A stretch of 64,000 bases of DNA, taken from positions 992,001 to 1,056,000 of the forward strand of contig NZ_OZ034986.1 of NCBI RefSeq assembly GCF_964030895.1. Direction: 5' to 3'. Both the position numbers and the translations under genes were made by a program. This stretch comes from Spiroplasma endosymbiont of Nebria brevicollis. Its GTDB lineage: Bacteria; Bacillota_I; Bacilli_A; Mycoplasmatales; VBWQ01. The notes beneath the pieces were generated by a model, which saw only the letters and a list, made by a program, of their open reading frames with translations, was not told where the DNA came from and did no database searches. Shown piece by piece: positions 1-64,000 of the stretch (within the stretch, counting starts at the first letter, position 1; every line of letters starts with the position of its first letter).

Positions 1-445
1 GGTTCTTAATCATGAATTGAGAAAGTTCAATTGATAACTCTTTAGTTCAAGGTTTATAATTTCAATTATATTTAATTTCATCTAAACTTTGATATCATTT
101 TCTTCATTCACTACTACTAACTAACATATCTTTAGTTAATAATTTATTAAATTGTCCAGCAATAAAACCACGTAAATGGTCTAATGTTTCTTTACCTTTA
201 CCAAATTTTGGATTAAATATCCCACGTTCAATTACTAAATATAAACTATAATCTGTTTTATCATCAATTACACCTAAATTATTAGTTTGACATTGTAGAA
301 AAACCATATTAATAAAATCAGTAAAATAATGATAATCTTTTTTAGAAAAATTAAGACTAGTTATTAATATTGGTATTTTATTTTCTCATAATGTAAACCC
401 AGTATTTTTTATACTTGGGTCAATTGAAAGTAAATAATTATTCAT
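1..445 (-). CDS. RuvC-like Holliday junction resolvase (partial, cut by window start)
   Basis: N-terminal about 148 residues of the same protein that is complete at 19875-20405. It begins with an LLSIDPSIKNTG motif; in RuvC/RNase H-fold nucleases this holds the first catalytic Asp (here D9). The start codon overlaps the end of recT by 8 bases, so translation is probably coupled. The C-terminus lies outside the window. Confidence 0.75.
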
Positions 446-1235
446 TACTAAATACTACCTTATCTAAATTATCAATATTAGTTTGTATTTGTTCATAATT
501 AATATTTATTTCTTCTTTTGGTTCTTCAATAGATTTTAATTTAATTTCTTTATTATCATTATTTGGATTATCAACATACATTATATTTTCATTTTCTAAT
601 ACTATTGCTTGATCAATTTGCATTGCTCTATCAATAATATTTTGATTTTCTAATTTAATACTAGGGTCTTTATTAATATCTCTAATAATTGCTTTAATAA
701 CTGTTTTAAGTGCCATAGCATTAAAACTAGTAGTTCATGGACTATTACCATTTGCTTTACTATATTTTTTTCTATGTTCTTCACATTCTTGTTTAGTCAT
801 ACCTTTAATAAAAGTAATTATTTTACCTAAATAATTTTTAATAGAAATCATACCATAATAACCAATAATTATTTTATTTTCAAATATTTTACTAGGGTCT
901 AATTCTCAACGTTGAGTTTCTTTATTAAAAATATGTTTATCAGTAATAATTTCTCTTTGAAAATCAATTACACAATTTGAACGTTGTAATAAAGTTAAAA
1001 AACCATCTTCTTGTATTTGTACTTGTAATTCATTATTATAAGGTATTAATGCTATTTCTTTTTTAATTGGATTATTACTTAAATCTAATTCAAATATAGT
1101 TGCTAAAGTATTAATAACTGATTGTGGATTTAATGTTGATAATTTTTTATCATTTAATTTTGTTAATTCATAATAGTTAGTAAATTGTTGTATTTTTGAT
1201 TTATCTATATTTTTAGGTAATATTAAATTTGCCAT
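438..1235 (-). CDS. recT: RecT-family single-strand annealing protein (copy 1)
   Basis: 265 aa, a usual RecT length. The hallmark C-terminal block with the sequence WTTSFNAMALKTVIKAIIRD lies around residues 166-185, and an Ile/Asn/Glu-rich acidic tail follows. RecT anneals complementary single strands during phage recombination and normally works with a 5'-3' exonuclease, which fits the PD-(D/E)XK protein encoded directly upstream (start and stop overlap as TAATG). Of the possible starts I chose MANLI at 1235; the longer reading would lie inside the nuclease gene. One internal Trp is encoded by TGA. Confidence 0.85.
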
Positions 1236-1876
1236 TAGTGATTTTCCTTTCAAAGTGCAATTGCCATTTCTCATTCATATACTAATTCATCTGTTATTTC
1301 TACTAATATTTTTTCTACATTATCTTTTTGAATTCAATAAATATAATGTGTATTTGATAAATTAAAACCATTATTTTTTAATATTCAATAATAAGCAGTT
1401 AATTGTAATATTGATTTTTCTTTATTTTCTTTATACATATTTGATAATGTTTTAAAATCAATTATTGTATATAAATTATTTTCTTTATAAATTAAATCTG
1501 GTGTTCCGGCAATAATATCATAAGTAAATACTTGTTCACATATATATTTAGTATTTACTTTAAATTCTTGTAAATTATTTAATAAATTTTCACAATATTG
1601 TAAATAATTTTTATTAAATAAATGTTGAATATTATTTAATAATTTATCTTTTATATTATTAATATTTATATTTTTAAAATATAATTCTGCTACTTTATGA
1701 ACAGTTTCTCCTCTTAATCTAGCATTTTCTAATCTATCAAAAGGTATATTTTCATAAGGATTTTTATTTTCATATAAATAATATTGAATAATTTTAGATA
1801 CTGATATTTTTTCTTGTTTATTTAAAAAATATTGATGTGTATCTTTTTTAAAAATTAAATTATTTTTTAATTGCAT
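1235..1876 (-). CDS. PD-(D/E)XK nuclease, RecB/Cas4-like, partner of RecT (copy 1)
   Basis: 213 aa. The C-terminal half has the arrangement GTPD (D127), then IDFK (D140, K142), then LQLTAYY (Q158), which is the metal-binding and catalytic signature of RecB-type PD-(D/E)XK nucleases. It probably supplies the 3' single strands for RecT. The N-terminus differs from the other copies (NKQEK where copies 2 and 3 have IKNKEL). The stop codon overlaps the recT start. TGA codons late in the gene encode Trp; read as stops they would cut the protein at residue 163. Confidence 0.82.
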
Positions 1877-2021
1877 TTTTAATTAAACTCCTTAAAAAAG
1901 CATTAATTGTAATATGATTTTCTAAGCAATATTTTTTAAATTCATAATATTCATCTATAGTTAATCTAACAATCATTTGTTTATTTAATAAATCTTCTTT
2001 ATTTTTCTTATGTGCTGACAT
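1860..2021 (-). CDS. Small ribbon-helix-helix-like DNA-binding protein (copy 1)
   Basis: 53 aa. After a basic start (SAHKKNKED) comes a short strand-like stretch (KQMIVRLT) and two predicted helices ending LRSLIKNAI, the layout of Arc/MetJ-type ribbon-helix-helix repressors. It overlaps the nuclease start downstream. It differs strongly from the equivalents at 21823-21984 and 59591-59749 in the middle, although the first residues, the last residues and the flanking genes are nearly identical. A regulatory role is inferred. Confidence 0.55.
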   Translation of the reverse strand: MSAHKKNKEDLLNKQMIVRLTIDEYYEFKKYCLENHITINAFLRSLIKNAIKK

Positions 2022-2209
2022 TAAAATTCAACTCCTTTAATATCTAATTCCATTACTAATATTTCATAATGTTCAATATAAGCATTTTCTAATATATGAT
2101 GTTTATAATTTTTATGAAAATTAATAGCATTTTCAATTGTAGAAAATATTTTTTGTTTTCTTTTATTAGTATAATTTACTTTATATTTTAATAAATAATT
2201 ATATTGCAT
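2021..2209 (-). CDS. Small phage protein, YLL-YK family (copy 1)
   Basis: 62 aa, function unknown. It starts MQYNYLLKYKVNYT and ends with EILVMELDIKGVEF. Related proteins are at 22074-22298, 59403-59588 and, more distantly, 57748-57999 at the head of the other phage's operon. Shared pattern: YLL.YK, then K.F...E.A..FH, then a YEILV/YQILA strand. Its frequency in these phages suggests a small accessory role. The stop overlaps the start of the ribbon-helix-helix gene. Confidence 0.6.
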   Translation of the reverse strand: MQYNYLLKYKVNYTNKRKQKIFSTIENAINFHKNYKHHILENAYIEHYEILVMELDIKGVEF

Positions 2210-2223
2210 ATTATTTTTCTCCT

Positions 2224-2424
2224 TTAACCTTTAATAATTTTTTTATAATGAATAATTACTTGTTCTAATTTATTTATTTTTTCATATGAAAAATAATCTT
2301 TCATAATTTTTAAATCACCATCATTATCAATTTCAAATTCTTCATATTTACTATTAAATTCTTCTTGTAATTCTTCAAATTTATCTATTAATTTTCTTGC
2401 ATTTTGTAATTCTAATTGATTCAT
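2224..2424 (-). CDS. Small coiled-coil phage protein (copy 1)
   Basis: 66 aa, rich in Glu, Lys and Leu, with heptad-like spacing (LELQNARKLIDKFEELQEEF) and an acidic middle (EIDNDGDLK). It has a good ribosome site (GGAG, 8 bases before ATG). It is present in copy 3 (59182-59388), missing from copy 2, and weakly similar to the 61-aa protein at 57576-57761. Function unknown. Confidence 0.6.
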   Translation of the reverse strand: MNQLELQNARKLIDKFEELQEEFNSKYEEFEIDNDGDLKIMKDYFSYEKINKLEQVIIHYKKIIKG

Positions 2425-2437
2425 TATCTTTTCTCCT

Positions 2438-2611
2438 TTAAAAATTTTCTAATTGTAATTCATTAATATAATAGTTATATAAACTATCATAGTTATCACT
2501 TGTTAAATATATATCTTCTTCAATCATATTATTAATACATTTATTACAATAATAAGAATTATCTATTTCACTAATTCAAATATATTTTTTATTATGTAAT
2601 TTACATTTCAT
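2438..2611 (-). CDS. Small zinc-ribbon protein (copy 1)
   Basis: 57 aa with a CKLH pair near the start and CNKC at residues 22-25, enough for one zinc site. The acidic C-terminal half is rich in Tyr and Asn. Its start lies inside the preceding small gene (overlap of 11 bases). Probably a nucleic-acid- or protein-binding accessory; no function is known. Confidence 0.6.
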
Positions 2612-2720
2612 TATTTTTACCTATTAATTTATAAAAACAGTTATTACATGTTCTATTATTTATAGATGATTGTTTATGACAAATATCACAGTTATGAGTA
2701 ATAATATTTCAATTAAGCAT
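2601..2720 (-). CDS. Tiny double-CxxC zinc protein (copy 1)
   Basis: 39 aa: MLNWNIITHN, then CDIC and CNNC, which could bind a single zinc ion. Two of the Trp/Cys-rich blocks are strictly kept in all three copies. It follows AAGGAATTAATAT, a fair ribosome site. Too small for most gene finders, but kept at the same place and in the same frame in three cassettes, with different N-termini in copy 2. Confidence 0.6.
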
Positions 2721-2737
2721 TTATATTAATTCCTTTC

Positions 2738-3226
2738 TTAATATTTTAAATAAAATATTTTATTATTATGAGTTACTAAATCTTTTAATGATGTTACTAT
2801 ATAATTTATTACTAAATCATTATGATTATATGGATTATTTATTTTAAAACTTTTTCTATCTTTTTCTCAGGTAATATTATATTTAAAACATTCTTCATTT
2901 TTTATTTGTCCAATATAATAACCATTATATTTTTTATAAAATTCAAGAGTAATTAATTTTTCAATAATTTTATTATATATTATTGGTTTTTCTTTCAAAT
3001 CTTCAATTTGAATATATTGTTTTAATAATTCTTTTAATTGCACACCATTTAATTCTTTTTTTATATTATCTTTAAAAACTCAATATATTCGTGTTTCATC
3101 AATATTAAAAGAATTTTTTTTAATAAAACATTTAGAAATTGATATTTTATATTCTCCAAATTCAATTATTATTGCACCATTATCAGTTTCTTTAATAATT
3201 TGCTCTTGTGAAAATTCTATTATCAT
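2738..3226 (-). CDS. First gene of the early operon, unknown function (copy 1)
   Basis: 162 aa. It is the first gene behind the leader hairpins, with a strong AAAGAAAGG ribosome site. The C-terminal half (from FYKKYNGYYIGQ onward) is identical to the protein at 58383-58868, while the N-terminal half is unrelated there, so the gene is assembled from two exchangeable parts. No known domain recognised. Its position suggests an early or regulatory role. Confidence 0.65.
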
Positions 3227-3248
3227 TTTAAAAACCTTTCTTTTTATT

Positions 3249-3279
3249 CAGCACTGCTACTTTTAGTAAGCAGTTGCTG
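3249..3279 (-). promoter_or_regulatory. Stem-loop 1 in early-operon leader (copy 1)
   Basis: CAGCA-CTGCT-AC, loop, GT-AAGCAG-TTGCTG. The stem ends about 10 bases before the ribosome site of the first early gene. On the plus strand it is followed by TTTTTTT, so it could also stop transcription entering from the other side. Identical at 23159-23189. Confidence 0.6.
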
Positions 3280-3315
3280 TTTTTTTATTTTCTTTTTTAA
3301 AAAAATCTTATAAAT

Positions 3316-3346
3316 AGGCTCTTTATCACCTACAGTGATAAAGCCT
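3316..3346 (-). promoter_or_regulatory. Stem-loop 2 in early-operon leader (copy 1)
   Basis: AGGCTCTTTATCAC, loop CTACA, GTGATAAAGCCT. The equivalents in copy 2 (23224-23254) and copy 3 (58322-58353) have different stem bases but still pair, with the conserved five-base loop position. This suggests a selected RNA or DNA structure. Confidence 0.6.
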
Positions 3347-3656
3347 AAAAAAAAATAAATATATATATACTAATTATTTAATTTATGTTAATATATAATT
3401 GATAAGGTATGTATGTAATATATAACCCCCTTTATGTGTAATAATTTAAAAATAATTAAAGAACAGGGTTTATGGTTATTACATAATCTTGAAAAATTCT
3501 TTACTAACTCAATATAGAGACTTCAATTAATAGACAAATACATACAATAACAATTCAATAAAAATTAATAAATTACTCTTTTATACTCATGTAGTAGTAT
3601 TTACATAAAGTACTCACAATTTAACTAACTACGAGAGTTTATTTAATTTAACAATT

Positions 3657-3682
3657 AAAAATGAGAGTATTATCTCTCATTT
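3657..3682. terminator. Prophage-end hairpin (GAGAG/CTCTC)
   Basis: AAATGAGAG, TATTAT, CTCTCATTT, an almost perfect palindrome followed by an AT-rich stretch. The same hairpin occurs at all three cassette ends (3657, 23570 and 58040 regions). It could act as a two-way terminator or as part of the prophage end. Confidence 0.6.
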
Positions 3683-3699
3683 ATATTTTTATTAAATCT

Positions 3700-3720
3700 A
3701 TACCTATTTTTTATACGGCC
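3700..3720. other. Tandem-prophage junction / candidate phage attachment region
   Basis: After AAATCT comes ATACCTATTTT followed by TTATACGGCC. The inverted third copy has almost the same continuation at 58007-58027 (ATACCTATTTT, GGATACGCCC). Copy 2 instead runs straight into host sequence after AAATCTA. So these ~21 bases are either the start of the next phage genome (a rejoined attP) or an extra terminal piece lost from copy 2. Confidence 0.5.
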
Positions 3721-3862
3721 TCTTTTTAGTTTGTTGTTCTTGTAGTTTTGGTTCTAATTCAGTCTTAGTATTTTTATAAACAAAATTTCGGTGTTGTTCT
3801 AATAAATTTTCTAATTCTTCATTAGTATAATTTTTATTTTTATCTCAGTTAAAGTTTTCCAT
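3704..3862 (-). pseudogene. Truncated phage scaffold protein (inverted duplicate)
   Basis: 52 aa. The first 46 residues match the start of the scaffold protein at 6574-7104 with few changes (MENFNWDKNKNYTNEELE). The reading then runs into prophage-end sequence, giving a foreign KKRPYKK tail before TAG. It is a leftover of the inverted duplication and is not expected to work as a scaffold. Confidence 0.8.
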
Positions 3863-4425
3863 ATTTAACTCCTAAACTCACAGAATGGCTACTGTTTCCT
3901 TAATATTAATTATATCATTTTTTCCCTTTAAAATAAAGAAAAAATCTATATTTATTATAGATTTTCTAGTCATTATTTTCTATTTTTCTTGGTTCAGTAA
4001 TATTAATAATTATATCATTTTGAGTGTTATTATCTTCTTCATTTATATCAAATTCATTTGGATGTGATTTTCTTCAATGTTCATAAATTAATTGTGGAGT
4101 TACTAATGCTTTTTCTAACATATGAGTTGAAATAATACTACGTGCTTTATCATAACTTTTTAAAAATTTTACTTGTCATGGACTATTTCTACGTCGGCAA
4201 TCATATATAAATTTTCTATCAATTCCAAGAGCATTATTTAATCCTTGTGGTGTTAATGTTTTATTTTTTGTTCGTAAATAATTACTAATTTTAACCTCAT
4301 AATCTCCTAATTCTTTTCTTTGTTTTGGCATATTATTCACCTTTTATCCTTATGTATATTATAACATTTACTATTATTCTTATATATAATTATTTGTAGT
4401 TTAAAGAAAGGAATTAATATTATGA
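3725..4425 (+). repeat. 701-bp inverted repeat, left arm
   Basis: Reverse complement of 6011-6711, same length with only scattered substitutions and no indel that I could see. It carries a full TerS-like gene, a truncated scaffold gene, the promoter region and the first codon of a transposase. The arms face each other across about 1.6 kb. Confidence 0.92.
3966..4331 (-). CDS. Putative small terminase subunit, duplicate copy in the inverted arm
   Basis: 121 aa and full length. It differs from the protein at 6105-6470 by only a few residues (GDYEVKISN for GNYEVTISN; KALVT for KSLVT). It sits on the minus strand with its own -10 box and ribosome site, but the scaffold gene behind it is cut off. 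It could be expressed as a second TerS allele or be passive. Function is discussed at 6105. Confidence 0.6.
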
Positions 4426-4715
4426 CTTTAATTAATAATGAATATGATTATGATAGTTTAGATATTAAATATACAAATTTAAAAATAAAAGAATATGAAC
4501 AAGATTTATTAAATTATGATTATAATTATTTTAAAACTTATGATAAAAATAAATATAAATATATACAAAGAAGAGTAAAATTAATTATTAATCCTTTTGG
4601 AAAATCTTATCTTCCATTAAGAATATATAAAAATTTAGAAACTAATGAAAATATATGTCCAGTAAAAAATTTTATTAAAATTCTAGGGTGAATAAAGTTA
4701 ATAGTTATAATTTAA
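4422..4715 (+). pseudogene. ISLre2/UPF0236-type transposase, N-terminal fragment
   Basis: 97 aa, corresponding to roughly the first 90 residues of the transposase at 4872-6014: the shared pattern is YDKNKYKYI, then FGK, R.Y..LETNE and P..N.IKI. The sequence is clearly divergent from its neighbour, so it came from a different phage rather than being copied from it. No catalytic residues remain. Confidence 0.6.
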
Positions 4716-4871
4716 TTTTCTTTAAATAAAAGACAACATTAAACTATTTAATTGTTGCTATAATTATATCATATTATAGTTAATAAACAAGTATTTTAAT
4801 GTTTTATTTTATTATTTTATAACAAAAATTCCTAACTATTTAGGTTTAAGATTTATTAAGTTTTTAAAATA
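4716..4871. other. Spacer between the two facing transposase genes
   Basis: 156 bases of very AT-rich sequence with a short palindrome (CCTAACTATTTAGG at about 4830). No gene. It is the recombination point between two phage-derived segments. Confidence 0.5.
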
Positions 4872-6014
4872 TTAAAGTAAAAGATTTAATTTATTAATTC
4901 TTGCTGAATTAATTAAAAGCAAATTATTAAGTACTTTATCATTATAAATTTTAGCACCATAACCTTTTAATGATTTCACTAAATGTGAAACATCACTTTC
5001 AGCACAAACTCCTTGATTTCAATTTTCTTTTTGATTAATAATACCTTCTTTATTATTTTTAAAATATTTATATATTTTTTCATCAATATTATTTACTTTT
5101 AAAAAATCTAATAATAAATAATATTTACCATTAATAAATAAGTTATATGCATTTGTTAATTTTTTATTATCTACTTTTCTATTAAAAATAAATCCTTTTT
5201 TCAATGCTTTAAATGCATGATGTCTATCAATTACATAAGGAATATTTTCTTTTTTAGCAGAAGTTTTAATTCAAGGTGCACCATCGCCAATAAATACTAA
5301 ACTACTTTTATTATAAATAAATTGTAAATCAAGAAAATCATAAATTTTATCAATTAATTCTTGTCTTTTAATTCTTTCACCATTTTTAGTTTTCATATAA
5401 GTTATTTTTTTATCTTTTAAAACATTTCTACTTTTAGTAGATTTTTCTAAATCTGTACCTTTATTTGCACTAATTGTACGAATACGATTTTTTTGTTTTT
5501 TATTATTAAATAATGAAGAAATAAAACAATCATCCATATTTACAAATAATTTTTCATTTGGTAATAATATCTTTTTCTCTTTTATTTTTTCAACACCTAT
5601 TACTGCATTTTTCATTACATTAGTCATATATGTTTTAGAAAATTTAGCATTTTTTACTATATCTTGTACATCAGATTGTCTTTTACCATTACCTGAATTT
5701 TTTATTATTATATGTTCTAAATTAGTTAAGGTTCTTTTTCTTTTTTTAATTTTTATATAATTATCTAAAGGATAATAATATTCATTAGTTTCTAATATTA
5801 AATAACATCTACGATAAAAATCATTTATTTTACCATATTTAGTATTTGGGCTTCTTGGAGCAGTTTTAACATATTTATATTTACTTTTATCATATTTATT
5901 TTTATGTCAAAAATCATCATATGCTAATCATATATTTCTGAAATAATTAATATCATTTTTATTAATTTCTTTATCACATTCTTCATAATCAAGTTCATCA
6001 GTAAGAAAATTCAT
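4872..6014 (-). CDS. ISLre2/UPF0236-family DDE transposase
   Basis: 380 aa. The pattern of the UPF0236/ISLre2 family is present: VNMDD (D161/D162), IGDGAPW (D244) and AESDVSH (E339), the likely DDE triad, with GNGKRQSDVQDIV upstream as helix-turn-helix. NCBI names relatives in mollicutes after the Mbov_0401 ICE transposase-like protein. The gene is divergent from TerS, separated by 90 bases with a promoter. In both arms of the inverted repeat a transposase lies at this same place, so it looks like a regular phage gene rather than a late IS insertion. No terminal inverted repeats were found right around it. Confidence 0.78.
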
Positions 6015-6072
6015 AATATTAATTCCTTTCTTTAAACTACAAATAATTATATATAAGAATAATAGTAAATGT

Positions 6073-6078
6073 TATAAT
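6073..6078 (+). promoter_or_regulatory. -10 box of the phage late operon
   Basis: TATAAT, 27 bases before the TerS start, duplicated in mirror image at 4358-4363. A good -35 is not visible in the AT-rich upstream sequence, and the divergent transposase start lies 60 bases away. Confidence 0.5.
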
Positions 6079-6104
6079 ATACATAAGGATAAAAGGTGAA
6101 TAAT

Positions 6105-6470
6105 ATGCCAAAACAAAGAAAAGAATTAGGAAATTATGAGGTTACAATTAGTAATTATTTACGAACAAAAAATAAAACATTAACACCACAAGGATTAAAT
6201 AATGCTCTTGGAATTGATAGAAAATTTATATATGATTGCCGACGTAGAAATAGTCCATGACAAGTAAAATTTTTAAAAAGTTATGATAAAGCACGTAGTA
6301 TTATTTCAACTCATATGTTAGAAAAATCATTAGTAACTCCACAATTAATTTATGAACATTGAAGAAAATCACATCCAAATGAATTTGATATAAATGAAGA
6401 AGATAATAACACTCAAAATGATATAATTATTAATATTACTGAACCAAGAAAAATAGAAAATAATGACTAG
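6105..6470 (+). CDS. Putative terminase small subunit / HTH protein, first late gene
   Basis: 121 aa. A helix-turn-helix-like segment LTPQGLNNALGIDRKFIYD (about residues 26-44) is followed by a Lys/Arg-rich helical region and a short acidic tail (NITEPRKIEN). This arrangement resembles small terminase subunits of Firmicutes phages, which recognise the pac site, and it lies directly before scaffold and capsid. TerL, however, is 12 kb away on the other strand. The alternative is a late-gene regulator. A terminator-like hairpin (6471-6497) follows. Confidence 0.5.
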
Positions 6471-6497
6471 AAAATCTATAATAAATATAGATTTTTT
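6471..6497 (+). terminator. Hairpin between TerS and scaffold genes
   Basis: AAAATCTAT, AATAA, ATATAGATTTTTTC: a stem followed by a T run. It would reduce or end transcription before the scaffold gene; a TATAAT at 6522-6527 may restart it. Confidence 0.6.
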
Positions 6498-6573
6498 CTT
6501 TATTTTAAAGGGAAAAAATGATATAATTAATATTAAGGAAACAGTAGCCATTCTGTGAGTTTAGGAGTTAAAT

Positions 6574-7104
6574 ATGGAAAACTTTAACTGAGATAAAAAT
6601 AAAAATTATACTAATGAAGAATTAGAAAGTTTATTAGAACAACACCGAAATTTTGTTTACAAAACTACTAAGACTGAATTAGAACCAAAACTACAAGAAC
6701 AACAAACTAAATTAAAAGAATATGAAACTAAAATTAATAGTTATGAAGAGCAACAATTATTTTCTAATATTAAAGATACTAAAAAAGTAAATTTAATTAA
6801 AAATTTAATGAGTACTGATAATTATAAATCTTTATCTAAACAAGAAGCATTTAATAAAATAAATGAAGATTATAAAGAATTTCTTATTGATAAAATATCA
6901 GAATCTTTTAAACAAGAAAATAAACCTAATACAAATGATTTTAATCCTAAAACTCTTTTAGATTTACATACAAATAGTATTAATCCAGAAGAATTAGAAA
7001 GAAAATTAAATGAAAAAGCAAAAACTACAGGTATTACTGACCCTAACGAATTAGAAAAACTTGTAAATTTAGCAAGAGGAAATGCACTTAAATCTATTAA
7101 ATAG
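6574..7104 (+). CDS. Phage scaffold protein
   Basis: 176 aa, highly charged and mostly helical (Glu/Lys/Asn/Gln-rich), with a coiled-coil stretch around residues 40-70. It is placed immediately before the major capsid gene. This composition and position are typical of capsid-assembly scaffolds. Start chosen at ATG with AGGAG eight bases upstream. The first 46 codons are duplicated at 3704-3862. Confidence 0.7.
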
Positions 7105-7116
7105 AAAGAGGATAAA

Positions 7117-8460
7117 ATGGCAATTCCACAAATACCTAAAGCATTTATTATTGGTGGTAATACACCTACTGAAAATGCTGTTTTAAGTGTACTTGAAGCA
7201 CAAGTTCGTGGTGAATTAACTGCTGAAATAAGTACTTTATTTATGAGAAATACTGTTACTGCTGACCAAATAGCAAATATTAGTGGTGTCGCAATGGCAA
7301 TATATAGAGCAACAGTTCGTGTATTATGAGGTTCAACATGAGATGAATTTACTGGTACTAAAAGACAAAAAGGAACAGTTAAAACAACAACATTAATTAT
7401 TGATAAAGAATTAACAATTGATTTTAATATTCCAGAATTTGATATTGAAAGATTTATGACTTCACCAGCAAATGTAGCAACTCAAATTGTTTCAAATTGA
7501 ACAAGTTCATTTATGAGAAATTTAAGAGAAAATTTTGAATTAATATTTTTACAAGGTACCAAAGATTATGCAATTGCTAAATCATTAGTATTACCTTTAA
7601 ATTTAAATAATATGACTAAAGAACAAGCATTAAATGCTTATTATATAATTGGAGAAAGAAATAATAAATTAATTAAAAAAGTAGATGATATTACGGTTGG
7701 TATTAATAAAGCAGATTTAACTGGTGCTTGTGGTATTGATAGTAGTTTTAATTTGGCAAAAGCATTTACATTATTAAATTATGGTCAAATTGCTGCAAAT
7801 ACTTTAGCAACTGGTAAAAGATATACAAATCAAATTATGGGTATGGAATTTTATGAAAGTTTTTATTTAGAACAAGATTTTATTCATGATACAGTTTCTG
7901 GTATGCATTTAGAAAAAGATTATAATTTATTAAATTTATTTGGTGTAGTTTATAACAGATATATGTGAGGTATGCCTATTTCATTTACAAAAGTAAGAAA
8001 TAAATTAGATAATGCAACAGATAATATTCGTATTATTGGGAAAGCATTATATGCATTACCAAGTGCAATTAGACCAGATTTAATGTATATTATTCAAGAA
8101 AAAATGCCAACAATTGATGAAATTAAAACAGCAAGAGCAAAAAATTATAAAACAGACCCAACTAATGTTAATGCTACTTATCAATCAACAGATTATGATA
8201 ATATGAATATTTTAGATTTACAAAATATAATTTATTATAAAGATTTAGGAAAAATTACTATTGCTAGTGATAATCCTACTAGTGATGAATTAGATATAGC
8301 AATAGTAAATTCTGGTAATGTTGGATTTACACCTAAAAAAGCAACATATACTAATATTACTAATACAAGTGCAATTATGACTGGTGATAATAAAGAATAT
8401 TATGGAACAGTTAAATTAACATTTTCAAAAGTAAAAAAGAAACAAGTTAATAATGACTAA
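7117..8460 (+). CDS. Major capsid protein with C-terminal lipoprotein-repeat-like domain
   Basis: 447 aa, reading through three TGA Trp codons; the strong ribosome site AGAGG lies upstream. It follows the scaffold gene and has the size and composition of an HK97-fold capsid protein (helical N-arm, then mixed). Residues about 365-447 differ in style: LGKITIASDNPTSDEL ... TNITNTSAI ... YYGTVKLTF. This pattern closely follows the repeats of the surface lipoprotein at 39730-41655 (TNITEVSAI ... YTGSVTVTL). It is probably a surface decoration domain. Assignment as capsid is by position and length. Confidence 0.7.
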
Positions 8461-8743
8461 TATATATGAATATTTTAATTATAAAAATGAAATTATTATA
8501 AATTCACCAAAACCAGAAGATTTAACTACTAGTAATGATTTAAGAGCAATATTACTTGATGAATATCCTAAATTAAGAAATGATTATTTTATAGTAAGTG
8601 ATATACATGATGATTTTGCTATATGTGTTGGAGATAATATAAATTGTCAAGGTAAAGTAATAATTCAAATTAAAAAATCTACTAAATTATTAAAAGGAGA
8701 AAATAAACATGCCACAACATGCTGAGACTACATCATTGAGTAA
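8453..8743 (+). CDS. Small phage structural protein, unknown
   Basis: 96 aa, overlapping the capsid stop by 8 bases. The last six codons follow a TGA Trp and overlap the next gene by 35 bases. Beta-rich C-terminal half (FIVSDIHDDFAICVGDN). Its position after the capsid suggests a head-completion or head-tail protein, but no motif proves it. Confidence 0.6.
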
Positions 8744-9578
8744 TTATACTTTAATAAAATTAATTAGAACAGGTATAAGTCCTATTTCAGCAATGATTGG
8801 AACTAGTGCTTATTATGGACAATTAATAGGGAATCCAATATTAGGCTCAATTAATAGTTTATTATTTGGTAAAAAATTAGGTTTAGATATATGAAATTTA
8901 AATCAAAGACCTTCTTCTAAAACTAAATTTATTAATAGTAGTAAAAAAATATTATTAGGTTTAGGAACAATTAGTTTAGTAAATTATACTAAGTTTTTAA
9001 ATACTGTTATTAATCCCATAGAACCTACTACAACATCATTTCCTATTACTAGTACTACAGCACCTATACATACAACAACATTAAGCACTACAAGTACAAC
9101 ATCTACTACTGTTAATCCATTTCCAGATAATTTATTTAATATTTTATTTAATAATAATTCTAATAATTTAATGGATTGAGATACTTATATTTCATTAAAT
9201 GCTTATGGTATTTCAAATCTTATTAGTGGAATTACTGAATTAATACCTAATAGATTTGAACCAATAAGAAAAATAGCAAATATGGGTACTGGTGGGTGTT
9301 TAATTAGTAGTGGTGTAGCAATGGGTATTAATAATGATTTTAATAATGCTTATGCTATTCCTACAATAATAGCGGGTGCTAGTGAAATTATACATAATTT
9401 ATTACCAATGAAAACAAATCATGATAGAGAAATGCAAGAAACTAGTTTTATTGATAATGAAACTCAACCAATAATATCAGATGATAATATTTTTGATTGA
9501 GATAACTATGAAATAAGAAATACTATTAATGATTATGTTCCTAATATTCAATGTAATAATAGTAATTTTACTTTATAA
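8709..9578 (+). CDS. Phage membrane-associated protein with Thr-rich linker
   Basis: 289 aa. It has a Gly/Ile-rich hydrophobic segment near residues 25-60, a Thr/Ser/Pro-rich linker (about residues 115-145, many TTT/STT repeats), then another Gly/Ala/Ile-rich region (about 195-235) and an acidic tail. Start overlaps the previous gene; stop overlaps the next start (TAATG). The layout (two hydrophobic parts, flexible linker) suggests a protein acting at the host membrane, perhaps in DNA ejection. Function unknown. Confidence 0.6.
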
Positions 9579-10468
9579 TGTTACCTTTAATTATTAGATT
9601 AATATATTCTGCATTAGCTAGTGATGATATTCGAGTATTAATTGTTAGTTTATTAAAAAATTATAGTAAAGATAATGGATTAAAATCAGTGTTAGATAGT
9701 GAAAATGTTTCTATTGAAGAATTAAATCAACCTTATTCAGTTTTTAATCCTAATATTGCTAAAAAATTATTATCTATTTTAAAACCTAATGAATTAACTA
9801 TTTTAAAAACTGAATTAGATAAATTATTTGTTAATCCAATTAAAAAAGTTAATAATTTATTTAAAGATAATAATAAAGATATAGAAGAAACTAATAATAA
9901 AGATGATAAAGGTTGAGTAATATTATCTAGTTCATGATTAAAAAAAGGTTTATTTTATAAATCTAATAAATCACTTAAATTAGGATTATTACAAGTTTTA
10001 ATACAATCTGATACATATAAAAATAAACGTTGATATGGTCCATATACTTATCCTAATGTAAATGAAGAGACTTGAGAATTAATGAAAGTTCAAAAAGGTA
10101 AAAATGGTAGTGGTGCTGGAACAATATTTTGAAGATATTTTTTAAGGGGTTTTTTACCTTCACAAATACGTAAATATGTTAAGAAACAACTTAAAGAAGA
10201 GAAAGGTATTAGTAAAGGTAAACAACGCTATAATGTGCTTAAATCAACTAATATTAATGTATTAAAAACAACTGCATTTATTAATAGATTAGAACGTGGA
10301 TTTTTTAAACTTAAAGAATTTAAAATTTTACCAAAAACTGAATTAGGTAGTAGAGCATGAAGAGTAGAAAGAAAAGAATATTTAAATTTTCATAAAACAA
10401 GTAGTACTACTAAAAATATAGGTATTTCTATTTATAAAAATAAAAGTAAATATAAAACATGAAAGTAG
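9578..10468 (+). CDS. Phage protein of unknown function, basic C-terminus
   Basis: 296 aa. Helical N-terminus (residues 1-35), acidic Asn-rich linker (about 95-112), then an aromatic-rich middle (SSSWLKKGLFY, RWYGPYTYPNV, GAGTIFWRYF) that vaguely recalls the KTSC domain (residue-spacing resemblance only), then a strongly basic tail with many Lys. Four or more Trp are TGA. Could bind DNA or RNA. Not recognised. Confidence 0.55.
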
Positions 10469-10476
10469 GTGATTAT

Positions 10477-10995
10477 ATGGATATAGATTTAACAAAACCT
10501 ATTAAACCAATTGGTATATGAAATACTATTAATCCAATATCAAAAGATAATAAAGAATATAAAAAATTAAATAAAATTTGATTTAATAAAAATAGTACTC
10601 ATATAGATAAAATCAAAATATTAATATCTAATATTTTAAAAATAACTAGTCATATTATTGGTATATTAATAACATTATTTTTTACAATAACACCATGATT
10701 ACTACCTAAAATACCAATAGAAATGGGAATTGGAAGTTATACAACTCAATATAATTTTACTTGACCTGACCATTTAATATTAACTTTATTTCCAATGTTT
10801 AGTCATATAGGAGTAAATGTTATTACTAAATTAGGTAATTATGGAAAATTAATTAAATATGGATTAATAACAATTCCAATTATTATTACAAGTCCTTATT
10901 TAATTTATCAATATCAACAAATTAAAAAACATAAAAAAGAATGTATTTTATGTAAAAATCATTCAAATAAAATTCAAATAGAAAAGGTGGAATAA
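10477..10995 (+). CDS. Phage integral membrane protein
   Basis: 172 aa. Hydrophilic N-terminus (about 45 residues), then three membrane segments (roughly residues 48-73, 95-115 and 130-147), then a basic tail with CILCKNH. Followed three bases later by another membrane protein gene. Possible roles are lysis (holin-like) or virion membrane contact. Confidence 0.6.
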
Positions 10996-10998
10996 AAA

Positions 10999-11340
10999 AT
11001 GAATTTAACAGTATATTTATTAAGTGGAATTATAGGAGGAGCAGTTACTAGTGGGGTTATTATTACTTTTGTATTATCTATTATTTCAAAAAAAATTAAA
11101 AAAAATAAACAAGATATAGTTGCTAAAGAACTTAAAATTAATAAATTAATTGAATATATTATTTTAAATATTAAACAATTAAATGATAGATTACAATTAA
11201 CAGAAACTCCTATTGCACAAAAATTAGATGCTTTTGATGTTGATGAAAAAGATTTTGAAGATTTTATTATTGCTCAAAAAGCAAAACGTCAAGAATTAAC
11301 AAATAAAGATAAGAAAAAAGTAACTAAAATTAAAATTTAA
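10999..11340 (+). CDS. Single-span phage membrane protein with coiled tail
   Basis: 113 aa: one N-terminal membrane helix with Gly-rich face (YLLSGIIGGAVTSGVII), then a long Lys-rich cytoplasmic helix. A one-helix anchor with a charged tail could be a holin or spanin-like lysis factor in a wall-less host, but there is no direct evidence. Followed by a terminator. Confidence 0.6.
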   Translation: MNLTVYLLSGIIGGAVTSGVIITFVLSIISKKIKKNKQDIVAKELKINKLIEYIILNIKQLNDRLQLTETPIAQKLDAFDVDEKDFEDFIIAQKAKRQELTNKDKKKVTKIKI

Positions 11341-11358
11341 AGGGTTTAAATACCCTTT
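11339..11358 (+). terminator. Terminator after membrane protein genes
   Basis: AAAGGGT, loop, ACCCTTT followed by ATTTTT. It separates the head/membrane genes from the fibre gene, which has its own AAGGAG ribosome site. Confidence 0.7.
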
Positions 11359-11381
11359 ATTTTTACATTAAGGAGTAAATT

Positions 11382-13379
11382 ATGGCAATTAAAGACCCAA
11401 TATTATTTATTACAGTTGAAGAATTTAAATTATCAAAATATTTTAATGAATTATTATTTGATAAAGTAACTACTCCAGATAATGAAATTTGATTTGCAAT
11501 ATCTGTAGCTAGTAGTAATATTGATTATTTAAGTGGTTTTACTATTAGTAAAAAATGACCAGAAATAACACCAACAGATTTTACAGATAATGTTCAAACA
11601 GCAACTACTAATTATGTTAGATTTTTATTAACTAAAGATGTAGATTATTTACGTGGTCAAGGTTCAATTAGTCAAGGTGGATTAACTTATAGTGAAACTA
11701 ATCCAGATGACCCTTATTTTATCCCACCCGAAGTATTTAATTATTTAAGAAAAATTAAAGAATATCCAAATATTAAAGGTTTTAATTTAAAAGGAATAGA
11801 ACCACAAAAAAATAATTATTTTAATAAATTTATTTCAAATTGTGGAGAAGATAGTCCATTAAATGCATATATACCATATACTAATATAAAATCATTAGAT
11901 ATTAGAACTAAAATTACTATTAATAATACACAAAATATGTTAAGACCAGTTGTTAATATTGATACTAGAGGTATTAATACAAGTACTACAGTACCTGAAT
12001 TTAAAAGTCCAAAAAAAACTATTGATATTAAATATGATAAAGAAACTCATGTAGTTAATACTGATATTAGTAATAAATTACAAAATGAAATTAATAATAA
12101 ACAAGATAAATTAATTGCAGGTACTAATATAACTATTAAAGATAATATTATTAGTGCTACTGGTGGTAGTGAACCACCAGATTTAACTGATTATTATAAA
12201 AAAGAAGAAACTAATAATTTATTAGATAAAAAAGAAAGTATTGAAAATCATAATAATGATATAAAATCAGTAGAATTAAAAATTAGTCAACTTCATACTG
12301 AAGTAACTAATAATATGAGTAATATAATTTTGAAACAAAATATTAAAGATGAAAAATTAATTACAGATAAAAAAGAAATTGTTCCTGCTATTAATGAAAA
12401 TAAAGTAAATATTGATAAAAAACAAGATAAATTAACTGCTGGGGATAATATTACTATTGATAAAAATAATAAAATTAGTGCTAGTGGGGGAAGTTCAGTT
12501 GATGAAAATAGAATATTTGATAATAAAGATGATAAAGATACTACTACTAATTTAATTAATAATGTTATTAAAAAAGGTAATAAGACATTAACATATAGAA
12601 ATAATCCGTTTGTAACTGATGATTTAGATATTCCACATAAAAAATATGTTGATGATAAAATTAATGAATTAAATTTTATTAAATGAAAATCAGTTGGTAC
12701 TATTAGTAATGAGAATGATAATATTGCATTTAATTTTAAATTAAACACTTTATATAGAGTTGCTTATTCATGAGCATATCTTAAAAGTAATGGAAGTAGT
12801 AAATATTTAATTTTTATGTGAAGAGGCGCACCTGCTATATTAGATAGTACATTTCAAGCAGAAAATAATCAAAAGGTAGTAACTAATTATGTTGATTTAG
12901 GTGTTACATCAGCAATGATTTATTTAAAAAAATATAATTATCAAACTGGTTTTTTGCTTTCATTAGAAGAAGCAGAAAATACAAATACTAAAAATTATAG
13001 TGAACAAATATTACCAATAACTCCACCAATACCACCAACACCTTGTCCATGTCCAAAATGAAAAGAAGTAGGAACAAGACAAACTAAAGATAGAATTTTA
13101 TATGATTTTATTGTGGGTAAAAAATATAGAGTTACTTATATGTGATACGGAGATACGCAACCTATTTCTTATTCTATAACTAAAGAATTTGATAAACTAG
13201 TATCAAACAAGATTGATTGTATATATACAATAGATAGTTATGTACGAAATTGAAGTTTAGTTAATAAAAATAAAATTGAGTTGTTTAAATTAGAAGTTAA
13301 TAATATTTGTATTAGAATTAACAACGCTGGTGGTATTACTTATGGAAATATTTTAAAATTAGAAGAATTACAAGAATAA
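11382..13379 (+). CDS. Phage tail fibre with fused connector-like N-terminus and doubled C-terminal domain
   Basis: 665 aa. Residues 1-125 resemble gp6/YqbG-type head-tail connector proteins (AS..ID.LSG early, a helix with NYVRFLL, then SISQGGLTYSE). The middle holds two copies of the fibre motif KQDKL.AG.NITI...ISA.GG (about 245-265 and 345-367) plus PHKKYVDDKI, typical of trimeric phage fibres. The end has two related domains, WKSVGT...LYRVAYSW and WKEVGT...KYRVTYMW, split by a Pro-rich linker (ITPPIPPTPCPCP). The doubled knob is probably receptor-binding. Confidence 0.75.
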
Positions 13380-13383
13380 ATAT

Positions 13384-13411
13384 AAAAAGTTACCAATTAA
13401 GGTAACTTTTT
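13384..13411. terminator. Bidirectional terminator between convergent phage operons
   Basis: AAAAGTTACC, AATTAA, GGTAACTTTTT. The equivalent at 62616-62646 has changed stem bases (AGTTACTA/TAGTAACT) but keeps pairing. Confidence 0.8.
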
Positions 13412-13481
13412 AATTAGGTGCCAACCTAATGTTTTTCTTACTTAAACTCTAAGTAAGAATTTTTATATTATACACTATTAT

Positions 13482-13796
13482 TTAAGATTGTGGGAGAATA
13501 ATATTTTTTTTATGTTTTCTTTTAAATTTAATTTTTCATTTAAATATTTTTTTAATTTTATTTCAAAAACTTTTTCAAAATCTAAATTCTGGATGTTGAT
13601 TTTTATATAATAAAATACATCCAATTATAGTACCAATAATATTTAAACCAATAGTTAAAATTAACACACCAAAAGGATTATTATTTTTAACTTTTATTAT
13701 GCCAAAAATAAAAGTTAAAATAATTATAAGTATATATATATATATGGATACTATAATTCAACCGACTAAATCAGCATTAATATTATAATATTTCAT
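13482..13796 (-). CDS. Small two-span phage membrane protein
   Basis: 104 aa. Two hydrophobic helices (about residues 10-35 and 42-65), then a strongly basic tail (KSFWNKIKKIFKWKIKFKRK). Start at 13796 gives a good AAAGGA ribosome spacing; the earlier in-frame ATG would sit on top of that site. Last gene of the leftward operon. Holin-like by shape only. At the same place in the other phage piece (62700 region) only a remnant of its 3' end remains. Confidence 0.6.
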
Positions 13797-13865
13797 AGTT
13801 GTCATTCCTTTTATAATTTATTAAACATATAGCAATTATAACAAAATAATAATAAATATATAATA

Positions 13866-16832
13866 TTATCGCGAATTAAAGACAATTTTTGAAATAGTTA
13901 ATTTATAATTAATAATTTGTCTATTTTTTTCTGCTCATGTAGATATATCAGATTGAACTTGAAAATCTGCACCTTGAACTTGATTTATTATTGGAAATAA
14001 TTGTATTTTTCACTTAAATTCTTTATCAGATAAATCACAAAAACCTAGATAAGTAGAATTATTTGAAATAATATTTATATTTTTATCATAACTATAAGAA
14101 ACATTCGAAGAAAAAGTATTTTTTGAAATTTCATATAAATTAATAATATCATTAGGTAATGTACCTATTTTTGAAACACCAACATATTGATTAATTCTAA
14201 ATGATACTTGATAATATTGTATATTATAATCTTCGAATAATTTTAATTTTTTATTAGTATTATATGTATCTAAAGTATTAAATTCTTTACTAAATTGTAA
14301 TGATAATTCATTAGTAGGAATAAATTTTTCATCTGTTGTGATAGGGTTATAATGTACTACTGGTCATTCTTCTGTTTCATATTTATAACTTATATATAAA
14401 TCTATACTCTTATAATATCTTTTTAAATCATTAAAAGTATTAATTAATAATGTTGGGTCTAAATAATCTTTAAAATTAATATCTATTTCTAATGGTTTGA
14501 TTAATGGTAGATTATTATTTATTCAATTTGTATTATCATTATACATTACTTTATTATTATGTATTAATGTATCTCAGTGTTGTAATGTAATATCAACACT
14601 TGGATTTTTTGGAATAATAACTATTTGTTTTGCTATATTTTGTGGACTTGGTGGTAAGATATTTGCTGGATAACTAAATGTAGTTTCTTCAGTTTCTTTA
14701 TATTCATCATGATTTAATTTATATAAAGTAGTTCAATTAAAAGCATTACTAGTTAATGCTCCTTTATTTTTATATCTAAATTGTGCTATTGAAAGTTCAT
14801 TATAATCACCTTGATAAGTAAATGGATTATCACTATAAAATGTATGTCTTTCTTCACCTTGATGTAATGATTGAGTTACAATTGTATCAATAATGTATGC
14901 ATAATTAGAACCATCACTAACACCATTACTTGTTGGATTTCATTGACAATCTTTATCTAAATTAGTTAATGGACTTGCTATATCTAAAAATTCAGTATCT
15001 TCTGCTAAAATATAAACTTTATTATTTTTCTTTTGTGATAAATCAACTGTACTAATTTGTTCTTTAGTGGTTAATTTATGACCAGTTTTAGGGTCTCATG
15101 GATATACTGATATTCTATCTGTAAGTTTCATAGTCATAGCAGTTGTAGAAACATTAGCACCTAATAATTTACCAATAGCAAAAGCATTATCATTAGTAAA
15201 TGCATTTAATGGAATTAAACCACCATTACCAATAATATTTTCTAAATTATTTGTAAAAAATGCTGACATAAAACCATTAAAATATAACATTTTTTTATAT
15301 TGTTGATTATTTTGATTAATAATAAAACCAATTGGAATACCTAAACTTAAAACATTTAATAATTTACCAATTAATGGTATATCACTTAAAGCAAATGGTA
15401 ATCATTGTACACTATCATAAGGCATTTGAATTAAACTACTAAATACTACTGAATTAAAATTTAATATAGCACTCATATATTTTTGACTTATTTTTGAATA
15501 ATCTACAGTTGGTGAACCAATAATTAAATTAGTATCTGGGTCTTTATATTTAAAATTACTAGACATATCTACATTATAATTACCAGAGATATTATTAATA
15601 TTTCATTCACTATCTCAAAAGAATTTAGCTTCTCCAATTGCTGTACCATTACTATTAGTTGCTTTTGTTTTATCAAATGCTAACATACCTTTAAAATCTT
15701 TTGTAACAAATAAATTTGCTTGTAAATTTAAACTAGTTGATAATCATTCTTTTCAATTTTTAAAATTAAGATATCCAGTAGGTTTTGCATCCATTAAATT
15801 ATAAAATGTAGTTTCTGGATGACTATTAGTAGTTATTTTATCATTAATACCTGCTAATAAACCACCATTATTTTTAACAGTAGTACTTGAATGGTCATTA
15901 TTACCTGCAATAAATAATCTTCTTGAAGCAAATACTTTTTGTTCAAATATTTCATTATTATTAATTTGATTAGGTGCTTGACCTTGTATTATAGGTCTAC
16001 CATAATAATAACAACTAGATAATAATTCTAAACCATAAGATTGTCTATGACTATATCTTACTCCAATATCACGCATTAAAGTACGATTTAACGTTACTAA
16101 ACTATTTTGAATAGTAGGGAAAGCATAACCACTACCTGGACTTGCATATTGTACATAATCAAGCGTATTTTGACCACTTGCTACTGCTCTATCATTAACT
16201 GAACTAAAAGTTAATACTTGCATACTAAATTCACCATTATAAGGACTATAATAATTAGTTACATTTGAAATATATAATAATTGTCTATCTTGATTTTTAC
16301 CAGTATTACCACCAATATTTTCATTTTTATCATTAAATACACAAAAAAATTGTAAATAATCATCTACTGTAATTTGTTCTTCAAACATAACTAATATATA
16401 TTGTCTTGTTGTAGAAATTGTTTTAAATAATTGATTATTAGGTAAACCACCAAAATCTACACCACTTGTATCATCAATTAAATAAGCATTTCAATAATCA
16501 CCAATTTTATATTGTTTAGTATAATATTGGTCTTGTCCAGTAGTTTTATGAGTAGTTGGGTCTGTTATACCTTTATTTTTTTGATAGATTTTAGTACTAT
16601 TTTTTCAAATACATACAACTGGAGTATTACCAGAAAGTATTAATTCATATTGACCAAAATCACTAATTTTACTATTAATAGGTTTATAACCAGTTTCAGT
16701 TAAAGGTATTGCTCCATTATTAATTATAAATGGAAATATTTTTCAATGACTTAAACGTTTAATTATTGCTTGTTGTCTCTTTAGATGTAAATGTGCGTGT
16801 TTCATTAATTGAATTCTTTGATGATTGCTCAT
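13866..16832 (-). CDS. Large phage tail protein (podovirus-knob-like), 988 aa
   Basis: Reading through about a dozen TGA Trp codons gives one 988-aa protein. Start at 16832 (MSNHQRIQLMKH) chosen for AGGAG nine bases upstream; it overlaps the portal 3' end. A hydrophobic Gly/Ile/Leu-rich stretch near residues 460-485 (PLIGKLLNVLSLGIPIGF) inside an otherwise soluble protein resembles the membrane-inserting loops of phi29-type tail knobs. The remainder is beta-rich. The last third exists in a second allele at 62933-64000: residues about 630-740 identical, the C-terminus divergent. Likely the ejection tube or receptor-contact protein. Confidence 0.65.
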
Positions 16833-18114
16833 TTTCATTATCTCCTAATTCTTTATTTAATTTTTTATTTTCTATAATAATATTTTCTAATTTATTTTCT
16901 GCCATAAGTTGGTCAATATTATCATATTCACCAATTGCTTCACTTACTGTCATAGTACCATTATTTAATCTTGAATTAATAATTTGGTCTTGTACTATTT
17001 GGTCAGTCATTGCTATAGGGATAAATTTAAATGAATAAGGTCTTTCACCAATACCATTTCATAAATTTTCACTAATAAGAAGTAAATCAAATATACGATA
17101 AAAATAAGCACTATAAAATGCTATTTTAATTTCTGTTGTTTCCATATCAAATTTATTATTAAACATACTTTGTGTTTTATTAGTATAAACATCATTACCA
17201 TGTTCATCATAATCATAACCAGAACCATTAAATATTGCTTTAGCAGTACCATTATAATCTAATCAATATTCACTAAATTTTGGGTCACCTTGTATAATTT
17301 GCATACTACCATTCCCATTTTTATCATATCCAGCACTACCAACATTAACTATCATATCTTTTTTAGGATTTTCAATAATATTACCATTTTCTTGCATTTC
17401 TTTAACTGTTTCATTATCTAATACAGCAAATAAAGTAGTAACATTAAATTCTCTTTCTAATCTTTTTTTCTTAATAACTTGATTTAAATCTCATATTAAA
17501 TCTCATACTGCTGTACAATCTGGATATGCATTTAAAGTAGTTGTATTACCATATAAATTAATAATTGGTAAATTAGTTATTTCAAAAATAGGAATATAAT
17601 TAAATGAATTTTTAATTTCATAAGTTTTTAATGGTGTTATATTTGGTTTTAATTTAGTTCTTGTAGAACCTAAAATAATATCTTTATTATTATCTTTATA
17701 TGTTTCATATTTAACTTTTCCATTTTGTATTATTACTCAAGTTAAAGTAGCACTATCAGCTTGTTCATTAATAAAATAAAATTCTGCTGATTGTTCTTGT
17801 TCATTATATTTAGCAACTCTACCACAAAAACTATTAGGTAATATTTTAAGGGATTTACTATTATCTTCATTAATTATAATCATAATAAATACTTTACCCA
17901 TTAGTGAATTTTGTAAACCAAATTTATAAAATTTTTCTAATCATTTATCTTTTAAATTCATTTCATTAAGATAATCTAATATTTCTTTTTTACTTGAATT
18001 AAATAAAAATCCTTTACCTAATCATAATTTAGTTGATTTTTGAGCAATAATCATTGGTATATCAATATATCAATCTTTTTTATCACAACTTAAATATTCC
18101 ATTGTATTTATCAT
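16759..18114 (-). CDS. Phage portal protein
   Basis: 451 aa. Directly downstream of TerL with GGTGGTG ribosome site overlapping the TerL stop. Predicted portal features: N-terminal wing with PIFEITNLP/DCTAVWDLIWDLNQ, a long central helical stem, and an acidic Glu/Asn-rich C-terminus (ENEQSSKNSINETR). The order TerL-portal-tail is standard. No invariant motif exists for portals, so the call rests on length, order and general pattern. Confidence 0.7.
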
Positions 18115-18115
18115 A

Positions 18116-19588
18116 TTAATCACCACCAAAATTATTTTTATTAATTAATAATTTATTATTAATACCATTAATTAATCATTTCATTTCATGCATTAATGCA
18201 TACATATCACTATCTCAAGTATCATCATGTAAATCTAACATTTTCGGACTATTATTATTAGTATCTAATTTCTTTTTATCTAATCATTGCATTAAACTAT
18301 ATTGTCTTTTAGTTTCTGGACATCTTTCTCAATTAAAACTAATAATATTTTTAAGCATACAAATTGTTGTAAAATCAATTCTATCATTTAAATATAAAAT
18401 TGATTTATCTACTGCTATAAATTTTAATCATGTTATATTACGTTTTTTAACTCAACTTTTTAAAACATCAATAAATACTAACCCACCATTACCATAATCA
18501 ACATAACAAGTAAAACCAAATAACATTGCTATATAACGTTTACTTTCATTAATATAATAATTAATAATATCATTTGCTAAAGTATCAGTATCTTTATATT
18601 GCATAGTAACATTACTATGATAAAATTCACTTTCTTTATGTGCTCTTCTACCATTATCATTTTCACCAATAAATCATAATGAAGCAGATGTAGGATGACC
18701 ACTTGGACTTGTTGCCATACCTATATCTAAACCACCAGTTAATCTTTGTACTTGAAAATCTAATTTAGTATTAACTTTATCTAAATATCTAGCAAAAATA
18801 GCACCTTGTAAAATACTTGGTACACCATAATATCAACTTTGTGCTTTAATTGGATCTAATACTTTTAATTCTTCTAAATCATTAATCATATCTAATGTAA
18901 GATTATGAGCATTTACTTTTCAATTACTATAATGAAATAATTTAAAAATATTATTATCAAATATTGATTTAATTTGTTCATTTTTTTCTTTCATTATTTC
19001 TAAATTAAAAGGTACAATTTTATTCATATATTCAATATAATATTGATAAATATTATCTGGATTACAACTTTTTATTTTTATTCTTTTTTTAGCATTACCT
19101 AATGCAAATGTTATTGCTTGAAATTCTTGTTGACTAAATTCATTTGCTTCTTCACATCATTCAATTGCTAAATCAAAACCTTTTATTTCACTACGAGAAA
19201 GACCTTTTAAAGGTATTCTATCATTTGAATTACTATATACACCCATTACCCTAATAAATGATTTAAAACCTTTAAAACGAAAGTCTGCTTGCTTATTAGG
19301 GTATTTTAAAGTAAAGTCTTTATAATCATTCAATCCAATTATTATTAAAGCATTATATATTTCTTTTACTAAATCATTAATATCTTTATTTAATTTTCTA
19401 AATGCATAAATAGCAATTGATTTTTGTACTTTAATTGATATAACTATTAATATTGCTAATTCTTCTGCTATACTATATGTTTTACTAGAATATCTACTAC
19501 CACTAAGATTATATTCACTATGAGTAAAATCACTTTTATTTAATAATCAATAACTAATTTCATTAAGATAAGTAAATTCTTTATTCAT
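18116..19588 (-). CDS. Terminase large subunit (PBSX/Terminase_3-like)
   Basis: 490 aa. Walker A-like GSRYSSKT at residues 30-37 and a Walker B-type region ending in FDLAIEWCEEANEF mark the packaging ATPase; the C-terminal half contains Asp-rich strands (VSPSGHPT, FIGENDNGR) as expected for the nuclease domain. It packages DNA into the prohead through the portal. AAGGAG lies 8 bases before the ATG. This gene is missing from the third copy, where the sequence breaks off at 61980. Confidence 0.85.
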
Positions 19589-19592
19589 ATTA

Positions 19593-19769
19593 TTACTCCT
19601 TATTTTTATAATATTCTTTAATTTCTTTTACTTTATTATTAAAATCTAATTGATGTTTTTTACACATTTTAAAAAATTGAACAGAAGTATTTTCTAAATC
19701 TGTAGATTGTAATTTAATTAATACTTTACTATTACAATCTTTACAAATACATTTTAATTTAGTTTTCAT
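19593..19769 (-). CDS. Small zinc-finger protein before TerL
   Basis: 58 aa with CICKDC (residues 7-12) and a second CKKH pair (about 35-38), a likely treble or ribbon zinc site. Basic throughout. The ribosome site of TerL is inside its last codons, so the two are probably coupled. A second identical copy is at 61803-61979. Role unknown; small HNH-like or packaging accessory proteins occur here in other phages, but no HNH motif is present. Confidence 0.65.
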   Translation of the reverse strand: MKTKLKCICKDCNSKVLIKLQSTDLENTSVQFFKMCKKHQLDFNNKVKEIKEYYKNKE

Positions 19770-19770
19770 T

Positions 19771-19875
19771 TTATTTTTTCCTTACTAAATCAAGTAATAA
19801 AACAATAAAACAACCTAAATTTATTAATGCTATTATTGTAGAATTTATAATTATTAATATTTCTCATCAAACCAT
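19771..19875 (-). CDS. Tiny membrane protein
   Basis: 34 aa: MVWWEILIIINST then one long hydrophobic helix and LVRKK. Start overlaps the resolvase stop (TAATG). Identical at 61697-61801. Single-span; purpose unknown. Confidence 0.55.
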
Positions 19876-20405
19876 TATTTCACTTCCTTATTTAAATAAT
19901 ATCAACCAATTAATAAACTTTCTGCTTGGTCATGGTCTTTAATTTTAATATTTCAATTATGGTTCTTAATCATGAATTGAGAAAGTTCAATTGATAACTC
20001 TTTAGTTCAAGGTTTATAATTTCAATTATATTTAATTTCATCTAAACTTTGATATCATTTTCTTCATTCACTACTACTAACTAACATATCTTTAGTTAAT
20101 AATTTATTAAATTGTCCAGCAATAAAACCACGTAAATGGTCTAATGTTTCTTTACCTTTACCAAATTTTGGATTAAATATCCCACGTTCAATTACTAAAT
20201 ATAAACTATAATCTGTTTTATCATCAATTACACCTAAATTATTAGTTTGACATTGTAGAAAAACCATATTAATAAAATCAGTAAAATAATGATAATCTTT
20301 TTTAGAAAAATTAAGACTAGTTATTAATATTGGTATTTTATTTTCTCATAATGTAAACCCAGTATTTTTTATACTTGGGTCAATTGAAAGTAAATAATTA
20401 TTCAT
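19875..20405 (-). CDS. RuvC-like Holliday junction resolvase (complete, copy 2)
   Basis: 176 aa. LLSIDPSIKNTG at the N-terminus (D9), LVIERGIF in the middle (Glu of the second strand) and DHDQAESLLIGW at the end (D157/D159) follow the order of catalytic acids in RuvC/RNase H-fold resolvases. Likely resolves recombination or packaging intermediates. Last of the recombination genes before the packaging genes. Starts within the recT 3' end. Confidence 0.78.
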
Positions 20406-21195
20406 TACTAAATACTACCTTATCTAAATTATCAATATTAGTTTGTATTTGTTCATAATTAATATTTATTTCTTCTTTTGGTTCTTCAATAGATTTTAAT
20501 TTAATTTCTTTATTATCATTATTTGGATTATCAACATACATTATATTTTCATTTTCTAATACTATTGCTTGATCAATTTGCATTGCTCTATCAATAATAT
20601 TTTGATTTTCTAATTTAATACTAGGGTCTTTATTAATATCTCTAATAATTGCTTTAATAACTGTTTTAAGTGCCATAGCATTAAAACTAGTAGTTCATGG
20701 ACTATTACCATTTGTTTTACTATATTTTTTTCTATGTTCTTCACATTCTTGTTTAGTCATACCTTTAATAAAAGTAATTATTTTATCTAAATAATTTTTA
20801 ATAGAAATCATACCATAATAACCAATAATTATTTTATTTTCAAATATTTTACTAGGATCTAATTCTCAACGTTTAGTTTCTTTATTAAAAATATGTTTAT
20901 CAGTAATAATTTCTCTTTGAAAATCAATAACACAATTTGAACGTTGTAATAAAGTTAAAAAACCATCTTCTTGAATTTGTACTTGTAATTCATTATTATA
21001 AGGTATTAATGCTATTTCTTTTTTAATTGGATTATTACTTAAATCTAATTCAAATATAGTTGCTAAAGTATTAATAACTGATTGTGGATTTAATGTTGAT
21101 AATTTTTTATCATTTAATTTTGTTAATTCATAATAGTTAGTAAATTGTTGTATTTTTGATTTATCTATATTTTTAGGTAAAGTTAAATTTGCCAT
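20398..21195 (-). CDS. recT: RecT-family single-strand annealing protein (copy 2)
   Basis: 265 aa, differing from copy 1 at only a few positions (MANLT for MANLI; ETKRW for ETQRW). Same overlaps with the nuclease and resolvase genes. Confidence 0.85.
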
Positions 21196-21836
21196 TAGTG
21201 ATTTTCCTTTCAAAGTGCAATTGCCATTTCTCATTCATATACTAATTCATCTGTTATTTCTACTAATATTTTTTCTACATTATCTTTTTGAATTCAATAA
21301 ATATAATGTGTATTTGATAAATTAAAACCATTATTTTTTAATATTCAATAATAAGCAGTTAATTGTAATATTGATTTTTCTTTATTTTCTTTATACATAT
21401 TTGATAATGTTTTAAAATCAATTATTGTATATAAATTATTTTCTTTATAAATTAAATCTGGTGTTCCAGCAATAATATCATAAGTAAATACTTGTTCACA
21501 TATATATTTAGTATTTACTTTAAATTCTTGTAAATTATTTAATAAATTTTCACAATATTGTAAATAATTTTTATTAAATAAATGTTGAATATTATTTAAT
21601 AATTTATCTTTTATATTATTAATATTTATATTTTTAAAATATAATTCTGCTACTTTATGAACAGTTTCTCCTCTTAATCTAGCATTTTCTAATCTATCAA
21701 AAGGTATATTTTCATAAGGATTTTTATCTTCATATAAATAATATTGAATAATTTTAGAAACTGAAATTAATTCTTTATTTTTAATAAAATATTGATGTGT
21801 ATCTTTTTTAAAAATTAAATTATTATTCAATTGCAT
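21195..21836 (-). CDS. PD-(D/E)XK nuclease, partner of RecT (copy 2)
   Basis: 213 aa. Catalytic GTPD, IDFK and LQLTAYY motifs as in copy 1. The first 35 residues follow the copy 3 version (QLNNNL, YFIKNKELISVS), marking a recombination crossover within the gene. Confidence 0.82.
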
Positions 21837-21984
21837 TTTTAATTAAATTCCTTACAAAATTAGTAATTGACATATTATTATTTTCTAAGCAAAGTTTTTT
21901 TAATTCATAATGTTCTTCTTTAGTTAATCTAACAAAAATTTGTTTATTAATTAAATCTTCTATTTTTTTCTTATGTGCTGGCAT
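21823..21984 (-). CDS. Small ribbon-helix-helix-like DNA-binding protein (copy 2)
   Basis: 53 aa. The best of the three for the fold: KQIFVRLTKEEHYELKKLC, then SITNFVRNLIKNAI. The strand residues, which in ribbon-helix-helix repressors read the operator, differ from copy 1 (MIVRLTIDE) and copy 3 (IHIWVNKTD). Confidence 0.6.
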   Translation of the reverse strand: MPAHKKKIEDLINKQIFVRLTKEEHYELKKLCLENNNMSITNFVRNLIKNAIE

Positions 21985-22081
21985 TAAAATCACCATCCTC
22001 TATATCTTTTAATAAATCTTTAATATTAATATATTCTTTCACTGTAAGTTGTAATTCTAAATAATTTCTTAATTTATCCAT
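21971..22081 (-). CDS. Very small protein found only in copy 2
   Basis: 36 aa (MDKLRNYLELQLTVKEYINI...), Leu/Asp-rich and helical. It overlaps both neighbours (stop inside the next start, start inside the previous stop), so it is probably translated. Function unknown. Confidence 0.45.
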   Translation of the reverse strand: MDKLRNYLELQLTVKEYINIKDLLKDIEDGDFNAST

Positions 22082-22298
22082 TATTATTAACTCCTTTAAT
22101 ATCTAATTCCATTACTAATATTTCATAATTTGTAATAAATGCTTTTTGAGTAACTATTCTTTCAAAAGTATTATCATTTAATATAGGATGTTTATAATTT
22201 TTATGAAAATTAATAGCATTTTCAATTTTAGTAAATACTTTATATTTTGTTTCATGAGTATAATTAACTTTATATTTTAATAAATAAGCATATTGCAT
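22074..22298 (-). CDS. Small phage protein, YLL-YK family (copy 2)
   Basis: 74 aa; longer than copy 1 by an insertion in the middle (NDNTFERIVTQKAFI). Same N- and C-terminal blocks. Confidence 0.6.
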   Translation of the reverse strand: MQYAYLLKYKVNYTHETKYKVFTKIENAINFHKNYKHPILNDNTFERIVTQKAFITNYEILVMELDIKGVNNNG

Positions 22299-22311
22299 TA
22301 TCTTTTCTCCT

Positions 22312-22485
22312 TTAAAAATTTTCTAATTGTAATTCATTAATATAATAGTTATATAAACTATCATAGTTATCACTTGTTAAATATATATCTTCTTCAATCA
22401 TATTATTAATACATTTATTACAATAATAACTATTATCTATTTCACTAATTCAAATATATTTTTTATTATGTAATTTACATTTCAT
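22312..22485 (-). CDS. Small zinc-ribbon protein (copy 2)
   Basis: 57 aa, same as 2438-2611 apart from rare changes. CKLH and CNKC pairs are kept. Confidence 0.6.
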
Positions 22486-22630
22486 TATTTTTACCTATTA
22501 ATTTATAAAAACAGTTATTACATGTTCTATTATTTATAGATGATTGTTTATGACAAATATCACAACTATGAGTAATAATATTATTTAAATAAGTTTTTTT
22601 ATATTCAATATTTTCTTTTCATAAATACAT
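22475..22630 (-). CDS. Double-CxxC zinc protein, longer form (copy 2)
   Basis: 51 aa. The N-terminus (MYLWKENIEYKKTYLN) replaces the first four residues of the 39-aa version, then NIITHSCDIC and CNNC match. A TGA Trp lies at codon 4. Confidence 0.55.
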
Positions 22631-22647
22631 ATATATTAATTCCTTTC

Positions 22648-23136
22648 TTAATATTTTAAATAAAATATTTTATTATTATGAGTTACTAAATCTTTTAATG
22701 ATGTTACTATATAATTTATTACTAAATCATTATGATTATATGGATTATTTATTTTAAAACTTTTTCTATCTTTTTCTCAGGTAATATTATATTTAAAACA
22801 TTCTTCATTTTTTATTTGTCCAATATAATAACCATTATATTTTTTATAAAATTCAAAAGTAATTAATTTTTCAATAATTTTATTATTTATTATTGGTTTT
22901 TCTTTCAAATCTTCAATTTGAATATATTGTTTTAATAATTCTTTTAATTGCACACCATTTAATTCTTTTTTTATATTATCTTTAAAAACTCAATATATTC
23001 GTGTTTCATCAATATTAAAAGAATTTTTGTTAATAAAACATTTAGAAATTGATATTTTATATTCTCCAAATTCAATTATTATTGCACCATTATTTGTTTC
23101 TTTAATAATTTGGTCTTGTGAAAATTCTATTATCAT
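22648..23136 (-). CDS. First gene of the early operon, unknown function (copy 2)
   Basis: 162 aa, nearly identical to 2738-3226. Same leader hairpin and AAAGAAAGG ribosome site. Confidence 0.65.
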
Positions 23137-23606
23137 TTTAAAAACCTTTCTTTTTATTCAGCACTGCTACTTTTAGTAAGCAGTTGCTGTTTTTTATTTT
23201 CTTTTTTTAAAAATCTTATAAATAGGTTCTTGTTCACTGATAGTGACAAGACCTAAAAAAAATAAAAATATATTTACTAATTATTTAATTTATGTTAATA
23301 TATAATTGATAAGGTATGTATTTATATATAACCCCCTTTATGTGTAATAATTTAAAAATAATTAAAGAACAGGGTTTATGGTTATTACATAATCTTGAAA
23401 AATTCTTTACTAACTCAATATAGAGACTTCAATTAATAGACAAATACATACAATAACAATTCAATAAAAATTAATAAATTACTCTTTTATACTCATGTAG
23501 TAGTATTTACATAAAGTACTCACAATTTAACTAACTACGAGAGTTTATTTAATTTAACAATTAAAAATGAGAGTATTATCTCTCATTTATATTTTTATTA
23601 AATCTA
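23137..23606. promoter_or_regulatory. Leader and prophage right-end region (copy 2), no gene
   Basis: Matches 3227-3700. Holds stem-loop 1 (23159-23189), a changed stem-loop 2 (23224-23254), the ACCCCC run and the GAGAG/CTCTC hairpin. Ends at the host junction. Confidence 0.5.
23224..23254 (-). promoter_or_regulatory. Stem-loop 2 in early-operon leader (copy 2)
   Basis: AGGTTCTTGTTCAC, loop TGATA, GTGACAAGACCT. Compared with copy 1 several stem positions changed on both sides and pairing is retained. Confidence 0.6.
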
Positions 23607-23607
23607 A
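23601..23607. other. Prophage 2 / chromosome junction (right end)
   Basis: Phage sequence AATCTA meets ACCATTAACTT of the host gene. Codons of the host frame are open from 23608 on, and a stop just upstream (TAA at 23605-23607) is formed by the junction itself. The left host junction is outside the window. Confidence 0.7.
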
Positions 23608-24681
23608 CCATTAACTTTACTCACCCGTGAAAATGCCACAAGTAACACAAGCACTATTAATCAATCATATGACATGTACTTTGCCAATGATACTGCTAAT
23701 TTAAATGAAATACTTAATGCTGGTAGTGCTAATATTGAAAATAAACTAAAAGCAATTAAATCTGTTAACCTTGCATATGACAAATGAAATGAAAGTTTTG
23801 TTAAGCAACAAACTAAAGTTTTAGAAAAAATTAAAACCAAATTAATCACAACCAAAGAATTAAGTAATATTAATGGTTTGGAAATTGCTACGCAAGCAAT
23901 TGATAACCCTTGAAATAATGATTACAATTACATGAATGAAGATGGGACTACAAATCTCAAAAATGATCCTACACCTTTAACTTTATTACTCGCTCAAAAT
24001 CATGTTAAAAATCCTACCGATTTCAACAATGCTTGAAAACCCATCATTGATCTTCGTGAAACCGATTTTGTTAAACGATTGGATAATTGAGCAACTAAAA
24101 ACAATTTAAATATTAATAAAACAGATAATATCTTTGAATTTGGCGAATATAAAACCGTTAATTGAAAAATCAGTGGTTTGGAAATTAAATCTTTATCCCT
24201 TCCTTACTATATAACTAGTACTGGTAAAAATAGAGCAGATAATACTACTGCCAGTCTAGCAATTTTAGAAAAACTTTTTGTTGGTAATAATGTTTTATTT
24301 CAATATGGAAAAAATTATAATGATTCTTATGATAATAAAAAATATCAACATCCTTTCATTTTTCTTTTTAATCCCGATGTTTATGATAAATTTATAAATG
24401 ATGATGTAACAATTCAAACAATATATGAATACGTTACTGATCAAACAAAGAAAGCTGGAAAAGATGGTGATTTTATTAAAGATACTGATAAAGTTGAATG
24501 AACATCAGGAGGCACTACGTGACTAAATGGAAAAATAAATGGTAATTTCATCAGGAAAAATGGGCAAAAAAACTTCAGATTAGTCATTAATGGCAACGCC
24601 TTTTCTATGAGTTTAAATTCTTCTGGTTATACCGATGCTAATTTTGGCAGATCTGATACTAAAGTCTGATCTATTATATAA
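23608..24681 (+). pseudogene. Host surface (lipo)protein gene, 5' end removed by prophage
   Basis: About 357 codons are open from the junction to TAA, with TGA Trp codons inside, but no start. The encoded protein is Asn/Thr/Lys-rich with the style of Spiroplasma surface lipoproteins (LTLLTRENATSNTSTINQ; later EFGEYKTVNWKISGLEIK). Codon use is less extreme in AT than the phage genes. The missing N-terminus is expected on the far side of the tandem prophages. Exact family not recognised. Confidence 0.65.
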
Positions 24682-24722
24682 ATAATAAGAGTTAATAACC
24701 TCTAACATTGAACACCTATAAT

Positions 24723-24749
24723 AAAAATGACCAAATTTGGTCATTTTTA
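24723..24749. terminator. Bidirectional terminator between host remnant and rpoC
   Basis: AAAAATGACCAAATTTGGTCATTTTT, a perfect palindrome with T run in both directions. It serves the converging rpoC and surface-protein genes. Confidence 0.85.
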
Positions 24750-24778
24750 TATGTAATATTTGTAATTAGTTACTATAA

Positions 24779-28531
<3,753 letters not shown>

Positions 28532-28548
28532 AATTTATTGCTCCTTTT

Positions 28549-32262
<3,714 letters not shown>

Positions 32263-32400
32263 TGGTTCATCTCCAATTTTTTAATTTTAATAGCATCAAA
32301 TGATTTGATTTGAAATGGATTAGTAACGATAGATAGTTGCTAATCTGATTGATAAAATATTAAGTTTTTTGGTTATTAATTTTATTTAAATAACAAACAG

Positions 32401-32428
32401 AAAACCAGTATTAAGTAAAACTGGTTTT
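32401..32428 (-). terminator. Hairpin between rplL and rpoB
   Basis: AAAACCAGT, loop, ACTGGTTTTTC. Placed like the partial terminator found between rplL and rpoB in many bacteria, which lowers polymerase subunit output relative to ribosomal protein. Confidence 0.7.
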
Positions 32429-32451
32429 TCATGTAAAATTATTTATATTAA

Positions 32452-32832
32452 TTACTTAGCTTCAGCTATAGCTCCAACTACTTTTAGAACTGCTTCGAAC
32501 TCAGCTGCTTTAGCAGCATCAATATTTTCTAATAACTTTTGTGGACCTGTAGAAACAGCATCAACAATTTTTTTAGCAGCGATTAATGATGTATCAGCTC
32601 CTAGAATTGTTTTAACTGCTTTAATAACACCAACTTTGTTATCTCCAACTAATTTTAGTATTAAAGATACTGTTGTTGGTTTTGCTTCTACTTCTTGAAC
32701 AGGAGCTGCTGCTGTGGCAACTGCTGCTGTAACTCCGAAAGCTTCTTCGATTGCTATCACTAAGTCTTTTAATTGTAATGCAGTCATTGTTTTAATGTGT
32801 TCAATGAACTGTTTTGTTGTAATGTTTTCCAT
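32452..32832 (-). CDS. rplL: 50S ribosomal protein L7/L12
   Basis: 126 aa, with the N-terminal dimerisation helix (FIEHIKTMTALQLKDLVIAI), Ala-rich hinge (AVATAAAPVQEVEAKP) and the C-terminal domain for elongation factors (KVGVIKAVKTI...GPQKLLENIDAAKAAEFEAVL). GGAGG ribosome site upstream, second gene of the L10 operon. Confidence 0.96.
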   Translation of the reverse strand: MENITTKQFIEHIKTMTALQLKDLVIAIEEAFGVTAAVATAAAPVQEVEAKPTTVSLILKLVGDNKVGVIKAVKTILGADTSLIAAKKIVDAVSTGPQKLLENIDAAKAAEFEAVLKVVGAIAEAK

Positions 32833-32880
32833 TTTTATTTTCCTCCGTGTAAATTTGTTGATAGTTTTAATAAGTGTTAA

Positions 32881-33375
32881 TTATGCGTTTTCTTTTTGCT
32901 CTGCTACTGCTTTAATTGATAAAGCTAAGTTACGAACGGGACCTTCTTGTAAACAAGAAGCTAACATTGAAATTAATTCTAGTTTTGATGGTAGTGAAGC
33001 AATTGTTATTAATTCTTTTTTATTAATAACTTTACCCTCAAAGATTCCGCCTCTTAAAACTAATAATTTGTTGATTTTAGCATAGTTAGAAACGATTTTA
33101 GCAGTTGCTAAGTCATCTTCAAATCCGAAAATAAAAGCGTTAGGTCCAACTAAACTTGCCTCAAGACTATCATTATCTTTGTTTAAAGCACGGGCAAATA
33201 AGTTATTTTTGTAAATACTGAATGTTGCACCTTTTGATTTTAATTCTTTACGTAATGTGCTAATTTCTTCAACATTCATTCCTTGATATTGAACAACAAT
33301 TGTTGTTTTAGCATCACTAATTTGTTTAGTAATTAAATCAATAGTTTTTTGTTTTTCAACCATTGCTGGGCGCAT
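32881..33375 (-). CDS. rplJ: 50S ribosomal protein L10
   Basis: 164 aa; MRPAMVEKQKTIDLITKQI start chosen for AAGGAGG seven bases upstream. Signature FGFEDDLATAKIVSNYAK and the C-terminal L7/L12-binding helix. It binds 23S rRNA and anchors L7/L12 dimers, and represses its own message through the leader at 33380-33540. Confidence 0.95.
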   Translation of the reverse strand: MRPAMVEKQKTIDLITKQISDAKTTIVVQYQGMNVEEISTLRKELKSKGATFSIYKNNLFARALNKDNDSLEASLVGPNAFIFGFEDDLATAKIVSNYAKINKLLVLRGGIFEGKVINKKELITIASLPSKLELISMLASCLQEGPVRNLALSIKAVAEQKENA

Positions 33376-33379
33376 AAGT

Positions 33380-33540
33380 ACACCTCCTTATTTATTTAAA
33401 TATAACTAGTAATAAGCAATAAATAAAACCCGGATACCCTCCGAGTAAAATCACATGCATACATATTATCATGATGGAAATTACCTGGGCAACATAATTA
33501 AGGCAAATGCCCGTTGCTGTCTTTGGCTTATTCTAGCCTG
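33380..33540 (-). promoter_or_regulatory. L10 (rplJ) ribosomal protein leader
   Basis: The transcribed leader has the conserved CCAAAGACAGCAACGGGC segment and following CCCAGG part of the Rfam L10 leader, where free L10(L12)4 binds. It ends with a small terminator stem, CTCGGA/TCCGGG plus TTTTATTT (33429-33445), 54 bases before the start codon. This is feedback control by attenuation, as in Bacillus. Confidence 0.85.
33429..33445 (-). terminator. Attenuator stem in L10 leader
   Basis: CTCGGA, loop GGGTA, TCCGGG, TTTTATTT. GC-rich compared with the surroundings, followed by a T run. Confidence 0.65.
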
Positions 33541-33543
33541 TAT

Positions 33544-33572
33544 ATTATATGATATATATATTTTAAAAACAA
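33544..33572 (-). promoter_or_regulatory. Promoter of rplJ-rplL-rpoB-rpoC
   Basis: -35 TTGTTT (33567-33572) and -10 TATAAT (33544-33549) with 17 bases between, directly before the L10 leader. Confidence 0.75.
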
Positions 33573-33914
33573 CATTAATTTAGGAAATTTTTTTTAATTT
33601 GTATCATTATGTCGTTAGTCGTTATGAGAAAGCTAACAAAAGGAAAAATGAGATACTTAAAATGTATTCAAACATCTAGTATCCTCTTTAGATAGAATCA
33701 TTTTTTCAAAGGTCATAAACACCTTTAACATCTTGATTTTATTTCATTTTAGATGAATAAACACTAATCATAGGATTTATTCAACGGTTGTTACAAAAGT
33801 ACAGGACCTTGAAAATAATTATATTTCTGAACCAAAAATATTTTATCATAATCACTATAATAAAATTTGGTATAATCAAGTAAACATAATAAAAAAAGAA
33901 GGGAAGTAATCAAT
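33573..33914. other. Intergenic region, no gene
   Basis: Holds divergent signals: the rplJ promoter on one side and a TATAAT (33871-33876) in front of the small gene at 33915. No protein or RNA gene recognised between. Confidence 0.5.
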
Positions 33915-34073
33915 ATGGGATGATTCGGTAAGAAAAAAGATAAAAATATAAAGATGGACCAAGTCAAATGTGAAGGCTGTGGAAAAATGAGTAACACATC
34001 TGAATGTGTTAAATCAGCTGATGATAAATGTTGATGTAAAGACTGTGCTGCTAAACAAGAAACGAACAAATAA
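33915..34073 (+). CDS. Small zinc-ribbon protein, MGWFGKKK type (1)
   Basis: 52 aa. MGWFGKKKDKN, then CEGC (residues 19-22) and CWCKDC (about 39-44): a four-Cys zinc ribbon. AGAAGGGAAG ribosome site and a -10 box nearby. A terminator follows (34084-34115). The first eight codons are the same at DNA level as in the next gene. Function unknown; the basic Trp/Phe start could touch membrane or RNA. Confidence 0.65.
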
Positions 34074-34083
34074 ATTAAAAGTT

Positions 34084-34115
34084 AAATAAGTGTGTTATTG
34101 TAATACACTTATTTA
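34084..34115 (+). terminator. Terminator
   Basis: AAATAAGTGT, GTTATTGTAAT, ACACTTATTT: stem after the first small zinc protein. Confidence 0.7.
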
Positions 34116-34146
34116 ATATTTATTGTTAAAAAGGGGGACTTTAATC

Positions 34147-34314
34147 ATGGGATGATTCGGTAAGAAAAAAACAAGTTCTGAAATTGAAGCATACACTGAA
34201 GATAAAATTCGATGTGCTAATTGTGAAAAAATGTTTGATCCACTGGAAATTCATTATGCTACTGATGGCAAAACTTTTTGTAAACCATGTGGCGGTAAAT
34301 TACAGAAAGGTTAA
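34147..34314 (+). CDS. Small zinc-ribbon protein, MGWFGKKK type (2)
   Basis: 55 aa. MGWFGKKKTSSE, then CANC (residues 24-27) and CKPCGGK (about 46-52), spaced like a LIM or A-rich zinc ribbon. A paralogue of the gene just before. GGGGGACT ribosome site. Followed by a hairpin with six T (34373-34407). Confidence 0.65.
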
Positions 34315-34372
34315 CAATAAATAATTACTGAACCCAAAAATAAGAAATAAAAGTGAAAAAGATGTCAACATG

Positions 34373-34407
34373 ACCTAAAATTTGATTTTATTGAATTTTG
34401 GGTTTTT
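34373..34407 (+). terminator. Terminator
   Basis: CCTAAAATT, loop, AATTTTGGG then TTTTTT. Confidence 0.7.
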
Positions 34408-34551
34408 TAATTTTTATATAACAAAGTCCAACACAGTAGATTTTTGATAAAATATTTGAAATTTTAATTTAATTGAAAAAATAAAATATTTATTCATATT
34501 TTTTATTATAATATTTATGAATATTTAAATTAAAGGAGGCAATAAAAAAAA

Positions 34552-34851
34552 ATGGAAATTTTTACACAAGTATTAGGTTACTTAGCAGCTATTTGTATTC
34601 CGCTAGCGTTTTTACCCCAAACCATTAAATTGATTAGAACTAGAAAAACTTCTGGGCTTTCAATTTTTTCATATGGTGTCTACCAACTAGGTGGTCTTAC
34701 ATTCCTAGTATTTGGCATTCTACGCAATGACGTTCCGATGATTACTTGCCAAAGTATTACGGCTTTTTTAAACTTTATTATTATTGGCATTATTATTAGC
34801 AATACTATTAAAAACCAAAAATCACAAATTAAGGAGGTAACTAATGCCTAG
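34552..34851 (+). CDS. SemiSWEET/PQ-loop sugar transporter subunit A
   Basis: 99 aa, three membrane helices. The PQ-loop motif LAFLPQTIKLIRTRKTSGLS (residues about 18-37) is diagnostic of SemiSWEET/MtN3 proteins, which form two-subunit sugar channels. Strong AAAGGAGG ribosome site. Overlaps the next gene by 8 bases. In a sugar-dependent wall-less host a sugar facilitator is plausible; the substrate is unknown. Confidence 0.85.
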   Translation: MEIFTQVLGYLAAICIPLAFLPQTIKLIRTRKTSGLSIFSYGVYQLGGLTFLVFGILRNDVPMITCQSITAFLNFIIIGIIISNTIKNQKSQIKEVTNA

Positions 34852-35119
34852 TATTGTTATTGAAATTGTCGGGTATATTGGTGCATTGTTAATTTCAATT
34901 GCCTTTTTACCCCAAACCATTAAATTAATAAAATATAAAAATACTAAAGGTTTATCACTTATTTCTTATAGTATTTATCAAGTAGGTTTAATTTTATTTA
35001 TTATTTATAGTAGTATTATTAAAAATTATCCATTATTAGCTGCTAATGCTTTCGGAACAGTGGTAAATATCGTACTATTAGTGTTAATAGTTTATAATTT
35101 ATATTATATTAAAAAATAA
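34844..35119 (+). CDS. SemiSWEET/PQ-loop sugar transporter subunit B
   Basis: 91 aa with the same three-helix plan and motif IAFLPQTIKLIKYKNTKGLS. Translation-coupled to the previous gene (AAGGAGG inside its 3' end). Two different halves made in equal amounts suggest a heterodimer, although each could pair with itself. Confidence 0.85.
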   Translation: MPSIVIEIVGYIGALLISIAFLPQTIKLIKYKNTKGLSLISYSIYQVGLILFIIYSSIIKNYPLLAANAFGTVVNIVLLVLIVYNLYYIKK

Positions 35120-35153
35120 GCAAAATAAGGTTTTTGCAAAAGGGGACTTAACA

Positions 35154-35519
35154 ATGATTCAACAAAAGTTTTATGAATTTAATGCCACAATTATGAATAC
35201 CTACAATAAAAATGGTCATCTTTATTCTTATATTGAACTACCATTTACCAACTTACAAAATGAATTTGGAAAAAAGGGATTAATTCCTGTTCAAATAACT
35301 TTTGATAATAGTACAAAAATGGGTAGTATTATTAATAGTAATGACATCATACCAATTATTACTATATCCAATAATATAAAAACCCAAATTCAAAAAGTAG
35401 TTGGTGATGATGTTTATATTCATTTACATTATGATAATGAGCCTGAAGCGCTGAAACTCCCTAAATATTTGTTAAAGATGCTTTTAAACAATCATTATTT
35501 AATCATTGAAACCAATTAA
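35154..35519 (+). pseudogene. DUF1905-domain protein, C-terminal part shifted out of frame
   Basis: 121 aa up to TAA: FNATIMNTY..., YSYIELPF, FGKKGLIPVQITFD, GDDVYIHLHYDNEP, typical of DUF1905. In YdeI/OmpD-associated proteins a helical part follows; here it appears in another frame right after the stop (KKEFIALWKLQRQQTNIEETLLINLKN..., 35537-35637). Adding one base near TTAACAACT would join both. So probably a broken gene, or a genuinely short protein followed by a relic. Confidence 0.55.
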
Positions 35520-35644
35520 CAACTAATAATAAAAAAGAATTTATTGCTTTGTGAAAATTACAACGTCAACAAACTAATATTGAAGAAACATTACTTATTA
35601 ATTTAAAAAATAGAATTTTAACAGAAACTTGAGGTTAGTACCAT

Positions 35645-36367
35645 ATGCCCCATATTAATTTATTAGGAACTTTTATTTTTATCATTATTGGATATTTAAT
35701 TGGTTCAGTTTCACCTGCTATTATTATTAGTAAAATTAAATTTAAAACTGATGTTCGTAATCATTTTTCTAAAAATGCTGGTGCTACTAATTCAACTAGA
35801 GTTATGGGCGTCAAATGGGGAGCTGTTATCTTAATCATTGATGGTTTTAAACCTGCTGGTGCCATTATGATTACTTATGCTTTAACTTTTATTAATATTA
35901 CTAACCCCAACTTTCACAATATGTTTAATGAGGGATACTTATATGCAACTGGTCTTGCTGCTGTGATTGGTCACTGCTGACCAATATTTTACGGATTTCG
36001 TGGAGGTAAGGGCGCTGCAGCTTCACTTGGTGTTCTATTAATGATTAATCCTATTTATTGTGTTTTAACGATTGCTACTTGATGATTTATTTTATATCTA
36101 AGTCGTATGTCTTCACTATCCTCAATTTTAATGATTGTTCCCGCATTTATTTTATCTTGAATTCCTCATATGCCACTTCATGCATGGTTATGACAACATG
36201 ATACTCAATATTACTTTGTTAACATTATTATCAGTTTAACTTGATTACTAGTTGTAGCAAAACATTGAACTAATGTTAAACGAATCTTTAATGGTACTGA
36301 ACGAAAAGTAAAACTTTTTGACCGTAAAAAAGATAAAATTGTAGAACCTGTTGTTGCAGAAAAATAA
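35645..36367 (+). CDS. plsY: Glycerol-3-phosphate acyltransferase PlsY
   Basis: 240 aa with five to seven membrane helices. Catalytic motifs: GSVSPA (residues 21-26; family GSIP.A), FSKNAGATNSTR (38-52, the phosphate-binding N.GATN.R), GHCWPIFYGFRGGKGAA (motif for acyl-phosphate). It adds acyl groups to glycerol-3-phosphate as the first step of phospholipid synthesis in the membrane. Three TGA Trp codons in the C-terminal half. Confidence 0.93.
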
Positions 36368-36417
36368 TAATTATTTTTTCAATACAACTTGTTTTACCTT
36401 AAAAATTAAGGTATTAT

Positions 36418-36423
36418 TATAAT
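36418..36423 (+). promoter_or_regulatory. Candidate -10 of rpsO
   Basis: TATAAT, 82 bases before the rpsO start; -35 could be TTACCT 18 bases upstream (weak). Confidence 0.4.
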
Positions 36424-36449
36424 CATGTTGACTTAACATTGTTAATATT

Positions 36450-36495
36450 CTCTCCGATATTAGCTTTGCTTAAGCCGAATTATTTTATAGGAGAG
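36450..36495 (+). promoter_or_regulatory. RBS-sequestering hairpin before rpsO (candidate S15 autoregulation leader)
   Basis: CTCTCC (36450-36455) is exactly complementary to GGAGAG (36490-36495), the ribosome site of rpsO, with an inner GCTT/AAGC stem-loop. S15 represses its own translation in several bacteria through different leader folds, so this is a good candidate; the precise fold was not matched to a known class. Confidence 0.6.
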
Positions 36496-36504
36496 TGAAC
36501 AAAT

Positions 36505-36771
36505 ATGGATCAAATTAAATACGAACAACTGATGAAAGACTTTCGTTTAAATGCTAAAGATACTGGTTCTTCTGCAATTCAAGTTATTAATTTAACAAAA
36601 AGAATTTTAGAATTAACAGACCATCTAAAAACACAAAAAAAAGATATTACTGCTAAAAGAAGTTTATTAAAAATGGTAGCAACAAGAAAACGTTTTTTAA
36701 GATACTACAAAACTCAAGACCTGACTGCTCATGGTAAATTATTAACTGCTTTAACATTAAAAGATAACTAA
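36505..36771 (+). CDS. rpsO: 30S ribosomal protein S15
   Basis: 88 aa, standard size. Contains DTGSSAIQVINLTKRILELT-like helix (residues 18-37), HLKTQKKD and the closing RRFLRYYK-type motif (KRFLRYYKTQD). Primary binder of 16S rRNA helix 22. Followed by a terminator. Confidence 0.95.
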   Translation: MDQIKYEQLMKDFRLNAKDTGSSAIQVINLTKRILELTDHLKTQKKDITAKRSLLKMVATRKRFLRYYKTQDLTAHGKLLTALTLKDN

Positions 36772-36782
36772 TTATTTATTCT

Positions 36783-36810
36783 AACCTTAGTTCATAAAAC
36801 TAAGGTTTTT
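36783..36810 (+). terminator. rpsO terminator
   Basis: AACCTTAGTT, CATAA, AACTAAGGTTTTTT. Confidence 0.85.
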
Positions 36811-36870
36811 TAATTTTAAAAATTTATTTAGACATTGTTAAAAAATAATTCAGGTAACTTAAACCAAAAT

Positions 36871-36907
36871 AAAATCTTCCTAGTGTTTTTAAAACTTAGG
36901 AAGATTT
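36871..36907 (-). terminator. Terminator after tkt-yneF
   Basis: AAATCTTCCTA, loop, TTAGGAAGATTT, with T run in the minus direction. Confidence 0.75.
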
Positions 36908-36916
36908 ACAATATTA

Positions 36917-37150
36917 TTATCGTTTTTTAGTAGTACTTTGTTGACGTTTCATTGCCTGCATAACAGATTTAATCTGTGATTCAGTTGGTTTACGCCCCAT
37001 TTGTTGATACATTGCACGAATCATATTCTCATTAATTGGTGGGTTTTTTTCTAATTGTTTTTCAAATATTTTTTTAGTAACAATAAAACCAACTAATCCT
37101 CCAATCAAAGCAGCACCGATGCCTACTATTAATACTGCTCATCAAGCCAT
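36917..37150 (-). CDS. UPF0154 (YneF-like) membrane protein
   Basis: 77 aa. One N-terminal membrane helix (WWAVLIVGIGAALIGGLVGF), then the conserved block NPPINENMIRAMYQQMGRKP, which identifies the UPF0154 family. Start overlaps the tkt stop (TAATG). In Bacillus yneF also follows tkt, so this gene pair is conserved. Function not known. Confidence 0.88.
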
Positions 37151-39171
37151 TACTTGTTTCCTCCTTGGTTATCTTTTAGAAACTCATTAATTTTAACACA
37201 CACTTGGTTTGGTGTAAACCCATATTTTTCTAACACAACCTTATCAACTGCTGAAGCACCAAAGGTAGTAATACCAATTACAAAACCATTATTTCCTACA
37301 TATTTATATCAACCATCAGGGGTTCCTAATTCAATAGCAACTTTAACAATATTTTTTGGTAAAATTTTAGATTGATATGTTTTATCTTGTTTATCAAAAA
37401 TAAATGTTGAAGGCATAGAAACAATTCGTGCATTAACTTTCTTTTCTGTTCATAATTGTTCTTGACTAGCAATCGCTAAACTAACTTCACTACCTGTGGC
37501 AATAATAATCAAATCTAAAGGTTTACTATTGTTTTCGTTACTAACGATATATCCACCTTTTTGCACTGATTCAATACTACTATTTGCTAATTGTGGTAAA
37601 TTTTGTCTCGTAACAATAATGGCATTAGGATGATTTTTAGCATTTAAAGCCATTAAATAGGCGCCAATTGTCTCTTTAGTATCAGCAGGACGAATTAAAT
37701 TAAAGTTAGGGATAGTTCTAATCATTGTTAAATGTTCTACTGGTTCATGAGTAGGACCATCCTCACCAACAGCAATGCTATCATGACTAAAGATAAATAA
37801 TGATGGAATTGCCATTAATGCTGCTAAACGTAAAGCAGGTTTAATATAATCACTAAATACTAAGAAAGTTGAACCAAAGGGAATTGTCCCTTGATGTAAA
37901 GTCATACCGTTAACCATAGCACCCATGGCAAATTCACGAACTCCATAATGAATATGTCTTCCTGAATGGTCTTGAGGTAAGAAATCTTTATCAGTAACTA
38001 AGGCTTTAGTAGAACCAGCAAGGTCAGCACTACCACCAAATAAAGTTGGACAGTGTTGTGATAATAATTTTAAAACATTACCTGAATCAACTCTCGTTGC
38101 TTGGGGATTAGTACCAATAATAGTACTTCAATCAATAGTTTTTAAATTACCAACGTTGTTAAAAATGTCACCATTTAAGGCAGACTTAATTTCAATGTAT
38201 AATTCTGGATATGATTTAGCATATTTATCAACTTTTTGTTTTCAAGTTGTTTCTAATTGCGAACCATACTTAAGACAGTTGGCAGTAAAGTAATCTGTAA
38301 CTGCATTAGGAACAGTAAAGTCAGGATATTCTCATTTTAAATTTGCTTTAACAGTTTTAATATCATCATTTAATGGAGAACCATGAACACTTGGAGTTCC
38401 TTGTTTAGTAGCACCAAAACCAATAATAGTTTTAATTTCAATTAATGTTGGTTTATCACTAGTTTTAGCTTGTTTAATTGCTTTAGCAATAGCTTCGTGT
38501 TCTTCACCATTACTAACTTTTAAATAGTTTCATTGACAAGCCTCCACGCGCATTTTTAAGTTTTCTGAATAAACTAAATCAACTTTTGCATCTAATTGTA
38601 TATCGTTTGAATCAAATAAGACAATTAATTTATTTAGTTTGAAGTGACCAGCAAAACTTAATGCTTCTTGTGAAATTCCCTCTTGTAAGTCACCATCACC
38701 AACAAGCGCATATGTATAATGATTAATAATATCAAGGTCTTTTTGATTGTATTTAGCTGCTAAAAAACTTTCTGTTAATGCCATCCCCACAGCATTAGCT
38801 AAACCTTGTCCTAAAGGACCAGTAGCAGTCTCGACACCATAGTCAATATGATATTCAGGGTGACCTGGAGTTTTGCTTGCTCATTGACGGAATTGTTTTA
38901 AGTCATTGATCGTATATTTGTATCCGGCATGATGGAGTGTTGAATATAATAAAGCACTACCATGACCTGCTGATAAAATAAAACGATCGCGATTAAACCA
39001 TTTTGGGTTCTTAGCGTTAAATGACAAATGATTTTTAAATAGTGAAAAAATCATTGGTGCAGCATCTAAAACCATTCCAGGATGACCACTATTAGCAGCA
39101 TTAACTGCTTGTACTCCTAACATGCGAATTGAGTTGATAGTAAGTTCATCAAGATTAATTTTGTTTTCCAT
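37150..39171 (-). CDS. tkt: Transketolase
   Basis: 673 aa. Thiamine-diphosphate motif [13 protein letters not shown] (residues about 150-162), N-terminal [14 protein letters not shown] and HGSALLY, middle-domain [19 protein letters not shown] with the catalytic Glu, and C-terminal domain. Interconverts C5 and C3/C6/C7 sugar phosphates, linking glycolysis to ribose supply. TGA Trp codons are scattered. GGAG ribosome site present. Confidence 0.96.
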
Positions 39172-39284
39172 ATTTTCTCCTTATATTTTTTAATTATTTT
39201 TATAAATATAATATAACAATTTTCTTAGGAAAATAGATAGTTTTCTATTAAATATTTTTAAAATTTGGATAAGTTATCCATTTC

Positions 39285-39513
39285 CAAGACCAGGCATGTT
39301 TTATGAGATAATTTAAATGAGAAACTAAAGATAGTTTTCAATCCATTATTTATATCAATTCCAGTAAAGACTAAAGAAGAGTATGCCATTAGCAATTTTG
39401 TCATAGAAAAATTAGCACAATTAAATGAGCAAAAAAGAAAAGCAGTTTTAACTTGAACATTAGAATATGAAATCGATAATGAAATAAAAAGTCATAGATT
39501 TTTGGTACATTAA
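39285..39513 (+). pseudogene. Probable IS30-type transposase relic
   Basis: About 75 codons: KTRHVLWDNLNEKLK ... QLNEQKRKAVLTWTLEYE ... IKSHRFLVH then TAA. The order R.AVLTW...EY....E...H resembles the IS30 block RKTLTWD.G.E...H with the catalytic Asp lost (LTWT). No start and no remaining ends. Confidence 0.35.
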
Positions 39514-39668
39514 GCAATGCACCAGTTGGTGATGGTTTACCTTGAAATTGTATATTTGCAATAGAATATTGTATTTTATAATTCTTGGTAATGTATAGTA
39601 AAGTCAGCAAAAATTTCATAAATTTGTTTATTAAACCTGAATTTGTAAATTAAAGAAAATGGTAAAGT

Positions 39669-39699
39669 AAAATCCCACTTGTCATAACAAGTGGGATTT
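39669..39699. terminator. Terminator downstream of lipoprotein gene
   Basis: AAATCCCACTTG, TCATAA, CAAGTGGGATTT; perfect 12-bp stem. Confidence 0.85.
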
Positions 39700-39729
39700 A
39701 TGATAGGATGGAATTTTATTAGTATCTTT

Positions 39730-41655
39730 TTATTTACTAAAGGTTGCAGATGGTAAGTTAACATTTAACACTCGATCACGCGAACATCACATTGTATCAG
39801 CATCACCAGTATAATTAACATAAACTTTTTTGGCATCATGTCAAATATGAAGTTGACCATGTAATTCAATATCAGCACCCCATGTACCACCATGATATGA
39901 ATAGTCTTCTTGAAACATATTTGCATTACGGTCTTCACTGATTTTATTAGTAGTAACATCTAATTGTGTTCCTGTTAATTTTTTATCAATATAGGTATTA
40001 CAAAAAATCTCAAATAATGCATCACTACCAAAACTTAATTTACTAAATTTAGTAGTAAAACTATTTCAATCAGGAGCGTAATTAGTTCAGTTATCTAATA
40101 TCACTTGGTCAGGACCAGTTCAATTTACTTTTAACGAACCTGAACTATTAGTTTCAGTATGGTCATAATTAAATCCATTAACACTAATTGTACTACTATC
40201 AACAGTAAAATTAGCAGTTACTGTTCCCTTATATGTAACATCATCACCAGTAACCACAACTTGATTAGTAGCAATATTGCTGTCAGTAAATTTAATGGCT
40301 TTCATATTTAAATCGGGATTAGCTTTGCTAATATCAGTAGCAACTTGTTCAACATTTGGATGAGGCATACCATTAGTGCTAATCATACCTAAATCTAGTT
40401 TACTAAAGACACTACTTAAAGGTACCGTTGTGTCACAAGTATAATTAATTGTAATTGCATCTTTACTATATAAATTACCATCACCAGTGACTACTACACT
40501 AGTACTTGATGGTGTTCCAATCGTAACATTAGCAACTACTAAATTAGGATTATTAGTAACTAAGACGACTTTAACTTGTGCTAATGTTGGTACATTTTTT
40601 CCAGGAATAATAAATTGGGGTAAAGTTGTTGCTAAAACACTATTTAAGTCAATTAATAAATTATTAATTATGACATCAGCACCTGTATAAATTTCTTTAT
40701 TAGCACTAGCAACAGTAACTGTTTTATTATTGTTTGATAAAGTAACACTAATGGCATTAACATTTAATGTTGAATATTGTTTTTGTAAAGCATTCTTAAC
40801 ATCATCGGTTGTTATCTTATTGCCAGTAATAGTAACTTTAGATAAACCATTATTAATAATACTACTTAAAACAATAGTCTTATCAAGTTCAAGAGTTACT
40901 GTTACACTTCCTGTATATTTAGTTTGATCAGTACTAGCAATAATAGCACTTACTTCTGTAATGTTAGTAATATCAAGAATATCCGTGTCTAAATCGCGAT
41001 ACATTGTTTTTAGTTTGATACTAATTTGTTTAGGTGTTGGAACATCCTGACCAAGGGTGGCAATGGCTAATGGTTTTTTACTATCAATAATAGTACTTAA
41101 TGCAACACTATTATCGGTTGTAAATGTAACATTAACTGTACCATTGTATACAATGTCATCACCTTTAATTGTAGCATTCTTATTATCGTTGATATCAACA
41201 ATAATATGATTAACATCAACACTAGGAATTTGACTATTAATCGCAACTTTTATTTGGTCAGGGCTAACATCGCCAGTAGTAATAATTTTTCCTAAATCTG
41301 TTCCTTTAACAATCAAATTATTAATATTAAGTGTTGTTTTTTGAAAACTAACGGTAATAATATCTTTTGTATAAAAAATACCATCTCCTGTTACATCAAC
41401 TTTATTTTCTAGTTCATTGCTTAAACTAATTTTATTAATATCAAGACTTAAATTTTTATTATGTAAACTTTCTAGTAATTCTTTAGTTGTTGGTTTTTGA
41501 CCAGGGTTTTTCTCATCAACCACACCTAAATTAATATTAGTTAAATCATCTTTTAGATTATGTTTTTTAGATAGTGGTTTAACACATGCAGTACTACTAA
41601 CACTAATAGCACTAGTTAATAAGATAACACTAAATATAGATAATAATTTTTTCAT
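39730..41655 (-). CDS. Surface lipoprotein with Ig-like repeats
   Basis: 641 aa. Signal peptide and lipobox MKKLLSIFSV...SVSSTAC (Cys24). Then at least five repeats of about 85 residues, each with LG.I.T.G...P....I, then VN.I.V, then a ...VTGDD..Y.GTV.VTF motif. The C-terminal 170 residues are different: Trp-rich (WTGPDQVILDNWTNYAPDW, DADTMWCSRDRV). It would be anchored to the outer leaflet of the membrane. The repeat matches the last domain of the phage capsid protein at 7117-8460. Confidence 0.85.
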
Positions 41656-42064
41656 AAGGGGGCCTCACTTTAAAAATATGAATTTTAATAAAATAGTATT
41701 TAAATTTCATTTTTACAATTATACCATATCTAGGAAAATAAATATTTTTTCTTTCTTTGAATATTGTTTAGATATAAAAGATGCCCACCTATAATAAAAA
41801 TATCTTTTTTTTCATAACATTTAAAGTTTTACTCAAAATTTGATTTTATTTACTACTCTTACTAAATCCATTTTTTCTTGATGAATTTCAAATATAGAGA
41901 AAACTGAAAACTTGATTCAAATGAAATGACTAAATTAAAAGGAATGAGTTAATTGATATTCAATTGGACTCATTCCCAAACAAATATTAAGTTTATTCCT
42001 ATGGAACTAGATTTAATATAACACTTTTCATAGTAATTATATCAAGATTTTTAATAATATCTTT
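41656..42064. other. Intergenic region, no gene
   Basis: Lipoprotein promoter region (GTGAGGC ribosome site at the end) and a strong terminator for the transporter gene (41941-41976). No gene recognised. Confidence 0.5.
41941..41976 (-). terminator. Terminator after transporter gene
   Basis: GGAATGAGT, loop, ACTCATTCC, with TTTT in the minus direction. Confidence 0.75.
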
Positions 42065-43456
42065 TTATAAAATTTTATTTTTTTCATTTTTTGTTCATAA
42101 TAATGCTAAAGCAATAATAGCAACAATGATACAACCGTAGAAATAATAGAAAACATTATCTCAATTTCGATTTGGAGCTAGTGCAGCAACTACTGGTGCT
42201 GAAAAAACAGCATCTCCCAAATATCCAAACAATCCAGTCAGACCAGAAGCAGTAGCAGCTGCCTTTTTATTGGTTAGTTGAATAGCAGCAGCACCAATTA
42301 ATGTTTTTGGAATATAAATTCCAAAACCAGCAACAAATAAAGCAACTATTAAGAAGGCTTCATTGCCATGAGGTGCAAATTGGAACATTATAATACCAAT
42401 CCCTGATAAAGCAAGTCCCATTACCATTAACGGTGCCGTACGATTTTGAAAGAATCATTTGCAAGAATATGCAGCTAAAATTCCACTAGCTAATCCTGCT
42501 CATTCAAATGTTGATCATAAAACTGAACTTTCAGTACTTACAATTTTAACACCATGCACATCAGCGGCCATATTTAACATTCAAGTTGACATTCCTTGTC
42601 TAATAACATAAACCCAAATATTGGCAAATGCTAAAATTCATACATATTTATTTTTTAATATATTTTTAGTAAAAATTTCTTTTCAATTTAATTCTTGTTT
42701 TTCTTTAGCGTTTAATTCAATACCTTTTCATTTTTCAATGCTTGGTAAACGTTGTGATTCAGGATTATCTCGTAAACCCCATCAACAAAATGGCACCATA
42801 ATTAATGCCAAGATGCTAGGAATTCAAAAGTAGAATCCCATTGTTAAACTAGCTCCAACACTTAGTGCTAAAACAATAGGAACTATTATAAATGGCAATA
42901 GTGCAGTTCCCATAGCGCCACCTGTATTTCAAATGGCAATTTTTTTAGAACGTTCGTCACTAGTATATCAGTTAGAGAACATTCTAGCTACTGCTGGTCA
43001 TCCCATTCCCTGAAAAACACCTAGAGCAACCATTAAAATAATCATTGTTATAATTGGACCAATGGTTATTTTAGAACCTGCAGCAACAATCGTACCTCCT
43101 AGGGCAATATTAGTGATAGCAGCACCTATTAAGCCAAATGTCATAATAGTTCTTCCAGAACTACGGTCAGCAAAATTACCGACAATAAATTTACTACACC
43201 CATAAGTAATAGAAAAGAACATTATTACCATTGACATTTGTACTTTAGTAGCATATCCATTGTCAATAGCAATACCATTGGCTAAAGTAAATGATTTTCT
43301 TGTAAAATAATATAAAATATAAGTAATAATGGTAACAGCTAAAATTTGATTACGTAAAATAGCATATTTTCGATTAATAACTTTTGAATCTTCGCTAAAT
43401 AGTTCTTTAGCTGCAGGTGGTTTAAAAATACCTGTAAGTTTATTAAAAGCGTTCAT
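42065..43456 (-). CDS. OPA-family MFS transporter (GlpT/UhpT type)
   Basis: 463 aa, about 12 membrane helices. N-terminal YILYYFTRKSFTLA and SKFIVGNFADRSSGR are the typical OPA motifs (family: Y.R..., K...G...D+...R), later ASGLTGLFGYLGDAV. Members exchange organophosphates such as glycerol-3-phosphate or hexose-6-phosphate against phosphate. Which substrate is moved cannot be read from the sequence. Flanked by a terminator on each side, so a single-gene unit. Confidence 0.88.
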
Positions 43457-43627
43457 ACTTTTATCCTTTCTTAAATAAACATAAATAACTTATGTTCATG
43501 ATTTTAGTTAATAAAAATTAATAACTTGATAAAGACAATTTTTGTTTTTAAAAATTCCTGTCAATGACTTTTGATTATGTCTCAAAATTCTTTAAACATC
43601 CCCAGAATTTTTATGACCCTTATTTTG

Positions 43628-44329
43628 TTAATTTTGATAATAGCCTTTAACACCAAGGCTAGAAGTGTAGCTATTGATACTTGAGCCACCTAATTTAATG
43701 GCTTTAGTAAGGACCATAATTGATTTATCAATAATAGTTTGTAGTTGTACTAATGTTAAATGATTAGTAATACTTTCTGGATGTATATTAGCATAAAAAA
43801 GTACTTCATCAACATAAATATTTCCTAATCCACTCATTACTCCTTGATCTAAGAGCGAAGCTTTAATATTTTGTTTTTTATTTTTTCATTTATTTTGTAA
43901 ATATTGGGTTGTAACGTTTTTGTTAAAAGGTTCAGGGCCAATATTAGTATATGGTTTTGAAGTTTGATAAGCGCTAAGGGGTTGTAAATGAAAAGTTCCA
44001 AATTGTCTTGTGTCATGATAACAAAGTTGATAGTTATTTTCGAATTTTAAAACTAATAAAATATGTTTTCAATTGGTGGGGGTGTCTTGTTTTTGATAGT
44101 AGTATTTACCTTCCATACGCAGATGGCTTAACAAGACATAATCATCAAGTACGAAAATTATTAGTTTTCCGATACGTTGAATATCATTAATTGTTTGGCC
44201 AATAAAGATTTGAGGTTTTGAGGTTTTGATAATTTTGTTCATAAAAACTCGAACATCAATAATTTTATGATGTACTAAAAGTGGATATAAGGTTTTACGA
44301 ACAGTTTCAACTTCTGGTAATTCAGGCAT
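43628..44329 (-). CDS. mutM: Formamidopyrimidine-DNA glycosylase, C-terminal zinc finger missing
   Basis: 233 aa. PELPEVETVR (catalytic Pro1 after Met removal, Glu2), RIGKLIIF (Lys), HLRMEGKYYY, and GVMSGLGNIYVDEVLF with the helix-two-turn-helix. The protein stops at SLGVKGYYQN, just where the family continues into the zinc finger that holds the C-terminal Arg for the lesion. Beyond the stop the same frame reads QNKGHKNSGDV*RILRHNQK, a possible decayed finger with two stops. Fpg excises 8-oxoguanine; activity of this form is doubtful. Confidence 0.8.
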
Positions 44330-44871
44330 CTTAATTTTCTCCTAACTAAAATATTGTAAAGCAATTTATTCTTATTATAAATAAAATAATTATTTTTTTT
44401 CATATTTTTATAAAAAATAAAAATATAATCGTTTTAAAGTGTTTTTAAGATAAAATATGTTTATGTGTAAGTAAGGAATTAGGTTTAGTGTGTAATAAAT
44501 AACTAGATTAGTCAGGAGATAAAGAAATGCTTTTCAAAATTAACAACTTAATTGTGAAAATGTTAAAATAGATTTAAACTACAAAGTCAAGGTAATTTGG
44601 AAACTATTCATACCATTAGTACTTTAAACTTGGTGCCTTCTATAGAAGGCACCAAGTTTAGTATATGAATTATTATAAAGGGTACATCTAAAGTAATAGA
44701 TTATTGGTAGTAGAAGTAAAATTCAACTATCTTTCACTAAAGAGGTCCCAGTTCCAACAAAAGCACTGTGTCTGATAAACTATCATTTATAGATTAGTAA
44801 AAGATGGATTTGATAATTTCTAATTTTTGTATGCGATAAGTCATAAAAAAATTTTTAGTTTATACGTTAGC
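44330..44871. other. Intergenic region, no gene
   Basis: Contains a perfect 17-bp inverted repeat (44626-44659) and short non-coding stretches. An ATG at 44527 with a ribosome site opens only 14 codons. Nothing else recognised. Confidence 0.5.
44626..44659. terminator. Perfect 17-bp terminator hairpin
   Basis: AAACTTGGTGCCTTCTA and its exact complement. Unusually GC-rich for this window. Confidence 0.8.
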
Positions 44872-46476
44872 TTAAAAACTACCATAACAAGGTGTTGTTC
44901 TTTGATCACTACTAATTAAAGGAGATGTATCACTACTACTATTCACTTCGTTTGTCATATTATTACTTCATGATTCTTGTTGATTATTATTTACAGGTAC
45001 AGGTGTTGTTAAAACTTCATTAAGTGAACTATCTTCTGTAAATATTTTATCAATTATTGCTTTTTGTTTCTTTTTTTCAGCAAATAATGGGAAAACTTTT
45101 TTCATTTCCATTTTTAAGTTAATCATGTCACTGGCTGTTACTCCTAATGCTATTAAAGCCATTTCTCATTTTCAAAATGTTTTATTAAGTTGTGCCATAG
45201 CAGCTTTAAAATCACCTTTATTTTGTGTAACATCAGCTGCTAAAGTTTTAATAAAATTAGTTGCAAAAGTAATAGAAAGAAAACTAGATAAAACAATTAT
45301 TCCTTGAACGCACGGTTTATATTGTTTAACCAATTTATTCATATGGTTTTTAAATCGGTTTAATGCAGGTTCAGAAGTACTATTTTCTTGTCTATAATAT
45401 TTTAAAAAACCGTTAATAAACTTCTCGATGGGTTTTTTAATTAAATGGTCATTAACTAATTTCATTAGTGTCCCACGAGCAAGTGTGGAAAATATATTAG
45501 CAGGTGTTATTAGTTCTGAAAGATATTTCTCTCATGTAAAAGTTTGAGCAGTGTATGCAGATGAAAGAGTAATAACAATATGATTTAATCCATTAACAAC
45601 AGTAAAAATAGCACTATTAGTAAGACCATTTTTAACTACTTGTTTTAAAGAATAATCTTCATTTGTTAAATCAGTTTTTCCTTTATCATTTAATTCTTTT
45701 ATTTGTTGTTCAACTGCTACAACTGAAGTTGTTGATTCATTAGTGTGACTAGTTGATTTATGCTCTTCTATTTTGTTTTCTAAATCCTCACATAATGAAG
45801 TAATTTGTGATTCAAATTGTTCAAATATTTCATAGTTTTTTAGTTCTAAACTTTTTTCTAAAAGCTGCACAATTATTGATAAAAAGAAAACTGGATTTAG
45901 TTCAATTTTTCCTACTTTTTTTTGTGAATTAAATAACTCAATTATGTGTTTTAAACCAAATGGAAATAAACTAATAAAAAATGTGAAAAAAGTATCACTT
46001 GTAGCCAATCAATAATTTCCGGTAGTAAGTATTGATTCTTTCATTCCAAAACTTAGTTCTTCTATTTGTTCAATAAAAGTTTGATTTTGTAAATTTGGAT
46101 TTGATACAACTTCTATAGAAAAGTTTCGTTGTGCTACTCTTGTCACAATTCCAGATGCGAGAAGTAGCAAAGCACCTGGATATGCTAGTTTTTCTAATCA
46201 TGGGTGTCATTTTTTCCTTACTCTTTCATTGATAGTAGATGGCATAATGTTATATAGTTCTTTTAATTGGGTTAAATATAGTAATAATTGTTTTTTATTT
46301 TCTTCATTATTACTATCTTGGTTAAGATTAATAAATTTAATGTGATGTTCAATTTCTAAAATAATATTTTTGAACCTATCGATAAAATTTTTAATATTAA
46401 TAATTATAAGATCTTGTTCTTCATTTGAATTTATACTTCCATTATTACTAGGCAGTATTGTTGATGTAGTAGGCAT
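44872..46476 (-). CDS. Multi-span membrane protein, unknown
   Basis: 534 aa (four TGA Trp codons). Soluble N-terminus (about 90 residues, Asn/Ile-rich), then membrane segments around residues 95-115, 160-178 and 365-390, with a Lys-rich soluble middle and a Ser/Asn-rich tail. Not recognised. It stands alone between two terminators; Spiroplasma-specific by style. Confidence 0.65.
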
Positions 46477-46514
46477 TTTTCTCTTCTTTCTCTTTTTAAT
46501 TTTTTATTATTAGA

Positions 46515-46576
46515 CACAAAAAGACCTATCAGTAACTACTGTTACTAACTAGGTATTATACCAATATGTTTTTGTG
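46515..46576 (-). terminator. Two-part hairpin after rluB
   Basis: ACCTA..AGTAAC, TACT, GTTACT..TAGGT (46524-46554) sits inside an outer pairing CACAAAAA/TTTTTGTG. It ends the scpA-scpB-rluB transcript. Confidence 0.6.
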
Positions 46577-46640
46577 CTTTAATATTATTATAACGCTAAA
46601 TGTTGAAAAAAGTTATTTTTTAAAAAAAAATAACAATTAT

Positions 46641-47378
46641 TTATCCTGTCTGGCTTAACTGTAACAAAACTTGCACTTCTTCTGGTTGTAAATAACGATA
46701 TTTACCCATCATTAATCCTTTTAAAGTAATATTACCTACTTGTAAACGCTTTAATTGGACAACCCGACTTCCCACTGCTTTAATCATTCGTTTGACTTGT
46801 TGGTTTTGACCCTCATGAATTGTTAAATGTAATAAGGTTGTTTGCTTACGAATATCAGTTCTAATGATGTCAACAGTGGCAGGTGATGACGTAAACTCAC
46901 TATCTAATACTACACCTGCCTCTAATTGTCTAATGGCGCTAGCGGATAATATACCTTGTACTAATACTTGATAAATTTTATCAACTTTATAACGAGGATG
47001 AATAATAGCGTTAGTAAATTCACCATCATTAGTAATTAATAATAAACCTGATGTATCAAAATCCAAACGACCAATGGGATAAATTCGTGTTGTAATATCG
47101 CGAAAATAGTCCATTACCGTAGCACGACCCTTAGGGTCACTAACAGTTGATAAACAGTTAGGAGGTTTATAGAATGCGAGATAAATGTGTTGTGATTGGT
47201 TAATAATTTGCCCATTAACTTTAATAATATCTTGGGGATTTACTTTAAACCCTAACGTAGTAATAACTTGTTCATTAACAACTACTTGCCCATTAGTAAT
47301 TAGCAACTCAGCTTTTCTGCGTGAACAAATCCCAGCAGCAGCTATTACTTTTTGTAAACGTTCAGCACTATTAGTCAT
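46641..47378 (-). CDS. rluB: Ribosomal large-subunit pseudouridine synthase RluB-type
   Basis: 245 aa. N-terminal S4 domain (ERLQKVIAAAGICSRRKAELLI) and the catalytic block YPIGRLDFDTSGLLLITNDG with Asp of GRLD. Start MTNSAERLQ at 47378 was preferred over 47405 because it fits the family and overlaps scpB by 8 bases. It modifies U2605-type sites in 23S rRNA. Operon with scpA and scpB, an arrangement known from Bacillus. Confidence 0.92.
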   Translation of the reverse strand: MTNSAERLQKVIAAAGICSRRKAELLITNGQVVVNEQVITTLGFKVNPQDIIKVNGQIINQSQHIYLAFYKPPNCLSTVSDPKGRATVMDYFRDITTRIYPIGRLDFDTSGLLLITNDGEFTNAIIHPRYKVDKIYQVLVQGILSASAIRQLEAGVVLDSEFTSSPATVDIIRTDIRKQTTLLHLTIHEGQNQQVKRMIKAVGSRVVQLKRLQVGNITLKGLMMGKYRYLQPEEVQVLLQLSQTG

Positions 47379-47949
47379 TGGTAAAATTGTAGATTTCTTC
47401 ATCATCTTGGTGATTGAATTGCGGTAGGGCAGGCAATTGTGCTAACGATTCAATATTAAAATGGTCCATAAATTCATCAGTTAAATCATATAAAATGGGT
47501 TTTCCTGGTAAATCACTACGCCCGATTTCAGCAATTAAATTTAAACTTTTTAATTTAAAAATAATGGCATCACAGTTAACACCTCTAATATTTTCAATTT
47601 GGGGCTTGGTCACTGGATGATTATAAGCAACTATTGCTAATGTTTCTAAGGCAGCAGGTGATAAACGTAACAATGGTTGGTGGTTTAAATCTTGATAACG
47701 TTCATGATGTTGGGGTTTGGTCGTTAGTTTATAGATATTTCCCATTTTTATAACCATCAATCCACAACTTTCATCAAGATTTAATTTAGTTTCTAATTCA
47801 GCAATTAATGTTAAAACAGCTGCTGGTTTTTTTTCTAACGCTAAATGTGAAGCAAGGGTTACGATGTCAAGACCATCATTACCAGCAATAAAGAGTAGGC
47901 CTTGTAATACTGCTAATTTTTCATTAGGTTTTCAATTGAGTTTACTCAT
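47371..47949 (-). CDS. scpB: Segregation and condensation protein B
   Basis: 192 aa; two winged-helix domains: the second includes LSPAALETLAIVAYNHPVTK and IENIRGVNCDAIIFKLK, which are family-typical. Binds ScpA and Smc to form the condensin complex. Overlaps scpA by 8 bases. Confidence 0.94.
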
Positions 47950-48694
47950 GATTTTCACCTCGGTAAATTACGGTAATTTCAGAAAATGTGGTGGTTTGTA
48001 CTAGATGTAAGTACTGATGACTAGCTAAGTCTAAAATGGAAATAAAAGTAATAATAAAATAGTGGAGAGTTAATGTTTTAGTAAAAAATAATTGTTCTAA
48101 TGTAAAGTAGGTTTGGGGATGACTTTTTAGTAATTTTTTAATTTCTTGCGCACGGTCTTCAGTAGAAATTAAGTTTAGTGCTAAATTAACTGGTAATTTA
48201 TTTTCACTTTGTAAGCGAGCAAATAAACTAAGCATGGCTTGGGTTAATTTATTAACGTTACTTTTTACTAAAGTAGGGACAATTTCTTTAGACAGGTAGG
48301 ATTTAATATCAGTTGGTAATTTTGTTAGAAGAAGTGTTCTATTTACAGCTTGCTGTTTGAAATAATTACTAATTTCTTTAAACTTTTTGTATTCTAACAA
48401 GCGAGCAATTAATTTTTGCCGGTTTAGTTCATTTTCATAATCACTGTCGATTACTACTTCAGGGGAGGGTAATAGTTGTTTTGATTGTAATTCTAATAAA
48501 TAAGCAGCAATGGGCAAATATTCGCTCACTACATCAATATTGTGGGGTAACTGTTGATTAATGAAAGTCACGTATTGGGTAGTTACATTATTTAAATCTA
48601 AACTTAAAATATCAACATTTTTTTCTTTGATTAAATGAAGTAGTAAGTCCATGGGACCTTGAAAATCATTAATAGTAATTACAGGTTGTAGCAT
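47942..48694 (-). CDS. scpA: Segregation and condensation protein A
   Basis: 250 aa; FQGPMDLLLHLIKEKNVDIL is the signature of the kleisin N-terminus, followed by YLPIAAYLLELQSKQLLP. It bridges the Smc heads in chromosome condensation. First gene of the scpA-scpB-rluB operon. Confidence 0.95.
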   Translation of the reverse strand: MLQPVITINDFQGPMDLLLHLIKEKNVDILSLDLNNVTTQYVTFINQQLPHNIDVVSEYLPIAAYLLELQSKQLLPSPEVVIDSDYENELNRQKLIARLLEYKKFKEISNYFKQQAVNRTLLLTKLPTDIKSYLSKEIVPTLVKSNVNKLTQAMLSLFARLQSENKLPVNLALNLISTEDRAQEIKKLLKSHPQTYFTLEQLFFTKTLTLHYFIITFISILDLASHQYLHLVQTTTFSEITVIYRGENHE

Positions 48695-48780
48695 ATAATA
48701 GTCCTCAAACTTTTAATTATATTTTATATATTAATTATATCTTAAATAATAATGGCATTCATAATGTTTAATCAATGTAA

Positions 48781-48814
48781 AACCCATTTTCCTACTTATC
48801 AAGAAAATGGGTTT
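48781..48814 (-). terminator. Terminator after lipoprotein 2
   Basis: AACCCATTTTC, loop, GAAAATGGGTT. Confidence 0.8.
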
Positions 48815-48840
48815 AATTAATAAAGGTTTAAAATTATAAA

Positions 48841-50082
48841 TTAAGTATTAGTTTTTACAGATACAATAACCTTAATATTTTGGGCATCAACAGTAAATTT
48901 TGTACCACTATAATCATGTTCGACCTTAAAGTTTAATATAAAGTAACCAGTTTTAGTATCAGTAGCGGTAAATGTGGCAGTTGTTTCATTAGTAATATTA
49001 ATCTCAGCAGCAACAATGTCTGGATATGATTTTTTAATACTATCTACAGCAGCAGTTATTATTTTGTCTTTTAAACCAGTAACATCTGTAACTTTAGCAG
49101 TTGCTGCTGGTAAAGTATCAGCAAATCGTGATTGATTATTGAAAGCACCACTAACTTGATTGGCAGCATTAGTTTGACTTTGTGTAACTGTAATTTTATT
49201 ATCTCCTATTTTGAAATTACTACTTGTATCACCAATCTTAAAACTAATAGTAATATTCTTAAGAGTACCACTAAATTGTAATTTATTGACAACTAAAATT
49301 GGGGGTTTTATTGTAAAGAATGAAGTTACTGCTGGAGCTGCATCATAATAGGGTGTAATAGTAACTGTTAAACCTTGGTGTTGAATCAAATTTTTAATTG
49401 CTATTCTTAAGTGTGGAACAATCGAATTATTAAGGTTTTGACTAGCAGTTAATATATCAGTTGTAGCATCAGTATTAGGTAATGTTGCTACATCAACATT
49501 TGGAAAATTACTAGAAGTGTTAATTTTATATTCAATAAAATCTTTCATAGCATCTGTTTTCTCTGAAGTTTTAGTTTTGTCATTATTAAACGTTAATTTA
49601 ATATCTTTAGAAATTGGAGGTAAATTTTTATATGTTACACTTACACTTACATTTAAATGACCATTAACAATACCCTCAAATGTTGGATGAGTACCATCAA
49701 CATACATAGGTAATTGAAAAATATTATCAGCAGCAACACTACCATTATCTACTACTACTGAAGCATCATCATAATATCATTTTGTTGGATGTTCATTAGT
49801 ACTTTTTTTAAGTTCATTAGCAAGAATAGTGCTAATCTTACCTTGGATTTCTGATGAAAAATACTTGAAACTCTTATCTCTTAAAATTAGTAAATCAGCA
49901 GCAGTAGCACCAATTCCTAAATCGGTCATGTTAAATTCACTATCACGCATTAAAGCTAAAGCCGAATTTTGAATATCTATTGGACTAATATTAGTATCTT
50001 CAGTACCACAGGCTACAACTGCTACAACTGGAGTTGTTGTTAGAGCAATTGCTCCAAATAATTTTAATAATGATTTCACAAT
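48841..50082 (-). CDS. Surface lipoprotein
   Basis: 413 aa starting with GTG (8 bases after GAGGAG). Signal peptide MKSLLKLFGAIALTTTPVVA followed by VVAC (lipobox, Cys24). The rest is Thr/Asn/Ser-rich beta structure (HLNVSVSVTYKNLPP; ILNFKVEHDYSGTKFTV). Its ends do not match the repeats of the 39730 lipoprotein. Anchored on the outer membrane surface. Function unknown. Confidence 0.8.
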
Positions 50083-50158
50083 CAGCACTCCTCATATAAT
50101 AAATCATTTTTTATTTTTTTATAAAATACTACATTATTATAAATGATTTTAATCTAAA

Positions 50159-51466
50159 TTACATTATAATTTCTAAAATAATTGGTTTAATATCTTTTTG
50201 AACATCATAAACAGCAAATGTAGTACTTGCTAATTGTTTAAAACTATCATGTAATGCTGCTGGTTTATTTGTATGCAATTCCATAATCACACTACCCTTT
50301 TCTACTTTTTGACCATGTACTTGTTTTAAATAAATACCTGCCATCGGATCAATAACATCAGTTTTAGTAGTTCTTCCTCCTCCTAAAATTACTGATAATT
50401 CACCTAATGCATAGTTATTAATAAAATCTAAGTAACCACTTTTATTAGTAGTAATATTAATAATATGTTTTGTTGGGGGTAAATTATTAATATTTTTTAA
50501 ATAATTAACATCTCCACCTTGCTCTTTTACAAACTCATAAAAGATCTTTAATGGTTGTTCATTAGCAAACATCAGTTCGGATTGTTTAATTCCTTGTTCT
50601 AAACTAGAAACTTTTTTCGCACCCAGCAATGCTAAGCCCACTAAATTGTTAACTAAAATTTTTAAATCTTCTGGACCTTGATTTTGTAAACTCAATAGTA
50701 CCTCTTGTAATTCTAAAGCATTACCAATGGCTTTACCCAATGGTTTATTCATGTCACTAATAATTGCATAAACGGTTTTATTAAATGACTTACCAATATG
50801 AACCATCAGTTGTGCTAATTTACGGGCATTTTTAACATCAGCAACAAACGCACCTTTACCACATTTAATATCTAATAAAATTAAATCAGCACTCATGGCA
50901 ATTTTTTTTGACATAACACTAGCAGCAATTAATGGAAAAGAATCAACTGTTCCTGTCACATCACGCAGTGCATACAATTTTTTATCAGCAGGAACTAAAT
51001 TACCCGTTTGACTAATGATACTCATTCCCACTTTATTTACGACTTTAATAAAATCTTTAATGGCCAAATCACATTTAAGTTTGGGAATAATTTCTAACTT
51101 ATCAATTGTGCCACCGGTAATACCTAAACCACGTCCTGAAATTTTAGCAAATTTTAAACCTAATGCAGCAACGATTGGCCCAAATACTAAACTAGTTTTA
51201 TCACCAACACCACCTGTTGAATGCTTATCAATAGTAAAACCAGTAATTTGTGATAAATCCATAGTTTCACCAGTTTCAATCACAGCTTTCGTATAAGCTA
51301 CTATTTCCTCATTAGACATGCCTTGAAAATAAACAGCCATGGCCCAAGCACTAATTTGATAATCAGGAATCGTACTATCAGCAATTCCTTGTGTTAAAAA
51401 TTTAAGTTCTTCAGCAGTTAAACTTTGTCCCAATTTTTTTTTGGTAATTAAATCAATCATATACAT
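50159..51466 (-). CDS. deoA: Pyrimidine-nucleoside (thymidine) phosphorylase
   Basis: 435 aa. The signature KHSTGGVGDKTSLV (phosphate loop) and the segment GRGLGITGGTIDKLEIIP are highly typical; also VDSFPLIAASVMSKKIA and DIKCGKGAFV. Splits pyrimidine nucleosides with phosphate to base plus (deoxy)ribose-1-phosphate, part of nucleoside salvage, which mollicutes depend on. Possibly read together with acpS, which lies about 70 bases upstream. Confidence 0.94.
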   Translation of the reverse strand: MYMIDLITKKKLGQSLTAEELKFLTQGIADSTIPDYQISAWAMAVYFQGMSNEEIVAYTKAVIETGETMDLSQITGFTIDKHSTGGVGDKTSLVFGPIVAALGLKFAKISGRGLGITGGTIDKLEIIPKLKCDLAIKDFIKVVNKVGMSIISQTGNLVPADKKLYALRDVTGTVDSFPLIAASVMSKKIAMSADLILLDIKCGKGAFVADVKNARKLAQLMVHIGKSFNKTVYAIISDMNKPLGKAIGNALELQEVLLSLQNQGPEDLKILVNNLVGLALLGAKKVSSLEQGIKQSELMFANEQPLKIFYEFVKEQGGDVNYLKNINNLPPTKHIINITTNKSGYLDFINNYALGELSVILGGGRTTKTDVIDPMAGIYLKQVHGQKVEKGSVIMELHTNKPAALHDSFKQLASTTFAVYDVQKDIKPIILEIIM

Positions 51467-51572
51467 ATTTATTCGCTACTACTCCTTTAATTTAAAATTT
51501 TATAACTTTCTTTACTACATTAGTAATAACATTAGCTACCATAATATTATTAGAATTATCTTTTTAACTTAC

Positions 51573-51896
51573 TTATGCTATAACAATAGCAATAGCAATA
51601 GCACTAGTTTGATTGTGTGATAATGATAAAAGTAACTTATAATCTTTAATTATTACCACTGGTTGTTGTCACTCATTGTAACTAATATTAATATTATGAA
51701 ATATTAATTTTTCTTGGGGTAGTGCTTTAAAAATTGCTTCCTTTAATGCCCACCGTCCAGCAATAAATTCTTGTTGGCGCATTGATGATTGTTCATTATA
51801 AAGTTTTATTTCTTCTGGACTTAAAATCCGTTTCACAAATTCTACTTCATTCTTTAATCTTTTTATTTCAATAATATCTATTCCTACACTATACAT
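51573..51896 (-). CDS. acpS: Holo-[acyl-carrier-protein] synthase
   Basis: 107 aa. MYSVGIDIIEIKRLK (Mg-binding Asp) and FIAGRWALKEAIFKAL (W/K/E of the CoA site) are the two family motifs, with SLSHNQTSAIAIAI near the end. Moves phosphopantetheine from CoA to acyl carrier protein. A gene sense-divergent from rnhC. Confidence 0.93.
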
Positions 51897-52023
51897 TACT
51901 AACTCCTAAAATAAATTTAAGGGTTTATATAATAAAATCCTTGATTTTATTATATAATTAATAATAAAGAAAGTGTGATATTAAATTTAAAAACACACAC
52001 ATTTTAAAGATGGTGGTACATTA

Positions 52024-52917
52024 ATGACATTTTATTTAAACGAAGAGCAGAAATCATTAATTAAAAAACACTATCAGGGTTTCGAAATTATTAATGAAAA
52101 AAATAAAAGTGAAAGCCTTTTTAAGTTTCATGATATAACTATTGAATTTTTTAAAAATAAAGTTACATTTCAAGGGCCACGTGAAGACATAATTGCTCAA
52201 TATCGTGATTTTTTAAAAAACTTTGATGTTCATAATTGACCAGTAATTGGTAATGATGAATTTGGTCTTGATAATTACTTTGGGCCAATCGTAATAGTTA
52301 GTTCTTACATTGGTTCTAGCAATTTAGAAAAATTGCGATTATTTAATATTGAAAACTATAAAAATTTACCAAAAGATAAGTTTAAAGAATTAGCATTTGA
52401 TATTATGAAAACAATTATTTTTGAATCAGTAATTATTAATAACCGCAAATATAACCAATGAACAGATGCTGGTTATAGTCACGATATTATTAAAACTTGA
52501 GGACAAAATCAAGCATTAGTAAGAATGTTACAACACAAAGTACCATATGACCATATTATTATTAACCAATATACTAATGAAAAAAGATATTATGACAATA
52601 TCAATAATATGACTGCTAACAAAAATAAAGTTATTAAAGATAAAGTAGAATTTATTAACACAGCTGAAAGCAAATATTTAGCTGTTATGTGTAGTACCAT
52701 TATTAGTCGTTATTTATTTTTAGAAGAGATTGATAAAATTAGAACTTTTTCTGATTATGACATTCCTTTAGGCTCTGGAACTGATGTTACTAACTATTGT
52801 ATTAATATGAAATTGAAAATGGGTGCTACTTTTCCTAATTTCCTGGATCGTCATTGTAAAAGAGATTTTCCTAACACAGAAATAATTATGAATACTAAAG
52901 TTAATCATGATAAGTAA
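52024..52917 (+). CDS. rnhC: Ribonuclease HIII
   Basis: 297 aa. N-terminal TBP-like substrate-binding domain (1-75) with FKFHDITIEFFKNKVTFQG, then GNDEFGLDNYFGPIVIVS, the DEG.GDYFGP motif with catalytic Asp and Glu, with LDN replacing the usual G(T)GD. Later D of LAVMCSTIISRY region and SGTDVTNYC. Removes RNA from RNA:DNA hybrids. Two TGA Trp codons in the middle. Confidence 0.9.
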
Positions 52918-53099
52918 TCTAAACTAGGTTTTCCTTTAAAATGTATTTTAGACACGTTAAGTACGATTATCGGTTATTTATAATTTATTGAATTATAACT
53001 TTTGAACATTAATAAAAAAAAGTTAACAAGGTTACGTAAGAAATTAATAAGAGTAACTAACCAATGCCAATTGAATAATTTATTAAGTATCATAATTAT
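52918..53099. other. Intergenic junction between chromosome and phage B
   Basis: About 180 bases of low-complexity AT sequence with no repeat matching the other prophage ends. The exact edge of phage B cannot be fixed. Confidence 0.4.
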
Positions 53100-53109
53100 C
53101 ATTATTATT

Positions 53110-53315
53110 AGTTTCTGTTATAAGTTCAGTTGGAGTACCAGAACCTTGATATTGATATATTTTTTCAATCATTGCACCAAGTATTAGGTGTATATTGTGG
53201 GTGATTATAACCAAATGAAGTAAACTGTTTATTATTTGTATCAAAAGCTATTGTTACGCCTTTTTCCAATCTTTTTGTACCTAATTCATCTACATAAAAA
53301 ATGGAATCTAATTAA
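53110..53315 (-). pseudogene. Relic of phage fibre C-terminus
   Basis: Two out-of-frame readings after the fibre stop look like coding sequence: DSIFYVDELGTKRLEKGVTI...FTSFGYNHPQ and then MIEKIYQYQGSGTPTELITE. They probably belonged to the end of the 53316-54254 fibre and were disconnected by frameshifts. Confidence 0.45.
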
Positions 53316-54254
53316 TTATATATTTTCATTTTCTACTTTTTTTCATAAAGGACTTGTTTCAATATTACATCAATTATTTTTAATACTTTCAATTTCTTTA
53401 TTTGCTAATTTAATATTATTTTCATTACTAGTAATTCTTTTTTGTTGTTTAGCAGAAAAATCAGCAGTTGCAGCATGGGTAAAATCATTCTCTTGTGGAT
53501 TATTTTGTAATGCTTCTGGTGGTAATGTACCAATTTCACTTGGTCAATTTAAAACCATTGTTTCAGTTTCGGGGTCATATTCAGTTGCTACATAACTTTT
53601 ATTTACAAGTTTAGTAACCGCTCCACGAAATACTTCATGTTCATTTTTGGTTATAACATCATCATATAATTTTATTTGTTTAGTTAATATAAAATCATGA
53701 TTATCTTTGTCACCACTAATTCTTTGTTCTTTTTCATTATCAATTAATTCATCTACTTGATTTCTTGTATAAAATGCTTCTAAATCAATTTTATAAACAT
53801 CAATTTCTTGTTCATCATAACTCATTAGTATTTCTTTTAATTGCGTTAATTGAGATAGAATTTTCATTCTACTTGGTGCTAAATCTCACACATTAATTGT
53901 TGGAATACTACTAACACTAAATTGTGTACCATTATTAAATTGAATATTAGCATCAACATTAAATTCAATTGGAGTACGATTAAATACTCAATGTTCTACC
54001 ATTACATAAACCATATCTCTTAATGTTTCTTGAAGTAATTTATCTTTAAAACTACCAAAAGGAAATTTATATAAAATAAAATTAAGATAAGCATTAATAT
54101 CATTTTGTGCGCGAATAGCAAATGTAGTAAATCATTCCTTAGCATTTGGTCATGTATTTACATATTGTTGGGGAGTTTCATTAATTGTTCCAGTTAATGG
54201 ATATCACTTATTATAATTTTCTAAACTAATATCAGTTCAAAGTTCTTTTATCAT
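53316..54254 (-). CDS. Phage B fibre/connector protein, C-terminally shortened
   Basis: 312 aa. N-terminal part (about 1-130) with LYKFPFGSFKDKLLQETLRD, VEHWVFNRT and WDLAPSRMKIL is similar in plan to the connector-like start of the fibre at 11382. Middle with DLEAFYTRNQVDELIDNEKE and coiled segments, then ENDFTHAATADFSAKQQKRI. Ends early at TAA with fibre-like debris following. Last gene of phage B. Confidence 0.6.
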
Positions 54255-54255
54255 A

Positions 54256-55203
54256 TTATCATTCCTTAAAAAATGCTTTTTCATAATGTTTAGTACGTTT
54301 TTTAGTTTTTCTATGTGCTATATGTATAATTTCTTTTTGTAATTTTTTCTTACCTTTTTCAACCACTTGACTATAAGCAAATTTTTCTAAATGATGTAAT
54401 AAACCAGTACCAAACAACGTATAAACTCCAAATTTTAAACTAACACTTTTAAAAGATTTAGTAACATTTTCCAACGGATTATTAATAACATTAATAACTT
54501 TATGATAAGTTCTTATTATTCTTAATATTTCGCGATGTACTTTAAAAGCATCTCTTATAATCTGTTGAATAACTGGTGGCGCAAATGCAATTGTTTTTAA
54601 TCATTTATTAGTATTAACTCCATAACCAATATATCAACCACTATTTCAGCGATATCAATGAAAAGGATGTACTTGTGTAACGAAAGTTTCTGCTTTAATA
54701 ATAGTATCAATAACAACAAATGGTTTATATTTAGGATTACGATGATAAATAGTAATAGCACATTTATCTAGTGATAATGGCTGAATTTTACATCCCATAA
54801 ATACTGGTGAATTTAATGGAATTAATTGTGCATGTTTAATTGCTTTTTTCTCAGCACTAGTAAATAAATCACTTGTTTTTTCTTTTAATTTATTAATTTT
54901 TGCTATTGCTTTTTCTTCTAATTGTTCAAATTTTTCTTGTAATTTATATATCTTTTCACGTAATTTTTCAAAATATGGTGTATCTTTTCAAAATTTATTT
55001 AAACTTTTTTTAAAATAAAATCTAATATCAAAATATTTAAAAGTTTGATTTGTTTTTAAAACAACTTTATGAATAACACTATTTTTAAAATTGAACTTAA
55101 TAGCATTAACACGAATTTTTTGTAAATCTAAAATTAATGTTTTTCCATATCTATTTTCTGTATGTATTGTGTAAACTAAATTTAATCAATCATGTTGGTT
55201 CAT
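54256..55203 (-). CDS. Phage B structural protein, possible minor head/tail protein
   Basis: 315 aa, basic, Trp encoded by TGA. N-terminal strand-rich part, helical middle (LNKFWKDTPYFEKLREKIYKLQ..., residues about 65-95), and basic C-terminus. Start at 55203 has only a weak ribosome site, and the reading frame remains open upstream (LKKYNTDLKEVLK), so it may originally continue from the 55238 gene through an eight-T run. Function unknown. Confidence 0.5.
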
Positions 55204-55237
55204 TTTTAATACTTCTTTTAAATCAGTATTATATTTT

Positions 55238-55954
55238 TTAAAAAAAATTATTTGCTTTTTCAATATCTTTAATTTTAAATTTAGGAGTTAATTGTGGACT
55301 TAACTTTATTAATGTATTTTGTAATAATAAGTAATCTTTTAACTCTTGTTCTTCTAATTTTTTAAAATTATTATGAAATTGTCTTTCTGCAACATAACCT
55401 AAGTTTTGCAATATTGTTTCACGATTAGGTGCAATTGAATAGTTAAATAAATATCGTTGTTTACCAATAATTTTATCTGTTAAAATTTCTTTGCCCGTTA
55501 CTTGATTAATAACATCTTGTAAATTTTTTGCTTCTTTAATGCCAATTTTTTCTAATATTTTATTTTTTTGTGCTAGTTTAATAAATTTAGTAGTACGAAT
55601 ACCACGAGTAATTTTATTAAGTCCGGCAAACGCTGGTAATAAATTAAAAAAAGTATTTAATTTTGTTACATTTCCTTTTAAATAATCATAAACTTGATTA
55701 ATAGTAAAATCAGTTGCAAATTCAATACTTGTTGCACTAATACTAGCAAGCAAGTCACTTGCACCTAATCCAAGTGCTAGTTCTTCACTTAAACCACCAG
55801 TAAAAGGAGCAAGTGCAACTGCTATTACTTGTACACCAATCATTTCTAAAATTTCTAATCATCAACTTTTATTTTCTTGTTGTTTACTTATTCTAGTATG
55901 TTTTGGTTTATTTATGTTTAAAATTATAGCAGTGCTATTAGTACCAATTGGCAT
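55238..55954 (-). CDS. Phage B protein with hydrophobic helix
   Basis: 238 aa. A hydrophobic segment (about residues 35-75: EMIGVQVIAVALAPFTGG, LALGLGASDLLASISATS) suggests membrane interaction. Ends at TAA after NNFF encoded by a T8 run. Similar in plan to ejection or pore proteins; not recognised. Confidence 0.5.
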
Positions 55955-55968
55955 AGTATTAATTTTCC

Positions 55969-56550
55969 TTATTTAAGATTAATTTTAATAGGATTTGTTG
56001 AACCTTTATAATTTGGGTCATTTATATTTGTTCTAATAATTACATATAAATCACCAGTTTTTTGTTTATTATTACTTATAATATTTTTACCTTGGTCATC
56101 ACTAAAATATTTAATTGTAGGAGTTTCTAAACTTGGATTTAAACCATTAATTTCTTTTGTATATAAAATATTTGTATCTAAATCTCTATTATTTTTATCT
56201 GTTCTTGCCGTAGTATCTAATGTTAAATTTGTAATTTTAGATTTTAAGTCAGTTTTTACTTCACTTTTAATTACACCACACATCATTCAACGAGATGTTG
56301 TTTCTTTTTTTGACATATAAGGAATTGATTGACCCAATACTTCACCACCAACTTTATATGCTCTACCAACTTTACCGTCAGTAATCTCTTGCACATAAAC
56401 AACCGTATTTTCTAGCATATATCTTTTCATTGCTTTTGGTGTTGCTAAAATAAAGGACATAATTTCATTTTCATTTTTATCATTAGCAAATGTCATATAA
56501 TCATCAAGTACAATTTGACATAATACTCCTTTTACATATAAATCATTCAT
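55969..56550 (-). pseudogene. Phage B capsid, C-terminal part in shifted frame
   Basis: 193 codons. MNDLYVKGVLCQIVLDDYM, ENTVVYVQE and GRAYKVGGEVLG read like the C-terminal half of an HK97-fold capsid protein (DD.M, Y.V.). It is +1 to the N-terminal half (56483-57160), which ends at TAATGAATGA. Probably a single capsid gene broken by one base. No own ribosome site (the AAAGGAG is inside it). Confidence 0.6.
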
Positions 56551-57160
56551 TACCGTTTAATCTTAATTGCTGTGCTAATTGATTATCAGTAATTATTCCT
56601 TTATTATCTGCTAAATAAACTAAACTATCATAAAGATTATTAGTAATAAAGAAACGAGAATTAGCACCATTTCTTAATTGAAATAAAGTATTTCATGCCG
56701 ATAATATTGCTTTTAAATAACCAATTGAAGTTGTATCATTAATTAATACCTTAGTAGCAAATTGTGAAATTACATTAGTGTCATCACTTGCTAATTTATC
56801 TGTTAAATCATTTGCAACTTCATATTGCATAGTATCTAATAAATTTTGACCATTTTCTGCTAATAAATCAACAGCTGCAATAGTTTCACCTGCAACGTAT
56901 AATTTTTCAATAATTTTGTCAATTTTATCAGTTTGAGCATAACTAATATCAAGTCTTGTACTTTTATCATTTCACTCAAGTACTTTAATTTTTGGGTCTT
57001 TTGGTAATTTAATAATGAATTCAATTTTAGTAGAATTAACCATTTCAATAGGAAAAAAACTTGCTCAGGGACTATTTGATTGTTTAAAAAATTCAATAAA
57101 TTCAGGAGCTTCTACTAATTTTTCTGTATTATTTAAGTTTGTTTGAATATTTACTGCCAT
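56483..57160 (-). pseudogene. Phage B major capsid protein, N-terminal part
   Basis: 225 codons; the first 206 are capsid-like (EFIEFFKQSNSPWASFFPIE, KLYVAGETIAAVDLLAENG), the last 19 look random because the frame is lost at GGTAATGAATGATT. Preceded by scaffold-type gene. Programmed shifting is possible but a mutation is more likely. Confidence 0.6.
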
Positions 57161-57175
57161 TTTAACTTTCCTTTT

Positions 57176-57556
57176 CTATAAATAATTTTTCTTTTTATAA
57201 TCTAATAACGGATTAATTTTTGTTGATATTTGATTATTAATAATTGTTTGTTGATTACCACCAGTATTAAGTGGTGTTCTTAATACTGGTTGTTCTTTAA
57301 TAAATTGTTTTATAGTATTTTCTATTTCTTCACTTTTAGTATCTTTTGTTTTAAACTTCAAATAATCATGAAATTCTTGTTTAATTTGATATTTATTAAA
57401 AATATTAATCATTTGTTGTTCTTTAAGTTCTTGATTAATTTTATTTAATTTATTTTCTGCTTCACTAATTTTTTGATTAATTTCATTATCAGGTTGTTGT
57501 TCAGCATTATTTTCAACTAAAAATTCATTTTGTATATTAGGTTCATTTTCAATCAT
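57176..57556 (-). CDS. Phage B scaffold-like protein
   Basis: 126 aa, acidic and coiled-coil (QKISEAENKLNKINQELKEQ), followed by Lys/Glu-rich helical part. It is directly before the capsid gene, in the usual scaffold position, but unlike the prophage 2 scaffold in sequence. Confidence 0.6.
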   Translation of the reverse strand: MIENEPNIQNEFLVENNAEQQPDNEINQKISEAENKLNKINQELKEQQMINIFNKYQIKQEFHDYLKFKTKDTKSEEIENTIKQFIKEQPVLRTPLNTGGNQQTIINNQISTKINPLLDYKKKNYL

Positions 57557-57575
57557 GTTATTATTCCTTTCTTTA

Positions 57576-57761
57576 TTATCCTAATAATCAATCTTTAACT
57601 ATTTGTGGTATTTCATTCATTATTTTTTTATAATCAATAATTGCTTCTTCTAATATGTTAATTTCAGAAAAGTTAAAATATTTATCAATAGATAAATCAA
57701 AATCTCTATCAATTTTGATATCTTGTTCGTTATATTTTGTGTTAAATTCATTTCTTGTCAT
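57576..57761 (-). CDS. Small phage protein related to the coiled-coil early protein
   Basis: 61 aa. DLSIDKYFNFSEINILEEAIIDYKKI pairs with DLKIMKDYFSYEKINKLEQVIIHYKKI of the copy 1/3 protein. The neighbour (57748-57999) is also of a family paired with it in the early cassette, so this gene pair moved as a unit. The two genes overlap by 14 bases. Confidence 0.6.
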
Positions 57762-57999
57762 TTTGTCTCACTTCCTTACTTACATTTAATATTTTACTTT
57801 CATCTAAATTAAATGGAATTGCTAAAATTTGATAATGAATAATTTCACGATTATGATATCCGATTTTAGTAACTACTTCTTTAAAACCTAAATGAAATAA
57901 TGTTGCTAATTCTAATGTTTCAAATGCTTTATATTTCATATCATCACTTTGATTAGTTTTATACATTAACAAATAAATTTGTTTCATGTTAGTAGTCAT
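57748..57999 (-). CDS. Small phage protein, YLL-YK family (phage B)
   Basis: 83 aa. MTTNMKQIYLLMYKTN, KYKAFETLELATLFHLGFK and IHYQILAIPF follow the pattern of the early YLL-YK proteins. It starts 8 bases from the junction with the early cassette, so its promoter must lie within that cassette end. Confidence 0.6.
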   Translation of the reverse strand: MTTNMKQIYLLMYKTNQSDDMKYKAFETLELATLFHLGFKEVVTKIGYHNREIIHYQILAIPFNLDESKILNVSKEVRQNDKK

Positions 58000-58230
58000 T
58001 TCAATTGGGCGTATCCAAAATAGGTATAGATTTAATAAAAATATAAATGAGAGATAATACTCTCATTTTTAATTGTTAAACAATTATAATTAATTATTTT
58101 GATAAATCTGTACTTTATTAAAGTAATTAATTATTACATAACTTAATAAAAATTATTAAAGGCTATAGTGCAGATATAACTAATAGTAATTTTTGTGTTG
58201 GTCTTTTATAACTTTATATTTTTTTTGGTT

Positions 58231-58255
58231 CCCTTCCCCCTAGAACCCCCTACCC
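58231..58255 (-). other. G-quadruplex motif
   Basis: On the minus strand: GGG TA GGGGG TTCTA GGGGG AA GGG. Runs of five G are unique in this window. Confidence 0.7.
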
Positions 58256-58260
58256 TCCGA

Positions 58261-58290
58261 GGCTTTTGCTACTTACAGTAGCAATAAGCC
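58261..58290 (+). promoter_or_regulatory. Stem-loop 1 (copy 3)
   Basis: GGCTT-TT-GCTAC, TTACA, GTAGC-AAT-AAGCC. Confidence 0.55.
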
Positions 58291-58321
58291 TATACGTAGT
58301 AGATAGTAAATATTTAGTATA

Positions 58322-58353
58322 TAAGCCTTTATCACTGTAAGTGATAAGGCTTA
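58322..58353 (+). promoter_or_regulatory. Stem-loop 2 (copy 3)
   Basis: TAAGCCTTTATCAC, TGTAA, GTGATAAGGCTTA; 13 pairs with one bulged T. Equivalent to 3316-3346. Confidence 0.6.
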
Positions 58354-58382
58354 TACATAATAGAAAGGTTAGAAAGGAATAT

Positions 58383-58868
58383 ATGACAACTATTAATTTA
58401 GAATTAAAAAGTAAAATTAAAGAAACAGATAAAGGTATATTATTAGAAATTGGTGAATATGAAACATGATTTTCTATTCAATATACTAATATTGATAATA
58501 AAAATAAAAAAATATTAATAAAAATTTTTGAAGATTGAGATTATAAATTAGGTAAAAAATCTATTATAAATGATATTTCTACTATTAAAGGTAGTGAAAT
58601 TTTAAAATATATAAAAAATATTCCAAATGTTACTGCTAATGAAAATGAATTAATATCTTGTGAATTTTATAAAAAATATAATGGTTATTATATTGGACAA
58701 ATAAAAAATGAAGAATGTTTTAAATATAATATTACCTGAGAAAAAGATAGAAAAAGTTTTAAAATAAATAATCCATATAATCATAATGATTTAGTAATAA
58801 ATTATATAGTAACATCATTAAAAGATTTAGTAACTCATAATAATAAAATATTTTATTTAAAATATTAA
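58383..58868 (+). CDS. First gene of the early operon, chimeric (copy 3)
   Basis: 161 aa. N-terminal part (to about residue 90, KSKIKETDKGILLEIGEYE ... ANENELISCE) is unlike copies 1/2 except for general style; from FYKKYNGYYIGQ on it is identical to them. Confidence 0.65.
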
Positions 58869-58885
58869 GAAAGGAATTAATATAA

Positions 58886-59005
58886 ATGCTTAATTGAAAT
58901 ATTATTACTCATAACTGTGATATTTGTTATAAAAAATCTTCATTTGCTAATAGAACATGTAATAACTGTTTTTATAAATTAATAGGTAAAAATAATGAAA
59001 TGTAA
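58886..59005 (+). CDS. Tiny double-CxxC zinc protein (copy 3)
   Basis: 39 aa; CDIC and CNNC kept; HKQSSINN replaced by YKKSSFAN. Confidence 0.6.
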
Positions 59006-59168
59006 ATTACATAATAAAAAATATATTTGAATTAGTGAAATAGATAATTCTTATTATTGTAATAAATGTATTAATAATATGATTGAAGAAGATATATATT
59101 TAACAAGTGATAACTATGATAGTTTATATAACTATTATATTAATGAATTACAATTAGAAAATTTTTAA
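58995..59168 (+). CDS. Small zinc-ribbon protein (copy 3)
   Basis: 57 aa, same as 2438-2611; overlaps the previous gene by 11 bases. Confidence 0.6.
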
Positions 59169-59181
59169 AGGAGAAAAGATA

Positions 59182-59388
59182 ATGAATCAATTAGAATTAC
59201 AAAATGCAAGAAAATTAATAGATAAATTTGAAGAATTACAAGAAGAATTTAATAGTAAATATGAAGAATTAGAATTTGAAATTGATAATGATGGTGATTT
59301 AAAAATTATGAAAGATTATTTTTCATATGAAAAAATAAATAAATTAGAACAAGTAATTATTCATTATAAAAAAATTATTAAAGGTTAA
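59182..59388 (+). CDS. Small coiled-coil phage protein (copy 3)
   Basis: 68 aa, like 2224-2424 with two more residues (YEELEFEID). Confidence 0.6.
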   Translation: MNQLELQNARKLIDKFEELQEEFNSKYEELEFEIDNDGDLKIMKDYFSYEKINKLEQVIIHYKKIIKG

Positions 59389-59402
59389 AGGAGAAAAATA
59401 AT

Positions 59403-59588
59403 ATGCAATATAATTATTTATTAAAATATAAATTAAATTATACTAATAAAAGAAAACAAAAAATATTTTCTACAATTGAAAATGCTATTAATTTTCATAA
59501 AAATTATAAACATCATATATTAGAAAATGCTTATATTGAACATTATGAAATATTAGTAATGGAATTAGATATTAAAGGAGTTGAATAA
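59403..59588 (+). CDS. Small phage protein, YLL-YK family (copy 3)
   Basis: 61 aa, near copy 1 (one Val to Leu change). The GGAGTTGAATAATAATG end leads into the next gene. Confidence 0.6.
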   Translation: MQYNYLLKYKLNYTNKRKQKIFSTIENAINFHKNYKHHILENAYIEHYEILVMELDIKGVE

Positions 59589-59590
59589 TA

Positions 59591-59749
59591 ATGCCAGCAC
59601 ATAAGAAAAATCAAGAAGATTTAATTATTAAACAAATTCATATTTGAGTTAATAAAACTGATTATTATAAATTAAAAATAATTTGTGTAGAAAAAGATAT
59701 TACAATTAATAAATTTGTAAGGAATTTAATTAAAAATGCAATTGAATAA
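59591..59749 (+). CDS. Small ribbon-helix-helix-like DNA-binding protein (copy 3)
   Basis: 52 aa: PAHKKNQEDLIIKQIHIWVN, then KTDYYKLKIICVEKDITINKFVRNLIKNAIE. The strand (IHIWVN) and first helix differ from copies 1 and 2, while KF/NF VRNLIKNAIE is conserved. One TGA Trp. Confidence 0.55.
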
Positions 59750-60377
59750 TAATTTAATTTTTAAAAAAGATACACATCAATATTTTATTAAAAATAAAGA
59801 ATTAATTTCAGTTTCTAAAATTATTCAATATTATTTATATGAAGATAAAAATCCTTATGAAAATATACCTTTTGATAGATTAGAAAATGCTAGATTAAGA
59901 GGAGAAACTGTTCATAAAGTAGCAGAATTATATTTTAAAAATATAAATATTAATAATATAAAAGATAAATTATTAAATAATATTCAACATTTATTTAATA
60001 AAAATTATTTACAATATTGTGAAAATTTATTAAATAATTTACAAGAATTTAAAGTAAATACTAAATATATATGTGAACAAGTATTTACTTATGATATTAT
60101 TGCTGGAACACCAGATTTAATTTATAAAGAAAATAATTTATATACAATAATTGATTTTAAAACATTATCAAATATGTATAAAGAAAATAAAGAAAAATCA
60201 ATATTACAATTAACCGCTTATTATTGAATATTAAAAAATAATGGTTTTAATTTATCAAATACACATTATATTTATTGAATTCAAAAAGATAATGTAGAAA
60301 AAATATTAGTAGAAATAACAGATGAATTAGTATATGAATGAGAAATGGCAATTGCACTTTGAAAGGAAAATCACTAA
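59736..60377 (+). CDS. PD-(D/E)XK nuclease, partner of RecT (copy 3)
   Basis: 213 aa, identical in nearly all residues to copy 2, with GTPD, IDFK and LQLTAYY. Confidence 0.82.
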
Positions 60378-61174
60378 TGGCAAATTTAACTTTACCTAAA
60401 AATATAGATAAATCAAAAATACAACAATTTACTAACTATTATGAATTAACAAAATTAAATGATAAAAAATTATCAACATTAAATCCACAATCAGTTATTA
60501 ATACTTTAGCAACTATATTTGAATTAGATTTAAGTAATAATCCAATTAAAAAAGAAATAGCATTAATACCTTATAATAATGAATTACAAGTACAAATACA
60601 AGAAGATGGTTTTTTAACTTTATTACAACGTTCAAATTGTGTAATTGATTTTCAAAGAGAAATTATTACTGATAAACATATTTTTAATAAAGAAACTCAA
60701 CGTTGAGAATTAGACCCTAGTAAAATATTTGAAAATAAAATAATTATTGGTTATTATGGTATGATTTCTATTAAAAATTATTTAGGTAAAATAATTACTT
60801 TTATTAAAGGTATGACTAAACAAGAATGTGAAGAACATAGAAAAAAATATAGTAAAGCAAATGGTAATAGTCCATGAACTACTAGTTTTAATGCTATGGC
60901 ACTTAAAACAGTTATTAAAGCAATTATTAGAGATATTAATAAAGACCCTAGTATTAAATTAGAAAATCAAAATATTATTGATAGAGCAATGCAAATTGAT
61001 CAAGCAATAGTATTAGAAAATGAAAATATAATGTATGTTGATAATCCAAATAATGATAATAAAGAAATTAAATTAAAATCTATTGAAGAACCAAAAGAAG
61101 AAATAAATATTAATTATGAACAAATACAAACTAATATTGATAATTTAGATAAGGTAGTATTTAGTAATGAATAA
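60377..61174 (+). CDS. recT: RecT-family single-strand annealing protein (copy 3)
   Basis: 265 aa; MANLT as copy 2, ETQRW as copy 1, again mosaic. Confidence 0.85.
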
Positions 61175-61697
61175 TTATTTACTTTCAATTGACCCAAGTA
61201 TAAAAAATACTGGGTTTACATTATGAGAAAATAAAATACCAATATTAATAACTAGTCTTAATTTTTCTAAAAAAGATTATCATTATTTTACTGATTTTAT
61301 TAATATGGTTTTTCTACAATGTCAAACTAATAATTTAGGTGTAATTGATGATAAAACAGATTATAGTTTATATTTAGTAATTGAACGTGGGATATTTAAT
61401 CCAAAATTTGGTAAAGGTAAAGAAACATTAGACCATTTACGTGGTTTTATTGCTGGACAATTTAATAAATTATTAACTAAAGATATGTTAGTTAGTAGTA
61501 GTGAATGAAGAAAATGATATCAAAGTTTAGATGAAATTAAATATAATTGAAATTATAAACCTTGAACTAAAGAGTTATCAATTGAACTTTCTCAATTCAT
61601 GATTAAGAACCATAATTGAAATATTAAAATTAAAGACCATGACCAAGCAGAAAGTTTATTAATTGGTTGATATTATTTAAATAAGGAAGTGAAATAA
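61167..61697 (+). CDS. RuvC-like Holliday junction resolvase (copy 3)
   Basis: 176 aa, same as copy 2. Confidence 0.78.
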
Positions 61698-61801
61698 TGG
61701 TTTGATGAGAAATATTAATAATTATAAATTCTACAATAATAGCATTAATAAATTTAGGTTGTTTTATTGTTTTATTACTTGATTTAGTAAGGAAAAAATA
61801 A
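61697..61801 (+). CDS. Tiny membrane protein (copy 3)
   Basis: 34 aa, same as 19771-19875. Confidence 0.55.
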
Positions 61802-61802
61802 A

Positions 61803-61979
61803 ATGAAAACTAAATTAAAATGTATTTGTAAAGATTGTAATAGTAAAGTATTAATTAAATTACAATCTACAGATTTAGAAAATACTTCTGTTCAATTTTT
61901 TAAAATGTGTAAAAAACATCAATTAGATTTTAATAATAAAGTAAAAGAAATTAAAGAATATTATAAAAATAAGGAGTAA
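61803..61979 (+). CDS. Small zinc-finger protein (copy 3)
   Basis: 58 aa, same as 19593-19769. Its AAGGAG end, which normally serves TerL, is now followed by an eight-codon reading (MNLIEINN) and unrelated sequence. Confidence 0.65.
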   Translation: MKTKLKCICKDCNSKVLIKLQSTDLENTSVQFFKMCKKHQLDFNNKVKEIKEYYKNKE

Positions 61980-62046
61980 ATAATGAATTTGATTGAGATT
62001 AATAACTAAATATAGATAATTTATATTTAATGATTTTTGTCTATTT
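61980..62046. other. Rearrangement junction, TerL lost
   Basis: The plus-strand operon ends where TerL should begin. The sequence beyond belongs to a block with opposite coding direction. No repeat or att-like sequence is obvious at the point of change. Confidence 0.6.
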
Positions 62047-62517
62047 TTATTTGATTTCAGGGACATCTTGTTCAAATCATTTCTTAATTAATTCATTATC
62101 AATAACAGATGAATTTGGAGTTTTTAATCATGGTTCTGTATCATGTGAAGCACTAACTAATCTCATTGTAGAAAATTGACTTAAATGATTTAATATTTTT
62201 TGAAATATTTTTTTATTATATTTAGGAGTTTCAAATTCTTGAAATCTATAAATATCTATCCCATTAGAACCACAATCTTTTAAAAAATTATATAATGGTT
62301 TTACTACTGGTCCATATGTTCAAGCATAAAAATTAATATTTATTATTTCTTTTTTAAGTTCTTTTCAATAATAACAATAAAGAAATAATAAGATTTTTTG
62401 TAATCTTAAATTACTAATATTTTCTTGCATTTCTTTTGGTATATTCTTATTTTTTTGTTCTTTATCATAAAATTTTATGATTTCTTTACATAATCCTTTT
62501 ACTTTATTAATTTCCAT
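62047..62517 (-). CDS. Panacea (DUF4065/SocA-like) domain protein
   Basis: 156 aa. Family order: LRLQKILLFLYCYYW (family KLQKLLYYA), then FYAWTYGPVVKPLYNFLKD, then LVSASHDTEPWLK. Panacea domains are known as antitoxins that block varied toxins, and are common in phages and islands. No partner gene with toxin features is visible next to it. RBS GGATGTGA before ATG at 62517. It replaces the small membrane gene position of prophage 2. Confidence 0.75.
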
Positions 62518-62932
62518 TTTAATCACATCCGAACGATAACTTAGCAAAAACTATTATTTTATATTCACATATTAACATATTTAAAAAATGAATAATAGAT
62601 AATACAAAAATATAATAAAAAAAGTTACTATTTCTAGTAACTTTTTAATCTTAAATTTAATCTATCAAAACTGCTAAGAAAAAATAGATTACTTAAATTA
62701 TACATTAATATTTAAGATTGTGTGGTTATAACTTTTTCTTGTAATTGTTTTCCTTTTTTAATAGTTATATTTTTATAGTCAATATGGTATCCCTCCAATT
62801 TCTAAATCCATGCTTTAATAAATCTTCTTATAATTAATTTATTTAAACAAAAAAATTATTCATTTATAATTTCTTGTTTTTTTGTTTTTTAAAACACTTA
62901 GTGTTTATTTTTTATTATAACAAAAAATAAAT
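62518..62932. other. Intergenic region with relic of small membrane gene
   Basis: Terminator-like hairpin (62616-62646) and about 80 bases whose minus-strand reading ends ...KVITTQS then TAA, like the end of the 13482-13796 gene (...IILPQS). No intact gene. Confidence 0.45.
62616..62646. terminator. Bidirectional terminator
   Basis: AAAAAAGTTACTA, TTTC, TAGTAACTTTTT; counterpart of 13384-13411. Confidence 0.75.
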
Positions 62933-64000
62933 TTATCTGGGATTTAATACTATTTTAGTAATATTAGCTTTAATACTATTTATATATCTCATACCATATG
63001 TAGTATAAATTATACCTTCTATTTTGCCAATTGTAACCTCTAAATAAAAAGTTCATTCTAATTTTTTATCTTTAATTAATAAACCAATGAAATTATTATT
63101 CACTAAATCAGCATTAATTCTGGCAAAACCATAATCATTATCCTGTTTTAATTTAAAATCATAATTATTCAAAATATAATAATTATTTGTTTTTCAACAA
63201 GCTTTTGCATAACCCATATGCCCATTAAGGGCAGGAGTATTTATAGGAAATCATTCTTTAAAAGAAGTAGGTAAAACATAATCTTTAAATATTAAATCTT
63301 TTAAATCAATAGTCATACTTGTATTTTCTGTTTTTGCTGGATTAAAACTTTCTGTTGTAGAAAAATTAGTTGTTACATCAAATCCTTGAAAATGAAGGGT
63401 TTTATTTTGTATTTCTTCTTTTGTCTCAATATCATAATCATAATATATAGTTATATTTTTATAATATCTTTGTAAATCATTAAAAGTATTAATTAATAAT
63501 GTTGGGTCTAATAAAGATTTTAAATTAATTTCATAATTAACCAATTTATTTGGATTAGCATTTAATCACTCATTAGTATTATCTTTTACTGGTATAACTG
63601 TTGTATCTGTTAATGGTATATTATTTGTTACTATATCTATTTTTAACTCTGGAATAATAACTATTTGTTTTGCTATATTTTGTGGACTTGGTGGTAAGAT
63701 ATTTGCTGGATAACTAAATGTAGTTTCTTCAGTTTCTTTATATTCATCATGATTTAATTTATATAAAGTAGTTCAATTAAAAGCATTACTAGTTAATGCT
63801 CCTTTATTTTTATATCTAAATTGTGCTATTGAAAGTTCATTATAATCACCTTGATAAGTAAATGGATTATCACTATAAAATGTATGTCTTTCTTCACCTT
63901 GATGTAATGATTGAGTTACAATTGTATCAATAATGTATGCATAATTAGAACCATCACTAACACCATTACTTGTTGGATTTCATTGCATTTCTGTGTCTAA
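62933..64000 (-). CDS. Large phage tail protein, second allele (partial, continues beyond window)
   Basis: C-terminal about 355 residues. 63651-63985 is identical to 14611-14945, but downstream of it the protein diverges (similar only in blocks such as DPTLLINTFNDL.RYYK) to the end GMRYINSIKANITKIVLNPR. Same reading direction as the prophage 2 allele. A further prophage copy should extend beyond 64000. Confidence 0.7.

Follow-up and report, generated by a model that had tools for sequence, protein, structure and literature searches.

The window analysed here, a stretch of 64,000 nucleotides, corresponds to positions 992001–1056000 of the 1.49-Mb single-contig genome of the Spiroplasma endosymbiont of Nebria brevicollis. 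Its left part holds a prophage, P2, which is bounded by terminal inverted repeats (TIRs) and carries the following features (window coordinates and strand, with the basis of each assignment in parentheses).

4686–23626 (genome 996686–1015626), unstranded: prophage P2, 18.9 kb, the mobile unit including both TIRs (pattern search for ends and flank comparison; colinear with other copies)
4686–4710, + strand: P2 left TIR, type A, GGGTGAATAAAGTTAATAGTTATAA (end scans, flank comparison)
4872–6014, − strand: DDE transposase of the mycoplasma-ICE type (NF046004), type A, 380 aa (ORF call, family score, alignment, model)
6096–6470, + strand: terminase small subunit, terS-like (weak family matches, conserved position)
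6574–7104, + strand: gene in the scaffold-protein position, interrupted by prophage P1 in the P0 copy (function inferred from position)
7117–8460, + strand: probable major capsid protein (position and size relative to phage MaM-2019a; no family match)
16759–18129, − strand: probable portal protein (adjoins terL as in MaM-2019a; no informative family match)
18116–19588, − strand: terminase large subunit, terL (phrog_2, E = 4e-19)
19875–20405, − strand: RuvC-like Holliday junction resolvase (family search)
20398–21234, − strand: RecT-like annealing protein (PF03837, E = 3.5e-23)
21195–21836, − strand: PD-(D/E)XK exonuclease (family search)
23605–23626, − strand: P2 right TIR, type A, GGGTGAGTAAAGTTAATGGTTA (end scans, flank comparison)

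Among the P2 ORFs scanned, from which a few shorter than 60 aa were left out, we found no tyrosine or serine recombinase or other integration enzyme and no conjugation genes; the genes that P2 carries are phage genes. Its terminase has close relatives in Spiroplasma ixodetis SHM and in the Spiroplasma of Danaus chrysippus, from which we infer that the host genome most likely belongs to the Ixodetis clade. No relative of the terminase or of the transposase was found in IMG/VR. As a separate observation, a segment of ~5.2 kb comprising terL, the probable portal gene, and a 990-aa gene (window ~14368–19601, P2 positions 9683–14916) has one orientation in the prophages P1, 279, 434, 1050, and 1251 and the opposite orientation in P2, 797, and 852. 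The borders of this segment, around a 665-aa gene, are variable in sequence, and it looks like an invertible segment whose recombinase is unidentified.

The ORF at 4872–6014 (translated under code 4) was identified through NCBIfam; Pfam and PHROGs alone did not identify it. The closest curated family is NF046004, the mycoplasma-ICE transposase, with 227 bits versus a cut-off of 162. Residues D161, D244, and E339, and likewise the motif D263-x-x-H266, are invariant in 19 aligned homologues. The AlphaFold model of the protein (pLDDT 89) has as its best PDB match the transposase of ISCth4, a member of the IS256 family (E = 6e-10), and, judged by the alignment and by this structural match, the enzyme satisfies the criterion of a DDE triad in an RNase-H fold. 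The original prediction had described an ISLre2-type DDE transposase, encoded divergently from terS and related to the transposases of mycoplasma ICEs, in a prophage without a tyrosine or serine recombinase. All of this was borne out except the ISLre2 identity, which was rejected (55 bits versus a cut-off of 200, and no close second TIR around the gene). That the enzyme catalyses integration remains an inference from sequence, since neither its activity nor present-day activity of P2 has been shown.

Mapping of all copies revealed that the left part of the window consists of three nested prophages, with P1 and P2 both lying within an older, inverted prophage, P0. P1 (genome 976456–995720) is inserted in the scaffold-position gene of P0, and P2 is inserted in the P0 transposase gene, so that a second terS and the start of a second scaffold gene appear in inverted orientation at 3725–4453. 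These neighbouring features, together with the end of a further prophage at the right of the window, are as follows.

3696–3720, − strand: right TIR of P1, type B; P1 extends leftwards beyond the window to genome position 976456 (end scans)
3725–4685, − strand: piece of P0 left between P1 (right end) and P2 (left end), holding the scaffold-gene start, terS (3966–4340, − strand), and the start of a type-B transposase gene (4422–4683, + strand)
58007–58031, + strand: right TIR of a further prophage (the 1050 prophage, genome 1050007–1069042, with a type-B transposase), which runs out of the window (end scans)

A clearly different transposase allele had been predicted, as a fragment, beside this other terS. 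The transposase is indeed a distinct one, of type B; the fragment itself is the N-terminal part of the P0 gene, cut by the left end of P2. At the junctions of P1 (window 3696–3724; genome 976440–976456), 13 bp of the target are missing and a few bases are unmatched, without a clean duplication. Elsewhere, at genome positions 1248040–1272794, one prophage lies inside another whose middle is absent on both sides of the insert, an arrangement that suggests deletion between nested or tandem copies. To the left of the 1050 prophage, window positions 53316–57556 contain genes resembling part of another phage, and the 220 bp adjoining its left end are repeated several times elsewhere in the genome. 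Our comparisons within this genome cover the stretches taken around prophages, not the whole sequence.

The TIRs were exposed by comparing P1 with the intact scaffold-position gene, and scans then located these ends on the remaining prophages of this genome. They are imperfect repeats of ~25 bp that start with GG. Those of P2, which has a type-A enzyme, read GGGTGAATAAAGTTAATAGTTA on the left and GGGTGAGTAAAGTTAATGGTTA on the right, and those of the type-B prophages GGGCGAATAAAATATACGTATAGAT (left) and GG[CG]CGTAT..AAAATAGGTATAGAT (right). Thus, the TIR sequence varies with the type of transposase, yet left fits right within each prophage: in a comparison of six elements, four of them prophages and two of them deposited phage contigs, the assignment of each left end to its own right end was the best of 720. 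The correspondence between TIR and enzyme holds for type A in two species. The left TIR of P2 begins 186 bp past the 3′ end of the transposase gene, which is transcribed towards it. At genome positions 687349–687355, only 5 bp (CGCAC) separate a type-A right TIR from a TIR-like sequence that faces the opposite way and belongs to another type; the arrangement resembles a joined-end junction between two elements.

Exact 8-bp target duplications were found around four prophages in three genomes. Two of these, AAAGATTT and GATTTAGA, are in the present genome, and each is shared by the two ends of one prophage. When all 27 ends of this genome were paired, identical 8-mers in the correct orientation occurred in 2 of 351 pairings, each time between the two ends of a single prophage; the chance of an 8-bp match is ~1–2e-4 per pair. 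The third duplication, GTAATATG, flanks a prophage of S. ixodetis SHM, where, in our reading, the joined flanks restore a frame homologous to window positions 8709–9578. The fourth, GCAATAGC, belongs to a second phage family (genome G008, positions C1:1375435–1394366). This family has a terminase only ~28% identical and an NF046004-family transposase ~2 kb from the terminase, near the left end; its relatives occur in genomes G000, G005, and G007, and the right ends of several of its prophages were not found.

An exact duplication was not found for P1, P2, the 1050 prophage, the prophage at 1251–1270 kb, and two prophages in relatives (G005 and G007). In the case of P2, the left flank is P0, the right flank is unrelated, and the flanks are rearranged. 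Pairing of flanks across prophages, tried as an explanation for the missing duplications, gave no exact cross-match among the 351 pairs. A search with joined flanks showed three insertion sites (of prophages 852, 434, and 797) that are kept uninterrupted in relatives. At the 852 site, which falls within another element's transposase gene, the flanks overlap by exactly 8 bp. The 434 site, contiguous in relatives, has a ruvB-like gene on one side and a secDF-like gene on the other (names from reading the flanking ORFs); the overlap here spans eight positions, and the copies are decayed. Four relatives have the 797 site, in a gene for a membrane protein, as contiguous sequence, and its duplication is best read as TTTACAAC, with one copy lacking three bases. 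The duplications at 434 and 797 are legible only if decay, or the loss of 3 bp, is allowed for. No empty site could be demonstrated in relatives for the 1050 prophage, because its left flank is multicopy sequence, and for prophage 279 the relatives did not cleanly span the junction. The insertion targets, namely the transposase gene of another element, a membrane-protein gene, the ruvB–secDF interval, and other prophages, are unrelated to each other.

The position of the transposase gene was assessed for 25 terS genes from stretches of nine Spiroplasma-group genomes (G000, G004, G007, G008, G114, G146, G173, G191, and G197). This is not a random sample because the stretches were picked by terminase or transposase hits. 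A divergent DDE transposase gene stands upstream of terS at every one of these loci, within 500 bp at all but one (24/25), and the position is kept while enzyme identity falls to ~30%. One idea to consider is that the gene is an ordinary IS that landed beside terS in an ancestor and has been carried along, the phage integrating by other means; the transposase family indeed has 30–57 copies per genome, many of them outside these prophages. However, no convincing TIR pair encloses the transposase gene alone and no second TIR closes it off; the TIRs stand at the two ends of the whole phage, the target duplications flank the entire phage, and the position is constant across such divergent enzymes. 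We regard this explanation as largely refuted and give it hardly any weight.

The prophages could also be transposons that are driven in trans by resident ICE or IS transposases, their own gene being dispensable. Many related transposases per genome, broken transposase genes in some of the other prophage copies, and the mosaic ends of the prophage at 1251022–1270667 (left TIR of type B, right TIR A-like) would be in line with this. Against it, the TIRs vary in step with the type of transposase that the phage itself encodes, and for type A this is seen in two species. A second point comes from the S. poulsonii-type group, where the terS-side slot is often occupied by an IS30-family transposase. 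The slot enzymes of G114, G173, G191, and G197 have as a relative the transposase of the MSRO-P1 contig, an IS30-family enzyme (NF033563, 197 bits), and three prophages of the IS30 type (19.3–19.9 kb) have TIRs reading TGTAT.ATGTA... and exact 3-bp duplications (TAA, ATA, and AAA). The IS30-family enzyme is unrelated to the NF046004 type, and the swap comes with different TIRs and a different duplication length. Driving in trans thus seems improbable to us.

Taken together, whole-prophage TIRs, 8-bp duplications, empty sites, and the fixed gene position support the reading that, in these temperate dsDNA phages of Spiroplasma, the whole genome of ~19 kb behaves as one transposon with its own transposase as the integration enzyme. 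We hold this with a probability of roughly 90%, the activity of the enzyme being inferred. Integration by transposition, with the transposase as a standing phage gene, was what the original prediction had proposed, to be checked by asking whether the gene always adjoins terS and by mapping the prophage ends for TIRs and short target duplications. It would have been contradicted by IS ends right around the gene, or by related phages that lack the gene and use a site-specific integrase; neither was encountered, those without the NF046004-type enzyme carrying the IS30-family DDE transposase in the same slot.

Information on the packaged form comes from contigs of Spiroplasma phage MaM-2019a (OL689226, OL689227, and OL689230), which, as published (PMC12453411), derive from particle DNA. 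These phages share with P2 the order of the left end, with a transposase divergent from terS, as well as a similar size, a homologous terL, a RuvC-like gene, and a RecT-like or ERF gene. They differ in that terL is only ~32% identical to that of P2, and in the deposited records the gene is labelled as a transposase or hypothetical protein, without annotation of TIRs or duplications. In the contigs, the right end is joined to the left end through short spacers of 5, 5, and 3 bp (NSRO-P1, ATTAT; NSRO-P2, AAAAT; MSRO-P1, TTT). The phages are distant relatives, and there is no such junction for P2. With transposases only ~30% identical to that of P2, they offer no more than a distant analogy for the circle step proposed below.

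Among tailed phages, transposition is known from the Mu type; Mu-like phages make 5-bp target duplications and have host DNA at their virion ends. A cycle of this kind, with repeated replicative transposition and packaging directly from integrated copies, would leave many scattered copies per genome, as seen here, and a terminase is present as in Mu-like phages. Both kinds of phage are temperate dsDNA phages with many insertion sites and a DDE transposase. However, the transposase belongs to another family, with a fold nearest to IS256/ISCth4, the duplications are 8 bp or 3 bp rather than 5 bp, and the MaM-2019a contigs run through the joined right and left ends. The joined ends therefore point to circles or concatemers, that is, to copy-out/paste-in transposition, and not to Mu-type packaging; tandem prophages as their source are not excluded. 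Overall, we consider a Mu-like cycle unlikely.

Under the preferred reading, in which the phage itself is the transposon, the phage-coded transposase would pair its own two ends and join them into a circle with a short spacer, by copy-out, the route taken by IS256/ISCth4, TnGBS, and mycoplasma ICEs. This circle could then serve as the template for phage replication, concatemers being made with the RecT, exonuclease, and RuvC-like proteins and packaged by the terminase through a headful mechanism. In a newly infected cell, where infection would re-create the junction, the joined ends would be pasted into a new, near-random site. The transposase would thereby do the work for which ordinary temperate phages use a tyrosine or serine integrase.

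Such a cycle would add a route to the prophage state for a tailed phage, the integrase giving way to a transposase of the kind that has taken its place in the ICEs of mycoplasmas and streptococci. It accounts for the many scattered, nested, and inverted prophage copies in Spiroplasma genomes, supplies exact prophage ends for annotation, and opens genome rearrangement by phages in these symbionts to testing. The matched left and right ends of each transposase type are, in addition, a natural data set on end recognition by this transposase family. Transposases in place of integrases in ICEs and tailed phages of the Mu type are already known; their combination here appears to be new, in that the literature searched, which left out most subscription papers, contained no description of a tailed phage that uses a copy-out/paste-in transposase of the IS type.

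The closest known systems are the mycoplasma ICEs and TnGBS, in which a transposase replaces the integrase (PMC3942029, PMC7466169). Mycoplasma ICEs (ICEA/MICE, CDS22, and p-MULT5) and TnGBS share with P2 and its relatives the NF046004 family, as judged by the curated model, a large element with the transposase gene next to one of its inverted repeats, 8-bp duplications, and the lack of a tyrosine or serine integrase; near-random targets are shared with the mycoplasma ICEs. The p-MULT elements have inverted repeats of 18–39 bp that end in C (a 5′ G on the other strand), direct repeats of 8 or 9 bp at the target, and a circular form with ends 6–10 bp apart (PMC3942029). The prophage repeats (~25 bp, starting with GG) match the first of these features, and the four exact 8-bp cases match the second, whereas P2 and several other copies have no exact repeat. 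Bearing on the third are only the 5-bp spacers in the contigs of the distantly related MaM-2019a phages. The difference lies in the cargo, which in P2 is a tailed-phage genome with terminase and recombination genes instead of a conjugation module. Similarly, ISCth4 and IS256 form circles in which a short spacer separates the ends (for IS256, of 5, 6, 7, or 19 bp) and generate 8-bp duplications (PMC7780238), and IS30 likewise uses copy-out/paste-in (PMC9333248). The phages share the enzyme fold (ISCth4), the 8-bp duplications, and, in the MaM-2019a contigs, a 5-bp-type spacer between joined ends with the former, and the family of the second transposase found in the terS-side slot with the latter. 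They differ in that the mobile unit is a phage of ~19 kb instead of an IS of ~1.5 kb and in that transcription of the transposase gene runs towards the left end. These phages probably represent a class of transposable tailed phages apart from Mu, combining lambda-like circle/concatemer replication and headful packaging with an IS-type copy-out/paste-in integration module. This module would have been swapped between two unrelated families (mycoplasma-ICE/IS256-like and IS30), and with each family come its own ends and its own duplication length.
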